From assembly GCA_017619295.1 (NCBI GenBank), contig JAFZSQ010000069.1, positions 1 to 46,309 of the forward strand: DNA of 46,309 nucleotides. Direction: 5' to 3'. The translations under genes were made by a program, and so were the position numbers. Shown here piece after piece: positions 1 through 46,309 of the stretch. Source of the DNA: Lachnospiraceae bacterium (GTDB lineage: Bacteria > Bacillota > Clostridia > Lachnospirales > Lachnospiraceae). The notes beneath the pieces were generated by a model that made no database searches, was not told the origin of the DNA, and saw nothing but the letters and a program-made list of their open reading frames with translations. Each line of letters begins with the position of its first letter. The first letter of the stretch is position 1.

Positions 1-690
1 ATAGCCAACCTTCTCGGCAACTTCATATACCTTATACCTTACATCCCCGAGAAGCTTCATGGCTGCCTTGATTCGATATCTTGTAATGAAGGCATTTACC
101 GTGTAGTCGGTTTCGGCTTTGAATACGTGGGAGAGATGCCCTTCACTTATTCCAAGGCTCTCAGCCACCGCCTTTATTCCAAGATCCTCATCTCCGTAGT
201 GTTCGGCAATATAGCTTAAGGCTTCGGCTACGTATTTGCTCTTATCACCCTTCTTCTCAATAATCTCATCGGAGAGGACATCGGACTCGTGCATCTGTCT
301 TAAGTTCTTTCTCTCTCTGGTGATTCTTGAGGTGATTCTTGTTATGGCCTTCTCCAGGTCACCGTCCTCGAAGGGTTTAAGAAGGTAATCGGTAGCCGCC
401 AGTTTGATGGCCTGTCTTGCATATTCGAAATCGGAATAAGCCGTAAGGAAAATTACCGGAGTTCCTATTCCTGCCTCTCTTAGCTTGGTTAACATCTCAA
501 GGCCGTCCATCTTTGGCATCTTAATATCGCAAATTATTAAATCAGGCGTAAACTTTTTTACAGCTTCCAGACCGTCAAGGCCGTTTGCCGCCTCGGCTAT
601 CACCGTACAATTAAGGGACGCCCAGTCAGTTTCCATAACTATTCCCTGTCTGACTAATGTTTCGTCATCAACAACGAGGACTTTGATCAT
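1..690 (-). CDS. AraC-type response regulator (YesN-like), 3' end cut by window edge
   Basis: The minus-strand frame starts at ATG 688-690 and runs off the window with 230 codons and no stop. The N-terminus (VLVVDDETLVRQG) is a CheY-like receiver with the acidic pair. The phospho-acceptor Asp lies in LIICDIKMPKMDG, and a conserved Lys in DYLLKPFEDG. The C-terminal part (from about residue 175) is an AraC helix-turn-helix ending at AEKVGY, so roughly 20-25 residues are missing compared with the usual 250-residue family length. The gene overlaps the histidine kinase by 23 bp, so the two are translationally coupled and almost certainly partners. Known role of the family: DNA-binding output of membrane sensor kinases that control nutrient uptake genes. 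The target genes are not visible here. Confidence 0.93.
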   Translation of the reverse strand, partial: MIKVLVVDDETLVRQGIVMETDWASLNCTVIAEAANGLDGLEAVKKFTPDLIICDIKMPKMDGLEMLTKLREAGIGTPVIFLTAYSDFEYARQAIKLAATDYLLKPFEDGDLEKAITRITSRITRERKNLRQMHESDVLSDEIIEKKGDKSKYVAEALSYIAEHYGDEDLGIKAVAESLGISEGHLSHVFKAETDYTVNAFITRYRIKAAMKLLGDVRYKVYEVAEKVGY

Positions 691-2389
691 TGTTTCTCTC
701 CTTAGTTAAAGGTAAGGTAATAAGAACCTTTGTGCCACCTTCATCAGGCTTATAAGCCTTCAATCCGAAATTATCTCCATAGTAGAGCCTTAATATGGTA
801 TCTACATTATAAAAACCGATATGGCCTCTGAGTTTTTCTCTGTCGTGGGAGTTAAGCTTTTCAAGTATTTCTCCATCAATACCGCATCCGTTATCCGTTA
901 CCTCAATCTTAAGGTTATCTGATTCCGAATACGCATTAACAAATATATGTCCTTTTTCCTGTTCTTTCAAGCCATGAATAAGAGCATTTTCCACAATGGG
1001 CTGAACAATCAGTTTGGGAATTACGCAATCTTCAAGTTCCATAGGTAGTTCCGCATCAAAGGTAAAGATTCCGCCAAACCTTATCTGCTGAATCTCCACA
1101 TATTTTTCCACCATCTCCATCTCTTCACCGAGAGTTATAAACTTTCTGTCAGAGATACTGAGTCGAAGTATCTGGGCCAAATCCGCCGACATCTTTGCAA
1201 GATCCGGAACGTTATTTGCCTTGGCAACCCACTTCATGGTATCAAGTGTATTATATAGGAAGTGAGGGTTAAGCTGTGCCTGCATCATGGCTATGTTGGA
1301 ATCGTTGATTTCCTGCTGCTGCTTAACCTGCAGTTCCATATAGGTCTTAAGTTCGCCGGTCATCTTATCAAAGTCTTCCGACAGCTGTCCCAGCTCATCT
1401 ATTCTTGAACTGTGTACCGAAACATCCAAATCTCCGCCCTTAACCTTCTCCATGGCTTTGGAAAGCTTAATTATGGGGGAGGTAAGGTAGTCGCTTATAA
1501 TATTTGCCACAAAGAAACACAGGATAACAGAGAAAAGAATGATAACGGTTGTTACGCCCCACATGGTTCTTGTGATGTCATCCGTAAGCACAGGTTCCTT
1601 TCCCAAAACAAGGGTAAGGTTCGTATCTCCTACTCTTGATAAGAAGAACTCAACCTCGTCATTCTCCTGTTTCAGGGGCTCTCCGTCAAATTGCCTCTGT
1701 CTTATAAGGGCTGCTAAGGCTTCTTCTTTTCCTGTCCTTGTACTGTACACATCCTCATAAAATGAATCAAGAATTGCAATTCCGTATGACTCGTCATAGG
1801 ATTTTGCAAGAATTTCTTCAATATGAGATGAAAAAACATCTGTTACTACAAAACCCACACATTCATCTCCTGAGACGATGGCTCTGGCAATTTGAATGAC
1901 TGTTTTTTCGTCATCACCCATTACCGCCTTCTTGATTATCCTCTCGTCGGGATGTGCAAAAGAAACCTTCAGGATTCCCCAATATGTGGGAATGGATTCG
2001 GAGTACCCTTCAGTGGATGTGGTGAATACAAGATTTCCTTCGATGTCGTAAATGTTGAATCTCGCCACATTTCTGGCATTCTCGGTGGCATCGTACAAAG
2101 CAGTATAAGCCTTGTTCTTCTGCCAGCTGTCAGTCTCTGAAATTCCGCCCACTATCTTTTTGTTGCTTCTTATTGCAAGCTGAGTTTCGTCTATTAAGTT
2201 AAAGTATTGTTCCAAAGCCTCTGTAACTGAGGTAACCTGGGATGCAGCCGCCGCCTGATAGTCGCTTGCAAGCCTTGATTTGAAAACTTTAACCAGAAGA
2301 AGGCTTATGACTATTCCGGGAATCAAAGACACCAAGAAAAGACCAAGGAACAATTCTCTTTTGAAGGATTTTCTGATAATCTTCTTCAT
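668..2389 (-). CDS. YesM-family sensor histidine kinase
   Basis: About 573 residues. I prefer the ATG at 2389 (MKKIIRKSFKRE) over the in-frame ATG at 2413. An AGGGGAA ribosome site lies 9 bases before 2389, and the stop of the upstream gene ends one base before it. A first membrane helix (about residues 12-35) is followed by a roughly 250-residue extracellular sensor region. A second helix (TVIILFSVILCFFVANII) leads into a HAMP linker. The HisKA_7TM/His_kinase signature LNPHFLYNTLD carries the phospho-accepting His. The ATPase domain shows the N box (IVENALIHGL) and the G box (DNGCGID). It is encoded between an orphan solute-binding lipoprotein and a response regulator, which suggests that the lipoprotein presents the ligand to this kinase. 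Confidence 0.93.
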   Translation of the reverse strand: MKKIIRKSFKRELFLGLFLVSLIPGIVISLLLVKVFKSRLASDYQAAAASQVTSVTEALEQYFNLIDETQLAIRSNKKIVGGISETDSWQKNKAYTALYDATENARNVARFNIYDIEGNLVFTTSTEGYSESIPTYWGILKVSFAHPDERIIKKAVMGDDEKTVIQIARAIVSGDECVGFVVTDVFSSHIEEILAKSYDESYGIAILDSFYEDVYSTRTGKEEALAALIRQRQFDGEPLKQENDEVEFFLSRVGDTNLTLVLGKEPVLTDDITRTMWGVTTVIILFSVILCFFVANIISDYLTSPIIKLSKAMEKVKGGDLDVSVHSSRIDELGQLSEDFDKMTGELKTYMELQVKQQQEINDSNIAMMQAQLNPHFLYNTLDTMKWVAKANNVPDLAKMSADLAQILRLSISDRKFITLGEEMEMVEKYVEIQQIRFGGIFTFDAELPMELEDCVIPKLIVQPIVENALIHGLKEQEKGHIFVNAYSESDNLKIEVTDNGCGIDGEILEKLNSHDREKLRGHIGFYNVDTILRLYYGDNFGLKAYKPDEGGTKVLITLPLTKERNNDQSPRC

Positions 2390-2390
2390 A

Positions 2391-3410
2391 CTATTGTTCC
2401 CCTGTAAGTTCATCCCAAAGGGAAAGAATCTTTTCTCTGTTTTCTATTGCGTAATCCAAGTCATAATCTATCTCTTTAACATCAATGCTTTGCTTGAAGT
2501 CTTTTCTGACGCTCTTTCTGTATAGTTCCTCCTCCAAAAGGTGCTGTACGTCATCCCCCACAATAAACTCCATGAAAAGCTTGGCATTATCCTTGTGAGG
2601 AGCATCCTTAAAAATTGCGCATCCGTCGGGAACGGTGGTGGTTCCGTCAACAGGATAGATTATTCCCATGTCGGCTTTCTTGCCCAGCTGCTTAAGGGCC
2701 GTTTCCTCCAAAGTTATGCCTATGGGCTTTTTGCCGGAGGCCACCGCATCTATAATATCGCCGGAGCCCTGGTAAACCTCTCCGTCCAGGTTCTGTACAA
2801 ATTTCCTTATGGTTTCCTCATCCTTAAAAACATCTTCCGTTGCCTGAATGAGGGTTACTAACGCAGTATATGAACTTCCTGACTGATTGGGATCGGCAAA
2901 AGCGATTTTGCCTCTCCAGCTTGAAGCCAAAAGTTCGCCCCAGGTCCTTGGTTTTCCGGCCTGGATAACAAGTTTTTCATTATATATAAAGACTATGGGA
3001 AGTTTCGAGAAAACCGTGTAGGCATGTTCAGGAGACCCGTAGGTGTTATCCAGGTTTCCTTCCTGTGAGGTTTCGTAGGGCTCAAAGCAATCCTTGTAAA
3101 CCTCAAGGCTGTCGACTCCGCCTCCAAACATTATGTCCGCTTCGTCACTGCCATCCTCTGAAACCTTTGAAAGAATCTCGTTGGTTCCTCCGGTTACAAC
3201 CTTTACCCAGATTCCGCTTCTTTCTTCAAACTCTTTGATAATGGGCTCGTAAAAGTTGGCCTTGTGAGAGGTATAGATTACGAGCTTCTTATCCTCGGGC
3301 ATGGAGGGCTCTTCATTAACCGCATTATACGCACAGCCCCCAAGTAATATGGAGGCTGAAAGAATTGCGATTATTCTTTTTAAGTTTGAAGCTAAGGGGT
3401 TTCTAATCAT
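2391..3410 (-). CDS. Solute-binding lipoprotein of the iron/phosphoglycerate type, putative sensor accessory
   Basis: 339 residues. It has an N-terminal hydrophobic stretch and a lipobox LLGGC at about residue 26, so it should be exported and lipid-anchored. The body begins KLVIYTSHKANFYEPIIKEF, the hallmark of the Fe(III)/thiamine/phosphoglycerate family of extracellular binding proteins, and contains the conserved SGSSYTALVTL region. The start codon overlaps the ppaC stop (ATGA). Its own stop sits one base before the kinase start. No permease or ATPase genes accompany it. In established three-component systems such as PgtC-like proteins, a binding protein of this family passes ligand occupancy to a kinase. 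I infer that role here. The ligand is unknown. Confidence 0.85.
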   Translation of the reverse strand: MIRNPLASNLKRIIAILSASILLGGCAYNAVNEEPSMPEDKKLVIYTSHKANFYEPIIKEFEERSGIWVKVVTGGTNEILSKVSEDGSDEADIMFGGGVDSLEVYKDCFEPYETSQEGNLDNTYGSPEHAYTVFSKLPIVFIYNEKLVIQAGKPRTWGELLASSWRGKIAFADPNQSGSSYTALVTLIQATEDVFKDEETIRKFVQNLDGEVYQGSGDIIDAVASGKKPIGITLEETALKQLGKKADMGIIYPVDGTTTVPDGCAIFKDAPHKDNAKLFMEFIVGDDVQHLLEEELYRKSVRKDFKQSIDVKEIDYDLDYAIENREKILSLWDELTGEQ

Positions 3411-4705
3411 ATTCCTACTGCGTGAATTATCTCGGGAAGGAGCTGTTTCTTACGGCTCATTACTCCCGGCATATCATATATTCCTTCCTCGAGGTTTGCA
3501 TACTCGAGATGTTTATTTGCTCTGTGTCTTGTGCACAGAAGAACACTGTGCTCTTTCATAACATCAGTTATCATAAGAACTGCCCAGTCTAAGCCGTTCT
3601 TAGTTTTGACAATATCAAGGCCCTTAAGGTAAGCCTCTTTGTAGTCATCAAGATCGTGAAGGGTCGTAACCTCGCACTGACCGATTCCGATTCGAACTCC
3701 GGCCTCTGTGTATTTCTTGAAGTCGGAAGAAATGGCAGCTTCGGGATCTCTGGTTTTGAGGCCTTCCATTCTTGCAAACATGGACAAACCGAATTCCTGT
3801 AAATCCACTCCGCAAATCTTAGCCAAAGCATTGGCTGCATCCACGTCCTCAGGAGTTGTAGTGGGGCTCTTGAGAATCAGTGTATCGCCTATAACTCCGG
3901 CAAGCAAAACTCTTGCGGTAACCTCATCGGGTCTAAGTTCGTTTCTTATGAAGAGTCGGTAAACGATGGTGCAGGTGCTTCCCAAAGGTTCGGCATCGAT
4001 AAAGATAGGAAGTGAAGTCTTCATGGCATCAAGCCTGTGATGATCGATAATCTCCACAATGTTTGCAAACTCCAAACCTCTGATGCTCTGCTTCTGCTCA
4101 TTATGGTCCACAAGAATTACATTATGTTTGGGGGCTTTCAGGAAACATCTTCTTGTGACGAATCCCACAAAGCCATTGTCGTCATAAACCGCAAGACCTC
4201 TCTTCTTGGAAATTGAAAGCTTGGTCTTGGCCTCCTCGAAGAAATCATTAACCTTTACGGGCGGCTCCTGCTCGGACATGATATCCTTGATTGCAGGTAT
4301 TTTCTCCACAGTTCCCTTTGAAGAAATCTCGTTCATAACCCAGGATGTAATATCATCGACGGAAAGAAGTCCGTAGAACTCACCCTTTTCAAATACGGGC
4401 ATAACAGAAGGATTGGTCTCCTCATAAATCTCTGCCACGTCGTTTAAAGGAGCTTCTGCATTCAAAGGAACCTCGCTCTTAAGGTATACATCCCCAACCT
4501 TTGGATAAATGTCTCTCTTATAAGGAGGAATCTTAAAGTTCAGGGACTGAAGAATACTCTTGGTGGAGTTTGAAAGGTGTCCGCATCTTACGGGAATATA
4601 ATTATTCTCCTTGTCGATTAAGTTCTTTAAAACCGCATAGCCGTATGCGCTGCATACGCTGTCCAAGTCGGGATTCTGGTGACCCGTAATATAAATATCG
4701 CTCAT
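3407..4705 (-). CDS. ppaC: Manganese-dependent inorganic pyrophosphatase with CBS domain pair
   Basis: 432 residues. It hydrolyses pyrophosphate to phosphate in the cytoplasm. The DHH-family metal ligands are visible: H9, D13 and D15 in GHQNPDLDS, an Asp in VDHNEQ, and the DHH motif in EIIDHHRLD. The C-terminal DHHA2 domain carries the SRKKQ substrate-binding signature. Between the first and second DHH motifs lies an insert (about residues 70-190) that reads as two CBS repeats, without the extra DRTGG domain seen in some clostridial homologues. In the family, such inserts bind adenine nucleotides and regulate activity. The 4-bp overlap with the downstream binding-protein gene puts this housekeeping enzyme in the same transcript as the sensor genes, which is unusual. 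Confidence 0.93.
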   Translation of the reverse strand: MSDIYITGHQNPDLDSVCSAYGYAVLKNLIDKENNYIPVRCGHLSNSTKSILQSLNFKIPPYKRDIYPKVGDVYLKSEVPLNAEAPLNDVAEIYEETNPSVMPVFEKGEFYGLLSVDDITSWVMNEISSKGTVEKIPAIKDIMSEQEPPVKVNDFFEEAKTKLSISKKRGLAVYDDNGFVGFVTRRCFLKAPKHNVILVDHNEQKQSIRGLEFANIVEIIDHHRLDAMKTSLPIFIDAEPLGSTCTIVYRLFIRNELRPDEVTARVLLAGVIGDTLILKSPTTTPEDVDAANALAKICGVDLQEFGLSMFARMEGLKTRDPEAAISSDFKKYTEAGVRIGIGQCEVTTLHDLDDYKEAYLKGLDIVKTKNGLDWAVLMITDVMKEHSVLLCTRHRANKHLEYANLEEGIYDMPGVMSRKKQLLPEIIHAVGI

Positions 4706-4721
4706 TTTCTCCTCATGAAAT

Positions 4722-4755
4722 CAAGCCTACCTTTGTTTACGCAAAAGTAGACTTG
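4722..4755 (-). terminator. Hairpin between udp and ppaC
   Basis: The arms 4722-4735 and 4742-4755 form a 14-bp stem in minus-strand RNA, two of the pairs being G-U, with a 6-base loop. There is no strong T run after it, and the stem ends only about 10 bases before the ppaC ribosome site. It may be a weak terminator or attenuator after udp, or a structure that tunes ppaC translation. Confidence 0.5.
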
Positions 4756-4771
4756 CTTTTGATTATTGCAT

Positions 4772-5542
4772 TTATTTTTTCGCCTTGTCGGCCATGATAA
4801 TCTTCTTCATTGCTTCAACAGCAACCTTTACGGACATGGATGTGTCCTCGCTCATCTTCTGATCAAGGCCTGCTGCCTCACGTTCCTGATTCCATACTAC
4901 ATGGAAGCATGCTCCCGCACGGCACTTTCTTGCATTGGCAATTACGAAGAGAGCTGCGGATTCCATCTCGGAAGCCTTAACGCCAAGTCTCTTCCAGGAT
5001 TCCCACTTCTGTAAAAGGTCATAGTAAACCGGGCTTTCCTTAGGTGAGTGCTGACCATAGAATGAATCCTTACACTGAACTATTCCGGAATGAGTTGTGT
5101 TTCCAAGTTCAATGGATGCTTCCTTAAGAGCAATGGCAATGTCCAAATCGGAAACTGCAGGGTACTCAATGGGAGCATACTCAAGGCTGGTGTGCTCGTA
5201 TCTTATGGCACCTGTGGCAACAACAATGTCGCCGGACTTAACGTCAAGGTCAATACCTCCGCAGGTACCCGTTCTTATGAATGTATCGGAACCGCACTTA
5301 ACCAGTTCCTCTACCGCAATGGCTGTGGAAGGTCCGCCGATTCCGTGGGATATGGCTGTAACCTTTTCTCCACATAAATATCCTGTATAAATGTTATATT
5401 CTCTGTTGTAAGCTACCTGCTTTGCGTCATCGAAAAGCTCGGCAATTGCGGGGATTCTTCCGGGATCTCCCGCCATAATAACGTATTTTCCTACATCGCC
5501 TTCTTTAATCTGAAGGTGAAACTGTTTTTCCATTTCTTGCAT
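4772..5542 (-). CDS. udp: Uridine/purine nucleoside phosphorylase
   Basis: 256 residues. The PNP/UDP phosphorylase family cleaves nucleosides with phosphate to free base and (deoxy)ribose-1-phosphate in the cytoplasm. Visible family signatures are the phosphate-binding MAGDPGRIP near residue 25, [18 protein letters not shown], and the nucleoside-binding region [12 protein letters not shown]. The length fits the uridine phosphorylase branch. The start at 5542 is chosen because GGGAGGG lies 6 bases upstream; an ATG three codons later is less well placed. A perfect -10 box lies 34 bases upstream, so it probably has its own promoter. Substrate preference (uridine or purine) cannot be settled from sequence alone. 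Confidence 0.9.
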
Positions 5543-5575
5543 ATGGTTCCCTCCCTGTATGCATCAGATACACAG

Positions 5576-5604
5576 ATTATACCGCGAAACGCGAAATTTT
5601 GCTA
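5576..5604 (-). promoter_or_regulatory. Candidate promoter of udp
   Basis: On the minus strand TATAAT (5576-5581) is a perfect -10 box, with a poor -35 (TAGCAA, 5599-5604) 17 bases upstream. The spacer contains a direct repeat TTTCGCG-TTTCGCG that could be a protein-binding site, which would fit a weak -35 that needs an activator. Confidence 0.5.
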
Positions 5605-5616
5605 CTTTTAAGGCTT

Positions 5617-7068
5617 CTACTTCTGCAGAATGGCAAGGATTACATCCAATACTTCTTCATTATTCTTTATTACAAGAGCAACACTGTTTTTTGCTCTGCT
5701 TAATCCATGAAAGAGGTTTCTTACGCGATTCGGGGCTTTTTCATCCGCCTTCCCGGCACTCCTAAGATAACCTTCTCTGTCGTACGAAAAGCTCTCATCC
5801 ATGACCATTACCACCTTCTCAAACTCCTTACAGGTGTTGGCTTCTCTGATTAACATGTATCCCTCATCTTCAAAATTTTCAAGAATGAGCTTCAACTCCT
5901 CGGAGTTTGCGGCATATCCGACTTTGACGGAAGGATATTCTCTTCTGTGAATTCGGCCCCTAACGCACATTACGCTGGAAATAAAGGAAGATAATTCACT
6001 GTTCACACGGATCTTGTTTGTAAGCCTGTGGCCCGTATATCCCGGAAGGGCTTCAATTAAGGGCGCACCATAGTTTTTTCTCTCCTCAGGAGCTATGGAA
6101 TCCTCCAAGTCAAAGGAAAAGATAACCGGGGCTTTCCACTCCTTGGCAAAATCCATGATATCTCCTAATCTGTCTGCCGTTATTCTGTGTCCTTCATCCA
6201 CCAGTATTGCGCTGTAATTCCTTTTTACTTCAATCTTTTCATCGGGCTTGCAATAATAGAAATCCACCCTCTTAAGGCGCATGTCCAATTCTTCAAGTTC
6301 CGCCTCGTGGGATCCGAAATGGAATACGCACACATACTCATCCCATGAAAGTTGCATTGCAAGGTCGTAGAGAAGAATGGTTTTTCCCGTTCCGGGAAGA
6401 CCGGTAAATCCGTGGCAGGTTACTTCCCCTTTTGATTTATTAATGGTTTTTATAATGAGTTTCTTAATATCCTTCTGCTGTGAGGTAAGGAAATAATCCT
6501 GTCTTAGGAATCTCGCCGGATCAGTGAGGGGAGATATGAGGTACTGGTCCTCTTTAAACAGATCCTCTATGTCGCCTTCATAGCAATCAGTCTGATTCAT
6601 GAGCACTCCCGCCAGATCTTCCCAGGATGTTTCCACCAGTTTTTCACTTCTTGAGAGCCTTATGAGTCTTTCACTGTTACTGATGTACATGTAAGAATAC
6701 ATGTTTTTACCAAGGCTGGATAAATAGTGTCTGTTTAGTGTAAGCTGTTTCCAAATCACCTCATCGGAAACGTTCCCGCTCTTTAACTCGATATTAATTA
6801 CACTGTCCTCATTTATCCTTAATAAATCAAACTCTTTTCCCAGTTTTGGCATCGTAAAAGAATAAAAGAATGCGAGCTTAAAGGCGCCGAGAAGCACTTC
6901 TCCCAATTTCTCGGAGAAGGTTTTCAGGCCTTCAATCTCCCATTCTTTTATTGTAAGATGTCTGTTCCTTTTAGACATCTGCCTTTCCATAGCACCAAGG
7001 AGATATGGATTTTTAACCCGGGTCAGGGCATAAATGTTGACAGGTCTCATACATAGATTATACAACAT
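5617..7068 (-). CDS. DUF2075/Schlafen-like helicase ATPase with apparent PD-(D/E)XK nuclease domain
   Basis: 483 residues. The C-terminal two thirds is a superfamily 1-type ATPase, with Walker A GLPGTGKT (223-230), Walker B ILVDEGHR (288-295), and a late motif HGLSRAKNSVAL resembling helicase motif VI. The first 200 residues contain KEFDLLRINED followed by INIELKSG. The residues D81 and E94-x-K96 match the PD-(D/E)XK nuclease core. Together these suggest a nucleic-acid-processing enzyme, possibly a stand-alone defence protein. The start is uncertain: no ribosome site precedes 7068, four bases after the upstream stop, and the Met codons at residues 7, 27 and 31 are alternatives. It has no functional link to its neighbours. 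The nuclease assignment is my inference from the motif only. Confidence 0.75.
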   Translation of the reverse strand: MLYNLCMRPVNIYALTRVKNPYLLGAMERQMSKRNRHLTIKEWEIEGLKTFSEKLGEVLLGAFKLAFFYSFTMPKLGKEFDLLRINEDSVINIELKSGNVSDEVIWKQLTLNRHYLSSLGKNMYSYMYISNSERLIRLSRSEKLVETSWEDLAGVLMNQTDCYEGDIEDLFKEDQYLISPLTDPARFLRQDYFLTSQQKDIKKLIIKTINKSKGEVTCHGFTGLPGTGKTILLYDLAMQLSWDEYVCVFHFGSHEAELEELDMRLKRVDFYYCKPDEKIEVKRNYSAILVDEGHRITADRLGDIMDFAKEWKAPVIFSFDLEDSIAPEERKNYGAPLIEALPGYTGHRLTNKIRVNSELSSFISSVMCVRGRIHRREYPSVKVGYAANSEELKLILENFEDEGYMLIREANTCKEFEKVVMVMDESFSYDREGYLRSAGKADEKAPNRVRNLFHGLSRAKNSVALVIKNNEEVLDVILAILQK

Positions 7069-7072
7069 TTAT

Positions 7073-8305
7073 TTATTTCATTACATGACCCTTGTATTTT
7101 TTTACTCCCATATAAAACCATACCGGAATCTCAATTAATGCCACTGAAACAATAAGGAAAGGTGTCCATATTGCCAGATTGCCGATATTTAAAAACCTAA
7201 AGTCAATTAAATCGTAAAGGATTCCGTTGTTAAGTCCTATCCCACCGGAAGGAAACAATGCCTTTGCAACATTGGAAATGTTCTCTGGCATAAACCATCC
7301 CATGATAATGGGCATAAAACAAAGCAGAAATGATAACGCAAGAGAAACCATGGTGTTTTGCGTGACGGATGAAACAAAAAGTGTAAGGCAAACACTCGAT
7401 ATTATCATCAGAATACCGCAACCTGCCAGCATCACCAGCATATCACCGGCATTTCCTTTAAAGAGGCTGATACTGCTAAAAAGCATCTGAATCGAAGTTC
7501 CCATTCCCTCCTTGCCCCAGAACAAATAAGACAAACCAATCCATATAGTCATACATATGAAATAAAGTAAAGTACTTATAATTAAAGAAGCAAGGAATTT
7601 GTAGATCGCAAGTTCTTTTCGACCCCTTTTGGTGCATCGCAATATACTGTCGGATCCGGTTTGATATTCTAACGAAAAAACCGGAGAGCATATCAAAGTA
7701 CAGCATAACAACACCATAAGAATAAGGATTCCTTCATATTCAACTGCACTTGAGGATATTCCATAGTAATATGAAAAAGGAATATCTATCCTCCCGTATA
7801 AATCCATGGCAGCCTTTTGTGCTGCGGGGTGATTCGGCTGCTCAAGTTCCATGTTGTTCTTCAAATGTCCGACACACGCTGCATAAAAGTCCTGAATGTT
7901 TTCTACAGAAAGGGCTGCAATATCTGCTCCCAAACCATCATCGCTGCCGTAGGCTTCCTGGATTCCATGGAGAAGAGGCTTGATTTTTTCAAGCTCATAT
8001 TCCCCTTCATTCGGAAGCTCGTACATATTGTCTACACCATATTTTCTAAGTACCTCTTTGTATTGACTGATTGCCCCTCTGATATCCTCACTTGTAACTG
8101 TCCCTTCCACTTCCTTGCGAAGCTCGCGTCTGGCCTCAATAGCTTTGAAGCCCGTGAGGTAATTACCACTCTCGGGACTGTAGCAATAGGCATATGTTGC
8201 AGGAATATACGCAAGAAAAAAAGCGAAAAGCAAAGCTGCAGCAATGCAGATCTTTGGCAGCGGGCCTTTGAGAATTCTTTTTATCTCTAAATGAATTAAA
8301 CGCAT
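7073..8305 (-). CDS. ABC-2 type transporter permease
   Basis: About 410 residues. The start is set at ATG 8305 (MRLIHLEIKR) because GGAGGGG lies just before it and the upstream ATPase gene stops one base earlier. An in-frame ATG at 8326 lies inside the ATPase gene. One helix near the N-terminus (ICIAAALLFAFFLAYIPATYAY) is followed by a large, probably extracellular, domain of about 150 residues. A cluster of roughly five to six helices follows from about residue 190, typical of ABC-2/NatB-like export permeases. It works with the ATPase encoded immediately upstream. Position last in the sigma-factor operon suggests export of, or resistance to, a compound sensed at the envelope. The substrate is unknown. 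Confidence 0.82.
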   Translation of the reverse strand: MRLIHLEIKRILKGPLPKICIAAALLFAFFLAYIPATYAYCYSPESGNYLTGFKAIEARRELRKEVEGTVTSEDIRGAISQYKEVLRKYGVDNMYELPNEGEYELEKIKPLLHGIQEAYGSDDGLGADIAALSVENIQDFYAACVGHLKNNMELEQPNHPAAQKAAMDLYGRIDIPFSYYYGISSSAVEYEGILILMVLLCCTLICSPVFSLEYQTGSDSILRCTKRGRKELAIYKFLASLIISTLLYFICMTIWIGLSYLFWGKEGMGTSIQMLFSSISLFKGNAGDMLVMLAGCGILMIISSVCLTLFVSSVTQNTMVSLALSFLLCFMPIIMGWFMPENISNVAKALFPSGGIGLNNGILYDLIDFRFLNIGNLAIWTPFLIVSVALIEIPVWFYMGVKKYKGHVMK

Positions 8306-8306
8306 T

Positions 8307-9179
8307 TTACCCCTCCCTCGAACCAAACAGCCACATATACAAATCTTCCAGTCTGGGGGACACGGAAACGGACCCCTCCGCTACCGGGCAATTTCCCAAA
8401 TATCTGACGGTGGTTGAGCCTGATGCTTCATTTCTCAGATTTACAATTTGGACCTTTTTTTCCAGCCATGGCAAATCATAATTGTCGACAACACACTCCC
8501 ATACCTTTCCGTCAATGCTTCCGATGAGTTCATCGGTTGTTCCCGTCTGTATTATTTCCCCTTCTTTCATAATGGCATTTCTTGATGCTATATACTCAAT
8601 ATCTGATACGATATGTGTGGAAATCAGAACTATTCTCTTCTTTGAAAACTCGGACAACAAACTTCTGAATTTAATTCTCTCACCCGGATCCAGGCCGGCT
8701 GTGGGTTCGTCAAGAATAAGTACCTCCGGATTATTTAACAAGGCCTGCGCAATCCCTACTCTCCTTCTTGTTCCTCCCGAAAGTTTCTTGATCTTCTTAT
8801 TTCGAACTTCCTCCAAGGACATCTGCACCAGCAGTTCCTCAATCCTTTGTTTTGTGTCCTTTTTTGTAAGTCCCTTAATTGCGGCGATGTACTCCAGATA
8901 ATCCGTAACGCGAAATTCCGGATAAAAACCGAATTCCTGGGGAAGGTGTCCAAATATATTTCTATACTCTGAGTCCAAAGTTTCGATTGGAATGCCATTG
9001 TATAAAACCTCCCCGGAGGAAGGTTTTATAATATCGGCTATGATTCTCATAAGGGTAGTTTTCCCGGCCCCATTTGCCCCAAGAAGTCCGAAAACGCCGG
9101 GGGTAATTGTCAATGATACATTGTTTACGGCCGTTTTATCGGCATATGTTTTAGTAACATTCTTTATTGTTAATTCCAC
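8307..9179 (-). CDS. ABC transporter ATP-binding protein
   Basis: 290 residues with a GTG start (9177-9179). A GGGAG ribosome site lies 8 bases upstream, inside the preceding gene, which it overlaps by 29 bp. Walker A is LGANGAGKTTL (about residue 34), the Q loop lies at HLPQEFGFY, the ABC signature is a shortened LSGGTRRRVG, Walker B is VLILDEPTAGLDPG, and the switch His is in ISTHIVSD. The signature has Thr in place of the usual Gln, which is common in the CcmA/NatA export subfamily. It energises the ABC-2 permease encoded next. The C-terminal 60 residues are a typical regulatory extension. Confidence 0.92.
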   Translation of the reverse strand: MELTIKNVTKTYADKTAVNNVSLTITPGVFGLLGANGAGKTTLMRIIADIIKPSSGEVLYNGIPIETLDSEYRNIFGHLPQEFGFYPEFRVTDYLEYIAAIKGLTKKDTKQRIEELLVQMSLEEVRNKKIKKLSGGTRRRVGIAQALLNNPEVLILDEPTAGLDPGERIKFRSLLSEFSKKRIVLISTHIVSDIEYIASRNAIMKEGEIIQTGTTDELIGSIDGKVWECVVDNYDLPWLEKKVQIVNLRNEASGSTTVRYLGNCPVAEGSVSVSPRLEDLYMWLFGSREG

Positions 9180-9927
9180 TAACTATACTCCCTTCCCTGA
9201 TTATTCCCTTTAACTGAAGGGTAATTATCAGGCATAAAACAATGCATAATACTATTACATAAGGTGCTGTCTCATAATTTTCCACCATTTTTTGCAGGTC
9301 TGAAGCAGCTGCGGAAATTGTAATCAATACAAGGTACGTCAATCCGTACAGCCACATAGAAGCATGACGCGGTACATGAGACAGAATAAGCAAAATTATT
9401 GTGTTAATGAAAAGGAAAGGAATCATTCCAAAGGCTATTGTGGTCATAATATCCGCATAAAGCCTGGTCAGGCAAATTACTGTACTTCCTATAATCATGC
9501 ACACATTACCAAAGGCTATGACTATAAGCCTGGCAAGAATTTGCCTTGAATATGAAAAAAACGTCCCCATCTCCACTTCACTCATTTTGTATTTAGCAGA
9601 CCTATATATAAAAGGAATTGAAATAAACGGGAGGCTTCCGCAAAATATGCATATTAATCTTGGATCCATGAGTCCGCCGGGTCCCGTTTTTTGATTAGAT
9701 ATACCAATCAAAATCCCGGCCAGAAAAATAAAGCACATACCCTGTACCAACCATATTTTCCATGAGACAAACCGCAGTATCCTTATTATCATCAACGGAT
9801 AATTTATTCTCTCGTCGTTTATGGGGAGGCTTCGTATCTTTAAGGCAGCTTGCTCTTGTTTCCGAGGCCCTTCCTTCGGCGTGGCTTCGGACAAGGCTTT
9901 CTTTAGAAACATTTCTGTTTTATTCAC
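9151..9927 (-). CDS. Integral membrane protein of sigma factor/ABC operon (possible anti-sigma)
   Basis: 258 residues with a GTG start (9925-9927), preceded by AGGGGGG and one base after the sigma-factor stop. The first 50 residues are charged and cytoplasmic-looking. Six hydrophobic segments follow, including LVQGMCFIFLAGILIGI, LICIFCGSLPFISIPFI, IVIAFGNVCMIIGSTVICL and VIVLCIVLCLIITLQL. I do not recognise a named family. A soluble N-terminus plus membrane domain directly behind an ECF sigma gene is the usual place for an anti-sigma factor. It could equally be a third transporter subunit. No zinc-binding anti-sigma motif (HxxxCxxC) is present. Confidence 0.7.
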   Translation of the reverse strand: MNKTEMFLKKALSEATPKEGPRKQEQAALKIRSLPINDERINYPLMIIRILRFVSWKIWLVQGMCFIFLAGILIGISNQKTGPGGLMDPRLICIFCGSLPFISIPFIYRSAKYKMSEVEMGTFFSYSRQILARLIVIAFGNVCMIIGSTVICLTRLYADIMTTIAFGMIPFLFINTIILLILSHVPRHASMWLYGLTYLVLITISAAASDLQKMVENYETAPYVIVLCIVLCLIITLQLKGIIREGSIVSGINNKECY

Positions 9928-9928
9928 C

Positions 9929-10459
9929 TTAAAACCCCCCTCTCATATTTTTTTCAATATTCTTCAGCGCTTTTCTCAGGTTGGACTGACAAGTCCTCAG
10001 ATTACTGCCCGTCACCGCAGCAATCTCCTTTAGCGTAAGATTCTCTGAATATTTCAGAATAACCATTTCCCGCTGTTTTTCTGTAAGAGGCTCCAAGAGT
10101 TTTCCCAAATCTATTTCCGATTCGATATTGTCATATCCCCTTTCGATATAACTTAGCTCGGTATCTGCTATATCCCCTACAGAAACCTCCGAATTCGTTT
10201 TTTTCCTGTTACGGTCAATACAAATGTTTAGTGCGATTTTATACAAGTACGCTTTGAAAGTTCCCGTATTTTTGTATGCCCCCATAAATCGCACCGCTTT
10301 ATAAAATGTCTCCTGGGTCGCATCCTCCGCTTCTTCCGGAGATTTTGTATGCCAGCAACAGTACTTGTATATTTCCGCGTAGTACAAGCCAAGGAGCTCA
10401 TCCAGGGCAGACTTATCCCCCCGCTTGGCTTTCCTTATTAAATTTTTCTCCGGGTTCAA
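9929..10459 (-). CDS. ECF-type RNA polymerase sigma factor
   Basis: About 176 residues. Region 2 (YKYCCWHTKSPEEAEDATQE through AYLYKIALNICIDRNRK) and region 4 (PLTEKQREMVILKYSENLTL with the helix-turn-helix ending RTCQSNLRKAL) are clear. An ATG at 10477 is in frame, but the strong GGGGAGGGG ribosome site lies between it and the two consecutive TTG codons at 10462 and 10459, so TTG initiation is much more likely (10459 gives the best spacing). A TATAAT box sits at 10492-10497 but has no good -35. The sigma factor heads an operon with a membrane protein and an ABC-2 exporter, suggesting autoregulated envelope-stress or export control. Confidence 0.9.
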   Translation of the reverse strand: MNPEKNLIRKAKRGDKSALDELLGLYYAEIYKYCCWHTKSPEEAEDATQETFYKAVRFMGAYKNTGTFKAYLYKIALNICIDRNRKKTNSEVSVGDIADTELSYIERGYDNIESEIDLGKLLEPLTEKQREMVILKYSENLTLKEIAAVTGSNLRTCQSNLRKALKNIEKNMRGGF

Positions 10460-10529
10460 CAAGGCCCCTCCCCTCATTTTTCGCGTCCTGCATTATATAT
10501 AACGATTCTACAAGGAAAAATGATTACCC

Positions 10530-12731
10530 TTAATTAAATCCCATATAGAATCTTATATACTTAAGCAAATTTGCCTTCTTCAATGCAGATAACAGTTTCT
10601 GCTTTGTTAAGGCTGCTCCCTTCACTGCCCTTTCTTTCTCTATATCTCCTCTGTACAGATACTTCTCATACCCTTCGAGGAATGAGAAGTCTTCGGTTTT
10701 TTCCAAAAGAAGTCTTTCCCGATACTCATGCAAAGTCTCATTGTCTTTCATGGGATTTCCGGAAAGTCGAAGGATTCTTATGTTTTGCCTGCAAAGGCTC
10801 ACAAACTTATCCTCTTCCTTCATCTTTTCAAAACGTCTCGCCATAATCATGTTGGCAATTACATAAACCAGGGTGATAAAGACAATACCCATAACTATGG
10901 GAATCACTATGGTATACCACTTAATTCTGATAGTTACCGTATCCTCATTTTCTGGCAAAACCGAAAGATTCTCATAAGCGGAAGCATTGTACGCAGGAGT
11001 CGGTTGAACCGTCTGCGCGGGTGTTCCATCTTCCGTCACCCAGTATGAATTGTTTACGTAAGCAGGTGTGGGTTCATAGGCTACCCAGCCGGCGTTGTCG
11101 TAATAAACCTCAGGCCAAGCGTGGGCCCAGGTGGACTTCACGGTAATCTTCCTGTTTCCCTTTGGGTAGACTATATATCCCTGAGCGTATCTGGCGGGGA
11201 TTCCCTCTGCTCTGGCCAGAAGAACAAAGGCTGTGGCAAAGTGGCTGCAAAAGCCCTCCCTGCTTTCAAGCACAAAATAGTCCAGAAAATCACTCTCGTT
11301 CTTTATGCTTTCAGGCAGCGCACCCGGTGTCTCCGAGTAGGTAAAGCTTCTTAAAAGCTCTTCAAGCCTGTCTATCTTATCAACATCGCTTTCCGCCCCT
11401 CTATATACCTCATCCATGAATTCTCTCAGTTTAGGGGAGAGGACGACGGTTTTGCCATAGGTTTCTTTTATGTGGTCTACGTGGGCAAGATAATCCTCGT
11501 AGCTGCAATTGGGGATTCGGTCCGTATTTAACTGGTATTCATACTGCAGGTACCTTTCCCTTGTGGGGGCCTTCCCCGCTTTCAGGTACTCTTTAAAATC
11601 CGAGTTGCCGGTGTTAAGCCTGTAATATGAAACGGCATACTTACTCTCGTAAGCTCTGGTTTCAGGCCACAAAAGATCGCCTCCGACCTCAGAGAATTCA
11701 TCCGTGTCAAGGTCTCTGAATGTAGGCACGGACTTAAGGGGTACGAAGGGATGATTCGTTTTCATTCGAACAAATTCAACCTTCATATATGTCTTTAAGG
11801 CAAAATCTTCGGGATTCTTTGTGTAATCATTTATGGAAGCCCACATGCCAACCGTGTCCATAATTACGTCAGGAGCGGGGGAAGTGTCCTCATCCGACCA
11901 CTCTCTTCCGTCGAAACTGCTGAAGGTTTTGCCTGAAAGCTTTATCTCTCCCACAGAAGAGTTAACGTCAGATAAAATCATTACCTCTTTTTCGTTTTTC
12001 CCCGCTTCATCCGCAAGCAATCCTCTGTCAGAAAAGCCTATGAGCTTTTCTGCGGAATCTCCGGATTTACTGATTGAAAGGCGAATATCAAGCTCCTCGA
12101 TTTTATCCTTGGCCACCTGATAAATCTTTTTTGCAAAATTCCAGTCGTAGGGCTTTTTAGGTGCGGGGCTTAAAAGCACCAAAAGGAAAATAAGGAGTAT
12201 AAAAGGTGCCACGTATACCACATGTCCCTTGTGTTCCGTGTACCCTGTTTTATTCCATCTAAGCTGGGTTTCCTCGATAATGGTTAGAAGAAAAAGAAGA
12301 AGCGTTGCGGCCACAAAAATCTTTTCTGTTCTAAAGCCCATGGCTGTGCACACAATAAGCCAGCCAAGACAAGCGATACTAACCACCACCTTGGCTATTC
12401 TTATTCTGCAAATCAACTCTCCAAGAATAAAGGCAAATAGTCCCACAAAGGGAAGCCACAAATAATAGTCTTTGTCGGAGAAAAACTCATGGACAGAGTC
12501 GTTTTTGGACAGGAAAAATCCCGTGGCCAGAATCATAACAAAGACTCCGATGATTATAAGCCGTCCGCTCCATTTGCTTCGTCTGAAGGCCACAAGTATC
12601 CCTGCGATTGCCATTCCGCAAAGAATCATTAAAAAGCCTGTTTTCTCAAGGCCGTAATTCCAGGCAAGCAACGATACTCCACCCATGGCCACGGTCAAAA
12701 CATATATAAGTTCATAAAGAAGGTCTGTCAT
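10530..12731 (-). CDS. Transglutaminase-like membrane protein (DUF3488/TgpA-type)
   Basis: 733 residues. There are five to six N-terminal membrane helices (about residues 1-200) and a large extracellular transglutaminase-core domain. A further helix (IVIPIVMGIVFITLVYVIANMI, about 610-632) and a cytoplasmic DUF4129-like tail follow. The catalytic residues are visible: C495 in EGFCSHFATAF, H537 in TWAHAWPEVY, and an acid at E553 in AYEPTPAY. Glu replaces the usual Asp of the DPTP motif, as in many Gram-positive homologues. It overlaps the DUF58 gene by 4 bp, forming the common MoxR-DUF58-transglutaminase operon. The family is linked to envelope proteins and processing outside the membrane; the substrate is unknown. 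Confidence 0.9.
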   Translation of the reverse strand: MTDLLYELIYVLTVAMGGVSLLAWNYGLEKTGFLMILCGMAIAGILVAFRRSKWSGRLIIIGVFVMILATGFFLSKNDSVHEFFSDKDYYLWLPFVGLFAFILGELICRIRIAKVVVSIACLGWLIVCTAMGFRTEKIFVAATLLLFLLTIIEETQLRWNKTGYTEHKGHVVYVAPFILLIFLLVLLSPAPKKPYDWNFAKKIYQVAKDKIEELDIRLSISKSGDSAEKLIGFSDRGLLADEAGKNEKEVMILSDVNSSVGEIKLSGKTFSSFDGREWSDEDTSPAPDVIMDTVGMWASINDYTKNPEDFALKTYMKVEFVRMKTNHPFVPLKSVPTFRDLDTDEFSEVGGDLLWPETRAYESKYAVSYYRLNTGNSDFKEYLKAGKAPTRERYLQYEYQLNTDRIPNCSYEDYLAHVDHIKETYGKTVVLSPKLREFMDEVYRGAESDVDKIDRLEELLRSFTYSETPGALPESIKNESDFLDYFVLESREGFCSHFATAFVLLARAEGIPARYAQGYIVYPKGNRKITVKSTWAHAWPEVYYDNAGWVAYEPTPAYVNNSYWVTEDGTPAQTVQPTPAYNASAYENLSVLPENEDTVTIRIKWYTIVIPIVMGIVFITLVYVIANMIMARRFEKMKEEDKFVSLCRQNIRILRLSGNPMKDNETLHEYRERLLLEKTEDFSFLEGYEKYLYRGDIEKERAVKGAALTKQKLLSALKKANLLKYIRFYMGFN

Positions 12732-13870
12732 CTGAGCGCCTCCTTTAATTTATCTTCATAACCCACTCTGATAACGCCGGGAGCGCTGATTTGCTCCTCG
12801 GTTACAAGATAAGTAACCGTGGGGGTATTGTTTCCCTCAAGTACAGAAGCCTGTCCCATGTAGCCCTCATCCATGCTGTGGCTTACAAATATAGCTCCAC
12901 TGCTTGCGGCTATATCGGGAGCACTCATGGTAAAACCATAGAGTTTCTCCGAAGTATTATCCTCGTCAAATGAGAAGGAAGACATGGCTTCATAGAATTC
13001 TTCAAAGTCATCAACTCTCTCAAGAGCATAGGATACGGGGCGGGAATTGTAGGCATACACACATACTCTTATTCCACGCTCCAGATAGTAATATGCAAGG
13101 GCAATGGTTATTTCCAAAAGCTTATTTTCCAGAGGAAGATACTCTTCAGGCTCATAGCTTATGCGCTTGGAATCCATAATGATGCTGATTCCGGGAGCAT
13201 TTTCTCCTATGCGCTTTCTCACCATGGGTTTTCCCGCAGAAGCGGTTACTTTCCAGTTTATGCTCCTTATGTCATCACCGGGAATATAGTCTCTTACAAG
13301 CACATCGGGCTCCGTGGTATTTGTAAGAGAGTCTCTGGCAGAAGCAGCCAGTGCATCCAGTGCGGAAACCTCATCCAGAATAACCAGCCTCGGAATAACC
13401 TTAACCGTAAGGGTTTCCCTATTACTGAATGTAAAGTTGAAGAGTTTCAGATAATCTCTGACACTGACCTTTTTGACTCCTACTTCGTACTCCCCCCTGT
13501 ATTTACATATAAGACCTGTTTCCTTCTTTATGCCCTTATGGGGAAAAAGCTCATACTCCGCATTGACGTCAAGGCCGGATATGGTGGAGAAATCGGAGAA
13601 GAAGTCGATTTTGACCCCGGAGAAAGCAAAGAAGTCCTCATTCTGCAGGGTAAAATAAAAAGTAACCGGGCTTTCGGCCACAGCTACTTTCGAATCGATT
13701 CTCTGATAGATTTTAAAGCGCAAAAACATAACTAAAGTGTAGATAGCTGAAACAAAGGGAATAATGAGCATGAAAAAGAAAAACCCGTAGCTCACCGGTC
13801 CACCATAAAAGGATATTGCTATAAGAGACAGGATCAGTAATCCCAAAGCAATCAGTCTGTTTCTACGCAT
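12728..13870 (-). CDS. DUF58 domain protein with two N-terminal membrane helices
   Basis: 380 residues. Two short helices near the N-terminus (LIALGLLILSLIAISFYG and FFMLIIPFVSAIYTLVMFL) anchor it. The DUF58 signature is clear around residue 190-215: VRDYIPGDDIRSINWKVTA, followed by KPMVRKR. A von Willebrand-A-like region follows, starting ISIIMDSK. In this widespread operon type the DUF58 protein is thought to be a client or partner of the MoxR AAA ATPase encoded just before it. The gene begins one base after the moxR stop and overlaps the transglutaminase gene by 4 bp, so all three are translated together. Confidence 0.9.
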   Translation of the reverse strand: MRRNRLIALGLLILSLIAISFYGGPVSYGFFFFMLIIPFVSAIYTLVMFLRFKIYQRIDSKVAVAESPVTFYFTLQNEDFFAFSGVKIDFFSDFSTISGLDVNAEYELFPHKGIKKETGLICKYRGEYEVGVKKVSVRDYLKLFNFTFSNRETLTVKVIPRLVILDEVSALDALAASARDSLTNTTEPDVLVRDYIPGDDIRSINWKVTASAGKPMVRKRIGENAPGISIIMDSKRISYEPEEYLPLENKLLEITIALAYYYLERGIRVCVYAYNSRPVSYALERVDDFEEFYEAMSSFSFDEDNTSEKLYGFTMSAPDIAASSGAIFVSHSMDEGYMGQASVLEGNNTPTVTYLVTEEQISAPGVIRVGYEDKLKEALR

Positions 13871-13871
13871 A

Positions 13872-14792
13872 CTACACCATCGGAACCTTTGCTTTCAAAA
13901 CATTGGTATAGAGAATATTTTCGATATTCTCCTTGGCAATCTTGGCCTCATAGGTCAGGGCCAGTCTATGGTGCAGCACGTTTACGGAAACGGCCTTAAT
14001 ATCATCGGGAGTTACAAAGTCTCTTCCCTCGAGAAATGCCCTTGCCTGGGCAGCTTTAACAAGAAGAATCATGGCTCTGGGGCTGGCACCCATGACAAAG
14101 CGCTTCTCTTCCCTTGTGAGATTGATTATGTCATTGGCGTACTTTAATACGGTGTCCACAATCTTAACCCCTGCCACTTCTTCTCTCATCTTTAAAATGT
14201 CCTCAGCTGTAAGAACACTTTCTATATTCTCAAAGGTTTTGCCGCTAAGCTGATTCTTTGTAAGGTTTATCTCATCTTCAGGCTTAGGGTATCCTATGGA
14301 AAGCTTCATCATGAATCTGTCCATCTGAGCCTCGGGAAGGGGATAGGTTCCCACGAATTCCACGGGGTTCTGTGTGGCAATAACCATAAAGGGCTTGGGA
14401 AGTTCGGTTACTCTTCCGTCCACCGTTACTCTTCCTTCAGCCATGGCTTCAAGAAGACTTGCCTGAGTCTTTGGTGAAGTTCTGTTTATTTCGTCCGCCA
14501 GTATCATCTGGTGCATAATGGCACCCTCTCGGTATTCAAACTCACCGGTTTTCATGTTTAAAATTGACACTCCTGTCACATCTGACGGCAATGTGTCCGG
14601 AGTGAATTGTATTCTTCCGAAATCCAAACTTACTGCCTTTGAAAGGGTTTTGGCCAGAGTGGTTTTGCCCACACCTGGAACATCCTCCAAAAGCACATGT
14701 CCTCCTGCCAGAAGACAAATCAAAAGGTTGTTAACTACTTCTTCGTTTCCAATAAAATATTCGTTTATTATGCCTTTTAGTTTCTTAATCAT
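13872..14792 (-). CDS. MoxR-family AAA+ ATPase
   Basis: 306 residues. AAA_3 ATPase with Walker A EDVPGVGKTTLAK (about residue 35-47), Walker B MILADEINRT, sensor 1 VIATQNPVE, the arginine-finger region GTYPLPEAQMDRFMMKL and a C-terminal lid domain. MoxR proteins act as chaperone-like ATPases that assemble or activate partner von Willebrand-A proteins; the DUF58 protein downstream is the likely partner. A GGGGAG ribosome site precedes the ATG. It is the first gene of its operon, and the inverted repeat 27 bases upstream is the xylA terminator. I found no convincing promoter in this short gap. Confidence 0.93.
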   Translation of the reverse strand: MIKKLKGIINEYFIGNEEVVNNLLICLLAGGHVLLEDVPGVGKTTLAKTLSKAVSLDFGRIQFTPDTLPSDVTGVSILNMKTGEFEYREGAIMHQMILADEINRTSPKTQASLLEAMAEGRVTVDGRVTELPKPFMVIATQNPVEFVGTYPLPEAQMDRFMMKLSIGYPKPEDEINLTKNQLSGKTFENIESVLTAEDILKMREEVAGVKIVDTVLKYANDIINLTREEKRFVMGASPRAMILLVKAAQARAFLEGRDFVTPDDIKAVSVNVLHHRLALTYEAKIAKENIENILYTNVLKAKVPMV

Positions 14793-14818
14793 AACGCTCC
14801 CCGATTCTTTATAAACAT

Positions 14819-14847
14819 AGAGGCACGGTAATACTTACCGTGCCTCT
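14819..14847 (-). terminator. Terminator hairpin downstream of xylA
   Basis: Arms 14819-14830 and 14836-14847 form a perfect 12-bp stem with a 5-base loop, lying 22 bases beyond the xylA stop. The T tract that follows on the minus strand is interrupted. The arm sequence AGAGGCACGGTA is almost the same as that of the xylB terminator. Confidence 0.7.
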
Positions 14848-14869
14848 CATAATACCTACCTTTTATCTC

Positions 14870-16192
14870 TTATGAGAAGAGAATGTTATTCATTACAGAC
14901 TCAAGGTACTCCTGACGTCCTGAACCGGGATCGTTAGGCTTCTTGATGTCGCAAGCGTGTGCAGCGAGCTCTTCAAGAGTTGCTGTGTTGTTGCGGATCT
15001 TCTTACCGAGATCTGTGTTAGAGAAGCTTGAGTATTTCTCCTTAACGAAGTTGTCAATTCTGCCATCCTCAATCATCTCAGCTGCCTTGATAAGACCAAG
15101 TGCGAATGTATCCATACCAAGGATGAATGCATGGAACATATCCTCAGGTGTGTTGGAAGGACGTCTGTTCTTGGAGTCGAAGTTGAATCCACCTGTTAAT
15201 CCGCCGCCCTTAAGCACTTCGTACATAGCAAGTGTTGCATCGTATACGTTGAAGGGGAACTCATCTGTATCCCAACCAAGAAGCATATCACCCTGGTTAG
15301 CATCTACAGAACCGAGCATGCCGTTCATAGCGGATACTCTTAACTCGTGCTGGAATGTATGACCTGCAAGTGTAGCATGGTTAGCCTCGATGTTCATCTT
15401 GAAGTCCTTATCAAGACCGTACTGTTTTAAGAATCCGATTGCTGTAGCAGCATCGAAATCATACTGATGTTTCATGGGCTCCTTCGGCTTAGGCTCGATA
15501 TAGAAGTCTCCCATGAAGCCTTTGCTTCTACCATAGTTAACAGCCATTCTCATGAGCTGAGCGATGTTCTCCTGCTCGAACTTCATATCTGTATTGAGAA
15601 GTGTCTCGTAACCTTCACGGCCGCCCCAGAATACATATCCTCTACCACCGAGTTTGATGGTGATGTCGATAGCCTTCTTAACCTGAGCTGCTGCAAATGA
15701 GTAAACATCTACAGAGTTTGTTGAACCTGCACCGTTCATGAATCTGGGGTTACCAAACATGTTTGCTGTTCCCCATAAGCACTTGATGTTGGTGCCTTTG
15801 GTCTTCTCTAAGATGTAATCTGAAATCTCGTCAAGACGAGCGTTGGTAACATTGATATCTGTAGGATCTTCGGGAACGAGGTCTACATCATGGAAGCAGT
15901 AGTACTCGATACCAAGCTTCTTCATGAATTCGATACCTGCATCAACCTTAGCCTTAGCATGCTCCATTGTTCCGGGCTGTGCTCCGAAAGACTTATCAGC
16001 TGAACCTGCACCAAACATATCAACGCCTGTTGCACAAAGGTTGTGCCACCAAGCCATTGCAAAAGGAAGGTGCTCCTTCATCTTCTTACCCATGATAACT
16101 TTCTCAGGATCATAATATTTGAATGCGAAAGGATTCTTGCTGTCCTTGCCTTCGAACTTGATCTCAGGAATGTTCTTAAAAAACTCTGACAT
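14870..16192 (-). CDS. xylA: Xylose isomerase, class II
   Basis: 440 residues, the class II length. It interconverts D-xylose and D-xylulose with two divalent metals in the cytoplasm. Catalytic features are visible: [10 protein letters not shown] (His/Asp pair), the metal-ligand block [41 protein letters not shown] and the final WDTDEFP. An AAGGAGG ribosome site precedes the ATG. A near-consensus promoter and a palindrome that looks like an operator lie in the divergent xylA-xylB intergenic region. Its product is phosphorylated by XylB, encoded on the opposite strand. The assignment is secure. Confidence 0.98.
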
Positions 16193-16232
16193 ATAAAATA
16201 CCTCCTTAAAGTATTAAACCCGAATGGCTACT

Positions 16233-16242
16233 TGCTCGAGCA
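16233..16242. promoter_or_regulatory. Operator candidate of xylA (palindrome)
   Basis: TGCTCGAGCA is a perfect 10-bp palindrome lying roughly 20-30 bases downstream of the predicted xylA transcription start, between promoter and ribosome site. The CG-centred symmetry fits LacI-family operators. A LacI regulator is encoded next to xylB. The pairing of site and regulator is inferred. Confidence 0.5.
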
Positions 16243-16270
16243 CATTGGGCGTTTTTTGGCTTCTGTTACC

Positions 16271-16299
16271 TTTATAGCACAAAAAATATGAACTGTAAA
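16271..16299 (-). promoter_or_regulatory. Promoter of xylA
   Basis: On the minus strand TTTACA (-35, 16294-16299) and TATAAA (-10, 16271-16276) are separated by exactly 17 bases. Each matches five of six consensus positions. It lies about 80 bases before the xylA start. Confidence 0.75.
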
Positions 16300-16320
16300 T
16301 GGGAAAAATGTAAATAATTA

Positions 16321-16350
16321 TTGAATTTTAGTGCGGGTTTGTAGTACGAT
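16321..16350 (+). promoter_or_regulatory. Promoter candidate of xylB
   Basis: TTGAAT (-35, 16321-16326) and TACGAT (-10, 16345-16350) are separated by 18 bases, about 70 bases before the xylB start. The match is weaker than for xylA but the position just before the palindrome at 16362 supports it. Confidence 0.5.
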
Positions 16351-16361
16351 AAAGACAGATT

Positions 16362-16371
16362 TCGTGCACGA
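16362..16371. promoter_or_regulatory. Operator candidate of xylB (palindrome)
   Basis: TCGTGCACGA is a perfect palindrome directly after the predicted xylB -10 box, where a bound repressor would block transcription. A partial second copy of its right half (GCACGAG) follows at once. It shares the pattern of an inverted CG-rich decamer with the xylA-side palindrome. Confidence 0.5.
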
Positions 16372-16418
16372 GCACGAGGAAACTTTGAAAATACGCGACT
16401 TGAGGAGGGTAAGTACAT

Positions 16419-17888
16419 ATGTTATACGTTGGAATCGACTTGGGAACATCTGCCGTTAAACTTTTACTTATGGATGAAATGGGTAAGATTCATAAAGTAG
16501 TTTCTAAAGACTACGAATTATATTTCCCTCATCCCGGTTGGTCAGAGCAGAAACCCGAAGACTGGTATTCCAGATCAATGGAAGGTTTGAAAGAGCTTCT
16601 TAGCGAATGCGACAAGAGCAAGGTTGCAGGAATCAGCTTTGGCGGACAGATGCACGGCCTTGTAATTCTTGATAAGGATGATAACGTAATTCGTCCCGCT
16701 ATTCTCTGGAATGATGGACGTACCACTGAGGAAACAGATTATCTTAACAACACAATAGGCAAGGATAAGCTTTCCCAGTACACAGCAAATATTGCTTTTA
16801 CAGGATTTACAGCACCCAAGATTTTATGGGTAAAGAATAAAGAGCCCGAGAACTTCAAGAAGATTGAGAAGATTATGCTTCCCAAGGACTATCTTGCATA
16901 TAAGCTTTCAGGCGTTCACTGCACAGATGTTTCCGATGCTTCCGGAATGCTTCTTTTCGATGTAAAGAACAGATGCTGGTCCAAGGAAATGATGGAGATC
17001 TGTGATGTTAAGGAATCACAGCTTGCAAAGATTTTCGAAAGCTACGAGACAGTAGGAACCATTAAGCCCGATGTTGCAGCTGAGCTTGGTCTTCCCACAA
17101 CCGTTAAGATTGTTGCAGGTGCCGGCGATAACGCTGCTGCTGCAGTAGGAACAGGTACAGTCGGAGACGGAAGATGTAACATTTCCCTTGGTACAAGCGG
17201 AACAATCTTCATTTCCTCAAAGACCTTCGGAGTTGACAGCTTCAACGCTCTTCACTCCTTTGCACACGCTGACGGAAGTTACCATCTCATGGGTTGTATG
17301 CTTTCAGCCGCATCATGTAACAAGTGGTGGATGGAGGACATCTTAAAGACTACAAACTTTGCAGATGAGCAGAAAGCTATCACAAAGCTTGGTGAGAACC
17401 ACGTATTCTTCCTTCCTTACCTTATGGGTGAACGTTCTCCTCTTAACGATCCCTATGCAAGAGGAACCTTTACCGGTATTACAATGGATACCACAAGAGA
17501 AGACATGACTCAGGCAATCTTAGAGGGCGTCGCTTTTGCACTCAGAGATTCATTCGAAGTTGCAAAGTCTCTCGGAATCAAGATTGACAGAACCAAGATC
17601 TGCGGCGGCGGAGCTAAGAGCCCTCTCTGGAAGAAGATGATTGCAAATATCCTTGGAATCAAGGTTGATGTTATTGAAAGTGAAGAAGGTCCCGGATACG
17701 GCGGAGCAATGCTTGCAGCTGTAGCCTGCGGAGAGTTTAAGAGTGTTGAGGAAGCAGCTGAGAAGCTTGTTAAGGTTGTTGACACTGTTGAACCCGATCC
17801 TGAACTTACCAAGAAGTATGACGAGTGCTACAACAAGTTTAAACAGATTTATCCCGCACTCAAGCCCATCTTCAAGGTTATCGGTTAA
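16419..17888 (+). CDS. xylB: Xylulokinase
   Basis: 489 residues, FGGY carbohydrate kinase family. It phosphorylates D-xylulose to D-xylulose-5-phosphate using ATP. Visible are the N-terminal nucleotide-binding GIDLGTSAVKLLLMDE, the xylulokinase-specific GGQMHGLVI, LWNDGRTTEE, the phosphate-2 region AGAGDNAAAAVGTG, and the C-terminal adenosine motif CGGGAKSPLWKKMI. A GGAGGG ribosome site lies 9 bases before the ATG. It is the only convincing plus-strand gene in the window, divergent from xylA, so a shared control region can regulate both. A terminator follows within 35 bases. Confidence 0.97.
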   Translation: MLYVGIDLGTSAVKLLLMDEMGKIHKVVSKDYELYFPHPGWSEQKPEDWYSRSMEGLKELLSECDKSKVAGISFGGQMHGLVILDKDDNVIRPAILWNDGRTTEETDYLNNTIGKDKLSQYTANIAFTGFTAPKILWVKNKEPENFKKIEKIMLPKDYLAYKLSGVHCTDVSDASGMLLFDVKNRCWSKEMMEICDVKESQLAKIFESYETVGTIKPDVAAELGLPTTVKIVAGAGDNAAAAVGTGTVGDGRCNISLGTSGTIFISSKTFGVDSFNALHSFAHADGSYHLMGCMLSAASCNKWWMEDILKTTNFADEQKAITKLGENHVFFLPYLMGERSPLNDPYARGTFTGITMDTTREDMTQAILEGVAFALRDSFEVAKSLGIKIDRTKICGGGAKSPLWKKMIANILGIKVDVIESEEGPGYGGAMLAAVACGEFKSVEEAAEKLVKVVDTVEPDPELTKKYDECYNKFKQIYPALKPIFKVIG

Positions 17889-17922
17889 TTGACTATAAGA
17901 CTCCTTTTGGAATAAGAATGAA

Positions 17923-17951
17923 AGAGACACGGTGTTCTTTACCGTGCCTCT
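17923..17951 (+). terminator. Terminator of xylB, possibly bidirectional
   Basis: Arms 17923-17933 and 17941-17951 pair over 11 positions with one mismatch and a 7-base loop, followed by a T-rich run. The lacI stop codon lies inside the structure, so the convergent xylB and lacI transcripts probably share it. Confidence 0.75.
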
Positions 17952-18958
17952 TTTATTTTGATATTAAGTTCTGAATAGTAATAACTGTTTATCTCTTCCT
18001 CTTCGTTTCCGCTTAAGTAGTTATACATAAGCTCAAGAGATTTGGAACCCTGCCATTTGGGCTCCTGACAGATTGTGGCGGTTACGATTCCCTTATCTAA
18101 CATATCAAGGGTTGTGGAAACCGCATCGTAGGTTATAACTTTTATGTCTCTGTCTTCACCCAGCTCCTGAATGGCCTTACAGCCTCCAAAAACACCTGCG
18201 GCGGTGAAATATAAGCCGTTTATTTCAGGATGATCCTTAAGCATCTTGCTGACTATTTCATAACTCTTAAGGTCGTCATCGAAGTTCTCTTGTACATCCA
18301 CAATCTTAAATCTCTTGTCGGATGATAACTTGCTTCTGAAGCCCGCCTCTCTTCTGGAGTGGCAAAGGATGTTTCTGTCACCGAGAATTACACCTATGTT
18401 GGTGTCCCCGTGGGTCATTAACTGCATTAAAGCTCCGGCTGCTCTTCCGGAATTATAGTAGTCACTTCCCACATAAGCTATTCTGTTAACGTTCTCCGCA
18501 TCTGAATTAAGGGTTATAACGGGGATACCGTCACTTATAAGACCGTTTAATCTCTCACAGACCAAAGTGTCGTTATAGGGGGTAATTATGATTCCCTGAG
18601 CCCCCTCGTTAAGGCACTCCCAAATGGCTGAAAGCTGAGCTGCAGGATTGTATGCCACACGTTTAACTATCACGGAGCAGCCAAAGAATGCCAGCTCGTC
18701 GGCTTTCTCATTTACACCCTCAATAACCTGGTCAAAAAAGGCATTTTTACGGCTGAATACGATGATTCCGATAAGGAACTTATTCTTTTGCGCGGCCAGA
18801 GCCATACCGACCTTATTGGGCTTATATCCCAGTTCCTCGGCAATCCTTCTGACCTTTTCAGCAGTTTCTTCGCTGACGCCCTCTCTGTTGTTGAGAACTC
18901 TGTCCACGGTTCCCCTGGACACTTCCGCCAGTTTGGCAATCTCCTTAATTGTTGTCAT
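17939..18958 (-). CDS. LacI-family transcriptional regulator
   Basis: 339 residues. The N-terminal LacI helix-turn-helix (TIKEIAKLAEVSRGTVDRVL) and hinge helix region (GYKPNKVGMALA) are followed by a periplasmic-binding-protein-like effector domain. That domain resembles ribose/xylose-type binding proteins (IGIIVFSRKNAFFDQVIEGV; ITYDAVSTTLDMLDKGIV). It lies next to xylB and downstream of the YesN response regulator, 18 bases apart, probably in one transcript with the two-component genes. The likely job is repression of xylA/xylB through the palindromes in their intergenic region, relieved by a sugar. That assignment rests on proximity. The effector could also be another pentose. Confidence 0.9.
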   Translation of the reverse strand: MTTIKEIAKLAEVSRGTVDRVLNNREGVSEETAEKVRRIAEELGYKPNKVGMALAAQKNKFLIGIIVFSRKNAFFDQVIEGVNEKADELAFFGCSVIVKRVAYNPAAQLSAIWECLNEGAQGIIITPYNDTLVCERLNGLISDGIPVITLNSDAENVNRIAYVGSDYYNSGRAAGALMQLMTHGDTNIGVILGDRNILCHSRREAGFRSKLSSDKRFKIVDVQENFDDDLKSYEIVSKMLKDHPEINGLYFTAAGVFGGCKAIQELGEDRDIKVITYDAVSTTLDMLDKGIVTATICQEPKWQGSKSLELMYNYLSGNEEEEINSYYYSELNIKIKEAR

Positions 18959-18976
18959 AAAAAACTCTCTCTTACA

Positions 18977-19738
18977 TTAATCTGTCTTTCGGGCTGTGTA
19001 GTCCGAATAGCTCTTCCCGGTATACTTCTTAAAGCATCTGGAAAAATAGTTGGGATCCGGGATTCCCACCTCAGACGCCGTCTTAAACATTTTCACGTTT
19101 TTCTTTGCAAGCTCAATGGCCTTCTTCATGCGAAGGTCCGTAAGGTACTCTACAAAGTTCATTCCCACATCCTGTTTAAACTTTCTTGACAGGTAACTGG
19201 AACTGAATCCGAATTCTGCCGCAACCTGGGTAAGGTTAATACCGGAATCCGTGTAGTTCTCGCCAACATACTTCTTTATCTGATCCATGGCGTCAGTCTC
19301 TGAAAAAGCTTCAGGCTCGGAGGCGTTCTTTTGTTCCTCCCAGAAGTCTTTCTCGCTAAGAAGCCTCTCCTTGGCACGGTTTAAGGTATTATCGATTTCA
19401 GCCCTTACCATGGGTTTAAGCATGTACTCAAAAACCGGCATGCTTACACATTTTCTGGCATATTCAAATTCATCAATGGCTGTCATTATTATGATGATAA
19501 GGTTCGGATATCTGTCAGTAGCAATCTTGGTGAATTCTATTCCGTTCATGAAAGGCATGGAAATATCCACAAATACAATATCCGGTTTAAGGTCGTCAAT
19601 GATGTTGATGGCTTCGATTCCGCTGGCGGCTTCACCCACCACCTCCATGTTGAGCTCATCCCAATTCACAAGTGCTTTAATAAGCTTTCTTGCTGTTTCC
19701 TCATCGTCAATAACCATGACTCTGAATTTTCTGTTCAT
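18977..19738 (-). CDS. AraC-type response regulator (YesN-like)
   Basis: 253 residues. Receiver domain with VMVIDDEETARKLI at the N-terminus, phospho-acceptor Asp in IVFVDISMPFMNG and Lys in YMLKPMVRAE. The C-terminal AraC domain spans about residues 150-250 (GINLTQVAAEFGFSSSYLSR and the terminal RCFKKYTGKSYSDY). The start codon overlaps the kinase stop (ATGA), so the pair is cotranslated. Placed between LacI and a sugar ABC importer, it most probably activates the importer genes or the xylan genes in response to an extracellular oligosaccharide. The target sites were not identified. Confidence 0.94.
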   Translation of the reverse strand: MNRKFRVMVIDDEETARKLIKALVNWDELNMEVVGEAASGIEAINIIDDLKPDIVFVDISMPFMNGIEFTKIATDRYPNLIIIIMTAIDEFEYARKCVSMPVFEYMLKPMVRAEIDNTLNRAKERLLSEKDFWEEQKNASEPEAFSETDAMDQIKKYVGENYTDSGINLTQVAAEFGFSSSYLSRKFKQDVGMNFVEYLTDLRMKKAIELAKKNVKMFKTASEVGIPDPNYFSRCFKKYTGKSYSDYTARKTD

Positions 19739-21513
19739 TCTTCTCTACTCCCCGCTCTGCTGTCTTTAATCATAAATTCAATCTCGGTGTATTCCCCTAC
19801 TTCGCTTCGAATACGAACCACATCCTCAGAATTGTTATAAATTCGAAGTCTCTCAATGGTACCTCTGAGTCCGAAGCTCTTGGACATAAGATTCTCTGCG
19901 TCATCATCGGAGGGGGCAAAAACACCTTCAATATCCTCCTCCGTCATTCCAACGCCCGTATCCCTTACCACCAGGTGAAGCATTCCGTCCTTCATAAAGG
20001 AACTTATCTTTATCAGGCCCTTCTCTCCCTTCAATCGAATGCCATGATAAATACTGTTCTCCACCAGAGGCTGAAGAATCAGTTTGGGAACAACCACCCT
20101 CTCGGTGTCCGGACTGATATCATACTCTGCTTTTATTATATCTCCATATCTTAACTCCTGCAGAGATAAATAATCTTTTACAATACAGATTTCTCTTGAA
20201 AGGGGGATTTCCCTTCCGCCCTTACTTAAGAAGTTTCGGTAAAAACTTCCGAGGGTCTCCAACGCGTTATGTACGTTATCAGCCCCCGCATCCAGGGCAA
20301 GAAATCCTATTGTCTCTATAGAGTTATATAAGAAATGAGGTTTAATCTGCTCCTGAAGAACTCGCATCTCCGCCTTCTGGAGGGTTTTCTCCTGCTCTAA
20401 AAGGGTCTCGATGAGCTCATTTACGTGGCCGATAAGGCTGTTGTAATCATTCTTCAGTTCATTTAATTCGCCATCGGGAATGTGGGTTTCAATGGGTTTA
20501 AGTTCACCTGAAACCTTGTTTCTCGCCATGGATTCCGAAAGCTGCGCAACAGGATCCGTAATATTCCTTGTTACAAATCCACCCACGTAAGTCATTCCGA
20601 TAAGGTAAATCAGAAGAAGAACACAAAGCATGAAAAGGATGCTGTAAGGAATACCCTGGGTTCCGAAGCTTCCAACCCTGAGAATAATTATGGGAGTCTT
20701 ATCGATTCGTCCTCCTGACACCATTATAGTCTCGCTTCCCTGACTCAGGGATTCATGGAAAATGGATGTGGAACTGAATCTTTTATCGTAGTATTTCATA
20801 TAGGTTTCGTTACCGGCAAGATATGTGCCGTCGTCACCCATAATACATATATTATCCAGCTGAAGTTCGTTAAGCATGATGTCAAAAACCATGGCGGAGA
20901 TGTTCATAAGCATCACACCTCTCTTCTTCTGGCTGACATTATCATATACGGTTCGGCCTATGGTCACCACAGGCTTATTGTCCTGCTTAACGGCTACGCC
21001 GTTACTGTTTAGGGAGATAACGGCTTTACCTTTTTTGGCCAGAATATCCTTCTGCCATTCATCCTTATTTAGAAGGCTATAGTTGAATTTATATGTGAAA
21101 CGATTGGTCTTGGCCATAATCAAATCGTTTCTTATGACGATTACCGAATCTACACCCTCAGTTACGTTAAGGATATCCATTATTCCGTATCTGGCATCGT
21201 TAATCATTCCGATGTCTATGGAAGCACTTTTGGCCCTTAAGAACTTAACCAGTCTGTCTTCCATCATAATCAGTCTGGAGAGTTCCATATAACCCTCAAG
21301 TTCGGAATAAATGTTGTTTGAAAGGGTTTTGATTGTATTGTCGGCTTCCCTTATTTCATATTCTTCCCTTTCCTTTTCGGTAATAAGATAGACCGATACA
21401 AGGAAAGAAATAATAATCAAAATAAGAATCGTCAGAACTATCCTGTTGATTCTCGAAGAAAGGGACGTCAATCTGCTTTTCTGTTTTCTTTTTGACCCTT
21501 TATCTGCAACCAT
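19735..21513 (-). CDS. YesM-family sensor histidine kinase
   Basis: 592 residues. A first membrane helix (IVLTILILIIISFLVSVYLI, about 29-48) is followed by an extracellular sensor domain of about 250 residues. A second helix (YSILFMLCVLLLIYLIGMTYV) leads into a HAMP linker. The catalytic core shows the phospho-accepting His in QIKPHFLYNSIETIG, N box LVENSIYHGI and G1 box VVRDTGVGM. It heads the kinase-regulator-LacI gene group and is separated from the importer genes by a strong terminator, so the two units are transcribed separately. GGGG before the ATG serves as ribosome site. Confidence 0.94.
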   Translation of the reverse strand: MVADKGSKRKQKSRLTSLSSRINRIVLTILILIIISFLVSVYLITEKEREEYEIREADNTIKTLSNNIYSELEGYMELSRLIMMEDRLVKFLRAKSASIDIGMINDARYGIMDILNVTEGVDSVIVIRNDLIMAKTNRFTYKFNYSLLNKDEWQKDILAKKGKAVISLNSNGVAVKQDNKPVVTIGRTVYDNVSQKKRGVMLMNISAMVFDIMLNELQLDNICIMGDDGTYLAGNETYMKYYDKRFSSTSIFHESLSQGSETIMVSGGRIDKTPIIILRVGSFGTQGIPYSILFMLCVLLLIYLIGMTYVGGFVTRNITDPVAQLSESMARNKVSGELKPIETHIPDGELNELKNDYNSLIGHVNELIETLLEQEKTLQKAEMRVLQEQIKPHFLYNSIETIGFLALDAGADNVHNALETLGSFYRNFLSKGGREIPLSREICIVKDYLSLQELRYGDIIKAEYDISPDTERVVVPKLILQPLVENSIYHGIRLKGEKGLIKISSFMKDGMLHLVVRDTGVGMTEEDIEGVFAPSDDDAENLMSKSFGLRGTIERLRIYNNSEDVVRIRSEVGEYTEIEFMIKDSRAGSREE

Positions 21514-21563
21514 TTCTTACCCCATAAATTTTTACGTATACATAATAAAGATAACATAAAAAA

Positions 21564-21588
21564 CAGGTTTGGCAAACTGCCAAACCTG
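21564..21588 (-). terminator. Intrinsic terminator of the sugar ABC importer operon
   Basis: An 11-bp perfect stem (21564-21574 with 21578-21588) has a 3-base loop and a run of six T on the minus strand. It begins 19 bases beyond the permease stop. This is the best-formed terminator in the window. Confidence 0.9.
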
Positions 21589-21606
21589 CGTATTTTACAT
21601 ATTTTA

Positions 21607-22539
21607 TTAACCTTTTACGGCACCGGCAATGAAGCTCTCCTGAATTCTCTTGCTTAAGAATACGTAAACAAGAAGTGTAGGGAATGTTGCGATACAAAGC
21701 GCCGCTCCGATGGGTCCCCAGTTGGTTGTATGCTGTCCCGACAAGGCTTTGATACCTACGGGCAATGTTCTGTGTACCGAATCGGAAATAAATACGTTTG
21801 CGAACATGAACTCGTTCCAGCACTGAAGGTATGAGTAAACACCGATGGTGGAAAGAGCAGGCTTCATAAGGGGTACGATAATCTTGAAGAATGTTCCCCA
21901 GAGTCCGCATCCGTCGATTCTTGCGGCCTCATCCAAATCGTAGGGAATTTCAACCATGAATCCCGTACAGATAAGAATCGCCATAGCCAAAGTGAAAGCG
22001 GCATAAGGAATAATCAGTGAAGCATATGTATTGATACCGAATATTCCGCCGATTACAGGCTTTTTGGATATGTTTGACAAAAGTACATATACGGGAACGA
22101 TGGAAGCCTGAAGGGGAATTGTCAATCCCAGCATAAAGAAGGAATTGGTAAGTCCGCTCATTTTCCATTTGATTCTTGTGATGGCATAAGTTGCCATCAT
22201 TGCCGCAATAACCGTAATAGCTGTAGCAGCTACTGTAACGAGAACGCTGTTTAGGAAATATAATCCCATGTTTCCTGTCTTCATGGCAGATGAGTAATTG
22301 GACCACAGCCAATCATGGGGGAGACCGATTACGTTTTTACCAAAAATCTCTTCATTGGACTTGAGAGAGAAGGTAAACATGAAGTATATGGGGAATAAGT
22401 TTATAAACGCCCATATAACCAGGAAAACAATTATAACCACTTTAACAGCGGGATTTGTCTTCTTTAGAGTGTAGCGCTCCTCTTCGAACTGGATCTTCGA
22501 GGAGTCGTTCTTTTTTGTTTTCTTGTTTGTATCTTCCAT
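21607..22539 (-). CDS. Carbohydrate ABC transporter permease (MalG type, CUT1)
   Basis: 310 residues with six membrane helices, the first at VVIIVFLVIWAFINLFPIYFMFTF. The cytoplasmic EAA loop that contacts the ATPase reads EAARIDGCGLWGTFFKIIVP, as in MalG-type permeases. A long, highly charged N-terminal tail (about 30 residues) is unusual but not unique. AGGAG lies before the ATG, and the gene starts two bases after the preceding permease stop. It forms the membrane channel with the MalF-type partner. No ATPase gene is present, as is normal for CUT1 systems that share an MsmX-like ATPase. Confidence 0.94.
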   Translation of the reverse strand: MEDTNKKTKKNDSSKIQFEEERYTLKKTNPAVKVVIIVFLVIWAFINLFPIYFMFTFSLKSNEEIFGKNVIGLPHDWLWSNYSSAMKTGNMGLYFLNSVLVTVAATAITVIAAMMATYAITRIKWKMSGLTNSFFMLGLTIPLQASIVPVYVLLSNISKKPVIGGIFGINTYASLIIPYAAFTLAMAILICTGFMVEIPYDLDEAARIDGCGLWGTFFKIIVPLMKPALSTIGVYSYLQCWNEFMFANVFISDSVHRTLPVGIKALSGQHTTNWGPIGAALCIATFPTLLVYVFLSKRIQESFIAGAVKG

Positions 22540-22541
22540 AA

Positions 22542-23453
22542 CTAGTTTTCCTTCTCCTTAAATGCTGCACTGATTAATAAGGCAAATGCGAAACAAAGAA
22601 TAATCAGCATAACTGAAATCGTACTACCCATTCCGTATCTGTTTCTAAGGAAAAGCATGTTCTCCAGCAAGGTACTGGGTACCTCTGTAGTCTGGAAGGG
22701 TCCGCCCTCCGTTAGGATTCGTACCAAGTCGTATGTCTTCAAGGAACCTGTTACTGCGAAGATAACACAAACCTTGATAATAGGTTTGATAATAGGGATG
22801 ACAACATATCTGTCTACCTGCCAGTTTGTAGCACCGTCAAGCATGGCTGCCTCTCTAAGGTCGGGGTTAACGCCTTTAACTCCGGCATACATAAGAAGCA
22901 TGTGGTAACCGACATACTGCCAAATGGTGGGCACCAGGATAGCACCGAGAGCGTATCCGACTTCTCCAACCCACACGTGTTTCCAGCTTGATAAGTTTAA
23001 AGCATCAAGCATTCTGTTCAAAAGACCGTAGTCAGGATTGTATATTTTAAGCCACAACTGACCTATAACAACTGTAGAGATCAGCACCGGCATGAAATAT
23101 ACTGAGAGGAAAAATCTCTCACCTTTAATTTTCCTTCCAAGAAGGAGTGCCAAAAGCAATGAAAGCGGTAACTGTACAAATACTGAGAAAAATGCCAAAA
23201 TCAGGGAATTCTTTAAGGCTACCGTGAATTTAATGGAGCCGCTTGTAAACAATTCCTTATAGTTGCTCAACCCTATGAATGTCCCCTCTGAAAAGCCGTT
23301 CCAATCCTGCAAACTTCTGTATAAAGAAACTGCAATGGGCGCAATCAGCACGCTGACAAACAAAAGCAATGCAGGCAATAGAAACAGGAATATGGTGATT
23401 CCCTGTCCCCAATTTTTTCCACTTTTACGATTCATAGTATTGTTCTTAGCCAT
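22542..23453 (-). CDS. Carbohydrate ABC transporter permease (MalF/UgpA type, CUT1)
   Basis: 303 residues and six membrane helices, starting ITIFLFLLPALLLFVSVLIAPIAV. The EAA loop is EAAMLDGATNWQVDRYVVIP. It pairs with the MalG-type permease downstream and receives substrate from the binding protein encoded upstream. GGAAGG precedes the ATG. A stable RNA hairpin lies between the binding protein and this gene and probably lowers permease expression relative to the binding protein. The position next to xylose genes and a YesM/YesN pair suggests a xylo-oligosaccharide substrate, which is an inference. Confidence 0.94.
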   Translation of the reverse strand: MAKNNTMNRKSGKNWGQGITIFLFLLPALLLFVSVLIAPIAVSLYRSLQDWNGFSEGTFIGLSNYKELFTSGSIKFTVALKNSLILAFFSVFVQLPLSLLLALLLGRKIKGERFFLSVYFMPVLISTVVIGQLWLKIYNPDYGLLNRMLDALNLSSWKHVWVGEVGYALGAILVPTIWQYVGYHMLLMYAGVKGVNPDLREAAMLDGATNWQVDRYVVIPIIKPIIKVCVIFAVTGSLKTYDLVRILTEGGPFQTTEVPSTLLENMLFLRNRYGMGSTISVMLIILCFAFALLISAAFKEKEN

Positions 23454-23477
23454 TTATATAACCTTCCGAAATAAGTT

Positions 23478-23516
23478 GACCCTTCTGCCTCCCCGAAGGG
23501 AGGCCTATGAAGGGTC
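23478..23516 (-). promoter_or_regulatory. UUCG-capped hairpin between binding protein and permease genes
   Basis: In minus-strand RNA an 8-bp outer stem (23478-23485 with 23509-23516) and a 7-bp inner stem (23487-23493 with 23498-23504) are capped by UUCG, a very stable tetraloop. There is no T run, so it is more likely a 3'-end stabiliser of the binding-protein mRNA or a partial attenuator than a full terminator. Confidence 0.7.
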
Positions 23517-23549
23517 TGAACTGTCATTACATTTTACGTCTGATAATTA

Positions 23550-24899
23550 CTATCTGATATCAGCTGTAAGACCTGCGATGAATGCTGCACCATCAACCTG
23601 GCAACCATAAACCTGGTCAACATATGAAAGGTATGTCTGAGCATCATCAGCGTTCATAGCTGTATCACCGAAGAGAACGTAAGAATCTGCGTTTGCACAG
23701 ATATCTGAAACAGCCTGTGTTAAGCCGTTAACTGAGCTTGTGTCGCCGTAAGGAATCCAAGCGGGAAGTCCACAACCATCAAGGTAACCATAGTGGCAGA
23801 TGAGCTTTCCAAGTTCCATAGCGTATGCAGCAGCCTTCTCAGCGTTAGGTGAAGAAGCAGCTACAGCGAGTGTATCTGAAGGTCCACCGATAAGCTGGCC
23901 GAGTTTACCCTTTGCAGAATCAACAACGGGGAATTCAGCAACCTTTACCTTGGGGAAGAATGCTTCGTTTGCAGCGAAGTCTGCACAGTTCCATGTACCA
24001 TTCATGTAGAATGCATACTTACCATCCATGAAGTTAGCCTTTACTTCGTCGTTTGTAAGACCAACACCAGCGGGATCAAAGTAACCGTTTGTAACGAGTT
24101 CCTGGAATGTATCAACTGCTGTAGCAACGCCTTCGTTGTTCCATGTTGCTCTTCCAAGGAAGATGTCGTTGAGTTCGTCAGCACCGATTGACTTCTCGAT
24201 TACGGACTCAAGATACTCTGTTACACACCATGTCTCCTTACCTGCACAACCGAAAGGAATGATTCCTTTTGCCTTAAGGGCATCACAGCAAGCGAGGAAG
24301 TCTTCATATGTTCCGGGAACCTCATCGTAACCAACCTCAGCAAGGAGATCCATGTTAGCGAAGAGACCAACGATGTTCATTGTTGTAGGAACGCCGTAGT
24401 GCTTTCCGTTGTAAGTTGTGTTACCAAGCATAACTTCAGGAAGTTCACTCTTCCAGTTCTGGTACTCGTCATCGAGGCAGTAAACCTTACCTGCGTCTAC
24501 GAAGTCACCAAGGAATGCACATGACCATGTGAAGAAGATGTCAGGAAGCTCATCAGCTGAAACAGCTGCTTTGATCTTTGTCTTGTATGACTGGTTCTCA
24601 AATGCTTCCCAGTTGAAAGTAATGTCAGGATATGCAGCCTGCATATCAGCGATAGCTGCTTCATAAGCGTGACGGTTTGAGTCTGACTCTGTAGCGATAC
24701 ACCACATATCAAGTGTAATAGCGTCTGAAGTTGTAGCCTCTGCTGTTGTATCAGCGGGAGCAGGAGCTGCTTCCTCAGTCTTGGTCTCAGCAGCGGGAGC
24801 TTCAGTTGTAGCTGCGGGAGCTTCTGTAGCACCACAAGCAACTAATGATAAAGCCATAGCGCCTGCTAAGAGAGTTGAAACTAAGCGTTTCATTTTCAT
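23550..24899 (-). CDS. Sugar ABC transporter substrate-binding lipoprotein
   Basis: 449 residues. Signal peptide with lipobox SLVACG at about residue 18-23, then a low-complexity Ala/Thr/Glu/Pro linker (about 25-62), then a family 1 (MalE-like) binding domain starting ITLDMWCIATESDSNRHAYE. It is anchored outside the membrane and delivers sugar to the two permeases. An AAGGAGG ribosome site precedes the ATG. Codon use is strongly biased, as expected for an abundant protein. The substrate is probably xylose-containing oligosaccharide by context. A weak hairpin lies in the short gap between the upstream lipoprotein gene and this one. Confidence 0.94.
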   Translation of the reverse strand: MKMKRLVSTLLAGAMALSLVACGATEAPAATTEAPAAETKTEEAAPAPADTTAEATTSDAITLDMWCIATESDSNRHAYEAAIADMQAAYPDITFNWEAFENQSYKTKIKAAVSADELPDIFFTWSCAFLGDFVDAGKVYCLDDEYQNWKSELPEVMLGNTTYNGKHYGVPTTMNIVGLFANMDLLAEVGYDEVPGTYEDFLACCDALKAKGIIPFGCAGKETWCVTEYLESVIEKSIGADELNDIFLGRATWNNEGVATAVDTFQELVTNGYFDPAGVGLTNDEVKANFMDGKYAFYMNGTWNCADFAANEAFFPKVKVAEFPVVDSAKGKLGQLIGGPSDTLAVAASSPNAEKAAAYAMELGKLICHYGYLDGCGLPAWIPYGDTSSVNGLTQAVSDICANADSYVLFGDTAMNADDAQTYLSYVDQVYGCQVDGAAFIAGLTADIR

Positions 24900-24977
24900 A
24901 ATAAAATACCTCCTTAAGAAATTTGTGTTAAGGCATCTCGCCCATTCTCTATCATTAAGCGGTTATTCGCTTATGAC

Positions 24978-25523
24978 CTATTTAGTGTCCTGTACCAATA
25001 CCATGGGCCAGGGATATTCGATGGTGAGCTCATCTCCGATTCTTTCGTAGTAGAGAATCGCATCCTCTATGGGCTCGTCATACATAAGCTTGATTGAGTT
25101 ATCAGCTTCGTTTATGGAATAGTGTCCTGAGAAGAAATTGTCTTCGTTAAAAACTCCGTCAGCTGTGAATTCGAATATCCATCCGTTATCCTGTTTCCAG
25201 CTTCCGACTATTCCATCCTCAGCACCCTCTCCGTTCAACTTGTATGTTGAGGTTTCATAAACCGTCATTCCGTCTTTGGTATCAAAATATCTTAAATCGG
25301 TCTCAACTCCGGAAGAGGTTTTAAGATGGATGTATTTGTCATCCTTTGTATATGTGTAACTTTCTTCTTTATAAACAGCCTTACCGTTGTCTGAGAGAGC
25401 AAGAATCTCTTTCTCCGGTTCGTGGTTGTAAGCCCATCTCTCTGTCTTGGCTCCACAGCCCACTAAGAATGTCAAAGCCAGGATTATTGTCAGACAAGAT
25501 AAAGATGCACGTACTCTTTTCAT
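24978..25523 (-). CDS. Hypothetical lipoprotein with lipocalin-like repeats
   Basis: 181 residues. Signal peptide and lipobox FLVGCG (Cys near residue 23). The mature part is rich in predicted beta strands. It contains GSWKQDNGWIFEFTADGVF and a later IKLMYDE segment, a pattern of short strands and W/F-DG turns seen in DUF5640-like small lipocalin-fold domains. I cannot assign a function. It is the first gene before the sugar-binding protein (78 bases apart), possibly in the same transcript, and may sit beside the importer at the cell surface. A candidate promoter lies upstream. Confidence 0.75.
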   Translation of the reverse strand: MKRVRASLSCLTIILALTFLVGCGAKTERWAYNHEPEKEILALSDNGKAVYKEESYTYTKDDKYIHLKTSSGVETDLRYFDTKDGMTVYETSTYKLNGEGAEDGIVGSWKQDNGWIFEFTADGVFNEDNFFSGHYSINEADNSIKLMYDEPIEDAILYYERIGDELTIEYPWPMVLVQDTK

Positions 25524-25542
25524 TATTTTTGAGCCTTCTTTT

Positions 25543-25571
25543 CCTATATCAATTCAATTCGCTATCATCAA
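25543..25571 (-). promoter_or_regulatory. Candidate promoter of the lipoprotein/importer operon
   Basis: On the minus strand TTGATG (-35, 25566-25571) and TATAGG (-10, 25543-25548) are 17 bases apart and match four of six consensus bases each. The region upstream is very AT-rich, which could help activator-dependent transcription. Confidence 0.45.
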
Positions 25572-25685
25572 TTTACAATATTTACTTAATCGATTGAATG
25601 TATATATTTTACTTTTTGTTAGCACTTTTTTTACTTCTTGTTCATAAATTTGCTTTTTCGGCTCAAATCTTTGTGCATAACGTCA

Positions 25686-25715
25686 AAAGGCTCCCCGGAA
25701 CACCGGGGAGCCTTT
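25686..25715 (-). terminator. Terminator of the glucuronoxylan operon
   Basis: Arms 25686-25698 and 25703-25715 form a perfect 13-bp GC-rich stem with a 4-base loop. It starts 26 bases beyond the GH3 stop and is followed by TTTT on the minus strand. It ends the roughly 13-kb run of genes from the GntR regulator. Confidence 0.85.
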
Positions 25716-25740
25716 CATGATTATCATGATAAATCTGTAA

Positions 25741-27882
25741 TTATTTTACTTCCAGTTCGACTTTTTTGCCACCGACTGTGAAAATGTACTTGCCGGGAAG
25801 GAACTTCCTTGTTCCGTCATCAAGAACGGTGGTTAAGCTGTGACCGCTTATTTCAAGGGTTACTTTCTTGCTTTCACCCTTCTTGAGGGATACTCTCTTG
25901 AAAGCACATAAGCTCTTGATAGGCTGGTTGTCTGCATCGATGCCTTTCTCTGAAGGACATTTGTCAACATATGCAAGAACAACTTCTTCTCCGTCATAAT
26001 CACCGGAGTTCTTAACTGTTACGTCAAGAGTTACGGCTGTATTCTGGAGAGCCATATAATCGGAATCGTCTACGCTTCCTGTAACTTTACCTGCAAGATC
26101 GTAATCGAACTTGGTGTAGCTTAAGCCATAACCGAAGGGATAAAGAGCTTCTCCCTTATAATATCTGTAGGTTCTGTTCTTCATTGCGTAGTCTGTAAAA
26201 TCAGGCTGTTCTCCATCCTTGTAGAAAGTAATGGGAAGCTTTCCGGAAGGATTAACCTTACCAAAGAGAACCTCTGCAAGAGCAGTTCCTCCGAACTCAC
26301 CTGAATACCAGCAATCCACAATAGCGTCAACGTCATTCTTTAAGAAGGAAAGATCGATGGCTGAACCTGCGTTCAGAACTACCACAATCTTCTTGCCGTA
26401 TTCTTTGGCTGTCTTAATTACGTTGTTTGCAAGTCTTAACTGAGACTCGGGAAGATTAAGTGACATCTTGTCTCCGGAAGCAAACATGTTTCCTGTATCA
26501 CCCTCTTCACCCTCAATCATAGCGTCAAGACCAAGGCAGAGAATTGTAATATCAGAGTTTCTGGTAACAGCAATGGCCTCAGCCATTCTGTCATCCTTCT
26601 TGGAAAGGTTACTGAAGGAATCCTGATAAAGGTGTGCACCGTCAGAGCAAAGAACCCTTGCCTTTGTTGCAGCCTTGATTCCCTCAAGGTTTGTTACATA
26701 GGTTGAAGCTGTTCCAAAGTAGTTACCCTCAAGAACGCTTCGAAGATTGGATGTGGGACCTACAACACCGATGGTCTTGTATTCGCCCTCCTTCAAAGGA
26801 AGCACACCGTTGTTCTCAAGAAGAACGATGGATTTTCTTGAGGCCTCCAAAGAAACTGCATTGTTCTCGGGAGTGTCGTTCTCAAGATAAGAAATCTTAT
26901 CGTAAACGGAAGTCTTCTTAACGGCATCCTCTTCGCTTCTGGGTAAAATTCCCAGTTTCATTCTGGTCTTCATAAGTCTTACGCAGGCTTCTCTCATCTG
27001 CTCTTCAGTGATGAGTTTGTCCTTCAAAGCGCCAAGAATGCAAAGGTATGTGTTTCCGCAGTTAAGATCGCAGCCTGCCTTAAGAGCCATAGCTGCAGAT
27101 TCTGCGGGAGTATTGGTAATCTTGTGATTCTCGTGGAAGTCTCTGATTGCCCAGCAGTCAGAAACGAAGTGACCGTTGAAGCCCCATTTTCCACGAAGAA
27201 GTTTCTTCATAAGGGTTTCGGAACCACAGCAGGGCTCGTCGTTGGTACGGTTGTAAGCGCCCATAACTGCCTCAACCTTACCTTCCTTAACAGCAGCCTC
27301 AAATGCAGGAAGATAGGTCTCCTCCATATCCTTGGCGCTTGCCTTGGCATTAAAGTGGTGTCTCTCACCCTCGGGACCTGAGTGAACCGCAAAGTGCTTA
27401 GCACATGCCGCAACCTTTAAGGTGTCGCACTCGGGATAGTTTTCAAGTCCCTGAAGTCCCTTGATGAAAGCAACTCCAAGTCTTGATGTAAGGTAAGGAT
27501 CCTCACCGTAGGTCTCGTGTCCTCTTCCCCATCTCTGATCTCTGAAGATGTTGATGTTGGGGGACCACATTGTAAGACCTTTGTAAATGTCCCTGTCTCC
27601 GATATCGGAGATTTCGTTGTATTTTGCACGAGCTTCTGTGGCGATTACCTGAGCAATCTTTGTAAGAAACTCGTCATCGAACATAGCTGCCAACGCGATT
27701 GCCTGAGGAAATACCGTGGCAACGCCCGCTCTCGCTACGCCGTGTAATGCTTCGTTCCACCAGTTATAAGCAGGAACGCCCAGCCTGTCAATTGCCTCAG
27801 CGTCATACTTGAGCTGCTTGGCAACTTCTTCAATAGTCATTTTGGACACAAGTTCTCTTGCATCCTGTTCAAGTTTAGACAT
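25741..27882 (-). CDS. Glycoside hydrolase family 3, beta-xylosidase type
   Basis: 713 residues from the ATG at 27882 (MSKLEQDARELV), chosen because GGAGGAG lies just upstream. A longer open frame to 28044 runs into the esterase gene. The N-terminal GH3 barrel carries the nucleophile Asp at about residue 242 in GHFVSDCWAI, with EDPYLTSRLG and CAKHFAVHSGPEG nearby. The GH3-C domain (VVVLNAGSAIDLSF) and a C-terminal fibronectin III-like domain follow. The sequence NYFGTASTYVTNLEG is typical of beta-xylosidase/arabinofuranosidase members. There is no signal peptide, so it acts on imported xylo-oligosaccharides. It starts 16 bases after the esterase stop, last in the operon. Confidence 0.93.
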   Translation of the reverse strand: MSKLEQDARELVSKMTIEEVAKQLKYDAEAIDRLGVPAYNWWNEALHGVARAGVATVFPQAIALAAMFDDEFLTKIAQVIATEARAKYNEISDIGDRDIYKGLTMWSPNINIFRDQRWGRGHETYGEDPYLTSRLGVAFIKGLQGLENYPECDTLKVAACAKHFAVHSGPEGERHHFNAKASAKDMEETYLPAFEAAVKEGKVEAVMGAYNRTNDEPCCGSETLMKKLLRGKWGFNGHFVSDCWAIRDFHENHKITNTPAESAAMALKAGCDLNCGNTYLCILGALKDKLITEEQMREACVRLMKTRMKLGILPRSEEDAVKKTSVYDKISYLENDTPENNAVSLEASRKSIVLLENNGVLPLKEGEYKTIGVVGPTSNLRSVLEGNYFGTASTYVTNLEGIKAATKARVLCSDGAHLYQDSFSNLSKKDDRMAEAIAVTRNSDITILCLGLDAMIEGEEGDTGNMFASGDKMSLNLPESQLRLANNVIKTAKEYGKKIVVVLNAGSAIDLSFLKNDVDAIVDCWYSGEFGGTALAEVLFGKVNPSGKLPITFYKDGEQPDFTDYAMKNRTYRYYKGEALYPFGYGLSYTKFDYDLAGKVTGSVDDSDYMALQNTAVTLDVTVKNSGDYDGEEVVLAYVDKCPSEKGIDADNQPIKSLCAFKRVSLKKGESKKVTLEISGHSLTTVLDDGTRKFLPGKYIFTVGGKKVELEVK

Positions 27883-27898
27883 GCTCTCCTCCTTCTTG

Positions 27899-29584
27899 TT
27901 AAGAGTACAGAAGTTTAGAAAACTCCCTGTACAATCTACCCGCAACTGCTCGTTTGTTTTGAGGATGGAGTTCGTATCTGAAGCCCAGATCATATATATC
28001 CACAAGGACGGAGTTCGGTATATCCCGGGCTCTTTCCTGCGCAAGTCTCAGTTTGTCCCAGTTTCCGCTGCCTCTCTCGTCGTCCTCTTCGCCGTAATAG
28101 GGAAGCTCCACGAAAGCCATCTTAAGTTCGGGGTTATCAAAGCACTCTCTGATGGACGAAGCCATTAATCTCATCAGACTGTCGTACTCGTTATAGTACA
28201 TTGTATTCGATTCACCCTGATAAAACAACATCCCTTTTAGGCTCATTTTTCTCAAGGGGTGAATCATGTTGTTGTACATTCCGCAAGGCCTGAACATGAA
28301 AAATGTTCCATCCGGGAAGTTTACAGCCTTGTCACTTCCGGGATTCATATCAACTCCCACCTTGAATTCATACTTGCCCACAAGGGGAACAAAGTGGTCG
28401 TCAAGAAGGTCCACGTAGTAAGGCATTGCATCCACGAATCCGCCTGCTCTGGCAAAAATTCTTATTCTCACCACAAGGGTGTTTTCTTTCTTAAGAAGTC
28501 CTGCAGGAATAGGGTATCTTCTGGGAGGATAGCGGTACTCGGTGCGTCCGACTTCCACGCCGTTTATGTAGGTTTCGTCCGCATCGATTATGGTTCCAAG
28601 AACCAGTCTTGCCTCTTTGCCCACGTATTCATCGGGAACTTCAAATTTCTTAAGAACCCAGACACTGCCTCTTAAGTTCTCAAGAAACGCATTCTCTTTA
28701 AGGTTCTCCCATCTTCCTGGAACACTGATATACTGAGGGGTTTCACCCTCGTCAAACAAGGTCGTTCTTTTAGAAAAATCACCTTTAACTCCGATATCGC
28801 CCTCATCGATTTTCTTAAGATGTTCGGCGGTCCTTTTCTCATCTTCAGCGATTCTTGCTTTGACCTTCTCTTCGTCTTTGTCAAATTCGATAATCTTTTT
28901 GTAGCTGAACTTGCCGTAATGATTGGGGAATACAAAATCATCGGTGTCAGGGTCTTCACCTCGTGCCACCGCTTCTTTTATAAGGCGCTCTCCTTCTTTT
29001 AAAAGCTTTTCTTCAGGGATTAATGCCTCAATCTGAATTCCTCCCACGGCAGTCTGAATAAGACCTACGGGAACTCCTTGATTCTTATTGACAAGTTCCG
29101 CAAAAAAGAAGCCTACCGCAGAGAACGGATATAAATTCTCCTGTGTAGCCTTCTTCCAGGTTCCTTCGTAAATTTCGTCTGTGGGACCGTCAAATTTCGG
29201 AATCTTCGGAACCTCGAAGTGTCTTATGAGTTCGTTGTGTACCTTTTTCACCACGTCTCTTTCCAGGTCGAGAGTCCTGCTTACAGGTATTTCCATGTTG
29301 GATTGACCTGCAAGCAGGAACACGTCGCCCACACACACTTCATTAAGGACGATTTTTGAAAAATCATCATTAATTTCCAAAATGTAAGGTCCGCCGGCTT
29401 TTACTTCCGGCAATTTTAATTCAAATGAGCCATCATCCAAGGCAGGTCCCTGAACTTTCGCAAGTTCTTTCGTTCCGTCCAAAAGGGTAACCGTAACATT
29501 TCCCTTGGCTTCCTTTCCCCAAACGGTGTTTTCTGTTTCTCTCTGGAGGACCATTCCCTCAGATATTAAGCTCGATAATTTCAT
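27899..29584 (-). CDS. SGNH carbohydrate esterase (sialate O-acetylesterase-like), probable acetylxylan esterase
   Basis: 561 residues. The SGNH block I is LLAGQSNMEIP with catalytic S95, a later block is MLFYQGESN, and the C-terminal His block reads YELHPQNKRAVAGRLY. A beta-sandwich insert like that in beta-galactosidase (ADETYINGVEVGRTEYRYPP) sits in the middle, as in known xylan-acting members. No signal peptide is present. Context points to removal of acetyl groups from imported glucuronoxylan oligomers, although the family also includes true sialate esterases. Its ATG shares one base with the stop of the alpha-glucuronidase gene, so translation is coupled. Confidence 0.88.
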   Translation of the reverse strand: MKLSSLISEGMVLQRETENTVWGKEAKGNVTVTLLDGTKELAKVQGPALDDGSFELKLPEVKAGGPYILEINDDFSKIVLNEVCVGDVFLLAGQSNMEIPVSRTLDLERDVVKKVHNELIRHFEVPKIPKFDGPTDEIYEGTWKKATQENLYPFSAVGFFFAELVNKNQGVPVGLIQTAVGGIQIEALIPEEKLLKEGERLIKEAVARGEDPDTDDFVFPNHYGKFSYKKIIEFDKDEEKVKARIAEDEKRTAEHLKKIDEGDIGVKGDFSKRTTLFDEGETPQYISVPGRWENLKENAFLENLRGSVWVLKKFEVPDEYVGKEARLVLGTIIDADETYINGVEVGRTEYRYPPRRYPIPAGLLKKENTLVVRIRIFARAGGFVDAMPYYVDLLDDHFVPLVGKYEFKVGVDMNPGSDKAVNFPDGTFFMFRPCGMYNNMIHPLRKMSLKGMLFYQGESNTMYYNEYDSLMRLMASSIRECFDNPELKMAFVELPYYGEEDDERGSGNWDKLRLAQERARDIPNSVLVDIYDLGFRYELHPQNKRAVAGRLYREFSKLLYS

Positions 29585-31521
29585 TAGTAAAGCTCCCTGC
29601 CCTTCTCGTCTTCAATAAGGGTTTTTCTGTAGAAATAGGAATTGATTACATCACGCCACTCTTTTGAATGCTCTACCTGATGGGCAAGTCTGTCAGTTGC
29701 TCTCTTAAAGGCAGCGGGTTCAATCTTGCCCTCCAACTCTTTCCAGAGTCTTGCCATCTCCTCCACATCCTCTGCGCCCTCAAAGTGAGTATCGTAGATA
29801 TGCTGGATTATGGTTTTGCCACTCTTTAATTTATAATCATAGGGCAATTTATGGAAAAAGAGAATAAGCTCATCAGGAGTGGTCTCAGGTTTCTCGTAAA
29901 GAGATGCCCAGGGCTCATTGTACTGGGTTGTATATCCGGTACCTGTGGTGTTTCTCTCAAGGCCGATGGTCTTGCAGGTTGCCTTATGATATGTACCCCA
30001 TCTGTCATACTCATATCCGTCAGGGTCGGGACCATAGTGGATTCCGGGTTTAACCATCCAGCCGATTCCAAGAGGAGCCGAGTATTTCTCATATGCGGGC
30101 CATGACATCATAAGAATCTTTCTTACATTGGAAACCACCTTCTCGTCATCACCGAAGGTAAGCTTAATCCACTCTTCCGCAATCTCCTCGGAGGAAAGCT
30201 CGGGATTAAATGCAAGACGTCCGAAACCATAAAGGTTTGCAGCTGCCAGATCGTGACCTGTCCAGTTTTCATCGTTACCGGTGTTGGTAACTGCGCACAT
30301 GCCGTTAAGCTTATAGTCAAAGGTCTTACCGGTTACAACATCAACGACCTTTGAGTTATCAGGCTTTTCGCCCTTTGCATATGTCTCAAAATCAAGCACT
30401 TCCTTGAACCAGGGAATAAGGTAGCAAACGTGTCTCTGCTGTCCTGTGTATTCCTGAGCAATCTGGAACTCTATCATGGAGTTGGTCTTGGGCATCTGTC
30501 CAAAGAGGGCAGTAATGGGCTCTCTTATCTGGAAGTCCATGGGACCGTTCTTTATCTGAAGTATAACATTATCATCGAATGCACCGTCAAGGTCGTGGAA
30601 ATAATCATAAGCGGCCCTTGCTCTGTCGGTCTTTAAGTCTCTCCAATCCTGCTGGCAGTTATAAACGAAGCAACGCCAGATTAAGATTCCGCCGTGTTTT
30701 TTGATTGCCTTGGCAAGCATGTTGGCGCCCTCAGCCTGGTTACGTCCATAGGTGAAGGGTCCGGGTCTGCCCTCGGAGTCAGCCTTTACAAGAAGGCCTC
30801 CAAGATCAGGGATTACGGAATAGATATAATCAATCTTTTTGTCCCACCACTTGATTACCTTCTCATCAAGAGGGTCTGCGCTGGCTACGCTGTCGTCTTC
30901 AATGGTTGCAGCATAGTTGATGCTTAAAAACATCTTCACGCCATAGGAAACGAAGAGATCGTTAAGTTCTTTTACCTTATTAATGAACTTCTCGTTAATT
31001 AAGTTACAAGCTTCGTCCTTAACATTAACGTTATTAATTACGACTCCGTTATAACCTAAAGAACAAAGGAATCTTGCATAGTCTCTTGTTCTCTCGTCAA
31101 TGACGATATCATTGTCAACGAAGAAGAAGGAATTTCCCGAATATCCTCTCTCAATGGAGCCATCCATGTTATCCCAGTGGTTAAGCATACGAAGTTTACT
31201 TGCGGGATTCTCAAGGTTTTCAAACTTTGAACCCTTATTAAGTCTAAAAAGGCTGATGAATCTGAAGGTTCCGTATATAAGACCGGTTTCAGTTGTTGCC
31301 TCAACCTTTCCCTTTCCTGAGTCAAAGGAAACCTTGTAACCTTCTTCCTTTATCTCAGAGTTTTTGGAAATCTCAAGTTCAACGCTTAAGCCTTCCATGT
31401 ATTTGCAGTTTCTAAGTTCCGACACTGCATTATCAACCAGAGCGCTTCCGGATTCCAAAGCGTTTCCTGTGATGTTGACATTAACTTTTTTTGAATAATC
31501 AAGCCATAGCTTCGTGTACAT
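29584..31521 (-). CDS. aguA: Alpha-glucuronidase, GH67
   Basis: 645 residues. It removes (4-O-methyl)glucuronic acid from the non-reducing end of xylo-oligosaccharides. The family signature MLNHWDNMDGSIERGYSG is present. Catalytic residues by motif are E250 in VKADSEGRPGP (acid), with D329 in NGPMDFQ and E357 in AQEYTGQ forming the basic pair. There is no signal peptide, in line with cytoplasmic GH67 enzymes. It overlaps the uxuB 3' end by 23 bp. Released glucuronate would feed the uxuB/uxuA pathway encoded in the same operon, once isomerised by a UxaC that is not in the window. Confidence 0.96.
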   Translation of the reverse strand: MYTKLWLDYSKKVNVNITGNALESGSALVDNAVSELRNCKYMEGLSVELEISKNSEIKEEGYKVSFDSGKGKVEATTETGLIYGTFRFISLFRLNKGSKFENLENPASKLRMLNHWDNMDGSIERGYSGNSFFFVDNDIVIDERTRDYARFLCSLGYNGVVINNVNVKDEACNLINEKFINKVKELNDLFVSYGVKMFLSINYAATIEDDSVASADPLDEKVIKWWDKKIDYIYSVIPDLGGLLVKADSEGRPGPFTYGRNQAEGANMLAKAIKKHGGILIWRCFVYNCQQDWRDLKTDRARAAYDYFHDLDGAFDDNVILQIKNGPMDFQIREPITALFGQMPKTNSMIEFQIAQEYTGQQRHVCYLIPWFKEVLDFETYAKGEKPDNSKVVDVVTGKTFDYKLNGMCAVTNTGNDENWTGHDLAAANLYGFGRLAFNPELSSEEIAEEWIKLTFGDDEKVVSNVRKILMMSWPAYEKYSAPLGIGWMVKPGIHYGPDPDGYEYDRWGTYHKATCKTIGLERNTTGTGYTTQYNEPWASLYEKPETTPDELILFFHKLPYDYKLKSGKTIIQHIYDTHFEGAEDVEEMARLWKELEGKIEPAAFKRATDRLAHQVEHSKEWRDVINSYFYRKTLIEDEKGRELY

Positions 31522-33085
31522 ATTTGTGTAATACCTCTCTTACTGAGCCGTTGCCGACATTTAATTCCTCAAATATTTCAAGCGTTCTCTTTCCCAGATT
31601 GTCGGCAAAGAGGTCGTTTGCAAAAATCTCCTGCTTCTTCAAAACGTCTTCGGGGTTCATTTTGGTAAGTTCATCAAGCATAGGATCGGGGCTTAATTCA
31701 AACTTCTCCCCATTGTCATCTATTCCCTTTAAGTATCTCAAGTAACCTGCCAGAACCAGCGGAATAAGAGTCAAATCATCTGTTGAAAGATCGGGAGATT
31801 TCCTGTATCCCTTGATGGTCTCACCGAATCTGATGGGAATCTTTTGTGAGGTGTCACAGGCGATTCTTTGTGGTGTATCCGGCATGAAAGGGTTTGGAAG
31901 TCTCTTTGTGAGAACCGCATTCAAAAACTCCTGGGGAGAAAGAACACCCGGGTTAACCACAACCTTCATTCCCTCCTTATGGCCAAGGAGGTAAACAAGA
32001 TTGCTCAAATCCTTATCATCCATCTCATCATGAATGGTCTTGTAGCCAAGGAGACATCCGAAGATCGCCAGGGCTGTGTGGAGAGGATTAAGGCAGGTAC
32101 AAACCTTCATCTTCTCAACCTTGTCAACAATTTCTCTGTCTGTATAGATTACTCCCACCTCGTTAAGAGGAAGCTTACCGTTAGGGAAGGAGTCCTCGAT
32201 AACGAGATACTCCGTCTCCTCGGCATTTACAAAGGGAGCTACATATGTCTTCTTCTCTGTGATAACCTGCTCCAGATCCTCTATGCCATCCTTTTTCAGA
32301 TTCTCATAGACGGTTTCGTCAGGTCTGGGGGTAATTTTGTCAATCATGGACCAGGGGAAGGAAACCTTCTTGGGGTCTATTACATAGTCTGCAAATCCTG
32401 CGTCAGCCTTTCCGTTCTTTACCCAGCCTTCCACATAGGTGTTTACAGCATCATAAAGCTTGTCACCGTTGTGGGAGCAGTTATCCATGGATACAAAGGC
32501 AATGGGTGAAGCCCCGGTTTTATATCTGTGATGGAGAAGGGATACGATTTTGCCCATATAGCTTGTGGTGTCTGCAGGGCCTGCCTCGATGTCGGCCTTA
32601 ACGGCAGGTAATAATTCTCCCGCAGGATTCTTAACCACATAACCCTTCTCGGTAATGGTAAAGGAGCACATTTTTAATGATTTGTTGGCAAAAACAGCTT
32701 CAAGCTTCTCAAATTCCGCTTTATCGTTTCTGTCTAAAACCAGGGAAGTAACAATGCTTCCGATTACCTTCTTCTCGATGGTTCCGTTGGCGCGAAGAGT
32801 TACCAGCACGGATAAGTTGTCGTGGGGCTTGTACATTTTCTCCACGATTTCATAGTCGAAACCTTCGCATACAACAAGGCCGGTATCCATCCTTCCGCTT
32901 TCCAAAAGGCGGTCCATAAGGTTGCCCTGGAACGCACGGAAAATGTTCCCGGCTCCAAAATGAATCCACTCGGGATTCTTGTCTGTATTTGTTTTTATGA
33001 CATCTCTGTCATATTTGGGAAGGAGATACTCTTTTTCCTCGTACTCCTTCCTGTAAGTTTTCAGTCCTTCATCTGTTAAAAACAT
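31499..33085 (-). CDS. uxuB: Fructuronate reductase (D-mannonate oxidoreductase)
   Basis: 528 residues, mannitol dehydrogenase family. The NAD-binding region begins WIHFGAGNIFRAFQGNLMD (about residue 37). The C-terminal domain contains VCTCLNPLHTALAIFGCLLGY, the conserved N-x-x-H region of the family. It reduces D-fructuronate to D-mannonate with NADH. Other family members act on mannitol or tagaturonate, but coupling to uxuA (four bases upstream) and to the alpha-glucuronidase makes fructuronate reductase the best call. An AGAGG ribosome site lies inside the end of uxuA. Confidence 0.93.
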   Translation of the reverse strand: MFLTDEGLKTYRKEYEEKEYLLPKYDRDVIKTNTDKNPEWIHFGAGNIFRAFQGNLMDRLLESGRMDTGLVVCEGFDYEIVEKMYKPHDNLSVLVTLRANGTIEKKVIGSIVTSLVLDRNDKAEFEKLEAVFANKSLKMCSFTITEKGYVVKNPAGELLPAVKADIEAGPADTTSYMGKIVSLLHHRYKTGASPIAFVSMDNCSHNGDKLYDAVNTYVEGWVKNGKADAGFADYVIDPKKVSFPWSMIDKITPRPDETVYENLKKDGIEDLEQVITEKKTYVAPFVNAEETEYLVIEDSFPNGKLPLNEVGVIYTDREIVDKVEKMKVCTCLNPLHTALAIFGCLLGYKTIHDEMDDKDLSNLVYLLGHKEGMKVVVNPGVLSPQEFLNAVLTKRLPNPFMPDTPQRIACDTSQKIPIRFGETIKGYRKSPDLSTDDLTLIPLVLAGYLRYLKGIDDNGEKFELSPDPMLDELTKMNPEDVLKKQEIFANDLFADNLGKRTLEIFEELNVGNGSVREVLHKYVHEAMA

Positions 33086-33089
33086 TTTT

Positions 33090-34157
33090 CTACCTCTGAG
33101 ATTTGCAGATTGCTTCCCATAAACCGTTAAGGTATGTTGCGCCCAGGGCTCTGTCGTAGAGGCCGTAACCGGGCATTGCTACCTCATCCCAGATCATTCT
33201 TCCGTGATCGGGACGGATGGGTCCTTTAAAATCTATATCATAAAGGGCTTTCATAATCTCGTACATGTCGAAGCTTCCGTCTGATGAAAGATGAGCTGCT
33301 TCCTCAAAGTCATCATCAGAATTAAACTTCAGGTTTCTTACATGCGCAAAATGGATTCTGCCCTTTAATGCTCTGATCATTGTAGGAAGATCGTTCTTCC
33401 TGTTGGTTCCGTAGCTTCCTGCACAGAAGGTAACACCGTTGTGAGGGTTATCCACCATCTTCATCATTCTCTGGATATTCTCAAGATTGATGATGATTCT
33501 GGGGAGTCCAAATACCGACCATGCGGGGTCATCGGGATGAATTGCCATGTTGATATCGTACTTATCACAAACAGGCATTATTCTCTCAAGGAAATACTTA
33601 AGGTTGGCGAAGAGTTTCTCGTCATCCACATCCTTGTACATATCAAAAAGCTCTTTAATCTTAGCCATTCTCTCAGGCTCCCAGCCGGGAAGAATAGCTC
33701 CGTTTGCATCACCTTTAATAGACTCAAACATTTTCTCGGGATCGAGAGAGTCGATTGCCTTCTGGGTGTATGCAAGGACAGTTGAACCATCGGGACGAAC
33801 TCTTGCGAGCTCTGTTCTGGTCCAGTCGAAAACAGGCATAAAGTTATAGCAAACAAGATGAATATCTTCTTTGCCCAGATTCTCCAGGGTCTCAATATAG
33901 TTGTCGATATACTTATCCCTGTCAGGGGTTCCGACTTTAATGGCATCGTGAATATTAACCGACTCTATACCGCTGATATGCAGCCCCGACGCACTAATCT
34001 CTTCCTTTAATGCACGTATGCGTTCTCTGCTCCATACTTCCCCGGGCTCCGTATCATAAAGCGTGGTAATAACACCGGTAACTCCCGGTATCTGTCTTAT
34101 CTGCTTTAAGGTTACGGTATCGAATCCGGTTCCGAACCATCTTAATGTCATTTCCAT
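33090..34157 (-). CDS. uxuA: Mannonate dehydratase
   Basis: 355 residues from the ATG at 34157 (MEMTLRWFGTGFD). An in-frame GTG at 34175 is part of the GGAGG ribosome site itself and so is unlikely to be the start. It dehydrates D-mannonate to 2-keto-3-deoxygluconate. Family signatures are NMAIHPDDPAWSVFGLPRI, FCAGSYGTNRKNDLP, and HFAHVRNL with the metal-binding His/Cys residues, plus IRPDHGRMIWDE near the C-terminus. A hairpin with an embedded promoter-like sequence separates it from the binding-protein gene upstream. KDG kinase and aldolase are not in the window. Confidence 0.97.
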   Translation of the reverse strand: MEMTLRWFGTGFDTVTLKQIRQIPGVTGVITTLYDTEPGEVWSRERIRALKEEISASGLHISGIESVNIHDAIKVGTPDRDKYIDNYIETLENLGKEDIHLVCYNFMPVFDWTRTELARVRPDGSTVLAYTQKAIDSLDPEKMFESIKGDANGAILPGWEPERMAKIKELFDMYKDVDDEKLFANLKYFLERIMPVCDKYDINMAIHPDDPAWSVFGLPRIIINLENIQRMMKMVDNPHNGVTFCAGSYGTNRKNDLPTMIRALKGRIHFAHVRNLKFNSDDDFEEAAHLSSDGSFDMYEIMKALYDIDFKGPIRPDHGRMIWDEVAMPGYGLYDRALGATYLNGLWEAICKSQR

Positions 34158-34199
34158 CGTTAATTCTGCCTCCACTATTTTCTAGTGCTTTACAAATAT

Positions 34200-34242
34200 G
34201 GGCGCACTCCAAAATTATACTATATTTCGAAGTGCGCCCCAA
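34200..34242 (-). promoter_or_regulatory. Hairpin with embedded promoter-like boxes upstream of uxuA
   Basis: Arms 34200-34208 and 34231-34239 pair over 9 GC-rich bases around a 22-base AT-rich loop. There is no T run. On the minus strand TTGGGG (34237-34242) and a perfect TATAAT (34214-34219) are 17 bases apart, spanning the stem and loop. It could be an mRNA-end stabiliser for the binding-protein message, an internal promoter for uxuA onward, or both. Confidence 0.5.
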
Positions 34243-34277
34243 TTCTTAAATCAAATTACCTTTTGGCAACCTATGAA

Positions 34278-35999
34278 CTAAGGAAGCATATCAGAGTCAC
34301 CAAAGTACTCTGCCCACTTCTCTGCACGCTCATCCATAATTGCCTGGCCGCCTGCTGAGAGGTAATCAGCCATGTAGCTATCCCATACGGAATCGAAGTC
34401 TGCTTCAGAAGCTACAACTGCGTTATCGAACATCTCATCTCTCTTAGCTGTAAGAGTATCACCAACTTCTGCTTCTGCTGCGATCTCACCAACGTTAACG
34501 TTCTTAGGATACATGCCTTCTGCAAAAGCTGCCTTTGAAGCGCCGTCTACAAGCTCGGGATCCTGATCGCCGTAGCCGTATGCAAGTGAAAGAGCTGCTG
34601 TCTTCTCATCACCGTACCATGTACCGTTACATGTAAGTGTGTAGTCGATGTTCTTACCGGAGTTCTGAATAGGATCACCTGTTGCAGCAATAAGCTGGAT
34701 AGCGCCACTCTCAAGAACCTCATGTGTAACGCCTTCATCACCGGCCTGGAGGTATTTAAGGACCTCAGGGCTTGAAATGAAATCAAGATAGAGGAATGAA
34801 GCAAGAGGCTCATCGTTAGTTGAAGGGAAGAAGATCTTTCTGTCTGTTCCGAATGCGCTGTACATCCACTTGCTGTGTCCGCCGTTCTTATCCTCGAAGG
34901 GATCGATTGCTACGAACTTAGCGTCCTCACCAACGTTTCTTCTAAGGTTGGAGTTGATTGAATCTTCACCATTTCTGAATACATAGTCCCAGTTATGCTC
35001 GAAGCAGCCTACATAACCTGCTTTGATCATATCATCCTCTGTTGAATCTCCGCTGGGATAAAGAGGGAAATCTTTCCAAAGGAGGCCTTCATTATACCAC
35101 TTGTTAAGAAGCTGTACTGCCTCTTTTGTTCCGTTCTGTGTTGCGTATCTGTCATCAAAACCATTTACATAACGCTCTTTATCAGTCATCTTGGGATCCT
35201 GGAAAGAAGCAATAAGGTTGGTTGCTCTCCAGCCTACATCGTAGCTGATTGAGAAAGGAACCATCTTGGAAGCGTCTGCGCCAAGGAGTTCACTTGCGTT
35301 ATCCTTGAAAGCAACGAGCATGTCATGGAACTCCTCAGTTGTTGTAGGAGCCTTGAGGCCTAACTTGTCAAGCCAGTCCTGACGAACGAAAGTAACGCTC
35401 TTCTGTGTCTCTACACGACGACCTTCGATTGCCCAGAGGGAACCTGTCTTGGGATCCTTATCCCAGAAGATGCCTTCTTCGCCGATGAAGTCCCAAAGGT
35501 TGGGAGTTACTGACTTAAACTCTTCTGCATAATCCTTAAGATCTACGATACCGCCCATGTTAGCGTATGTAAGAACTGTAGGATAGCTGTAAGTAACGCA
35601 GATGTCAGGAGCTGATCCGCCTGCAAGAAGGTTGTTGATTTCCTCAACCTCAGTCCAACGGGGAACTGCAACGTACTCAACTTCTACGTTGTACTTATCA
35701 AGCATACCCTTCTTGATGTAATCTGTGTACATGTTGTTTGTAGGATCGGTACCACCATCGTTGTTACGATCATAAATCTCAACAGTGATGTGTCTTGTGT
35801 CGGCAAATTTGCCGTCAACGAGCTCTGCAAGAGCTCCGCTTTCTTCTACTGCCTCTTCTGCAGGAGCTGCTTCTTCTGTCTTGGTCTCAGAAGCTGTGTC
35901 AGCGGGTGCAGGTGCTGCAGTATCAGCTGAGTTACCACATGCTGCAAGAGAAATTGTCATTGCACATGCAAGTAAAACTGATAAAACTTTTTTCTTCAT
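34278..35999 (-). CDS. LplA-type substrate-binding lipoprotein
   Basis: 573 residues. Signal peptide with lipobox SLAACG (Cys near residue 21), an Ala/Glu/Thr/Pro linker, and a long family 1 binding domain of the LplA/YtcQ size class (500-570 residues), larger than MalE-like proteins. GGGAGG precedes the ATG. It serves the LplB/LplC-type permeases encoded just upstream. Proteins of this class bind complex acidic or branched oligosaccharides. In this operon, aldouronic acids (xylo-oligomers carrying methylglucuronate) are the best guess. A weak hairpin with a T-poor tail lies in the gap to the permease gene. Confidence 0.93.
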   Translation of the reverse strand: MKKKVLSVLLACAMTISLAACGNSADTAAPAPADTASETKTEEAAPAEEAVEESGALAELVDGKFADTRHITVEIYDRNNDGGTDPTNNMYTDYIKKGMLDKYNVEVEYVAVPRWTEVEEINNLLAGGSAPDICVTYSYPTVLTYANMGGIVDLKDYAEEFKSVTPNLWDFIGEEGIFWDKDPKTGSLWAIEGRRVETQKSVTFVRQDWLDKLGLKAPTTTEEFHDMLVAFKDNASELLGADASKMVPFSISYDVGWRATNLIASFQDPKMTDKERYVNGFDDRYATQNGTKEAVQLLNKWYNEGLLWKDFPLYPSGDSTEDDMIKAGYVGCFEHNWDYVFRNGEDSINSNLRRNVGEDAKFVAIDPFEDKNGGHSKWMYSAFGTDRKIFFPSTNDEPLASFLYLDFISSPEVLKYLQAGDEGVTHEVLESGAIQLIAATGDPIQNSGKNIDYTLTCNGTWYGDEKTAALSLAYGYGDQDPELVDGASKAAFAEGMYPKNVNVGEIAAEAEVGDTLTAKRDEMFDNAVVASEADFDSVWDSYMADYLSAGGQAIMDERAEKWAEYFGDSDMLP

Positions 36000-36041
36000 T
36001 TCATACCTCCCATTTGATAATATGATTAGTTTTTTATCTGA

Positions 36042-36059
36042 ACTTTCTTAATTGAAAGT
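36042..36059 (-). promoter_or_regulatory. Small hairpin between permease and binding-protein genes
   Basis: A 6-bp stem (36042-36047 with 36054-36059) and 6-base loop lie 12 bases after the permease stop, followed at a distance by an A-rich run and one short T run. It is probably too weak to terminate and may mark an mRNA processing site. Confidence 0.35.
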
Positions 36060-36070
36060 ATCATTTGATG

Positions 36071-36955
36071 TTATTCCTTAACTGCTCCAAGGGTTACTCC
36101 GTGAATGAAGTATTTCTGGAGGAAAGGATAGATACAAAGGATAGGAATCGTTGAGAACATTACCGTTGCCGCTTTCAGTGAATCGGAAAGTCCGGGTGTC
36201 GAGAATCCTTCCTGTGTTGCAACTTCTACTGAGTTAATATTGTTCAGTATGTTGTAAATAAGAAGCTGCAGGGGATAATACTTTTTGTCCTTCATGTACA
36301 TCAACGCATCGTAGTATCCGTTCCATCGCCCTACTGCGTAGAACAGGGCAAGTGTAGCCATAACGGGCTTTGACAGAGGAACATATATTACCCACAGAAT
36401 CCTGAAGAAACTTGCTCCGTCAATCTCTGCGGATTCTCTTAAGGAATCCGGGATGCCGTAGAAGAAGCTTCTCATGATAATCATGTTGTAGACGCTTAAG
36501 CATCCGGGAACTATAAGTACCAAAGGATTATCAAGCAGGTGCAGCTTCTGCATTAACAGATAGTTGGGAATTGTTCCTGCGTTGAAGAACATTGTTATTG
36601 TTATTAAGATGTTGATAAAGTGACGTCCTTTGAGCTTCTCAAAAATCAAAGGATAAGCACAAAGGGTTGTCATTGTTAAGGACAGGATTGTGCATACACC
36701 TGTCAAAAATGCTGTCCAGAAGAAGGATCTTAAGTACTTGGGATCCTTAAGTACGGTCTTATAAGCTTCAAAGTTAAGTCCCTTGGGAAGGAGATATACT
36801 TCATGCTTAATAAGAAATTCCGTGGAGGAAAGGGATCTTGCCAACAGGTTAAACATTGGCAGCAAACACATAATTGCTACGATTGCACATATTATTACGA
36901 ATCCCCAGTCACCGATACGTGATTTGGTGGAATGTATCATTCTGTTCTCTTCCAT
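36071..36955 (-). CDS. Carbohydrate ABC transporter permease (LplC/YtcP type)
   Basis: About 294 residues. The start is placed at ATG 36955, the second of two adjacent ATGs, 6 bases after a GGAGG that follows the LplB stop. The open frame to 37012 overlaps LplB and lacks a ribosome site. Six membrane helices, the first at FVIICAIVAIMCLLPMFNLL. The EAA loop reads ESAEIDGASFFRILWVIYVP, typical of LplC proteins. It forms the channel with the LplB-type permease. The ATPase is supplied from elsewhere. Confidence 0.92.
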   Translation of the reverse strand: MEENRMIHSTKSRIGDWGFVIICAIVAIMCLLPMFNLLARSLSSTEFLIKHEVYLLPKGLNFEAYKTVLKDPKYLRSFFWTAFLTGVCTILSLTMTTLCAYPLIFEKLKGRHFINILITITMFFNAGTIPNYLLMQKLHLLDNPLVLIVPGCLSVYNMIIMRSFFYGIPDSLRESAEIDGASFFRILWVIYVPLSKPVMATLALFYAVGRWNGYYDALMYMKDKKYYPLQLLIYNILNNINSVEVATQEGFSTPGLSDSLKAATVMFSTIPILCIYPFLQKYFIHGVTLGAVKE

Positions 36956-36965
36956 CATGCACCTC

Positions 36966-37913
36966 CTACCAAATACCACGCTCGCCCAACTTACGCGACA
37001 AGAAGTTCGCACTAAGCAGGAAGAATACGTTTACTAATGACTGGAAAAGTCCAACCGCCGTAGTTAAGGAGAACTGAAGTCCCTTAATTCCGACTTTATA
37101 TACATAGGTCGCAAGAACCTCTGCTGCATCCATAACCAGTTTGTTCTGCATTGCGAAGGGTCTGTCGAATCCGGATCCGATGATGTTACCTAAAGCCATG
37201 ATTAGAAGAACAACGATTGTGGGTTTGATTCCGGGTAATGTAATATGCCACATCTTCTGGAATCTTCCGGCACCATCAACGCTTGCCGCCTCATAAAGTT
37301 CAGGTGATACGCCTGCAATGGCTGCCAGGTATATAATGGAGTTCCATCCGAAGCTCTGCCAGATACCAAGTCCTATATAGGTCTTAACCCATGTAGCGGA
37401 ACTATTGAGGAAAGGTACTGACTCTAATCCCATCTTGTTTAAGAGAAGGTTTACGAAGCCGGTTGAAGGAGCAAAAAGCTGTAATGCCAAACCATAAATG
37501 ATGACCCAAGAAAGGAAGTGGGGCATGTAAGTGATGGTCTGAACCGTCTTCTTGAATCTCTTAAGTCTCAGCTCATTGAGTATCAGAGCAAATATGATAG
37601 GTACCGGGAATCCAAAGATAAGGTCTTTCAGATTCAGGGTAATGGTGTTTTTTAAGGCTCTTAAAAAGTCGTTGGACTTAAATGCCTTTATGAAATACTC
37701 AAAGCCGTGGTTCTTGGCCCAGGGCATTTCCCAGATACTCTGTACGATACTGTATTTCTTAAAAGCGATCATTACGTACCACATAGGTAAGTACTTAAAA
37801 ACGATCAAATACAGTAAAGGCAGAAACAGCAGTGCATACAACTGCCAGTATCTCTTTAAATAGACTTTGTTGAGCGGGGCCTTCGCCCCTTTTACAGCTT
37901 TCTCTTTAGCCAA
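36966..37913 (-). CDS. Carbohydrate ABC transporter permease (LplB/YteP type)
   Basis: 315 residues with six membrane helices, beginning YWQLYALLFLPLLYLIVFKY, a typical LplB opening. EAA loop EAASVDGAGRFQKMWHITLP. The start has AAGGAG upstream and follows the GntR stop by 12 bases, so regulator and importer are in one transcript. By family and context it imports aldouronic acids for intracellular digestion by the GH67, esterase and GH3 enzymes of the same operon. Confidence 0.94.
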   Translation of the reverse strand: MAKEKAVKGAKAPLNKVYLKRYWQLYALLFLPLLYLIVFKYLPMWYVMIAFKKYSIVQSIWEMPWAKNHGFEYFIKAFKSNDFLRALKNTITLNLKDLIFGFPVPIIFALILNELRLKRFKKTVQTITYMPHFLSWVIIYGLALQLFAPSTGFVNLLLNKMGLESVPFLNSSATWVKTYIGLGIWQSFGWNSIIYLAAIAGVSPELYEAASVDGAGRFQKMWHITLPGIKPTIVVLLIMALGNIIGSGFDRPFAMQNKLVMDAAEVLATYVYKVGIKGLQFSLTTAVGLFQSLVNVFFLLSANFLSRKLGERGIW

Positions 37914-37925
37914 TTTCGTTTCTCC

Positions 37926-38600
37926 TTACTTAAAGTACTCAGGGTGTTCCTGTCTCATCTGAGCTTCATCAAGCTTATATCTTCCCAAATGCTTCTCAAC
38001 CAGGAAAACAGCAGTTTCCTTATCTCCTGCTTTGATAGCCTCAAGCATTTCCCTGTGATCTTTGACTATCTTTAAGTCCTTAACCGTCTCCACCGAAAGA
38101 GTTCTGACTCTGTCGAAATGAAGCATCATGGTTGAGCTCATATCGTAGGTTGTCTCTTTCCCGGCTGCCTTGTAAATCAGGTAGTGGAACTGGTTATCTA
38201 ACATATATATTCTGTCCGCATCTTCCTTCTCAAGGTAGAATTCCTGAAGATGGACGTTCTCTTCTATCTCGTCTATAACATCCTTTGGAGCTATCTCGCA
38301 GGCAAGCTCGATAACTGCCTTATCAAGAATCTTTCTTACGAATCTTGATTCCTCAACCATGCTGGGATCTATCAGCGAAACATATGAACCTCTTTGAGGT
38401 AAAATCTCAATTATCCCCGCTTTAGCCAGGTCGATGATTGCCTCTCTTACCGGCGTTCTGCTGACACCGAATTCCATTGCCATTTCATTCTCTGAAATCA
38501 GTGTTCCCGGCTTTAAATCAAGTGAAACTATGTTATCTCTAAGTACTCTAAATGCAAAATCTCTGGCTGTTTCTCGCGGTAGTCTTTCGGAAGTGTGCAT
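37926..38600 (-). CDS. GntR-family regulator (FadR/UxuR-like)
   Basis: 224 residues. The N-terminal winged helix is of the GntR type (LISENEMAMEFGVSRTPVRE), and the C-terminal all-helical FCD domain carries likely metal or ligand His residues (DNQFHYLIYKAAG; KDHREMLEAIKAG; VEKHLGRY). Members of this group that lie next to uxu genes sense hexuronates or their breakdown products. As the first gene of the operon, with a candidate operator over its own promoter, it probably represses the whole 13-kb unit until glucuronate or fructuronate appears. The ligand is inferred from context. Confidence 0.92.
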   Translation of the reverse strand: MHTSERLPRETARDFAFRVLRDNIVSLDLKPGTLISENEMAMEFGVSRTPVREAIIDLAKAGIIEILPQRGSYVSLIDPSMVEESRFVRKILDKAVIELACEIAPKDVIDEIEENVHLQEFYLEKEDADRIYMLDNQFHYLIYKAAGKETTYDMSSTMMLHFDRVRTLSVETVKDLKIVKDHREMLEAIKAGDKETAVFLVEKHLGRYKLDEAQMRQEHPEYFK

Positions 38601-38658
38601 TCTGTCTACTCTTTCAATCTTTTATGGCGATTTTGTTAAATATTTATCGCTTGTCTAC

Positions 38659-38668
38659 TTGTATACTA
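38659..38668. promoter_or_regulatory. Candidate GntR operator
   Basis: TTGTATACTA fits the FadR-subfamily consensus TnGT-(N)-ACnA as a near-palindrome. It lies just downstream of the predicted transcription start of the GntR operon, where binding would repress. Confidence 0.45.
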
Positions 38669-38683
38669 GTCTTTCTATGTAAA

Positions 38684-38712
38684 AATCTACCACTAACATG
38701 TTAATCTGTAAA
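38684..38712 (-). promoter_or_regulatory. Candidate promoter of the glucuronoxylan operon
   Basis: On the minus strand TTTACA (-35, 38707-38712) and TAGATT (-10, 38684-38689) are 17 bases apart, about 85 bases before the GntR start. The gene-free stretch 38601-38944 holds this promoter, the operator, the repeat hairpin at 38751 and the hairpin at 38859. I see no further gene in it. Confidence 0.5.
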
Positions 38713-38750
38713 GGGTTGTTTTGGCATATTGCCCAAAAACGAGCAAAATA

Positions 38751-38805
38751 AAAACGGGAAACGTCCCGTGGTTTGGGCGTTTCCCGTCAACTAACATTTT
38801 TTTAT
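38751..38805 (-). repeat. Island-flanking repeat, copy A (terminator hairpin)
   Basis: The first 12 and last 28 bases are identical to copy B at 44695-44748, in the same orientation; only the 12-base loop differs. On the minus strand it folds as a 10-bp stem (ACGGGAAACG with its complement) followed by TTTTTATTTT, a good intrinsic terminator. It closes the island on the side of the GntR operon. Confidence 0.85.
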
Positions 38806-38858
38806 GCAAATATAATCTTGTCTTGTCTAAACATTTCTTAATGTCTATGTATTATTAA

Positions 38859-38890
38859 GAAACGAGCAGATTAAATACTCTACTCGTTTC
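38859..38890 (-). terminator. Hairpin after the precursor peptide gene
   Basis: Arms 38859-38866 (GAAACGAG) and 38883-38890 (CTCGTTTC) pair perfectly around a 16-base loop, 55 bases beyond the precursor stop. The following sequence is TTAATAATA rather than a pure T run, so it may slow or protect the transcript before the stronger terminator at 38751. Confidence 0.5.
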
Positions 38891-38944
38891 CAGTTGCACC
38901 TATATTAATCATATCTATTAGTTCTTTTCTATGTTCTTATTATC

Positions 38945-39127
38945 TTACGGATTTCCACAGTACGGATATCCTGTTGATGTTGTTCCCGAATTGATAGGTG
39001 TTGTTCCTTTGCAACACATAGTAATAACAGCTATGTTATGTCCTTGAGTCTCATCTCCTCCTATCCCATTTATTAATTCGTTATCATTTTCATTATTGCT
39101 CCATAATGCCTCGCTTAAAGTAATCAT
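38945..39127 (-). CDS. Putative RiPP precursor peptide (60 aa)
   Basis: 60 residues, preceded by an excellent GGGAGG ribosome site 6 bases from the ATG, better than those of its island neighbours. The first part is acidic and polar with a WSNNENDNELING stretch and a double glycine at G23-G24, like a leader. The tail is compact and polar with C38, C39 and C57, several Thr/Ser/Gly, and ends GYPYCGNP. It lies 60 bases after a metalloprotease gene, in a cluster with a radical SAM/SPASM enzyme and an ABC exporter, which is the classical setting of a modified peptide. A TATAAA at 39148-39153 could be an internal -10 but has no good -35. It matches no precursor family I recognise. Thioether links from Cys are the most likely change, with epimerisation possible. 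Confidence 0.72.
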   Translation of the reverse strand: MITLSEALWSNNENDNELINGIGGDETQGHNIAVITMCCKGTTPINSGTTSTGYPYCGNP

Positions 39128-39187
39128 TTCCTTCCTCCCTATTCAACTTTATAAGTATGATTAATAAGATGCACGTATCTTTATAAA

Positions 39188-40675
39188 TTATTGGAAGGTC
39201 TCTTCCCACTCTGGAAGCAGTGCATCAATTGCTTTTCTTTGCTCCGATTCTTCCAGCCCAGCTAGTTCAATCATTTTTTTTACTGAATATCTATTAATGA
39301 CAAATGCTACAAAATCAGAACACTCTTCATAAGTCCACTCCTCAGTCTTATCGTTTAACGGGCGGCATACTTTTTCTTTTACTTCGCAATTTTGTAGAAT
39401 CATATGAGTAATCCTTTCAATATCTAACTCATTTTCCGAGTTAATCGATTTAATTCCTATCTCATCTCCTATCGGAGCATAATATGAATCCTCTTGGTTT
39501 AGCCAATCATAAAACATTTCCTTTATTTTGTGATTATACTTGTAGGTTCCCAAGTACTCCGCCATACCCTCTTTTAGTTCTATACTGTCACCTGCAAAGC
39601 ATGGATTAAAAAGTATATGCACATATTCGTGCGGAAGAGTATTCCACTGTAGCAATACTATTGTTTCGCTTTCTGGTTGCACAAAACTTGTCCTATATTT
39701 TTCAGCGCCAACCTTATGACAAGCTATTTTTTTTTGCATGAACTGCTCTATTTCATTAACGTTGTTATTAATAAAAAAATCTTGTATTCCCTCAATGTCT
39801 TCGCTGATATTTGACAAATATCTCTCCATATCGTTAATATCTTTTACAAATGTTCCGGAATACGGATCTCCTGCAATATCCATTACAATATTCTCGATAA
39901 TTATATAATTAAGACCGCCCGTTTCACTATTAGCAATATATTTTACCTTGTCATAAAGTGAATATTCATATTGATATTCTAAGTCAAGGCTTTTTAGCCA
40001 TTCGTTAATAATATGATTTTTATTCTCTGTTATTTCTTGTGATGAAGAATAACATTTCCCTTTTGCATACTTCACAATTGCTTTAGCAGTTTCTCTAACC
40101 ATCTCGCAATCATCATTACTCTGAAATATATCAAAAAACCTAGCGCCCGAAAGATTTAACTGTTTGCAATTATCCTCTTTTCTGTAGTATTCGGCTAAGT
40201 CGTCAATCTGTTCTTCTCCGGAGGCCGCCATTCCATATGCCACCCAGTAATCACAGTTCGACATCCAATATATCAGGTTCGTTTTTGTGTATGTGATTTC
40301 GCCCAATAATATTTGGTCAAGCGGAATCACAAGAATATTTGAATCAAAAAGCGCAAAATTTTCATTCGTCGGATTATGCAAAAAAAACAACTCATAATCT
40401 CCCTTATCGCTTTCAATTTGTGCTTCAGACATGCACTCGTCCACAAATCTGCTTACCTGTAAAGCCTCTTCTTCATTTAATGATTCAATATGTATTCTTC
40501 CATAAGGTTTTTCACATGTTAGCATCTCAAACTGTCTCGAAATAATATTGTCTCTCTTATGGGTTTCCTTAACAAACGATTCTTTTGAGCACCCTGTTAA
40601 AAAAGCCAAGCATGTAAACAAAAATACATAAAGAATAACTTGCTTATATCCTTCTGTTTTAATTTTGATTTTCAT
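39188..40675 (-). CDS. Lipoprotein with zincin metalloprotease motif
   Basis: 495 residues. Signal peptide with lipobox FLTGC (C29), so it is anchored outside the cell. The C-terminal third contains LPHEYVHILF with the zinc site H349-E350-x-x-H353, and 16 residues later KEGMAEYLG supplies E369 as third ligand, the gluzincin pattern. The N-terminal 300 residues show no known domain; the region EAEQ-like helices and several Cys are not diagnostic. In its place between exporter and precursor it could remove the leader after export or destroy the peptide for self-protection. It starts 9 bases after the ABC gene stop. Family name unknown to me. Confidence 0.72.
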   Translation of the reverse strand: MKIKIKTEGYKQVILYVFLFTCLAFLTGCSKESFVKETHKRDNIISRQFEMLTCEKPYGRIHIESLNEEEALQVSRFVDECMSEAQIESDKGDYELFFLHNPTNENFALFDSNILVIPLDQILLGEITYTKTNLIYWMSNCDYWVAYGMAASGEEQIDDLAEYYRKEDNCKQLNLSGARFFDIFQSNDDCEMVRETAKAIVKYAKGKCYSSSQEITENKNHIINEWLKSLDLEYQYEYSLYDKVKYIANSETGGLNYIIIENIVMDIAGDPYSGTFVKDINDMERYLSNISEDIEGIQDFFINNNVNEIEQFMQKKIACHKVGAEKYRTSFVQPESETIVLLQWNTLPHEYVHILFNPCFAGDSIELKEGMAEYLGTYKYNHKIKEMFYDWLNQEDSYYAPIGDEIGIKSINSENELDIERITHMILQNCEVKEKVCRPLNDKTEEWTYEECSDFVAFVINRYSVKKMIELAGLEESEQRKAIDALLPEWEETFQ

Positions 40676-40684
40676 TAGTCTAGC

Positions 40685-42337
40685 TTACCTACCTAAATAT
40701 GTTGTATTATAATCTTTCTCGTTAAACCCATAATGGGTTGTTACTATATTTATTTTTTTAGCACTCAAGTTTTCAATTATCTTTTCAATTGTAATCTGTG
40801 TTTTGCTATCTAGATTATTTAACGGTTCGTCCCAAAAAAAGACCCTGGATTTCTTCAGTAATATCCTGCATATCGCGACTTTTTGGCTTTGCCCACTTGA
40901 CAATTTTACATCCTGGTTAACCAGAGAAGACAATCCATTTTTATAATGTTGTACATCGTCCCAAAGTCCAACTTCTCTGAGTAACTCTTCAATTTCATGT
41001 TCTGTGGCATCCGGAGAAAATAATCTAATATTATCAAGTAGTGACATACTGTACATTTGTGGGTTTGATACTAAAAATGAAATACAATTGGAGAGAATAT
41101 ACTTCTTTTTTTCATCCAATTCTTCATTGTCAAATAAAACCCTTCCATTTGATATGTTTTCCTGTCCGGATAAAGAATTCAGTAAAGTAGTCTTTCCTGA
41201 TCCATTTTCTCCTCTGATAATATAAGGCTTGCCGTAGTTTGTATATCTTTTCGAAAAACAATTTAAAATTATATTTTTTCCTTTGATTACAATAATGTCT
41301 TCTGCTTCTATTAATCTAATCCCTTTTTTCTCAAATGGTGATTCACCACTTTTTTCTTCTCCAATTACTAATACTTGGCATAACCTTTTAACGTTTATTT
41401 GGTATTGCTTTATACGTCCCAGGCCATCAAACACAGCGCTTACATTACCCGATAGAGTTTTGCTGTACATGATACATGCAAACATTATGCCAATCGAAAT
41501 CTCTCCTCTGATAACTTCCATTCCCCCAAGTAACAGAATAAAAAAATAAGTAACGAATCCTATTGAAGAAATAACTGTCTGATAAAAGTATCTTTTCTCC
41601 TCGTTTTCAATGGTTTTGTCCTTTATTTCTTCCATTCTTTTTTCTAAGAATTTCCCTAAAATATAGGATCCTCCATTGCACCTGAGCTCATTTAATCCTT
41701 TTGCGATTTCTGTAATTAAGTCAAAGAAGTAATCATTCTTTTTTATGATTTCCTCTTGAATACATCTGATTTTTCTTAAAAGACTATTCGAAAATAAATA
41801 GGATAACGGAATTGCTAGTGTTGCAAAAATAGCGATAACTTTATTTGTTGTTACCAAGAAAATTTCCGCAACAATTATATAAATAATCATCTGAACGAAA
41901 TTAATAAACTCAAAAATATAGTCCGTATATCGGTTTGAATCATCATTAAATACAGTGAGAAGTTGTCCCGTTGTTATATCACTCTTTTTCCATTCAACTT
42001 CAGATATTTTTGAAATGTATAAATATAACCTGCTTTTTATGCGTATTCTAATGTCTTTTTCGGTTTTTAGTTTGATTTTCATTAAACAGTATCCTGTTAG
42101 CTTGTTAGCCATAAAACAAAAAACTGTCAAAAGAGCACATCTCATTAATTCTTCTATGTCTTTCTGAGATAGAGCATCTATCAGCTTATATGACAAATAT
42201 ATGTTTTGTATTGTAAATAAAGCTACTGTCCCAGATAGAATTGAATAGTTCAGGAGTGCTATCTCATAACCTTTAAAGATATTAGATAAAATAGTTTTAT
42301 TATTAAATTTAGTATCCGTTTTGTAAATCTTGCTCAT
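40685..42337 (-). CDS. ABC exporter, fused membrane and ATPase domains
   Basis: 550 residues. N-terminal membrane domain of about six helices (roughly residues 25-300), then an ATPase domain with Walker A GENGSGKTT (376-384), signature LSSGQ (479-483, Ser in place of Gly), Walker B RVFFWDE (D503, E504) and D loop NNLD. There is no N-terminal C39 peptidase, so it cannot cut a double-glycine leader itself. It likely acts as a homodimer exporting the modified peptide. It overlaps the radical SAM gene by 29 bp with GGAAAA as a weak ribosome site. The final switch His is present in VTTHYGF. Confidence 0.88.
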   Translation of the reverse strand: MSKIYKTDTKFNNKTILSNIFKGYEIALLNYSILSGTVALFTIQNIYLSYKLIDALSQKDIEELMRCALLTVFCFMANKLTGYCLMKIKLKTEKDIRIRIKSRLYLYISKISEVEWKKSDITTGQLLTVFNDDSNRYTDYIFEFINFVQMIIYIIVAEIFLVTTNKVIAIFATLAIPLSYLFSNSLLRKIRCIQEEIIKKNDYFFDLITEIAKGLNELRCNGGSYILGKFLEKRMEEIKDKTIENEEKRYFYQTVISSIGFVTYFFILLLGGMEVIRGEISIGIMFACIMYSKTLSGNVSAVFDGLGRIKQYQINVKRLCQVLVIGEEKSGESPFEKKGIRLIEAEDIIVIKGKNIILNCFSKRYTNYGKPYIIRGENGSGKTTLLNSLSGQENISNGRVLFDNEELDEKKKYILSNCISFLVSNPQMYSMSLLDNIRLFSPDATEHEIEELLREVGLWDDVQHYKNGLSSLVNQDVKLSSGQSQKVAICRILLKKSRVFFWDEPLNNLDSKTQITIEKIIENLSAKKINIVTTHYGFNEKDYNTTYLGR

Positions 42338-43616
42338 TATTTTCCAGTAAATACGGCAACAGTTTTTCTTGTGTATATTTCATCTTTTTACAATTTGGTT
42401 GGTAAATATCCTTTCCATGTAGCGCCAACTCAAGTGGACACCCTCCTCCGCATATCAGTGCTTTATTACAGTTTTTACAGGCTTGTATTTTACTAATACT
42501 TCTTGTATAAATGCTTTTTTTGTACATATTATATTTGGGATAATATGTTCCAATAACTGTCTTTTTATTACCTACACCTATTATGCAGCTGTAAATATCC
42601 CCCTCCGAATCAAATATCAAATTTTCTCCATGAGCTATACAATGTTTTACTATTGGATAAAATTTCTCTTTTCCAATAACATAATTGACAATCGGTAAAT
42701 CTGTTAACACATGGTAGTTTTCCCTATCTCCCTTCCGTGAAGATGCATATATGTCTTCATAAACTGCTTCTGTTAGTCTGTCAAAATCAGATCCATCAAT
42801 TTGAAACAGGGGACTAAGTTCGAAGAATAGAAACTCTTTGTACTCCCTATATTTTTCTTTAAGTAAATCTCTTACTTCAATGCAACTTCTATAGTTTTGA
42901 ATTGTAAGATTCATTCTCACCTTAATTCTAAGTCCATTCTTTAATGCCTTACCTATTCCAGACATGATTTTATTATAAGTAGGGGCTCCTCCTTTTAAAA
43001 TTCTTGTTTGATTGTGGTTCTCTTGATTTCCATCAACCGTTATTTGTATGTAGCCAATTTTTAACTTACACAGTAATGGTAAAAACTCTTCCAGATAGTA
43101 TCCGTTGCTTACTATGGAATATGTCTTATCGGGGTATCTTGTTCCAATGTATTCAATAATATCGCGAGTCTCGGGGAGCAATGGTTCTCCTCCAAATAAT
43201 GTGAAACAATCTGTTCTGTCATTACAGATGTCCATTATCCTGTCTATTTGGCTTTTTGATATTACTTTTAATAATTTGTTTTCATTTGCGCCCTCATAAC
43301 AATATGGACAGCTAAAATTACACGAATACGTTAAAACAATTATCGCGGAATTCTTAGTTGCTTGACTTAACATTACTTTTTTTATAAGCTCATCTTTCAT
43401 TCTATGTTCTTCATCATCAGACTGAACCACAAAGCCAAGCCTTTTTAGTTCCAATAGCACGGATGAACCGTTTTCGTCTTCGAAAAATGATTTTTGTTGT
43501 TTTTTAATATAATCAAATTCTTCTTGATTAACCTTTATCATGGCCCCATTTAAAGTGTTAATAAGCAAAAAATAATTCCCCCATTTTACTGGGACAATGC
43601 TGTCAATCACCTTCAT
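42309..43616 (-). CDS. Radical SAM/SPASM peptide-modifying enzyme
   Basis: 435 residues from the ATG at 43616, with GGGGG 9 bases upstream. A TTG at 43622 also opens the frame. The radical SAM cluster motif is CNFSCPYC (C99, C103, C106), with FGGEPLL as the glycine-rich SAM-contact motif. The C-terminal SPASM domain shows seven Cys (about 326, 344, 380, 383, 389, 393, 409, in CKNCNKALICGGGCP and nearby) that would hold two auxiliary Fe-S clusters. The first 90 residues (VKWGNYFLLINTLNGAMIKV) look like the peptide-recognition region of such maturases. It should modify the precursor at 38945. Its reaction (thioether, C-C bond or other) cannot be read from sequence. Confidence 0.92.
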   Translation of the reverse strand: MKVIDSIVPVKWGNYFLLINTLNGAMIKVNQEEFDYIKKQQKSFFEDENGSSVLLELKRLGFVVQSDDEEHRMKDELIKKVMLSQATKNSAIIVLTYSCNFSCPYCYEGANENKLLKVISKSQIDRIMDICNDRTDCFTLFGGEPLLPETRDIIEYIGTRYPDKTYSIVSNGYYLEEFLPLLCKLKIGYIQITVDGNQENHNQTRILKGGAPTYNKIMSGIGKALKNGLRIKVRMNLTIQNYRSCIEVRDLLKEKYREYKEFLFFELSPLFQIDGSDFDRLTEAVYEDIYASSRKGDRENYHVLTDLPIVNYVIGKEKFYPIVKHCIAHGENLIFDSEGDIYSCIIGVGNKKTVIGTYYPKYNMYKKSIYTRSISKIQACKNCNKALICGGGCPLELALHGKDIYQPNCKKMKYTQEKLLPYLLENNEQDLQNGY

Positions 43617-44493
43617 CCCCAATAACCCCCTTTAAAAGACTGATATCTTTCTCTGTAACTCTATCTAAAGATTTGATTAAAACTTGATGCATTATTTTTT
43701 TCGTGAACTTATCTCTTTTTATGTTTTTCTGTTTTAATTTTTCAACAAAATCCAAGTTTCTGCTTATAATCCATTTCGCCCCTTTGTTTATCTCTAAGCA
43801 AAGGCTAATAACGTTGTTGATGAATTCGTTAACGTCGCTAAAAATGCATTCGTTCTCATCGACTATAAAACTTGTATTCTGAGACAGCCAAGTTGCTATA
43901 TCCTCATTATAAAAAGAAATTCTTATTTTCTTATTTGGTACACTCCGAATCAAACCTCTTTCCTTTATTATTTCATCTAATAATGATATTTCGTTTACGA
44001 AATAATCTGATTTTTCCGTCTTTGAAATAAAGTAAGGGACTTGCAACTCCGCGCATTCATCCTCAATTCCCGTCGCACCTACCACCGCGCTTACAGGTAT
44101 GTTATGCTCCCAGAGCCACGTTATAAATGTAGTAATCTCGCCAGCTTTTTTATCACCTATTTTTAATTCTTTTATTTCTCCCTTGAATGTATGTGTCAAA
44201 ATACCCTTGGCACCTTCCATACCGTGAAATCCTATTAAAATCGCAAAATCATATTTTGCTGTAATATCAAGACTACCAATACCAGCCTTATACACACGCC
44301 TGTCAACATTAGCGGTTCTTACATAATCTCCGTCATTGTGTATATCACAAATAATAGAGTTGAAACCCATTTGTGCAAACCATTCGTATACTGATTTTAA
44401 GACATTCAAATATTCAGTTCCTTGTTTCGTATAATTAGACATCGAAATGCAAGAAATTCCCTCTAAATCTGACAATACGAGCACTCTACACAT
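43603..44493 (-). CDS. M55 D-aminopeptidase-like metalloenzyme (DppA family)
   Basis: 296 residues. All M55 metal and catalytic residues known from DppA have counterparts: D9 and E11 in SDLEGISCI, H52 in CDIHNDGD, H90 in GFHGMEG, H101 in LTHTF, and E119 in KAGEITTF. Family members cleave short peptides with an N-terminal D-amino acid, using two zinc ions. There is no signal peptide, so it is cytoplasmic. It is the first gene of the island operon and overlaps the radical SAM gene. No clear ribosome site precedes the ATG, but the metal ligands at residues 9 and 11 fix the start. Presence in a peptide-modifying cluster hints at D-residues in the product or its breakdown. Confidence 0.9.
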   Translation of the reverse strand: MCRVLVLSDLEGISCISMSNYTKQGTEYLNVLKSVYEWFAQMGFNSIICDIHNDGDYVRTANVDRRVYKAGIGSLDITAKYDFAILIGFHGMEGAKGILTHTFKGEIKELKIGDKKAGEITTFITWLWEHNIPVSAVVGATGIEDECAELQVPYFISKTEKSDYFVNEISLLDEIIKERGLIRSVPNKKIRISFYNEDIATWLSQNTSFIVDENECIFSDVNEFINNVISLCLEINKGAKWIISRNLDFVEKLKQKNIKRDKFTKKIMHQVLIKSLDRVTEKDISLLKGVIGDEGD

Positions 44494-44694
44494 TTTATTC
44501 TTTGAAATAATTGGATTTGTTCACCAATGCTTTATGAAAATAGTAACTTTGGGAAATGATTTAGATCTCCATCTGATATAAAGAATAGATAGAATTAGAA
44601 CCTCTTTCCCCCCTCGTTTTTTATTTTATCAGCACCTCTCATACAGTGTCAATTTATAGATTTTTTCTTCTATTCAAGACAAAGCCATAAACAA

Positions 44695-44748
44695 AAAACG
44701 GGAAACACCACATATAATGGGCGTTTCCCGTCAACTAACATTTTTTAT
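44695..44748 (-). repeat. Island-flanking repeat, copy B (terminator hairpin)
   Basis: This direct copy of the element at 38751 has a 9-bp perfect stem (ACGGGAAAC with its complement) and TTTTTT next to it on the minus strand. It starts 10 bases past the stop of the deacetylase gene and is probably its terminator. The 12-base loop differs from copy A, but both keep extra inner CC/GG pairs. The rest of the gap 44494-44694 is AT-rich and shows no gene or clear promoter. Confidence 0.85.
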
Positions 44749-44757
44749 CAAGTGTCT

Positions 44758-45597
44758 TTACAGTTTTATAGTTCCTCCGGCTTTTACGAAATACGGTTTC
44801 TCATCATATTCAAACCAGATATCCGTTGCTGTAGGGTTCTTACAGGTTGTCATGTCTGTGTTAAATCTGAGTTCATTGAATGCATGAACATAATCAAACA
44901 CTTCTATGTTGGTTGCATACCAGATATCATCTTTGCCTGAAACCTTCTTGGCAAACTCCTCAATGACGTTCCAGTTGTCATGCTCCTCAAATTCATATGA
45001 ATGACCCCAAAGATAAAACATCCAGGGACATCCGCAGGGATGACAGGTATTTACAAATTTATCCGCAAGTTCCATAAGACGGGGATTATCATGATGGCAG
45101 GTTGCCTCAAGTCTCAGCCAGTCCTTTGGAAGATCGAAATTCTCCGATGAGATAATTGTTCTGCAGTAAGCGATTCCGCAGGCCTTTAACGCATCCACAA
45201 CCTCATCGTTATACGTTCCGTATGGATAAGCCATGCCTCTGATAATCTGGTTAAACTGTCTTTCCAGAGTCATTCTGTCCTGTAACACTTCGTAGGTTGC
45301 TCTGTTAATAGGAAGCTGCTCAAGGAAGGGATGTGTGTAGCCGTGTACCGCTACCTCCATTCCGTTCTGAACATAGAGTTTATCTATTTTACTCTTGGGC
45401 ATTCTTCTGTGAATCTGCCCTGCAGGATAAACTGTTCCCTCTTCGGCATAAACACCGCTGTTTAAGTTAAAGGTTCCCTTGAGCCCATACTTAACCATGA
45501 GGTCCACAAGCTTTTCGTCCTGCTCTACTCCGTCATCGTAGCTTAATGTAAGTGTCTTAATCTTCCCACCGGGAAAGCGCAAGAATAAATTTGCCAT
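44758..45597 (-). CDS. Polysaccharide deacetylase (CE4/NodB-like), cytoplasmic
   Basis: 279 residues. NodB-type motifs: TLSYDDG with the catalytic and metal Asp pair (about residue 20-22), VHGYTHP with the two metal His, and GMAYPYGTYND. The later GHSYEFEE supplies a likely catalytic His. It has no signal peptide, in contrast to cell-wall deacetylases of this family. It may remove acetyl groups from imported oligosaccharides together with the GH4 enzyme upstream, whose stop lies 17 bases before its ATG. An alternative is a sugar-modifying housekeeping role. A GGAG ribosome site precedes the ATG. It is followed by repeat B. Confidence 0.88.
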   Translation of the reverse strand: MANLFLRFPGGKIKTLTLSYDDGVEQDEKLVDLMVKYGLKGTFNLNSGVYAEEGTVYPAGQIHRRMPKSKIDKLYVQNGMEVAVHGYTHPFLEQLPINRATYEVLQDRMTLERQFNQIIRGMAYPYGTYNDEVVDALKACGIAYCRTIISSENFDLPKDWLRLEATCHHDNPRLMELADKFVNTCHPCGCPWMFYLWGHSYEFEEHDNWNVIEEFAKKVSGKDDIWYATNIEVFDYVHAFNELRFNTDMTTCKNPTATDIWFEYDEKPYFVKAGGTIKL

Positions 45598-45614
45598 GAT
45601 ACTCCTCCCTTGTC

Positions 45615-46309
45615 TCAGTTAGCCTCCCAGCCTTTTGGAAGGTACTTCTTTGTTGATTCTATCATATCGTCCACAAGTTTGGAAATCTCTTCTTTTGTTG
45701 CTCTTCCTTTTACCAGAGGATCGTTTTCGAAAGCCTCTCTTACCAGTTCTTTGTCAAATGTGAATGATGCTTCAATTACTCTCTCGTGGTTTTTAACATG
45801 AGGAATAATCAATTCATATATATTCTTAGGAAGAGGACCGGCGCTTACAGGCCTTATGGAATCTCTTTCAAATACAGCGTTGGTTTCCACAACTGCTGTT
45901 TTTGGAAGATTGGGAATCTGTCCTGCGGTATTTGGAATATTTACATTGCTTATGACTCTTTCTAAGCCGCACAATGCCTTAATAAGAAGTATTCCCTCTT
46001 CTCCCGTAGGTTTAAGTTCAATCTCCTCCTCAAAGGAAGCAAGTCTAGAGGAACGAGCCAGTCTGTCCTCAAGATCCTTCTTTCTCCACTCGACACTGGT
46101 GAGAGCAAAGTCCCAGCTTTCAACCGTTTCAGGATCTTTAAGATAGGTGTCCCCGGGCATAAACTCAGCAAGGTGTCTGTCTCCTGCTGCCGCAATGAGT
46201 CCATACTTATTAAACAGGTCAAACTTAACTCTGTGTTTGCAGACAAAGCATTTATTTGCCCAGTGCTCGGAGTCACCGCCTTCCCAGCCTCTTTCAAAGT
46301 TATTGTCAA
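45615..46309 (-). CDS. GH4 family alpha-glycosidase/alpha-galacturonidase (5' end outside window)
   Basis: Only the C-terminal 231 or so residues are in the window; the frame is open to the right edge. Visible GH4 features are CFVCKHRVKFDLFNKYG, AAGDRHLAEFMPG and ALCGLERVISNVNIPN. These match the LplD-type branch of the NAD- and manganese-dependent family 4 glycosidases, which includes alpha-galacturonidases. The visible Cys and His may be metal ligands. It is cytoplasmic. Together with the CE4 gene it makes another oligosaccharide-processing unit. A 115-residue frame over the same bases is a shadow. Confidence 0.88.
   Translation of the reverse strand, partial: DNNFERGWEGGDSEHWANKCFVCKHRVKFDLFNKYGLIAAAGDRHLAEFMPGDTYLKDPETVESWDFALTSVEWRKKDLEDRLARSSRLASFEEEIELKPTGEEGILLIKALCGLERVISNVNIPNTAGQIPNLPKTAVVETNAVFERDSIRPVSAGPLPKNIYELIIPHVKNHERVIEASFTFDKELVREAFENDPLVKGRATKEEISKLVDDMIESTKKYLPKGWEAN

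Follow-up and report, generated by a model that had tools for sequence, protein, structure and literature searches.

Sactipeptide and ranthipeptide clusters combine a SPASM-type radical SAM enzyme with a Cys-containing peptide and an ABC exporter, and many radical SAM enzymes reportedly carry cryptic RREs. We analysed a locus of this kind in a 46,309-nucleotide stretch of DNA from Lachnospiraceae bacterium (the window). It has the same three components, but it has no C39 exporter and adds an M55 peptidase and a zinc lipoprotein. It also resembles the systems of the TIGR04463, CefB, Clo7bot and PapB maturases, with which it shares long profile matches and a small Cys-containing peptide nearby. 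In contrast to these, its radical SAM enzyme falls far under every curated cut-off and sits in a clade of its own, paired with peptides of a W...CC layout. The reading that we favour, with moderate confidence, is that the locus is a probably acquired cassette for a radical SAM-modified RiPP with unusual accessory peptidases, which would work as set out in the last section.

Borders and layout of the island

The locus is a foreign-looking block of about 6 kb containing five ORFs, all on the minus strand (38,945-44,493). Its features, with the evidence for each, are:

44718..44746, minus: 29-bp core, identical in both copies of the direct repeat, here in the right-hand copy (the full imperfect repeat spans 44689-44746), from the sequence
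44623..44652, minus: promoter-like site TTGACA-18-TAAAAT, 11/12, with TG before the second hexamer, found by scan within the island
43603..44493, minus: putative divergent M55 (DppA-like) D-aminopeptidase, 296 aa (Pfam PF04951, 54.1 bits, cut-off 25)
42309..43616, minus: predicted radical SAM/SPASM peptide maturase (PF04055, E = 8e-19; CxxxCxxC and SPASM-like Cys pattern by eye)
40685..42337, minus: predicted ABC exporter of 550 aa, with membrane and ATPase domains fused in one chain (PF00664, PF00005)
39188..40675, minus: predicted lipoprotein (LTGC lipobox) with a gluzincin-like HEYVH...EGMAEY pattern, 495 aa (motifs by eye and by alignment)
39134..39139, minus: Shine-Dalgarno GGGAGG of the peptide gene, before its ATG, from the sequence
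38945..39127, minus: candidate precursor peptide, 60 aa, with Trp at 9, Cys-Cys at 38-39 and a third Cys at 57
38774..38802, minus: 29-bp core in the left-hand copy (the full repeat spans 38745-38802), a terminator downstream of the island operon, found by scan

The sequence-only reading had described five minus-strand genes in this order, overlapping or close together and ending in a 60-residue Cys-containing peptide, and this description was confirmed. The listed start of the radical SAM ORF is a TTG at 43622, and the likely start is the ATG at 43616. Counted from the latter, the M55 and radical SAM genes overlap by 14 nt. The radical SAM and ABC genes overlap by 29 nt, and gaps of 9 nt and 60 nt separate the zincin lipoprotein gene from the ABC gene and the peptide gene, respectively. 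The promoter-like site is weak evidence, because the region has 32 such sites compared to 30.8 in shuffles. No Rfam element was found in the window at gathering scores.

Two copies of a 58-bp direct repeat bound the island, one at 38745-38802 and the other at 44689-44746; they are 83% alike and share 29 identical bp. The outer limits first proposed for the island (38751 and 44748) lie at most 6 nt from this repeat. GC content between the repeats is 32.7%, compared to 43.5% across the remaining window, and the lowest value among 658 stretches of the same size, all drawn from the part of the window to the left of the island, was 41.6%. By sequence, the right repeat copy would serve the upstream deacetylase operon as its intrinsic terminator: a hairpin, GGGAAAC...GTTTCCC, is followed by a T-run (read by eye; the terminator scan listed the left copy only). 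Allowing up to 2 mismatches, the 21-bp centre of the repeat occurs at two sites in the source genome (a draft, 95.8% complete), both of them flanking the island. When the window was shuffled 100 times, this centre was never matched, with up to 3 mismatches allowed, and it has no exact match among viral contigs.

In a genus mate, Lachnospiraceae bacterium G11, the island is absent and both flanks join at one repeat copy. The flanks of the two genomes are 94% and 84% identical, and the joints have in common only the 29-bp exact core. The island is wholly present or wholly absent in the two genus genomes examined, and it has what is expected of a mobile island, namely flanking direct repeats, foreign composition and an empty site in a relative. 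We conclude that it is probably a horizontally acquired cassette. It has no integrase or transposase of its own: the space between the repeats is taken up by the five genes, which have no match to such families. If the island were ancestral and G11 had lost it through recombination of the two repeat copies, a single repeat would remain there as well, and an insertion created by assembly is conceivable in a draft genome of 99 contigs, with the comparison spanning two genus genomes. We regard either event as improbable, as the GC and GC3 of the island are sharply unlike those of its flanks, and an assembler would have had to cross the 29-bp exact core twice, between flanks 94% and 84% identical to those of G11.

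Two other origins were rejected. For a phage origin, the radical SAM, zincin and M55 peptide patterns were unmatched in viral contigs; a two-row radical SAM profile gave 11 weak matches there (22-48% identity over parts). For a plasmid origin, plasmids gave no match to the DNA, the zincin or the peptide. Radical SAM matches were found in 67 plasmid records, all below 60% identity (the 15 matches listed were all at 30% or less), and the best of those inspected, from Muribaculaceae, has a different gene set by eye.

Radical SAM enzyme, candidate precursor and exporter

Judged by its sequence, the radical SAM/SPASM protein is of the peptide-maturase type. It contains CNFSCPYC and C...GDIYSC...CKNCNKALICGGGC...C (by eye), and the CxxxCxxC and SPASM-like cysteines are invariant across the aligned clade. 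Its best NCBIfam matches are RiPP maturases: Clo7bot (TIGR04334; 118.7 bits, cut-off 600), PapB (106.4, cut-off 340), CefB (NF038107; 102.5, cut-off 600) and TIGR04463 (92.7, cut-off 525). SkfB (6efn, E = 3.7e-7) is its only match among PDB sequences at E ≤ 0.001. In the tree, it forms a clade of four with its three closest relatives (support 100/100). The sequence-only reading had called the island RiPP-type, and had named grouping with non-peptide maturases as what would count against this. Both the NCBIfam matches and the tree place the enzyme with peptide maturases, and its nearest relatives are paired with short W...CC peptides, which supports that reading. A PqqD match, as a sign of an RRE, was absent from the Pfam search of the island proteins. 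A role in viperin-type defence is not favoured: only the radical SAM core (residues 94-244) matches pVip, at 58.3 bits in a library without a cut-off, and the NCBIfam viperin score is 50.2 bits against a cut-off of 180. Elsewhere in the source genome there is a second, weak radical SAM match (25%), and G11 has one at 27%, beside an MFS-like gene.

Each of the three closest relatives adjoins a peptide of 39-42 aa, preceded by a ribosome-binding site, that has a Trp close to its N-terminus and, further on, a Cys-Cys. The Trp is at 11 and the Cys-Cys at 36, 39 and 36, compared to 9 and 38 in the window peptide. This W...CC pairing within the clade supports the RiPP-type reading, and points to the 60-aa peptide as the candidate precursor in the source strain. 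Neighbouring radical SAM groups also adjoin small Cys-rich peptides (AQCCSK...GCHD in 8/12 of one group, by eye). The window peptide has no family listed in the Pfam and NCBIfam searches, and shows 22-24% identity to the peptides of the two relatives aligned with it. It shares EAxW with two of the three relatives. EAxW itself arises within the first 15 residues in 0.045% of shuffles of the window peptide, and a 3-of-4 match of this kind to the first two leaders in 3.6%; leader homology is thus suggestive, but not proven. The third relative reads KTGW, which weakens EAxW as a leader signature, and we therefore relied on the W...CC layout.

Could the radical SAM enzyme modify some other peptide or protein, or the island be a decayed cluster? 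The peptide gene is in an unusual position, last in the operon rather than 5' of the radical SAM gene as in the three relatives, and its product is only weakly similar to theirs. Nevertheless, the gene has a strong ribosome-binding site, its product has the W...CC layout of all three closest relatives, the four large ORFs are intact, and no alternative peptide ORF was seen by eye upstream of the M55 gene. We therefore give this possibility little credence, and retain the 60-aa peptide as the candidate precursor.

The ABC protein would export this peptide. It differs from C39 (PCAT) bacteriocin exporters in having no N-terminal C39 peptidase domain: only ABC_membrane, ABC_tran and, on the ATPase, AAA_21 scored above the Pfam cut-offs. 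The ATPase has matches to parts of PADLOC models as well.

Accessory peptidases and recurrence of the gene set

The M55 protein is related to DppA, in that it scores over the Pfam cut-off and retains all six positions (D, E, H, H, H, E) that we take to be metal ligands or active-site residues. Five of these are present in 7/7 canonical M55 proteins, and the sixth, a His after G-F/Y, in 6/7 (L097 departs). It is, however, distant from DppA itself (E = 0.11 to 1hi9; 29.4 bits to NCBIfam DppA NF058634, cut-off 430). The match is confined to profile positions 2-166 of 264, and the protein scores 52 bits compared to 270-339 for the seven other M55 genes found. Searched as a single protein at 1e-8, a setting that would overlook ordinary M55 proteins, it was matched in 1/299 family genomes, its own. 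A plasmid of Embleya carries one M55 match at 23%.

The M55 gene might be a passenger, serving ordinary D-peptide (cell-wall) turnover and unrelated to the peptide. M55 enzymes do occur apart from the radical SAM enzyme (seven genes in 4/23 other genomes searched, on contigs other than those of the radical SAM matches), and none lies in the 33 neighbourhoods of radical SAM relatives that were examined. Against this, the gene opens the operon, overlapping the radical SAM gene, and it is the one M55 gene found in its genome and very divergent, as expected of a specialised enzyme. On balance, we consider a passenger unlikely.

The zincin lipoprotein has no Pfam or NCBIfam family over cut-off, and searches of PDB sequences, PADLOC and PHROGs listed no match; its AlphaFold model was unusable (pLDDT 36.5). 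It belongs with four relatives of similar length (L003, L034, L035 and L036), none of which matches a described Pfam family over cut-off. The lipobox Cys and HExxH are present in 5/5 members. Relatives occur in 4/344 genomes of the order, the source genome included.

This protein could be a resistance or immunity protease carried along with the RiPP genes, and not a maturation enzyme. In G11, which is without the island, a lipoprotein 36-37% identical to it is found on its own, next to genes that look by eye like MerR, GNAT and methyltransferase genes. More distant relatives are solitary (G024, two copies) or lie beside NRPS-like genes (G451 and L034, by eye), and the closest radical SAM-peptide pairs have no zincin in the stretches examined. 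On the other hand, since the exporter has no C39 domain, a leader protease would otherwise be missing from the cassette. An immunity role is thus a serious possibility, if somewhat short of even.

None of the 33 radical SAM neighbourhoods contains an M55 or zincin lipoprotein gene, and the five-gene set is therefore unmatched in the searched data. These neighbourhoods were taken from all 11 places besides the island's own in one search, both places in another, 11/17 places in a third (leaving out G688, G914, three in G659, and G794:C10) and 13/16 other genomes in a further search (leaving out G1199, G1197 and G1118); some stretches end at contig ends (L028, L090, L116). The surroundings of the zincin relatives held no radical SAM or M55 match (L003 by eye). 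Recurrence of the set in other genomes, which the sequence-only reading had looked to, was thus not found. Its view of the five genes as one biosynthesis and export system stands in part, upheld by the operon structure and the island borders, but not by recurrence. We found no paper on an M55-radical SAM pairing in the open-access literature (papers worded only as "radical S-adenosylmethionine" would be missed), and searches on the maturase family names returned unrelated papers among the matches listed.

Proposed function

In the cassette that we favour, the N-terminal part of the 60-aa precursor, around Trp-9, would be the leader, and the core would run from about residue 30, including the Cys-Cys and the C-terminal Cys. 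The radical SAM/SPASM enzyme would cross-link the core, most likely through Cys as a thioether, and the ABC exporter would send the peptide out with no leader-cutting C39 domain. Outside, the membrane-anchored zinc lipoprotein may remove the leader, or destroy returning product in self-protection. In the cytoplasm, the M55 enzyme may trim or disarm peptides whose first residue is D-configured or inverted. An intrinsic terminator would have been the site where the block entered or was lost, with a terminator now on either side.

A bolder proposal, which we put forward as a long shot, is that this is a new class of RiPP, the complete circuit of which moves into intrinsic terminators as a single unit. 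Through epimerisation or inversion, the radical SAM enzyme would give the CC-containing peptide D-configured residues where its N-terminus will come to lie, or close by. A dedicated, highly diverged M55 enzyme would trim or disarm it in the cytoplasm, and the membrane-anchored zincin, of an undescribed family, would process or destroy it outside.

If the cassette works as we propose, a D-specific aminopeptidase would be tied to radical SAM peptide chemistry, and a small W...CC precursor family would be named together with its maturase clade, open to testing by co-expression. The sister species supply a natural pair of empty and filled sites. The unnamed family of lipoprotein proteases may serve self-protection or resistance among gut bacteria.

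Gene content and borders of the island

A sequence-only reading had proposed a RiPP-type island in which five minus-strand genes form one biosynthesis and export system. The ORF listing bore out all five genes as described, in the following operon order (5' to 3' on the minus strand).

Genes of the island
43603-44493, minus: M55 peptidase, DppA-like D-aminopeptidase (PF04951, 54.1 bits)
42309-43616, minus: radical SAM/SPASM enzyme (PF04055, 68.9 bits; ATG preceded by GGGG; listed TTG start at 43622)
40685-42337, minus: ABC exporter (PF00664 and PF00005)
39188-40675, minus: HExxH (zincin) lipoprotein (no family above cut-off in Pfam or NCBIfam)
38945-39127, minus: 60-residue candidate precursor peptide (no family in Pfam or NCBIfam)

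The first three genes overlap in series, the lipoprotein gene starts 9 nt after the exporter gene, and a 60-nt gap precedes the peptide gene, which has its own GGGAGG. The outer limits first proposed for the island correspond to the copies of a 58-bp direct repeat (38745-38802 and 44689-44746; 83% alike, identical core of 29 bp). Both copies read from sequence as intrinsic terminators for minus-strand transcription; a terminator scan gave the left copy only. Allowing ≤2 mismatches, these are the only two places in the draft genome (2.75 Mb) that match the 21-base centre of the repeat.

GC content was 32.7% between the repeats versus 43.5% for the remaining window, and the lowest value among 658 same-size stretches left of the island was 41.6%. 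Likewise, GC3 was 0.26-0.32 for the five island genes versus 0.43-0.52 in four neighbours. No integrase or transposase was found inside the island. In Lachnospiraceae bacterium G11, the one further genome of the genus available, the island is absent: contig C15 matches window 34300-38805 on the left side at 94% and 44694-46301 on the right side at 84%, and these two flanks overlap within one 56-bp repeat copy. With two genomes in all, composition favours gain here rather than loss in G11.

The island lies in a plant-polysaccharide locus (GH67, UxuA, GH3, mannitol dehydrogenase-type and sugar ABC transporter parts). Between the sugar ABC permeases and mannonate dehydratase, a 573-residue protein (34278-35999; no Pfam match at 1e-5) is perhaps a lipoprotein solute-binding protein. 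Also outside the island, 10530-12731 encodes a 733-residue protein with a transglutaminase-like core.

The radical SAM enzyme and its candidate precursor

The top NCBIfam matches of the enzyme were the RiPP maturases Clo7bot, geopeptide, PapB, CefB and TIGR04463, which it resembles while scoring far below each cut-off. Matches occurred in 8/299 family genomes (1e-20), 14/391 class genomes (1e-22) and 17/227 phylum genomes (1e-45), own genome included in each, and in 2/158 genomes of the order of G794 (1e-50). G794, G1010 and G1169 hold the nearest relatives (36-37% identity, clearly closer than others), and a tree of 38 rows placed these and the window protein in one clade (100/100).

Each of the three relatives has a peptide of 39-42 residues with a ribosome-binding site before the radical SAM gene, ending in CCAC. 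In these peptides Trp is residue 11 each time and CC is at 36, 39 and 36; the window peptide has Trp at 9 and CC at 38. More broadly, 31 of 37 relative rows had at least one nearby short same-strand ORF with at least two Cys and a ribosome-binding site, a raw count with a loosely defined site and no random control, in which some ORFs are plainly spurious. Short peptides with W and CC also occur outside the clade, at loci L069 and L120. A 3-of-4 leader match was reached by 3.6% of shuffles, and EAxW itself within the first 15 residues by 0.045%; taken alone, leader similarity would be a weak indication. Since short Cys peptides with ribosome-binding sites lie beside relatives, with W and CC at similar positions in the closest three, there is good sequence-based evidence that the window enzyme would act on the 60-residue peptide.

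The pairs of radical SAM enzyme and W...CCAC peptide (L067 7315-9076, L090 7103-8882, L111 7582-9278) have nearly identical enzymes (end branches 0.06-0.11) in hosts from three families, of which one falls outside the class shared by the other two; this looks like recent horizontal spread. Immediately after the enzyme gene in G794, a NAL1/trypsin-like gene (L067 6143-7189; profile matches below cut-off) might encode the protease of that cluster. At L069, the interval between two radical SAM genes encodes two peptides (4135-4317 and 4634-4786) that have CCDQ repeats and a leader containing W. In another group, which may be TIGR04463, 8 of 12 members have, by eye, a conserved AQCCSK...GCHD peptide (34-43 residues) upstream of the radical SAM gene (L068, L076, L113, L115-L118, L122), often with methyltransferase- and thioredoxin-like genes nearby (by eye).

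The two peptidases

The island M55, the only one found in its own genome, is very diverged (52 bits versus 270-339 for seven other M55 proteins), and as a single query gave no matches among 298 other family genomes at 1e-8. In the alignment D-x-E-G is retained, as are the positions for H, H, H and E (among the seven canonical proteins, L097 is short of one His); from DppA, we take these to be ligands or active site.

The lipoprotein carries a lipobox and HEYVH...EGMAEY. All five family members compared keep the Cys and HExxH unchanged; at the third acidic position four have E and one has D. Relatives were found in 2/250 family genomes by single-protein search and 4/344 order genomes by two-row profile (own included in both).

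HExxH lipoproteins in other genomes
L003 8998-10470 (G11)
L034 6475-8109 (G451)
L035 5686-7245
L036 6340-7947

These proteins of 490-545 residues are an undescribed family, found alone, near MerR/GNAT-like genes or near NRPS-like genes (neighbours by eye; the last at L034). That of island-free G11 is an orphan, and two 200-base stretches of its locus exactly match FMWZ01000011.1.

Recurrence of these genes together found no support in the neighbourhoods covered. Profiles of both peptidases, run against ORFs of at least 60 residues with the window as a control that gave matches, found M55 or zincin in none of 33 neighbourhoods of radical SAM relatives; one zincin match to a short ORF was at chance level (E 0.012).

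Proposed working and place among RiPP systems

Most likely, the leader of the precursor would be bound first and the radical SAM enzyme would then cross-link the precursor at Cys. Beyond precursor and maturase, we infer that the ABC protein, which lacks C39, would export the modified peptide, that the zinc lipoprotein may process it outside or destroy it for self-protection, and that M55 may work inside the cell on D- or inverted N-terminal residues. The sole chemical reason for tying the maturase to a D-aminopeptidase is that sactisynthases and radical SAM epimerases both target the alpha carbon, as described in a review (PMC8326336).

Our search of the open-access literature (subscription papers and preprints lay outside its scope) found no paper joining 'radical SAM' with 'D-aminopeptidase'. 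In one study, a C39 transporter was present in all but two of a nine-cluster subset of Bacteroidales RiPP clusters (PMC10352776), whereas the island exporter has no C39. From these unpaired terms and this contrast, we judge the island to be a variant of a known RiPP kind, not met before in the literature searched.
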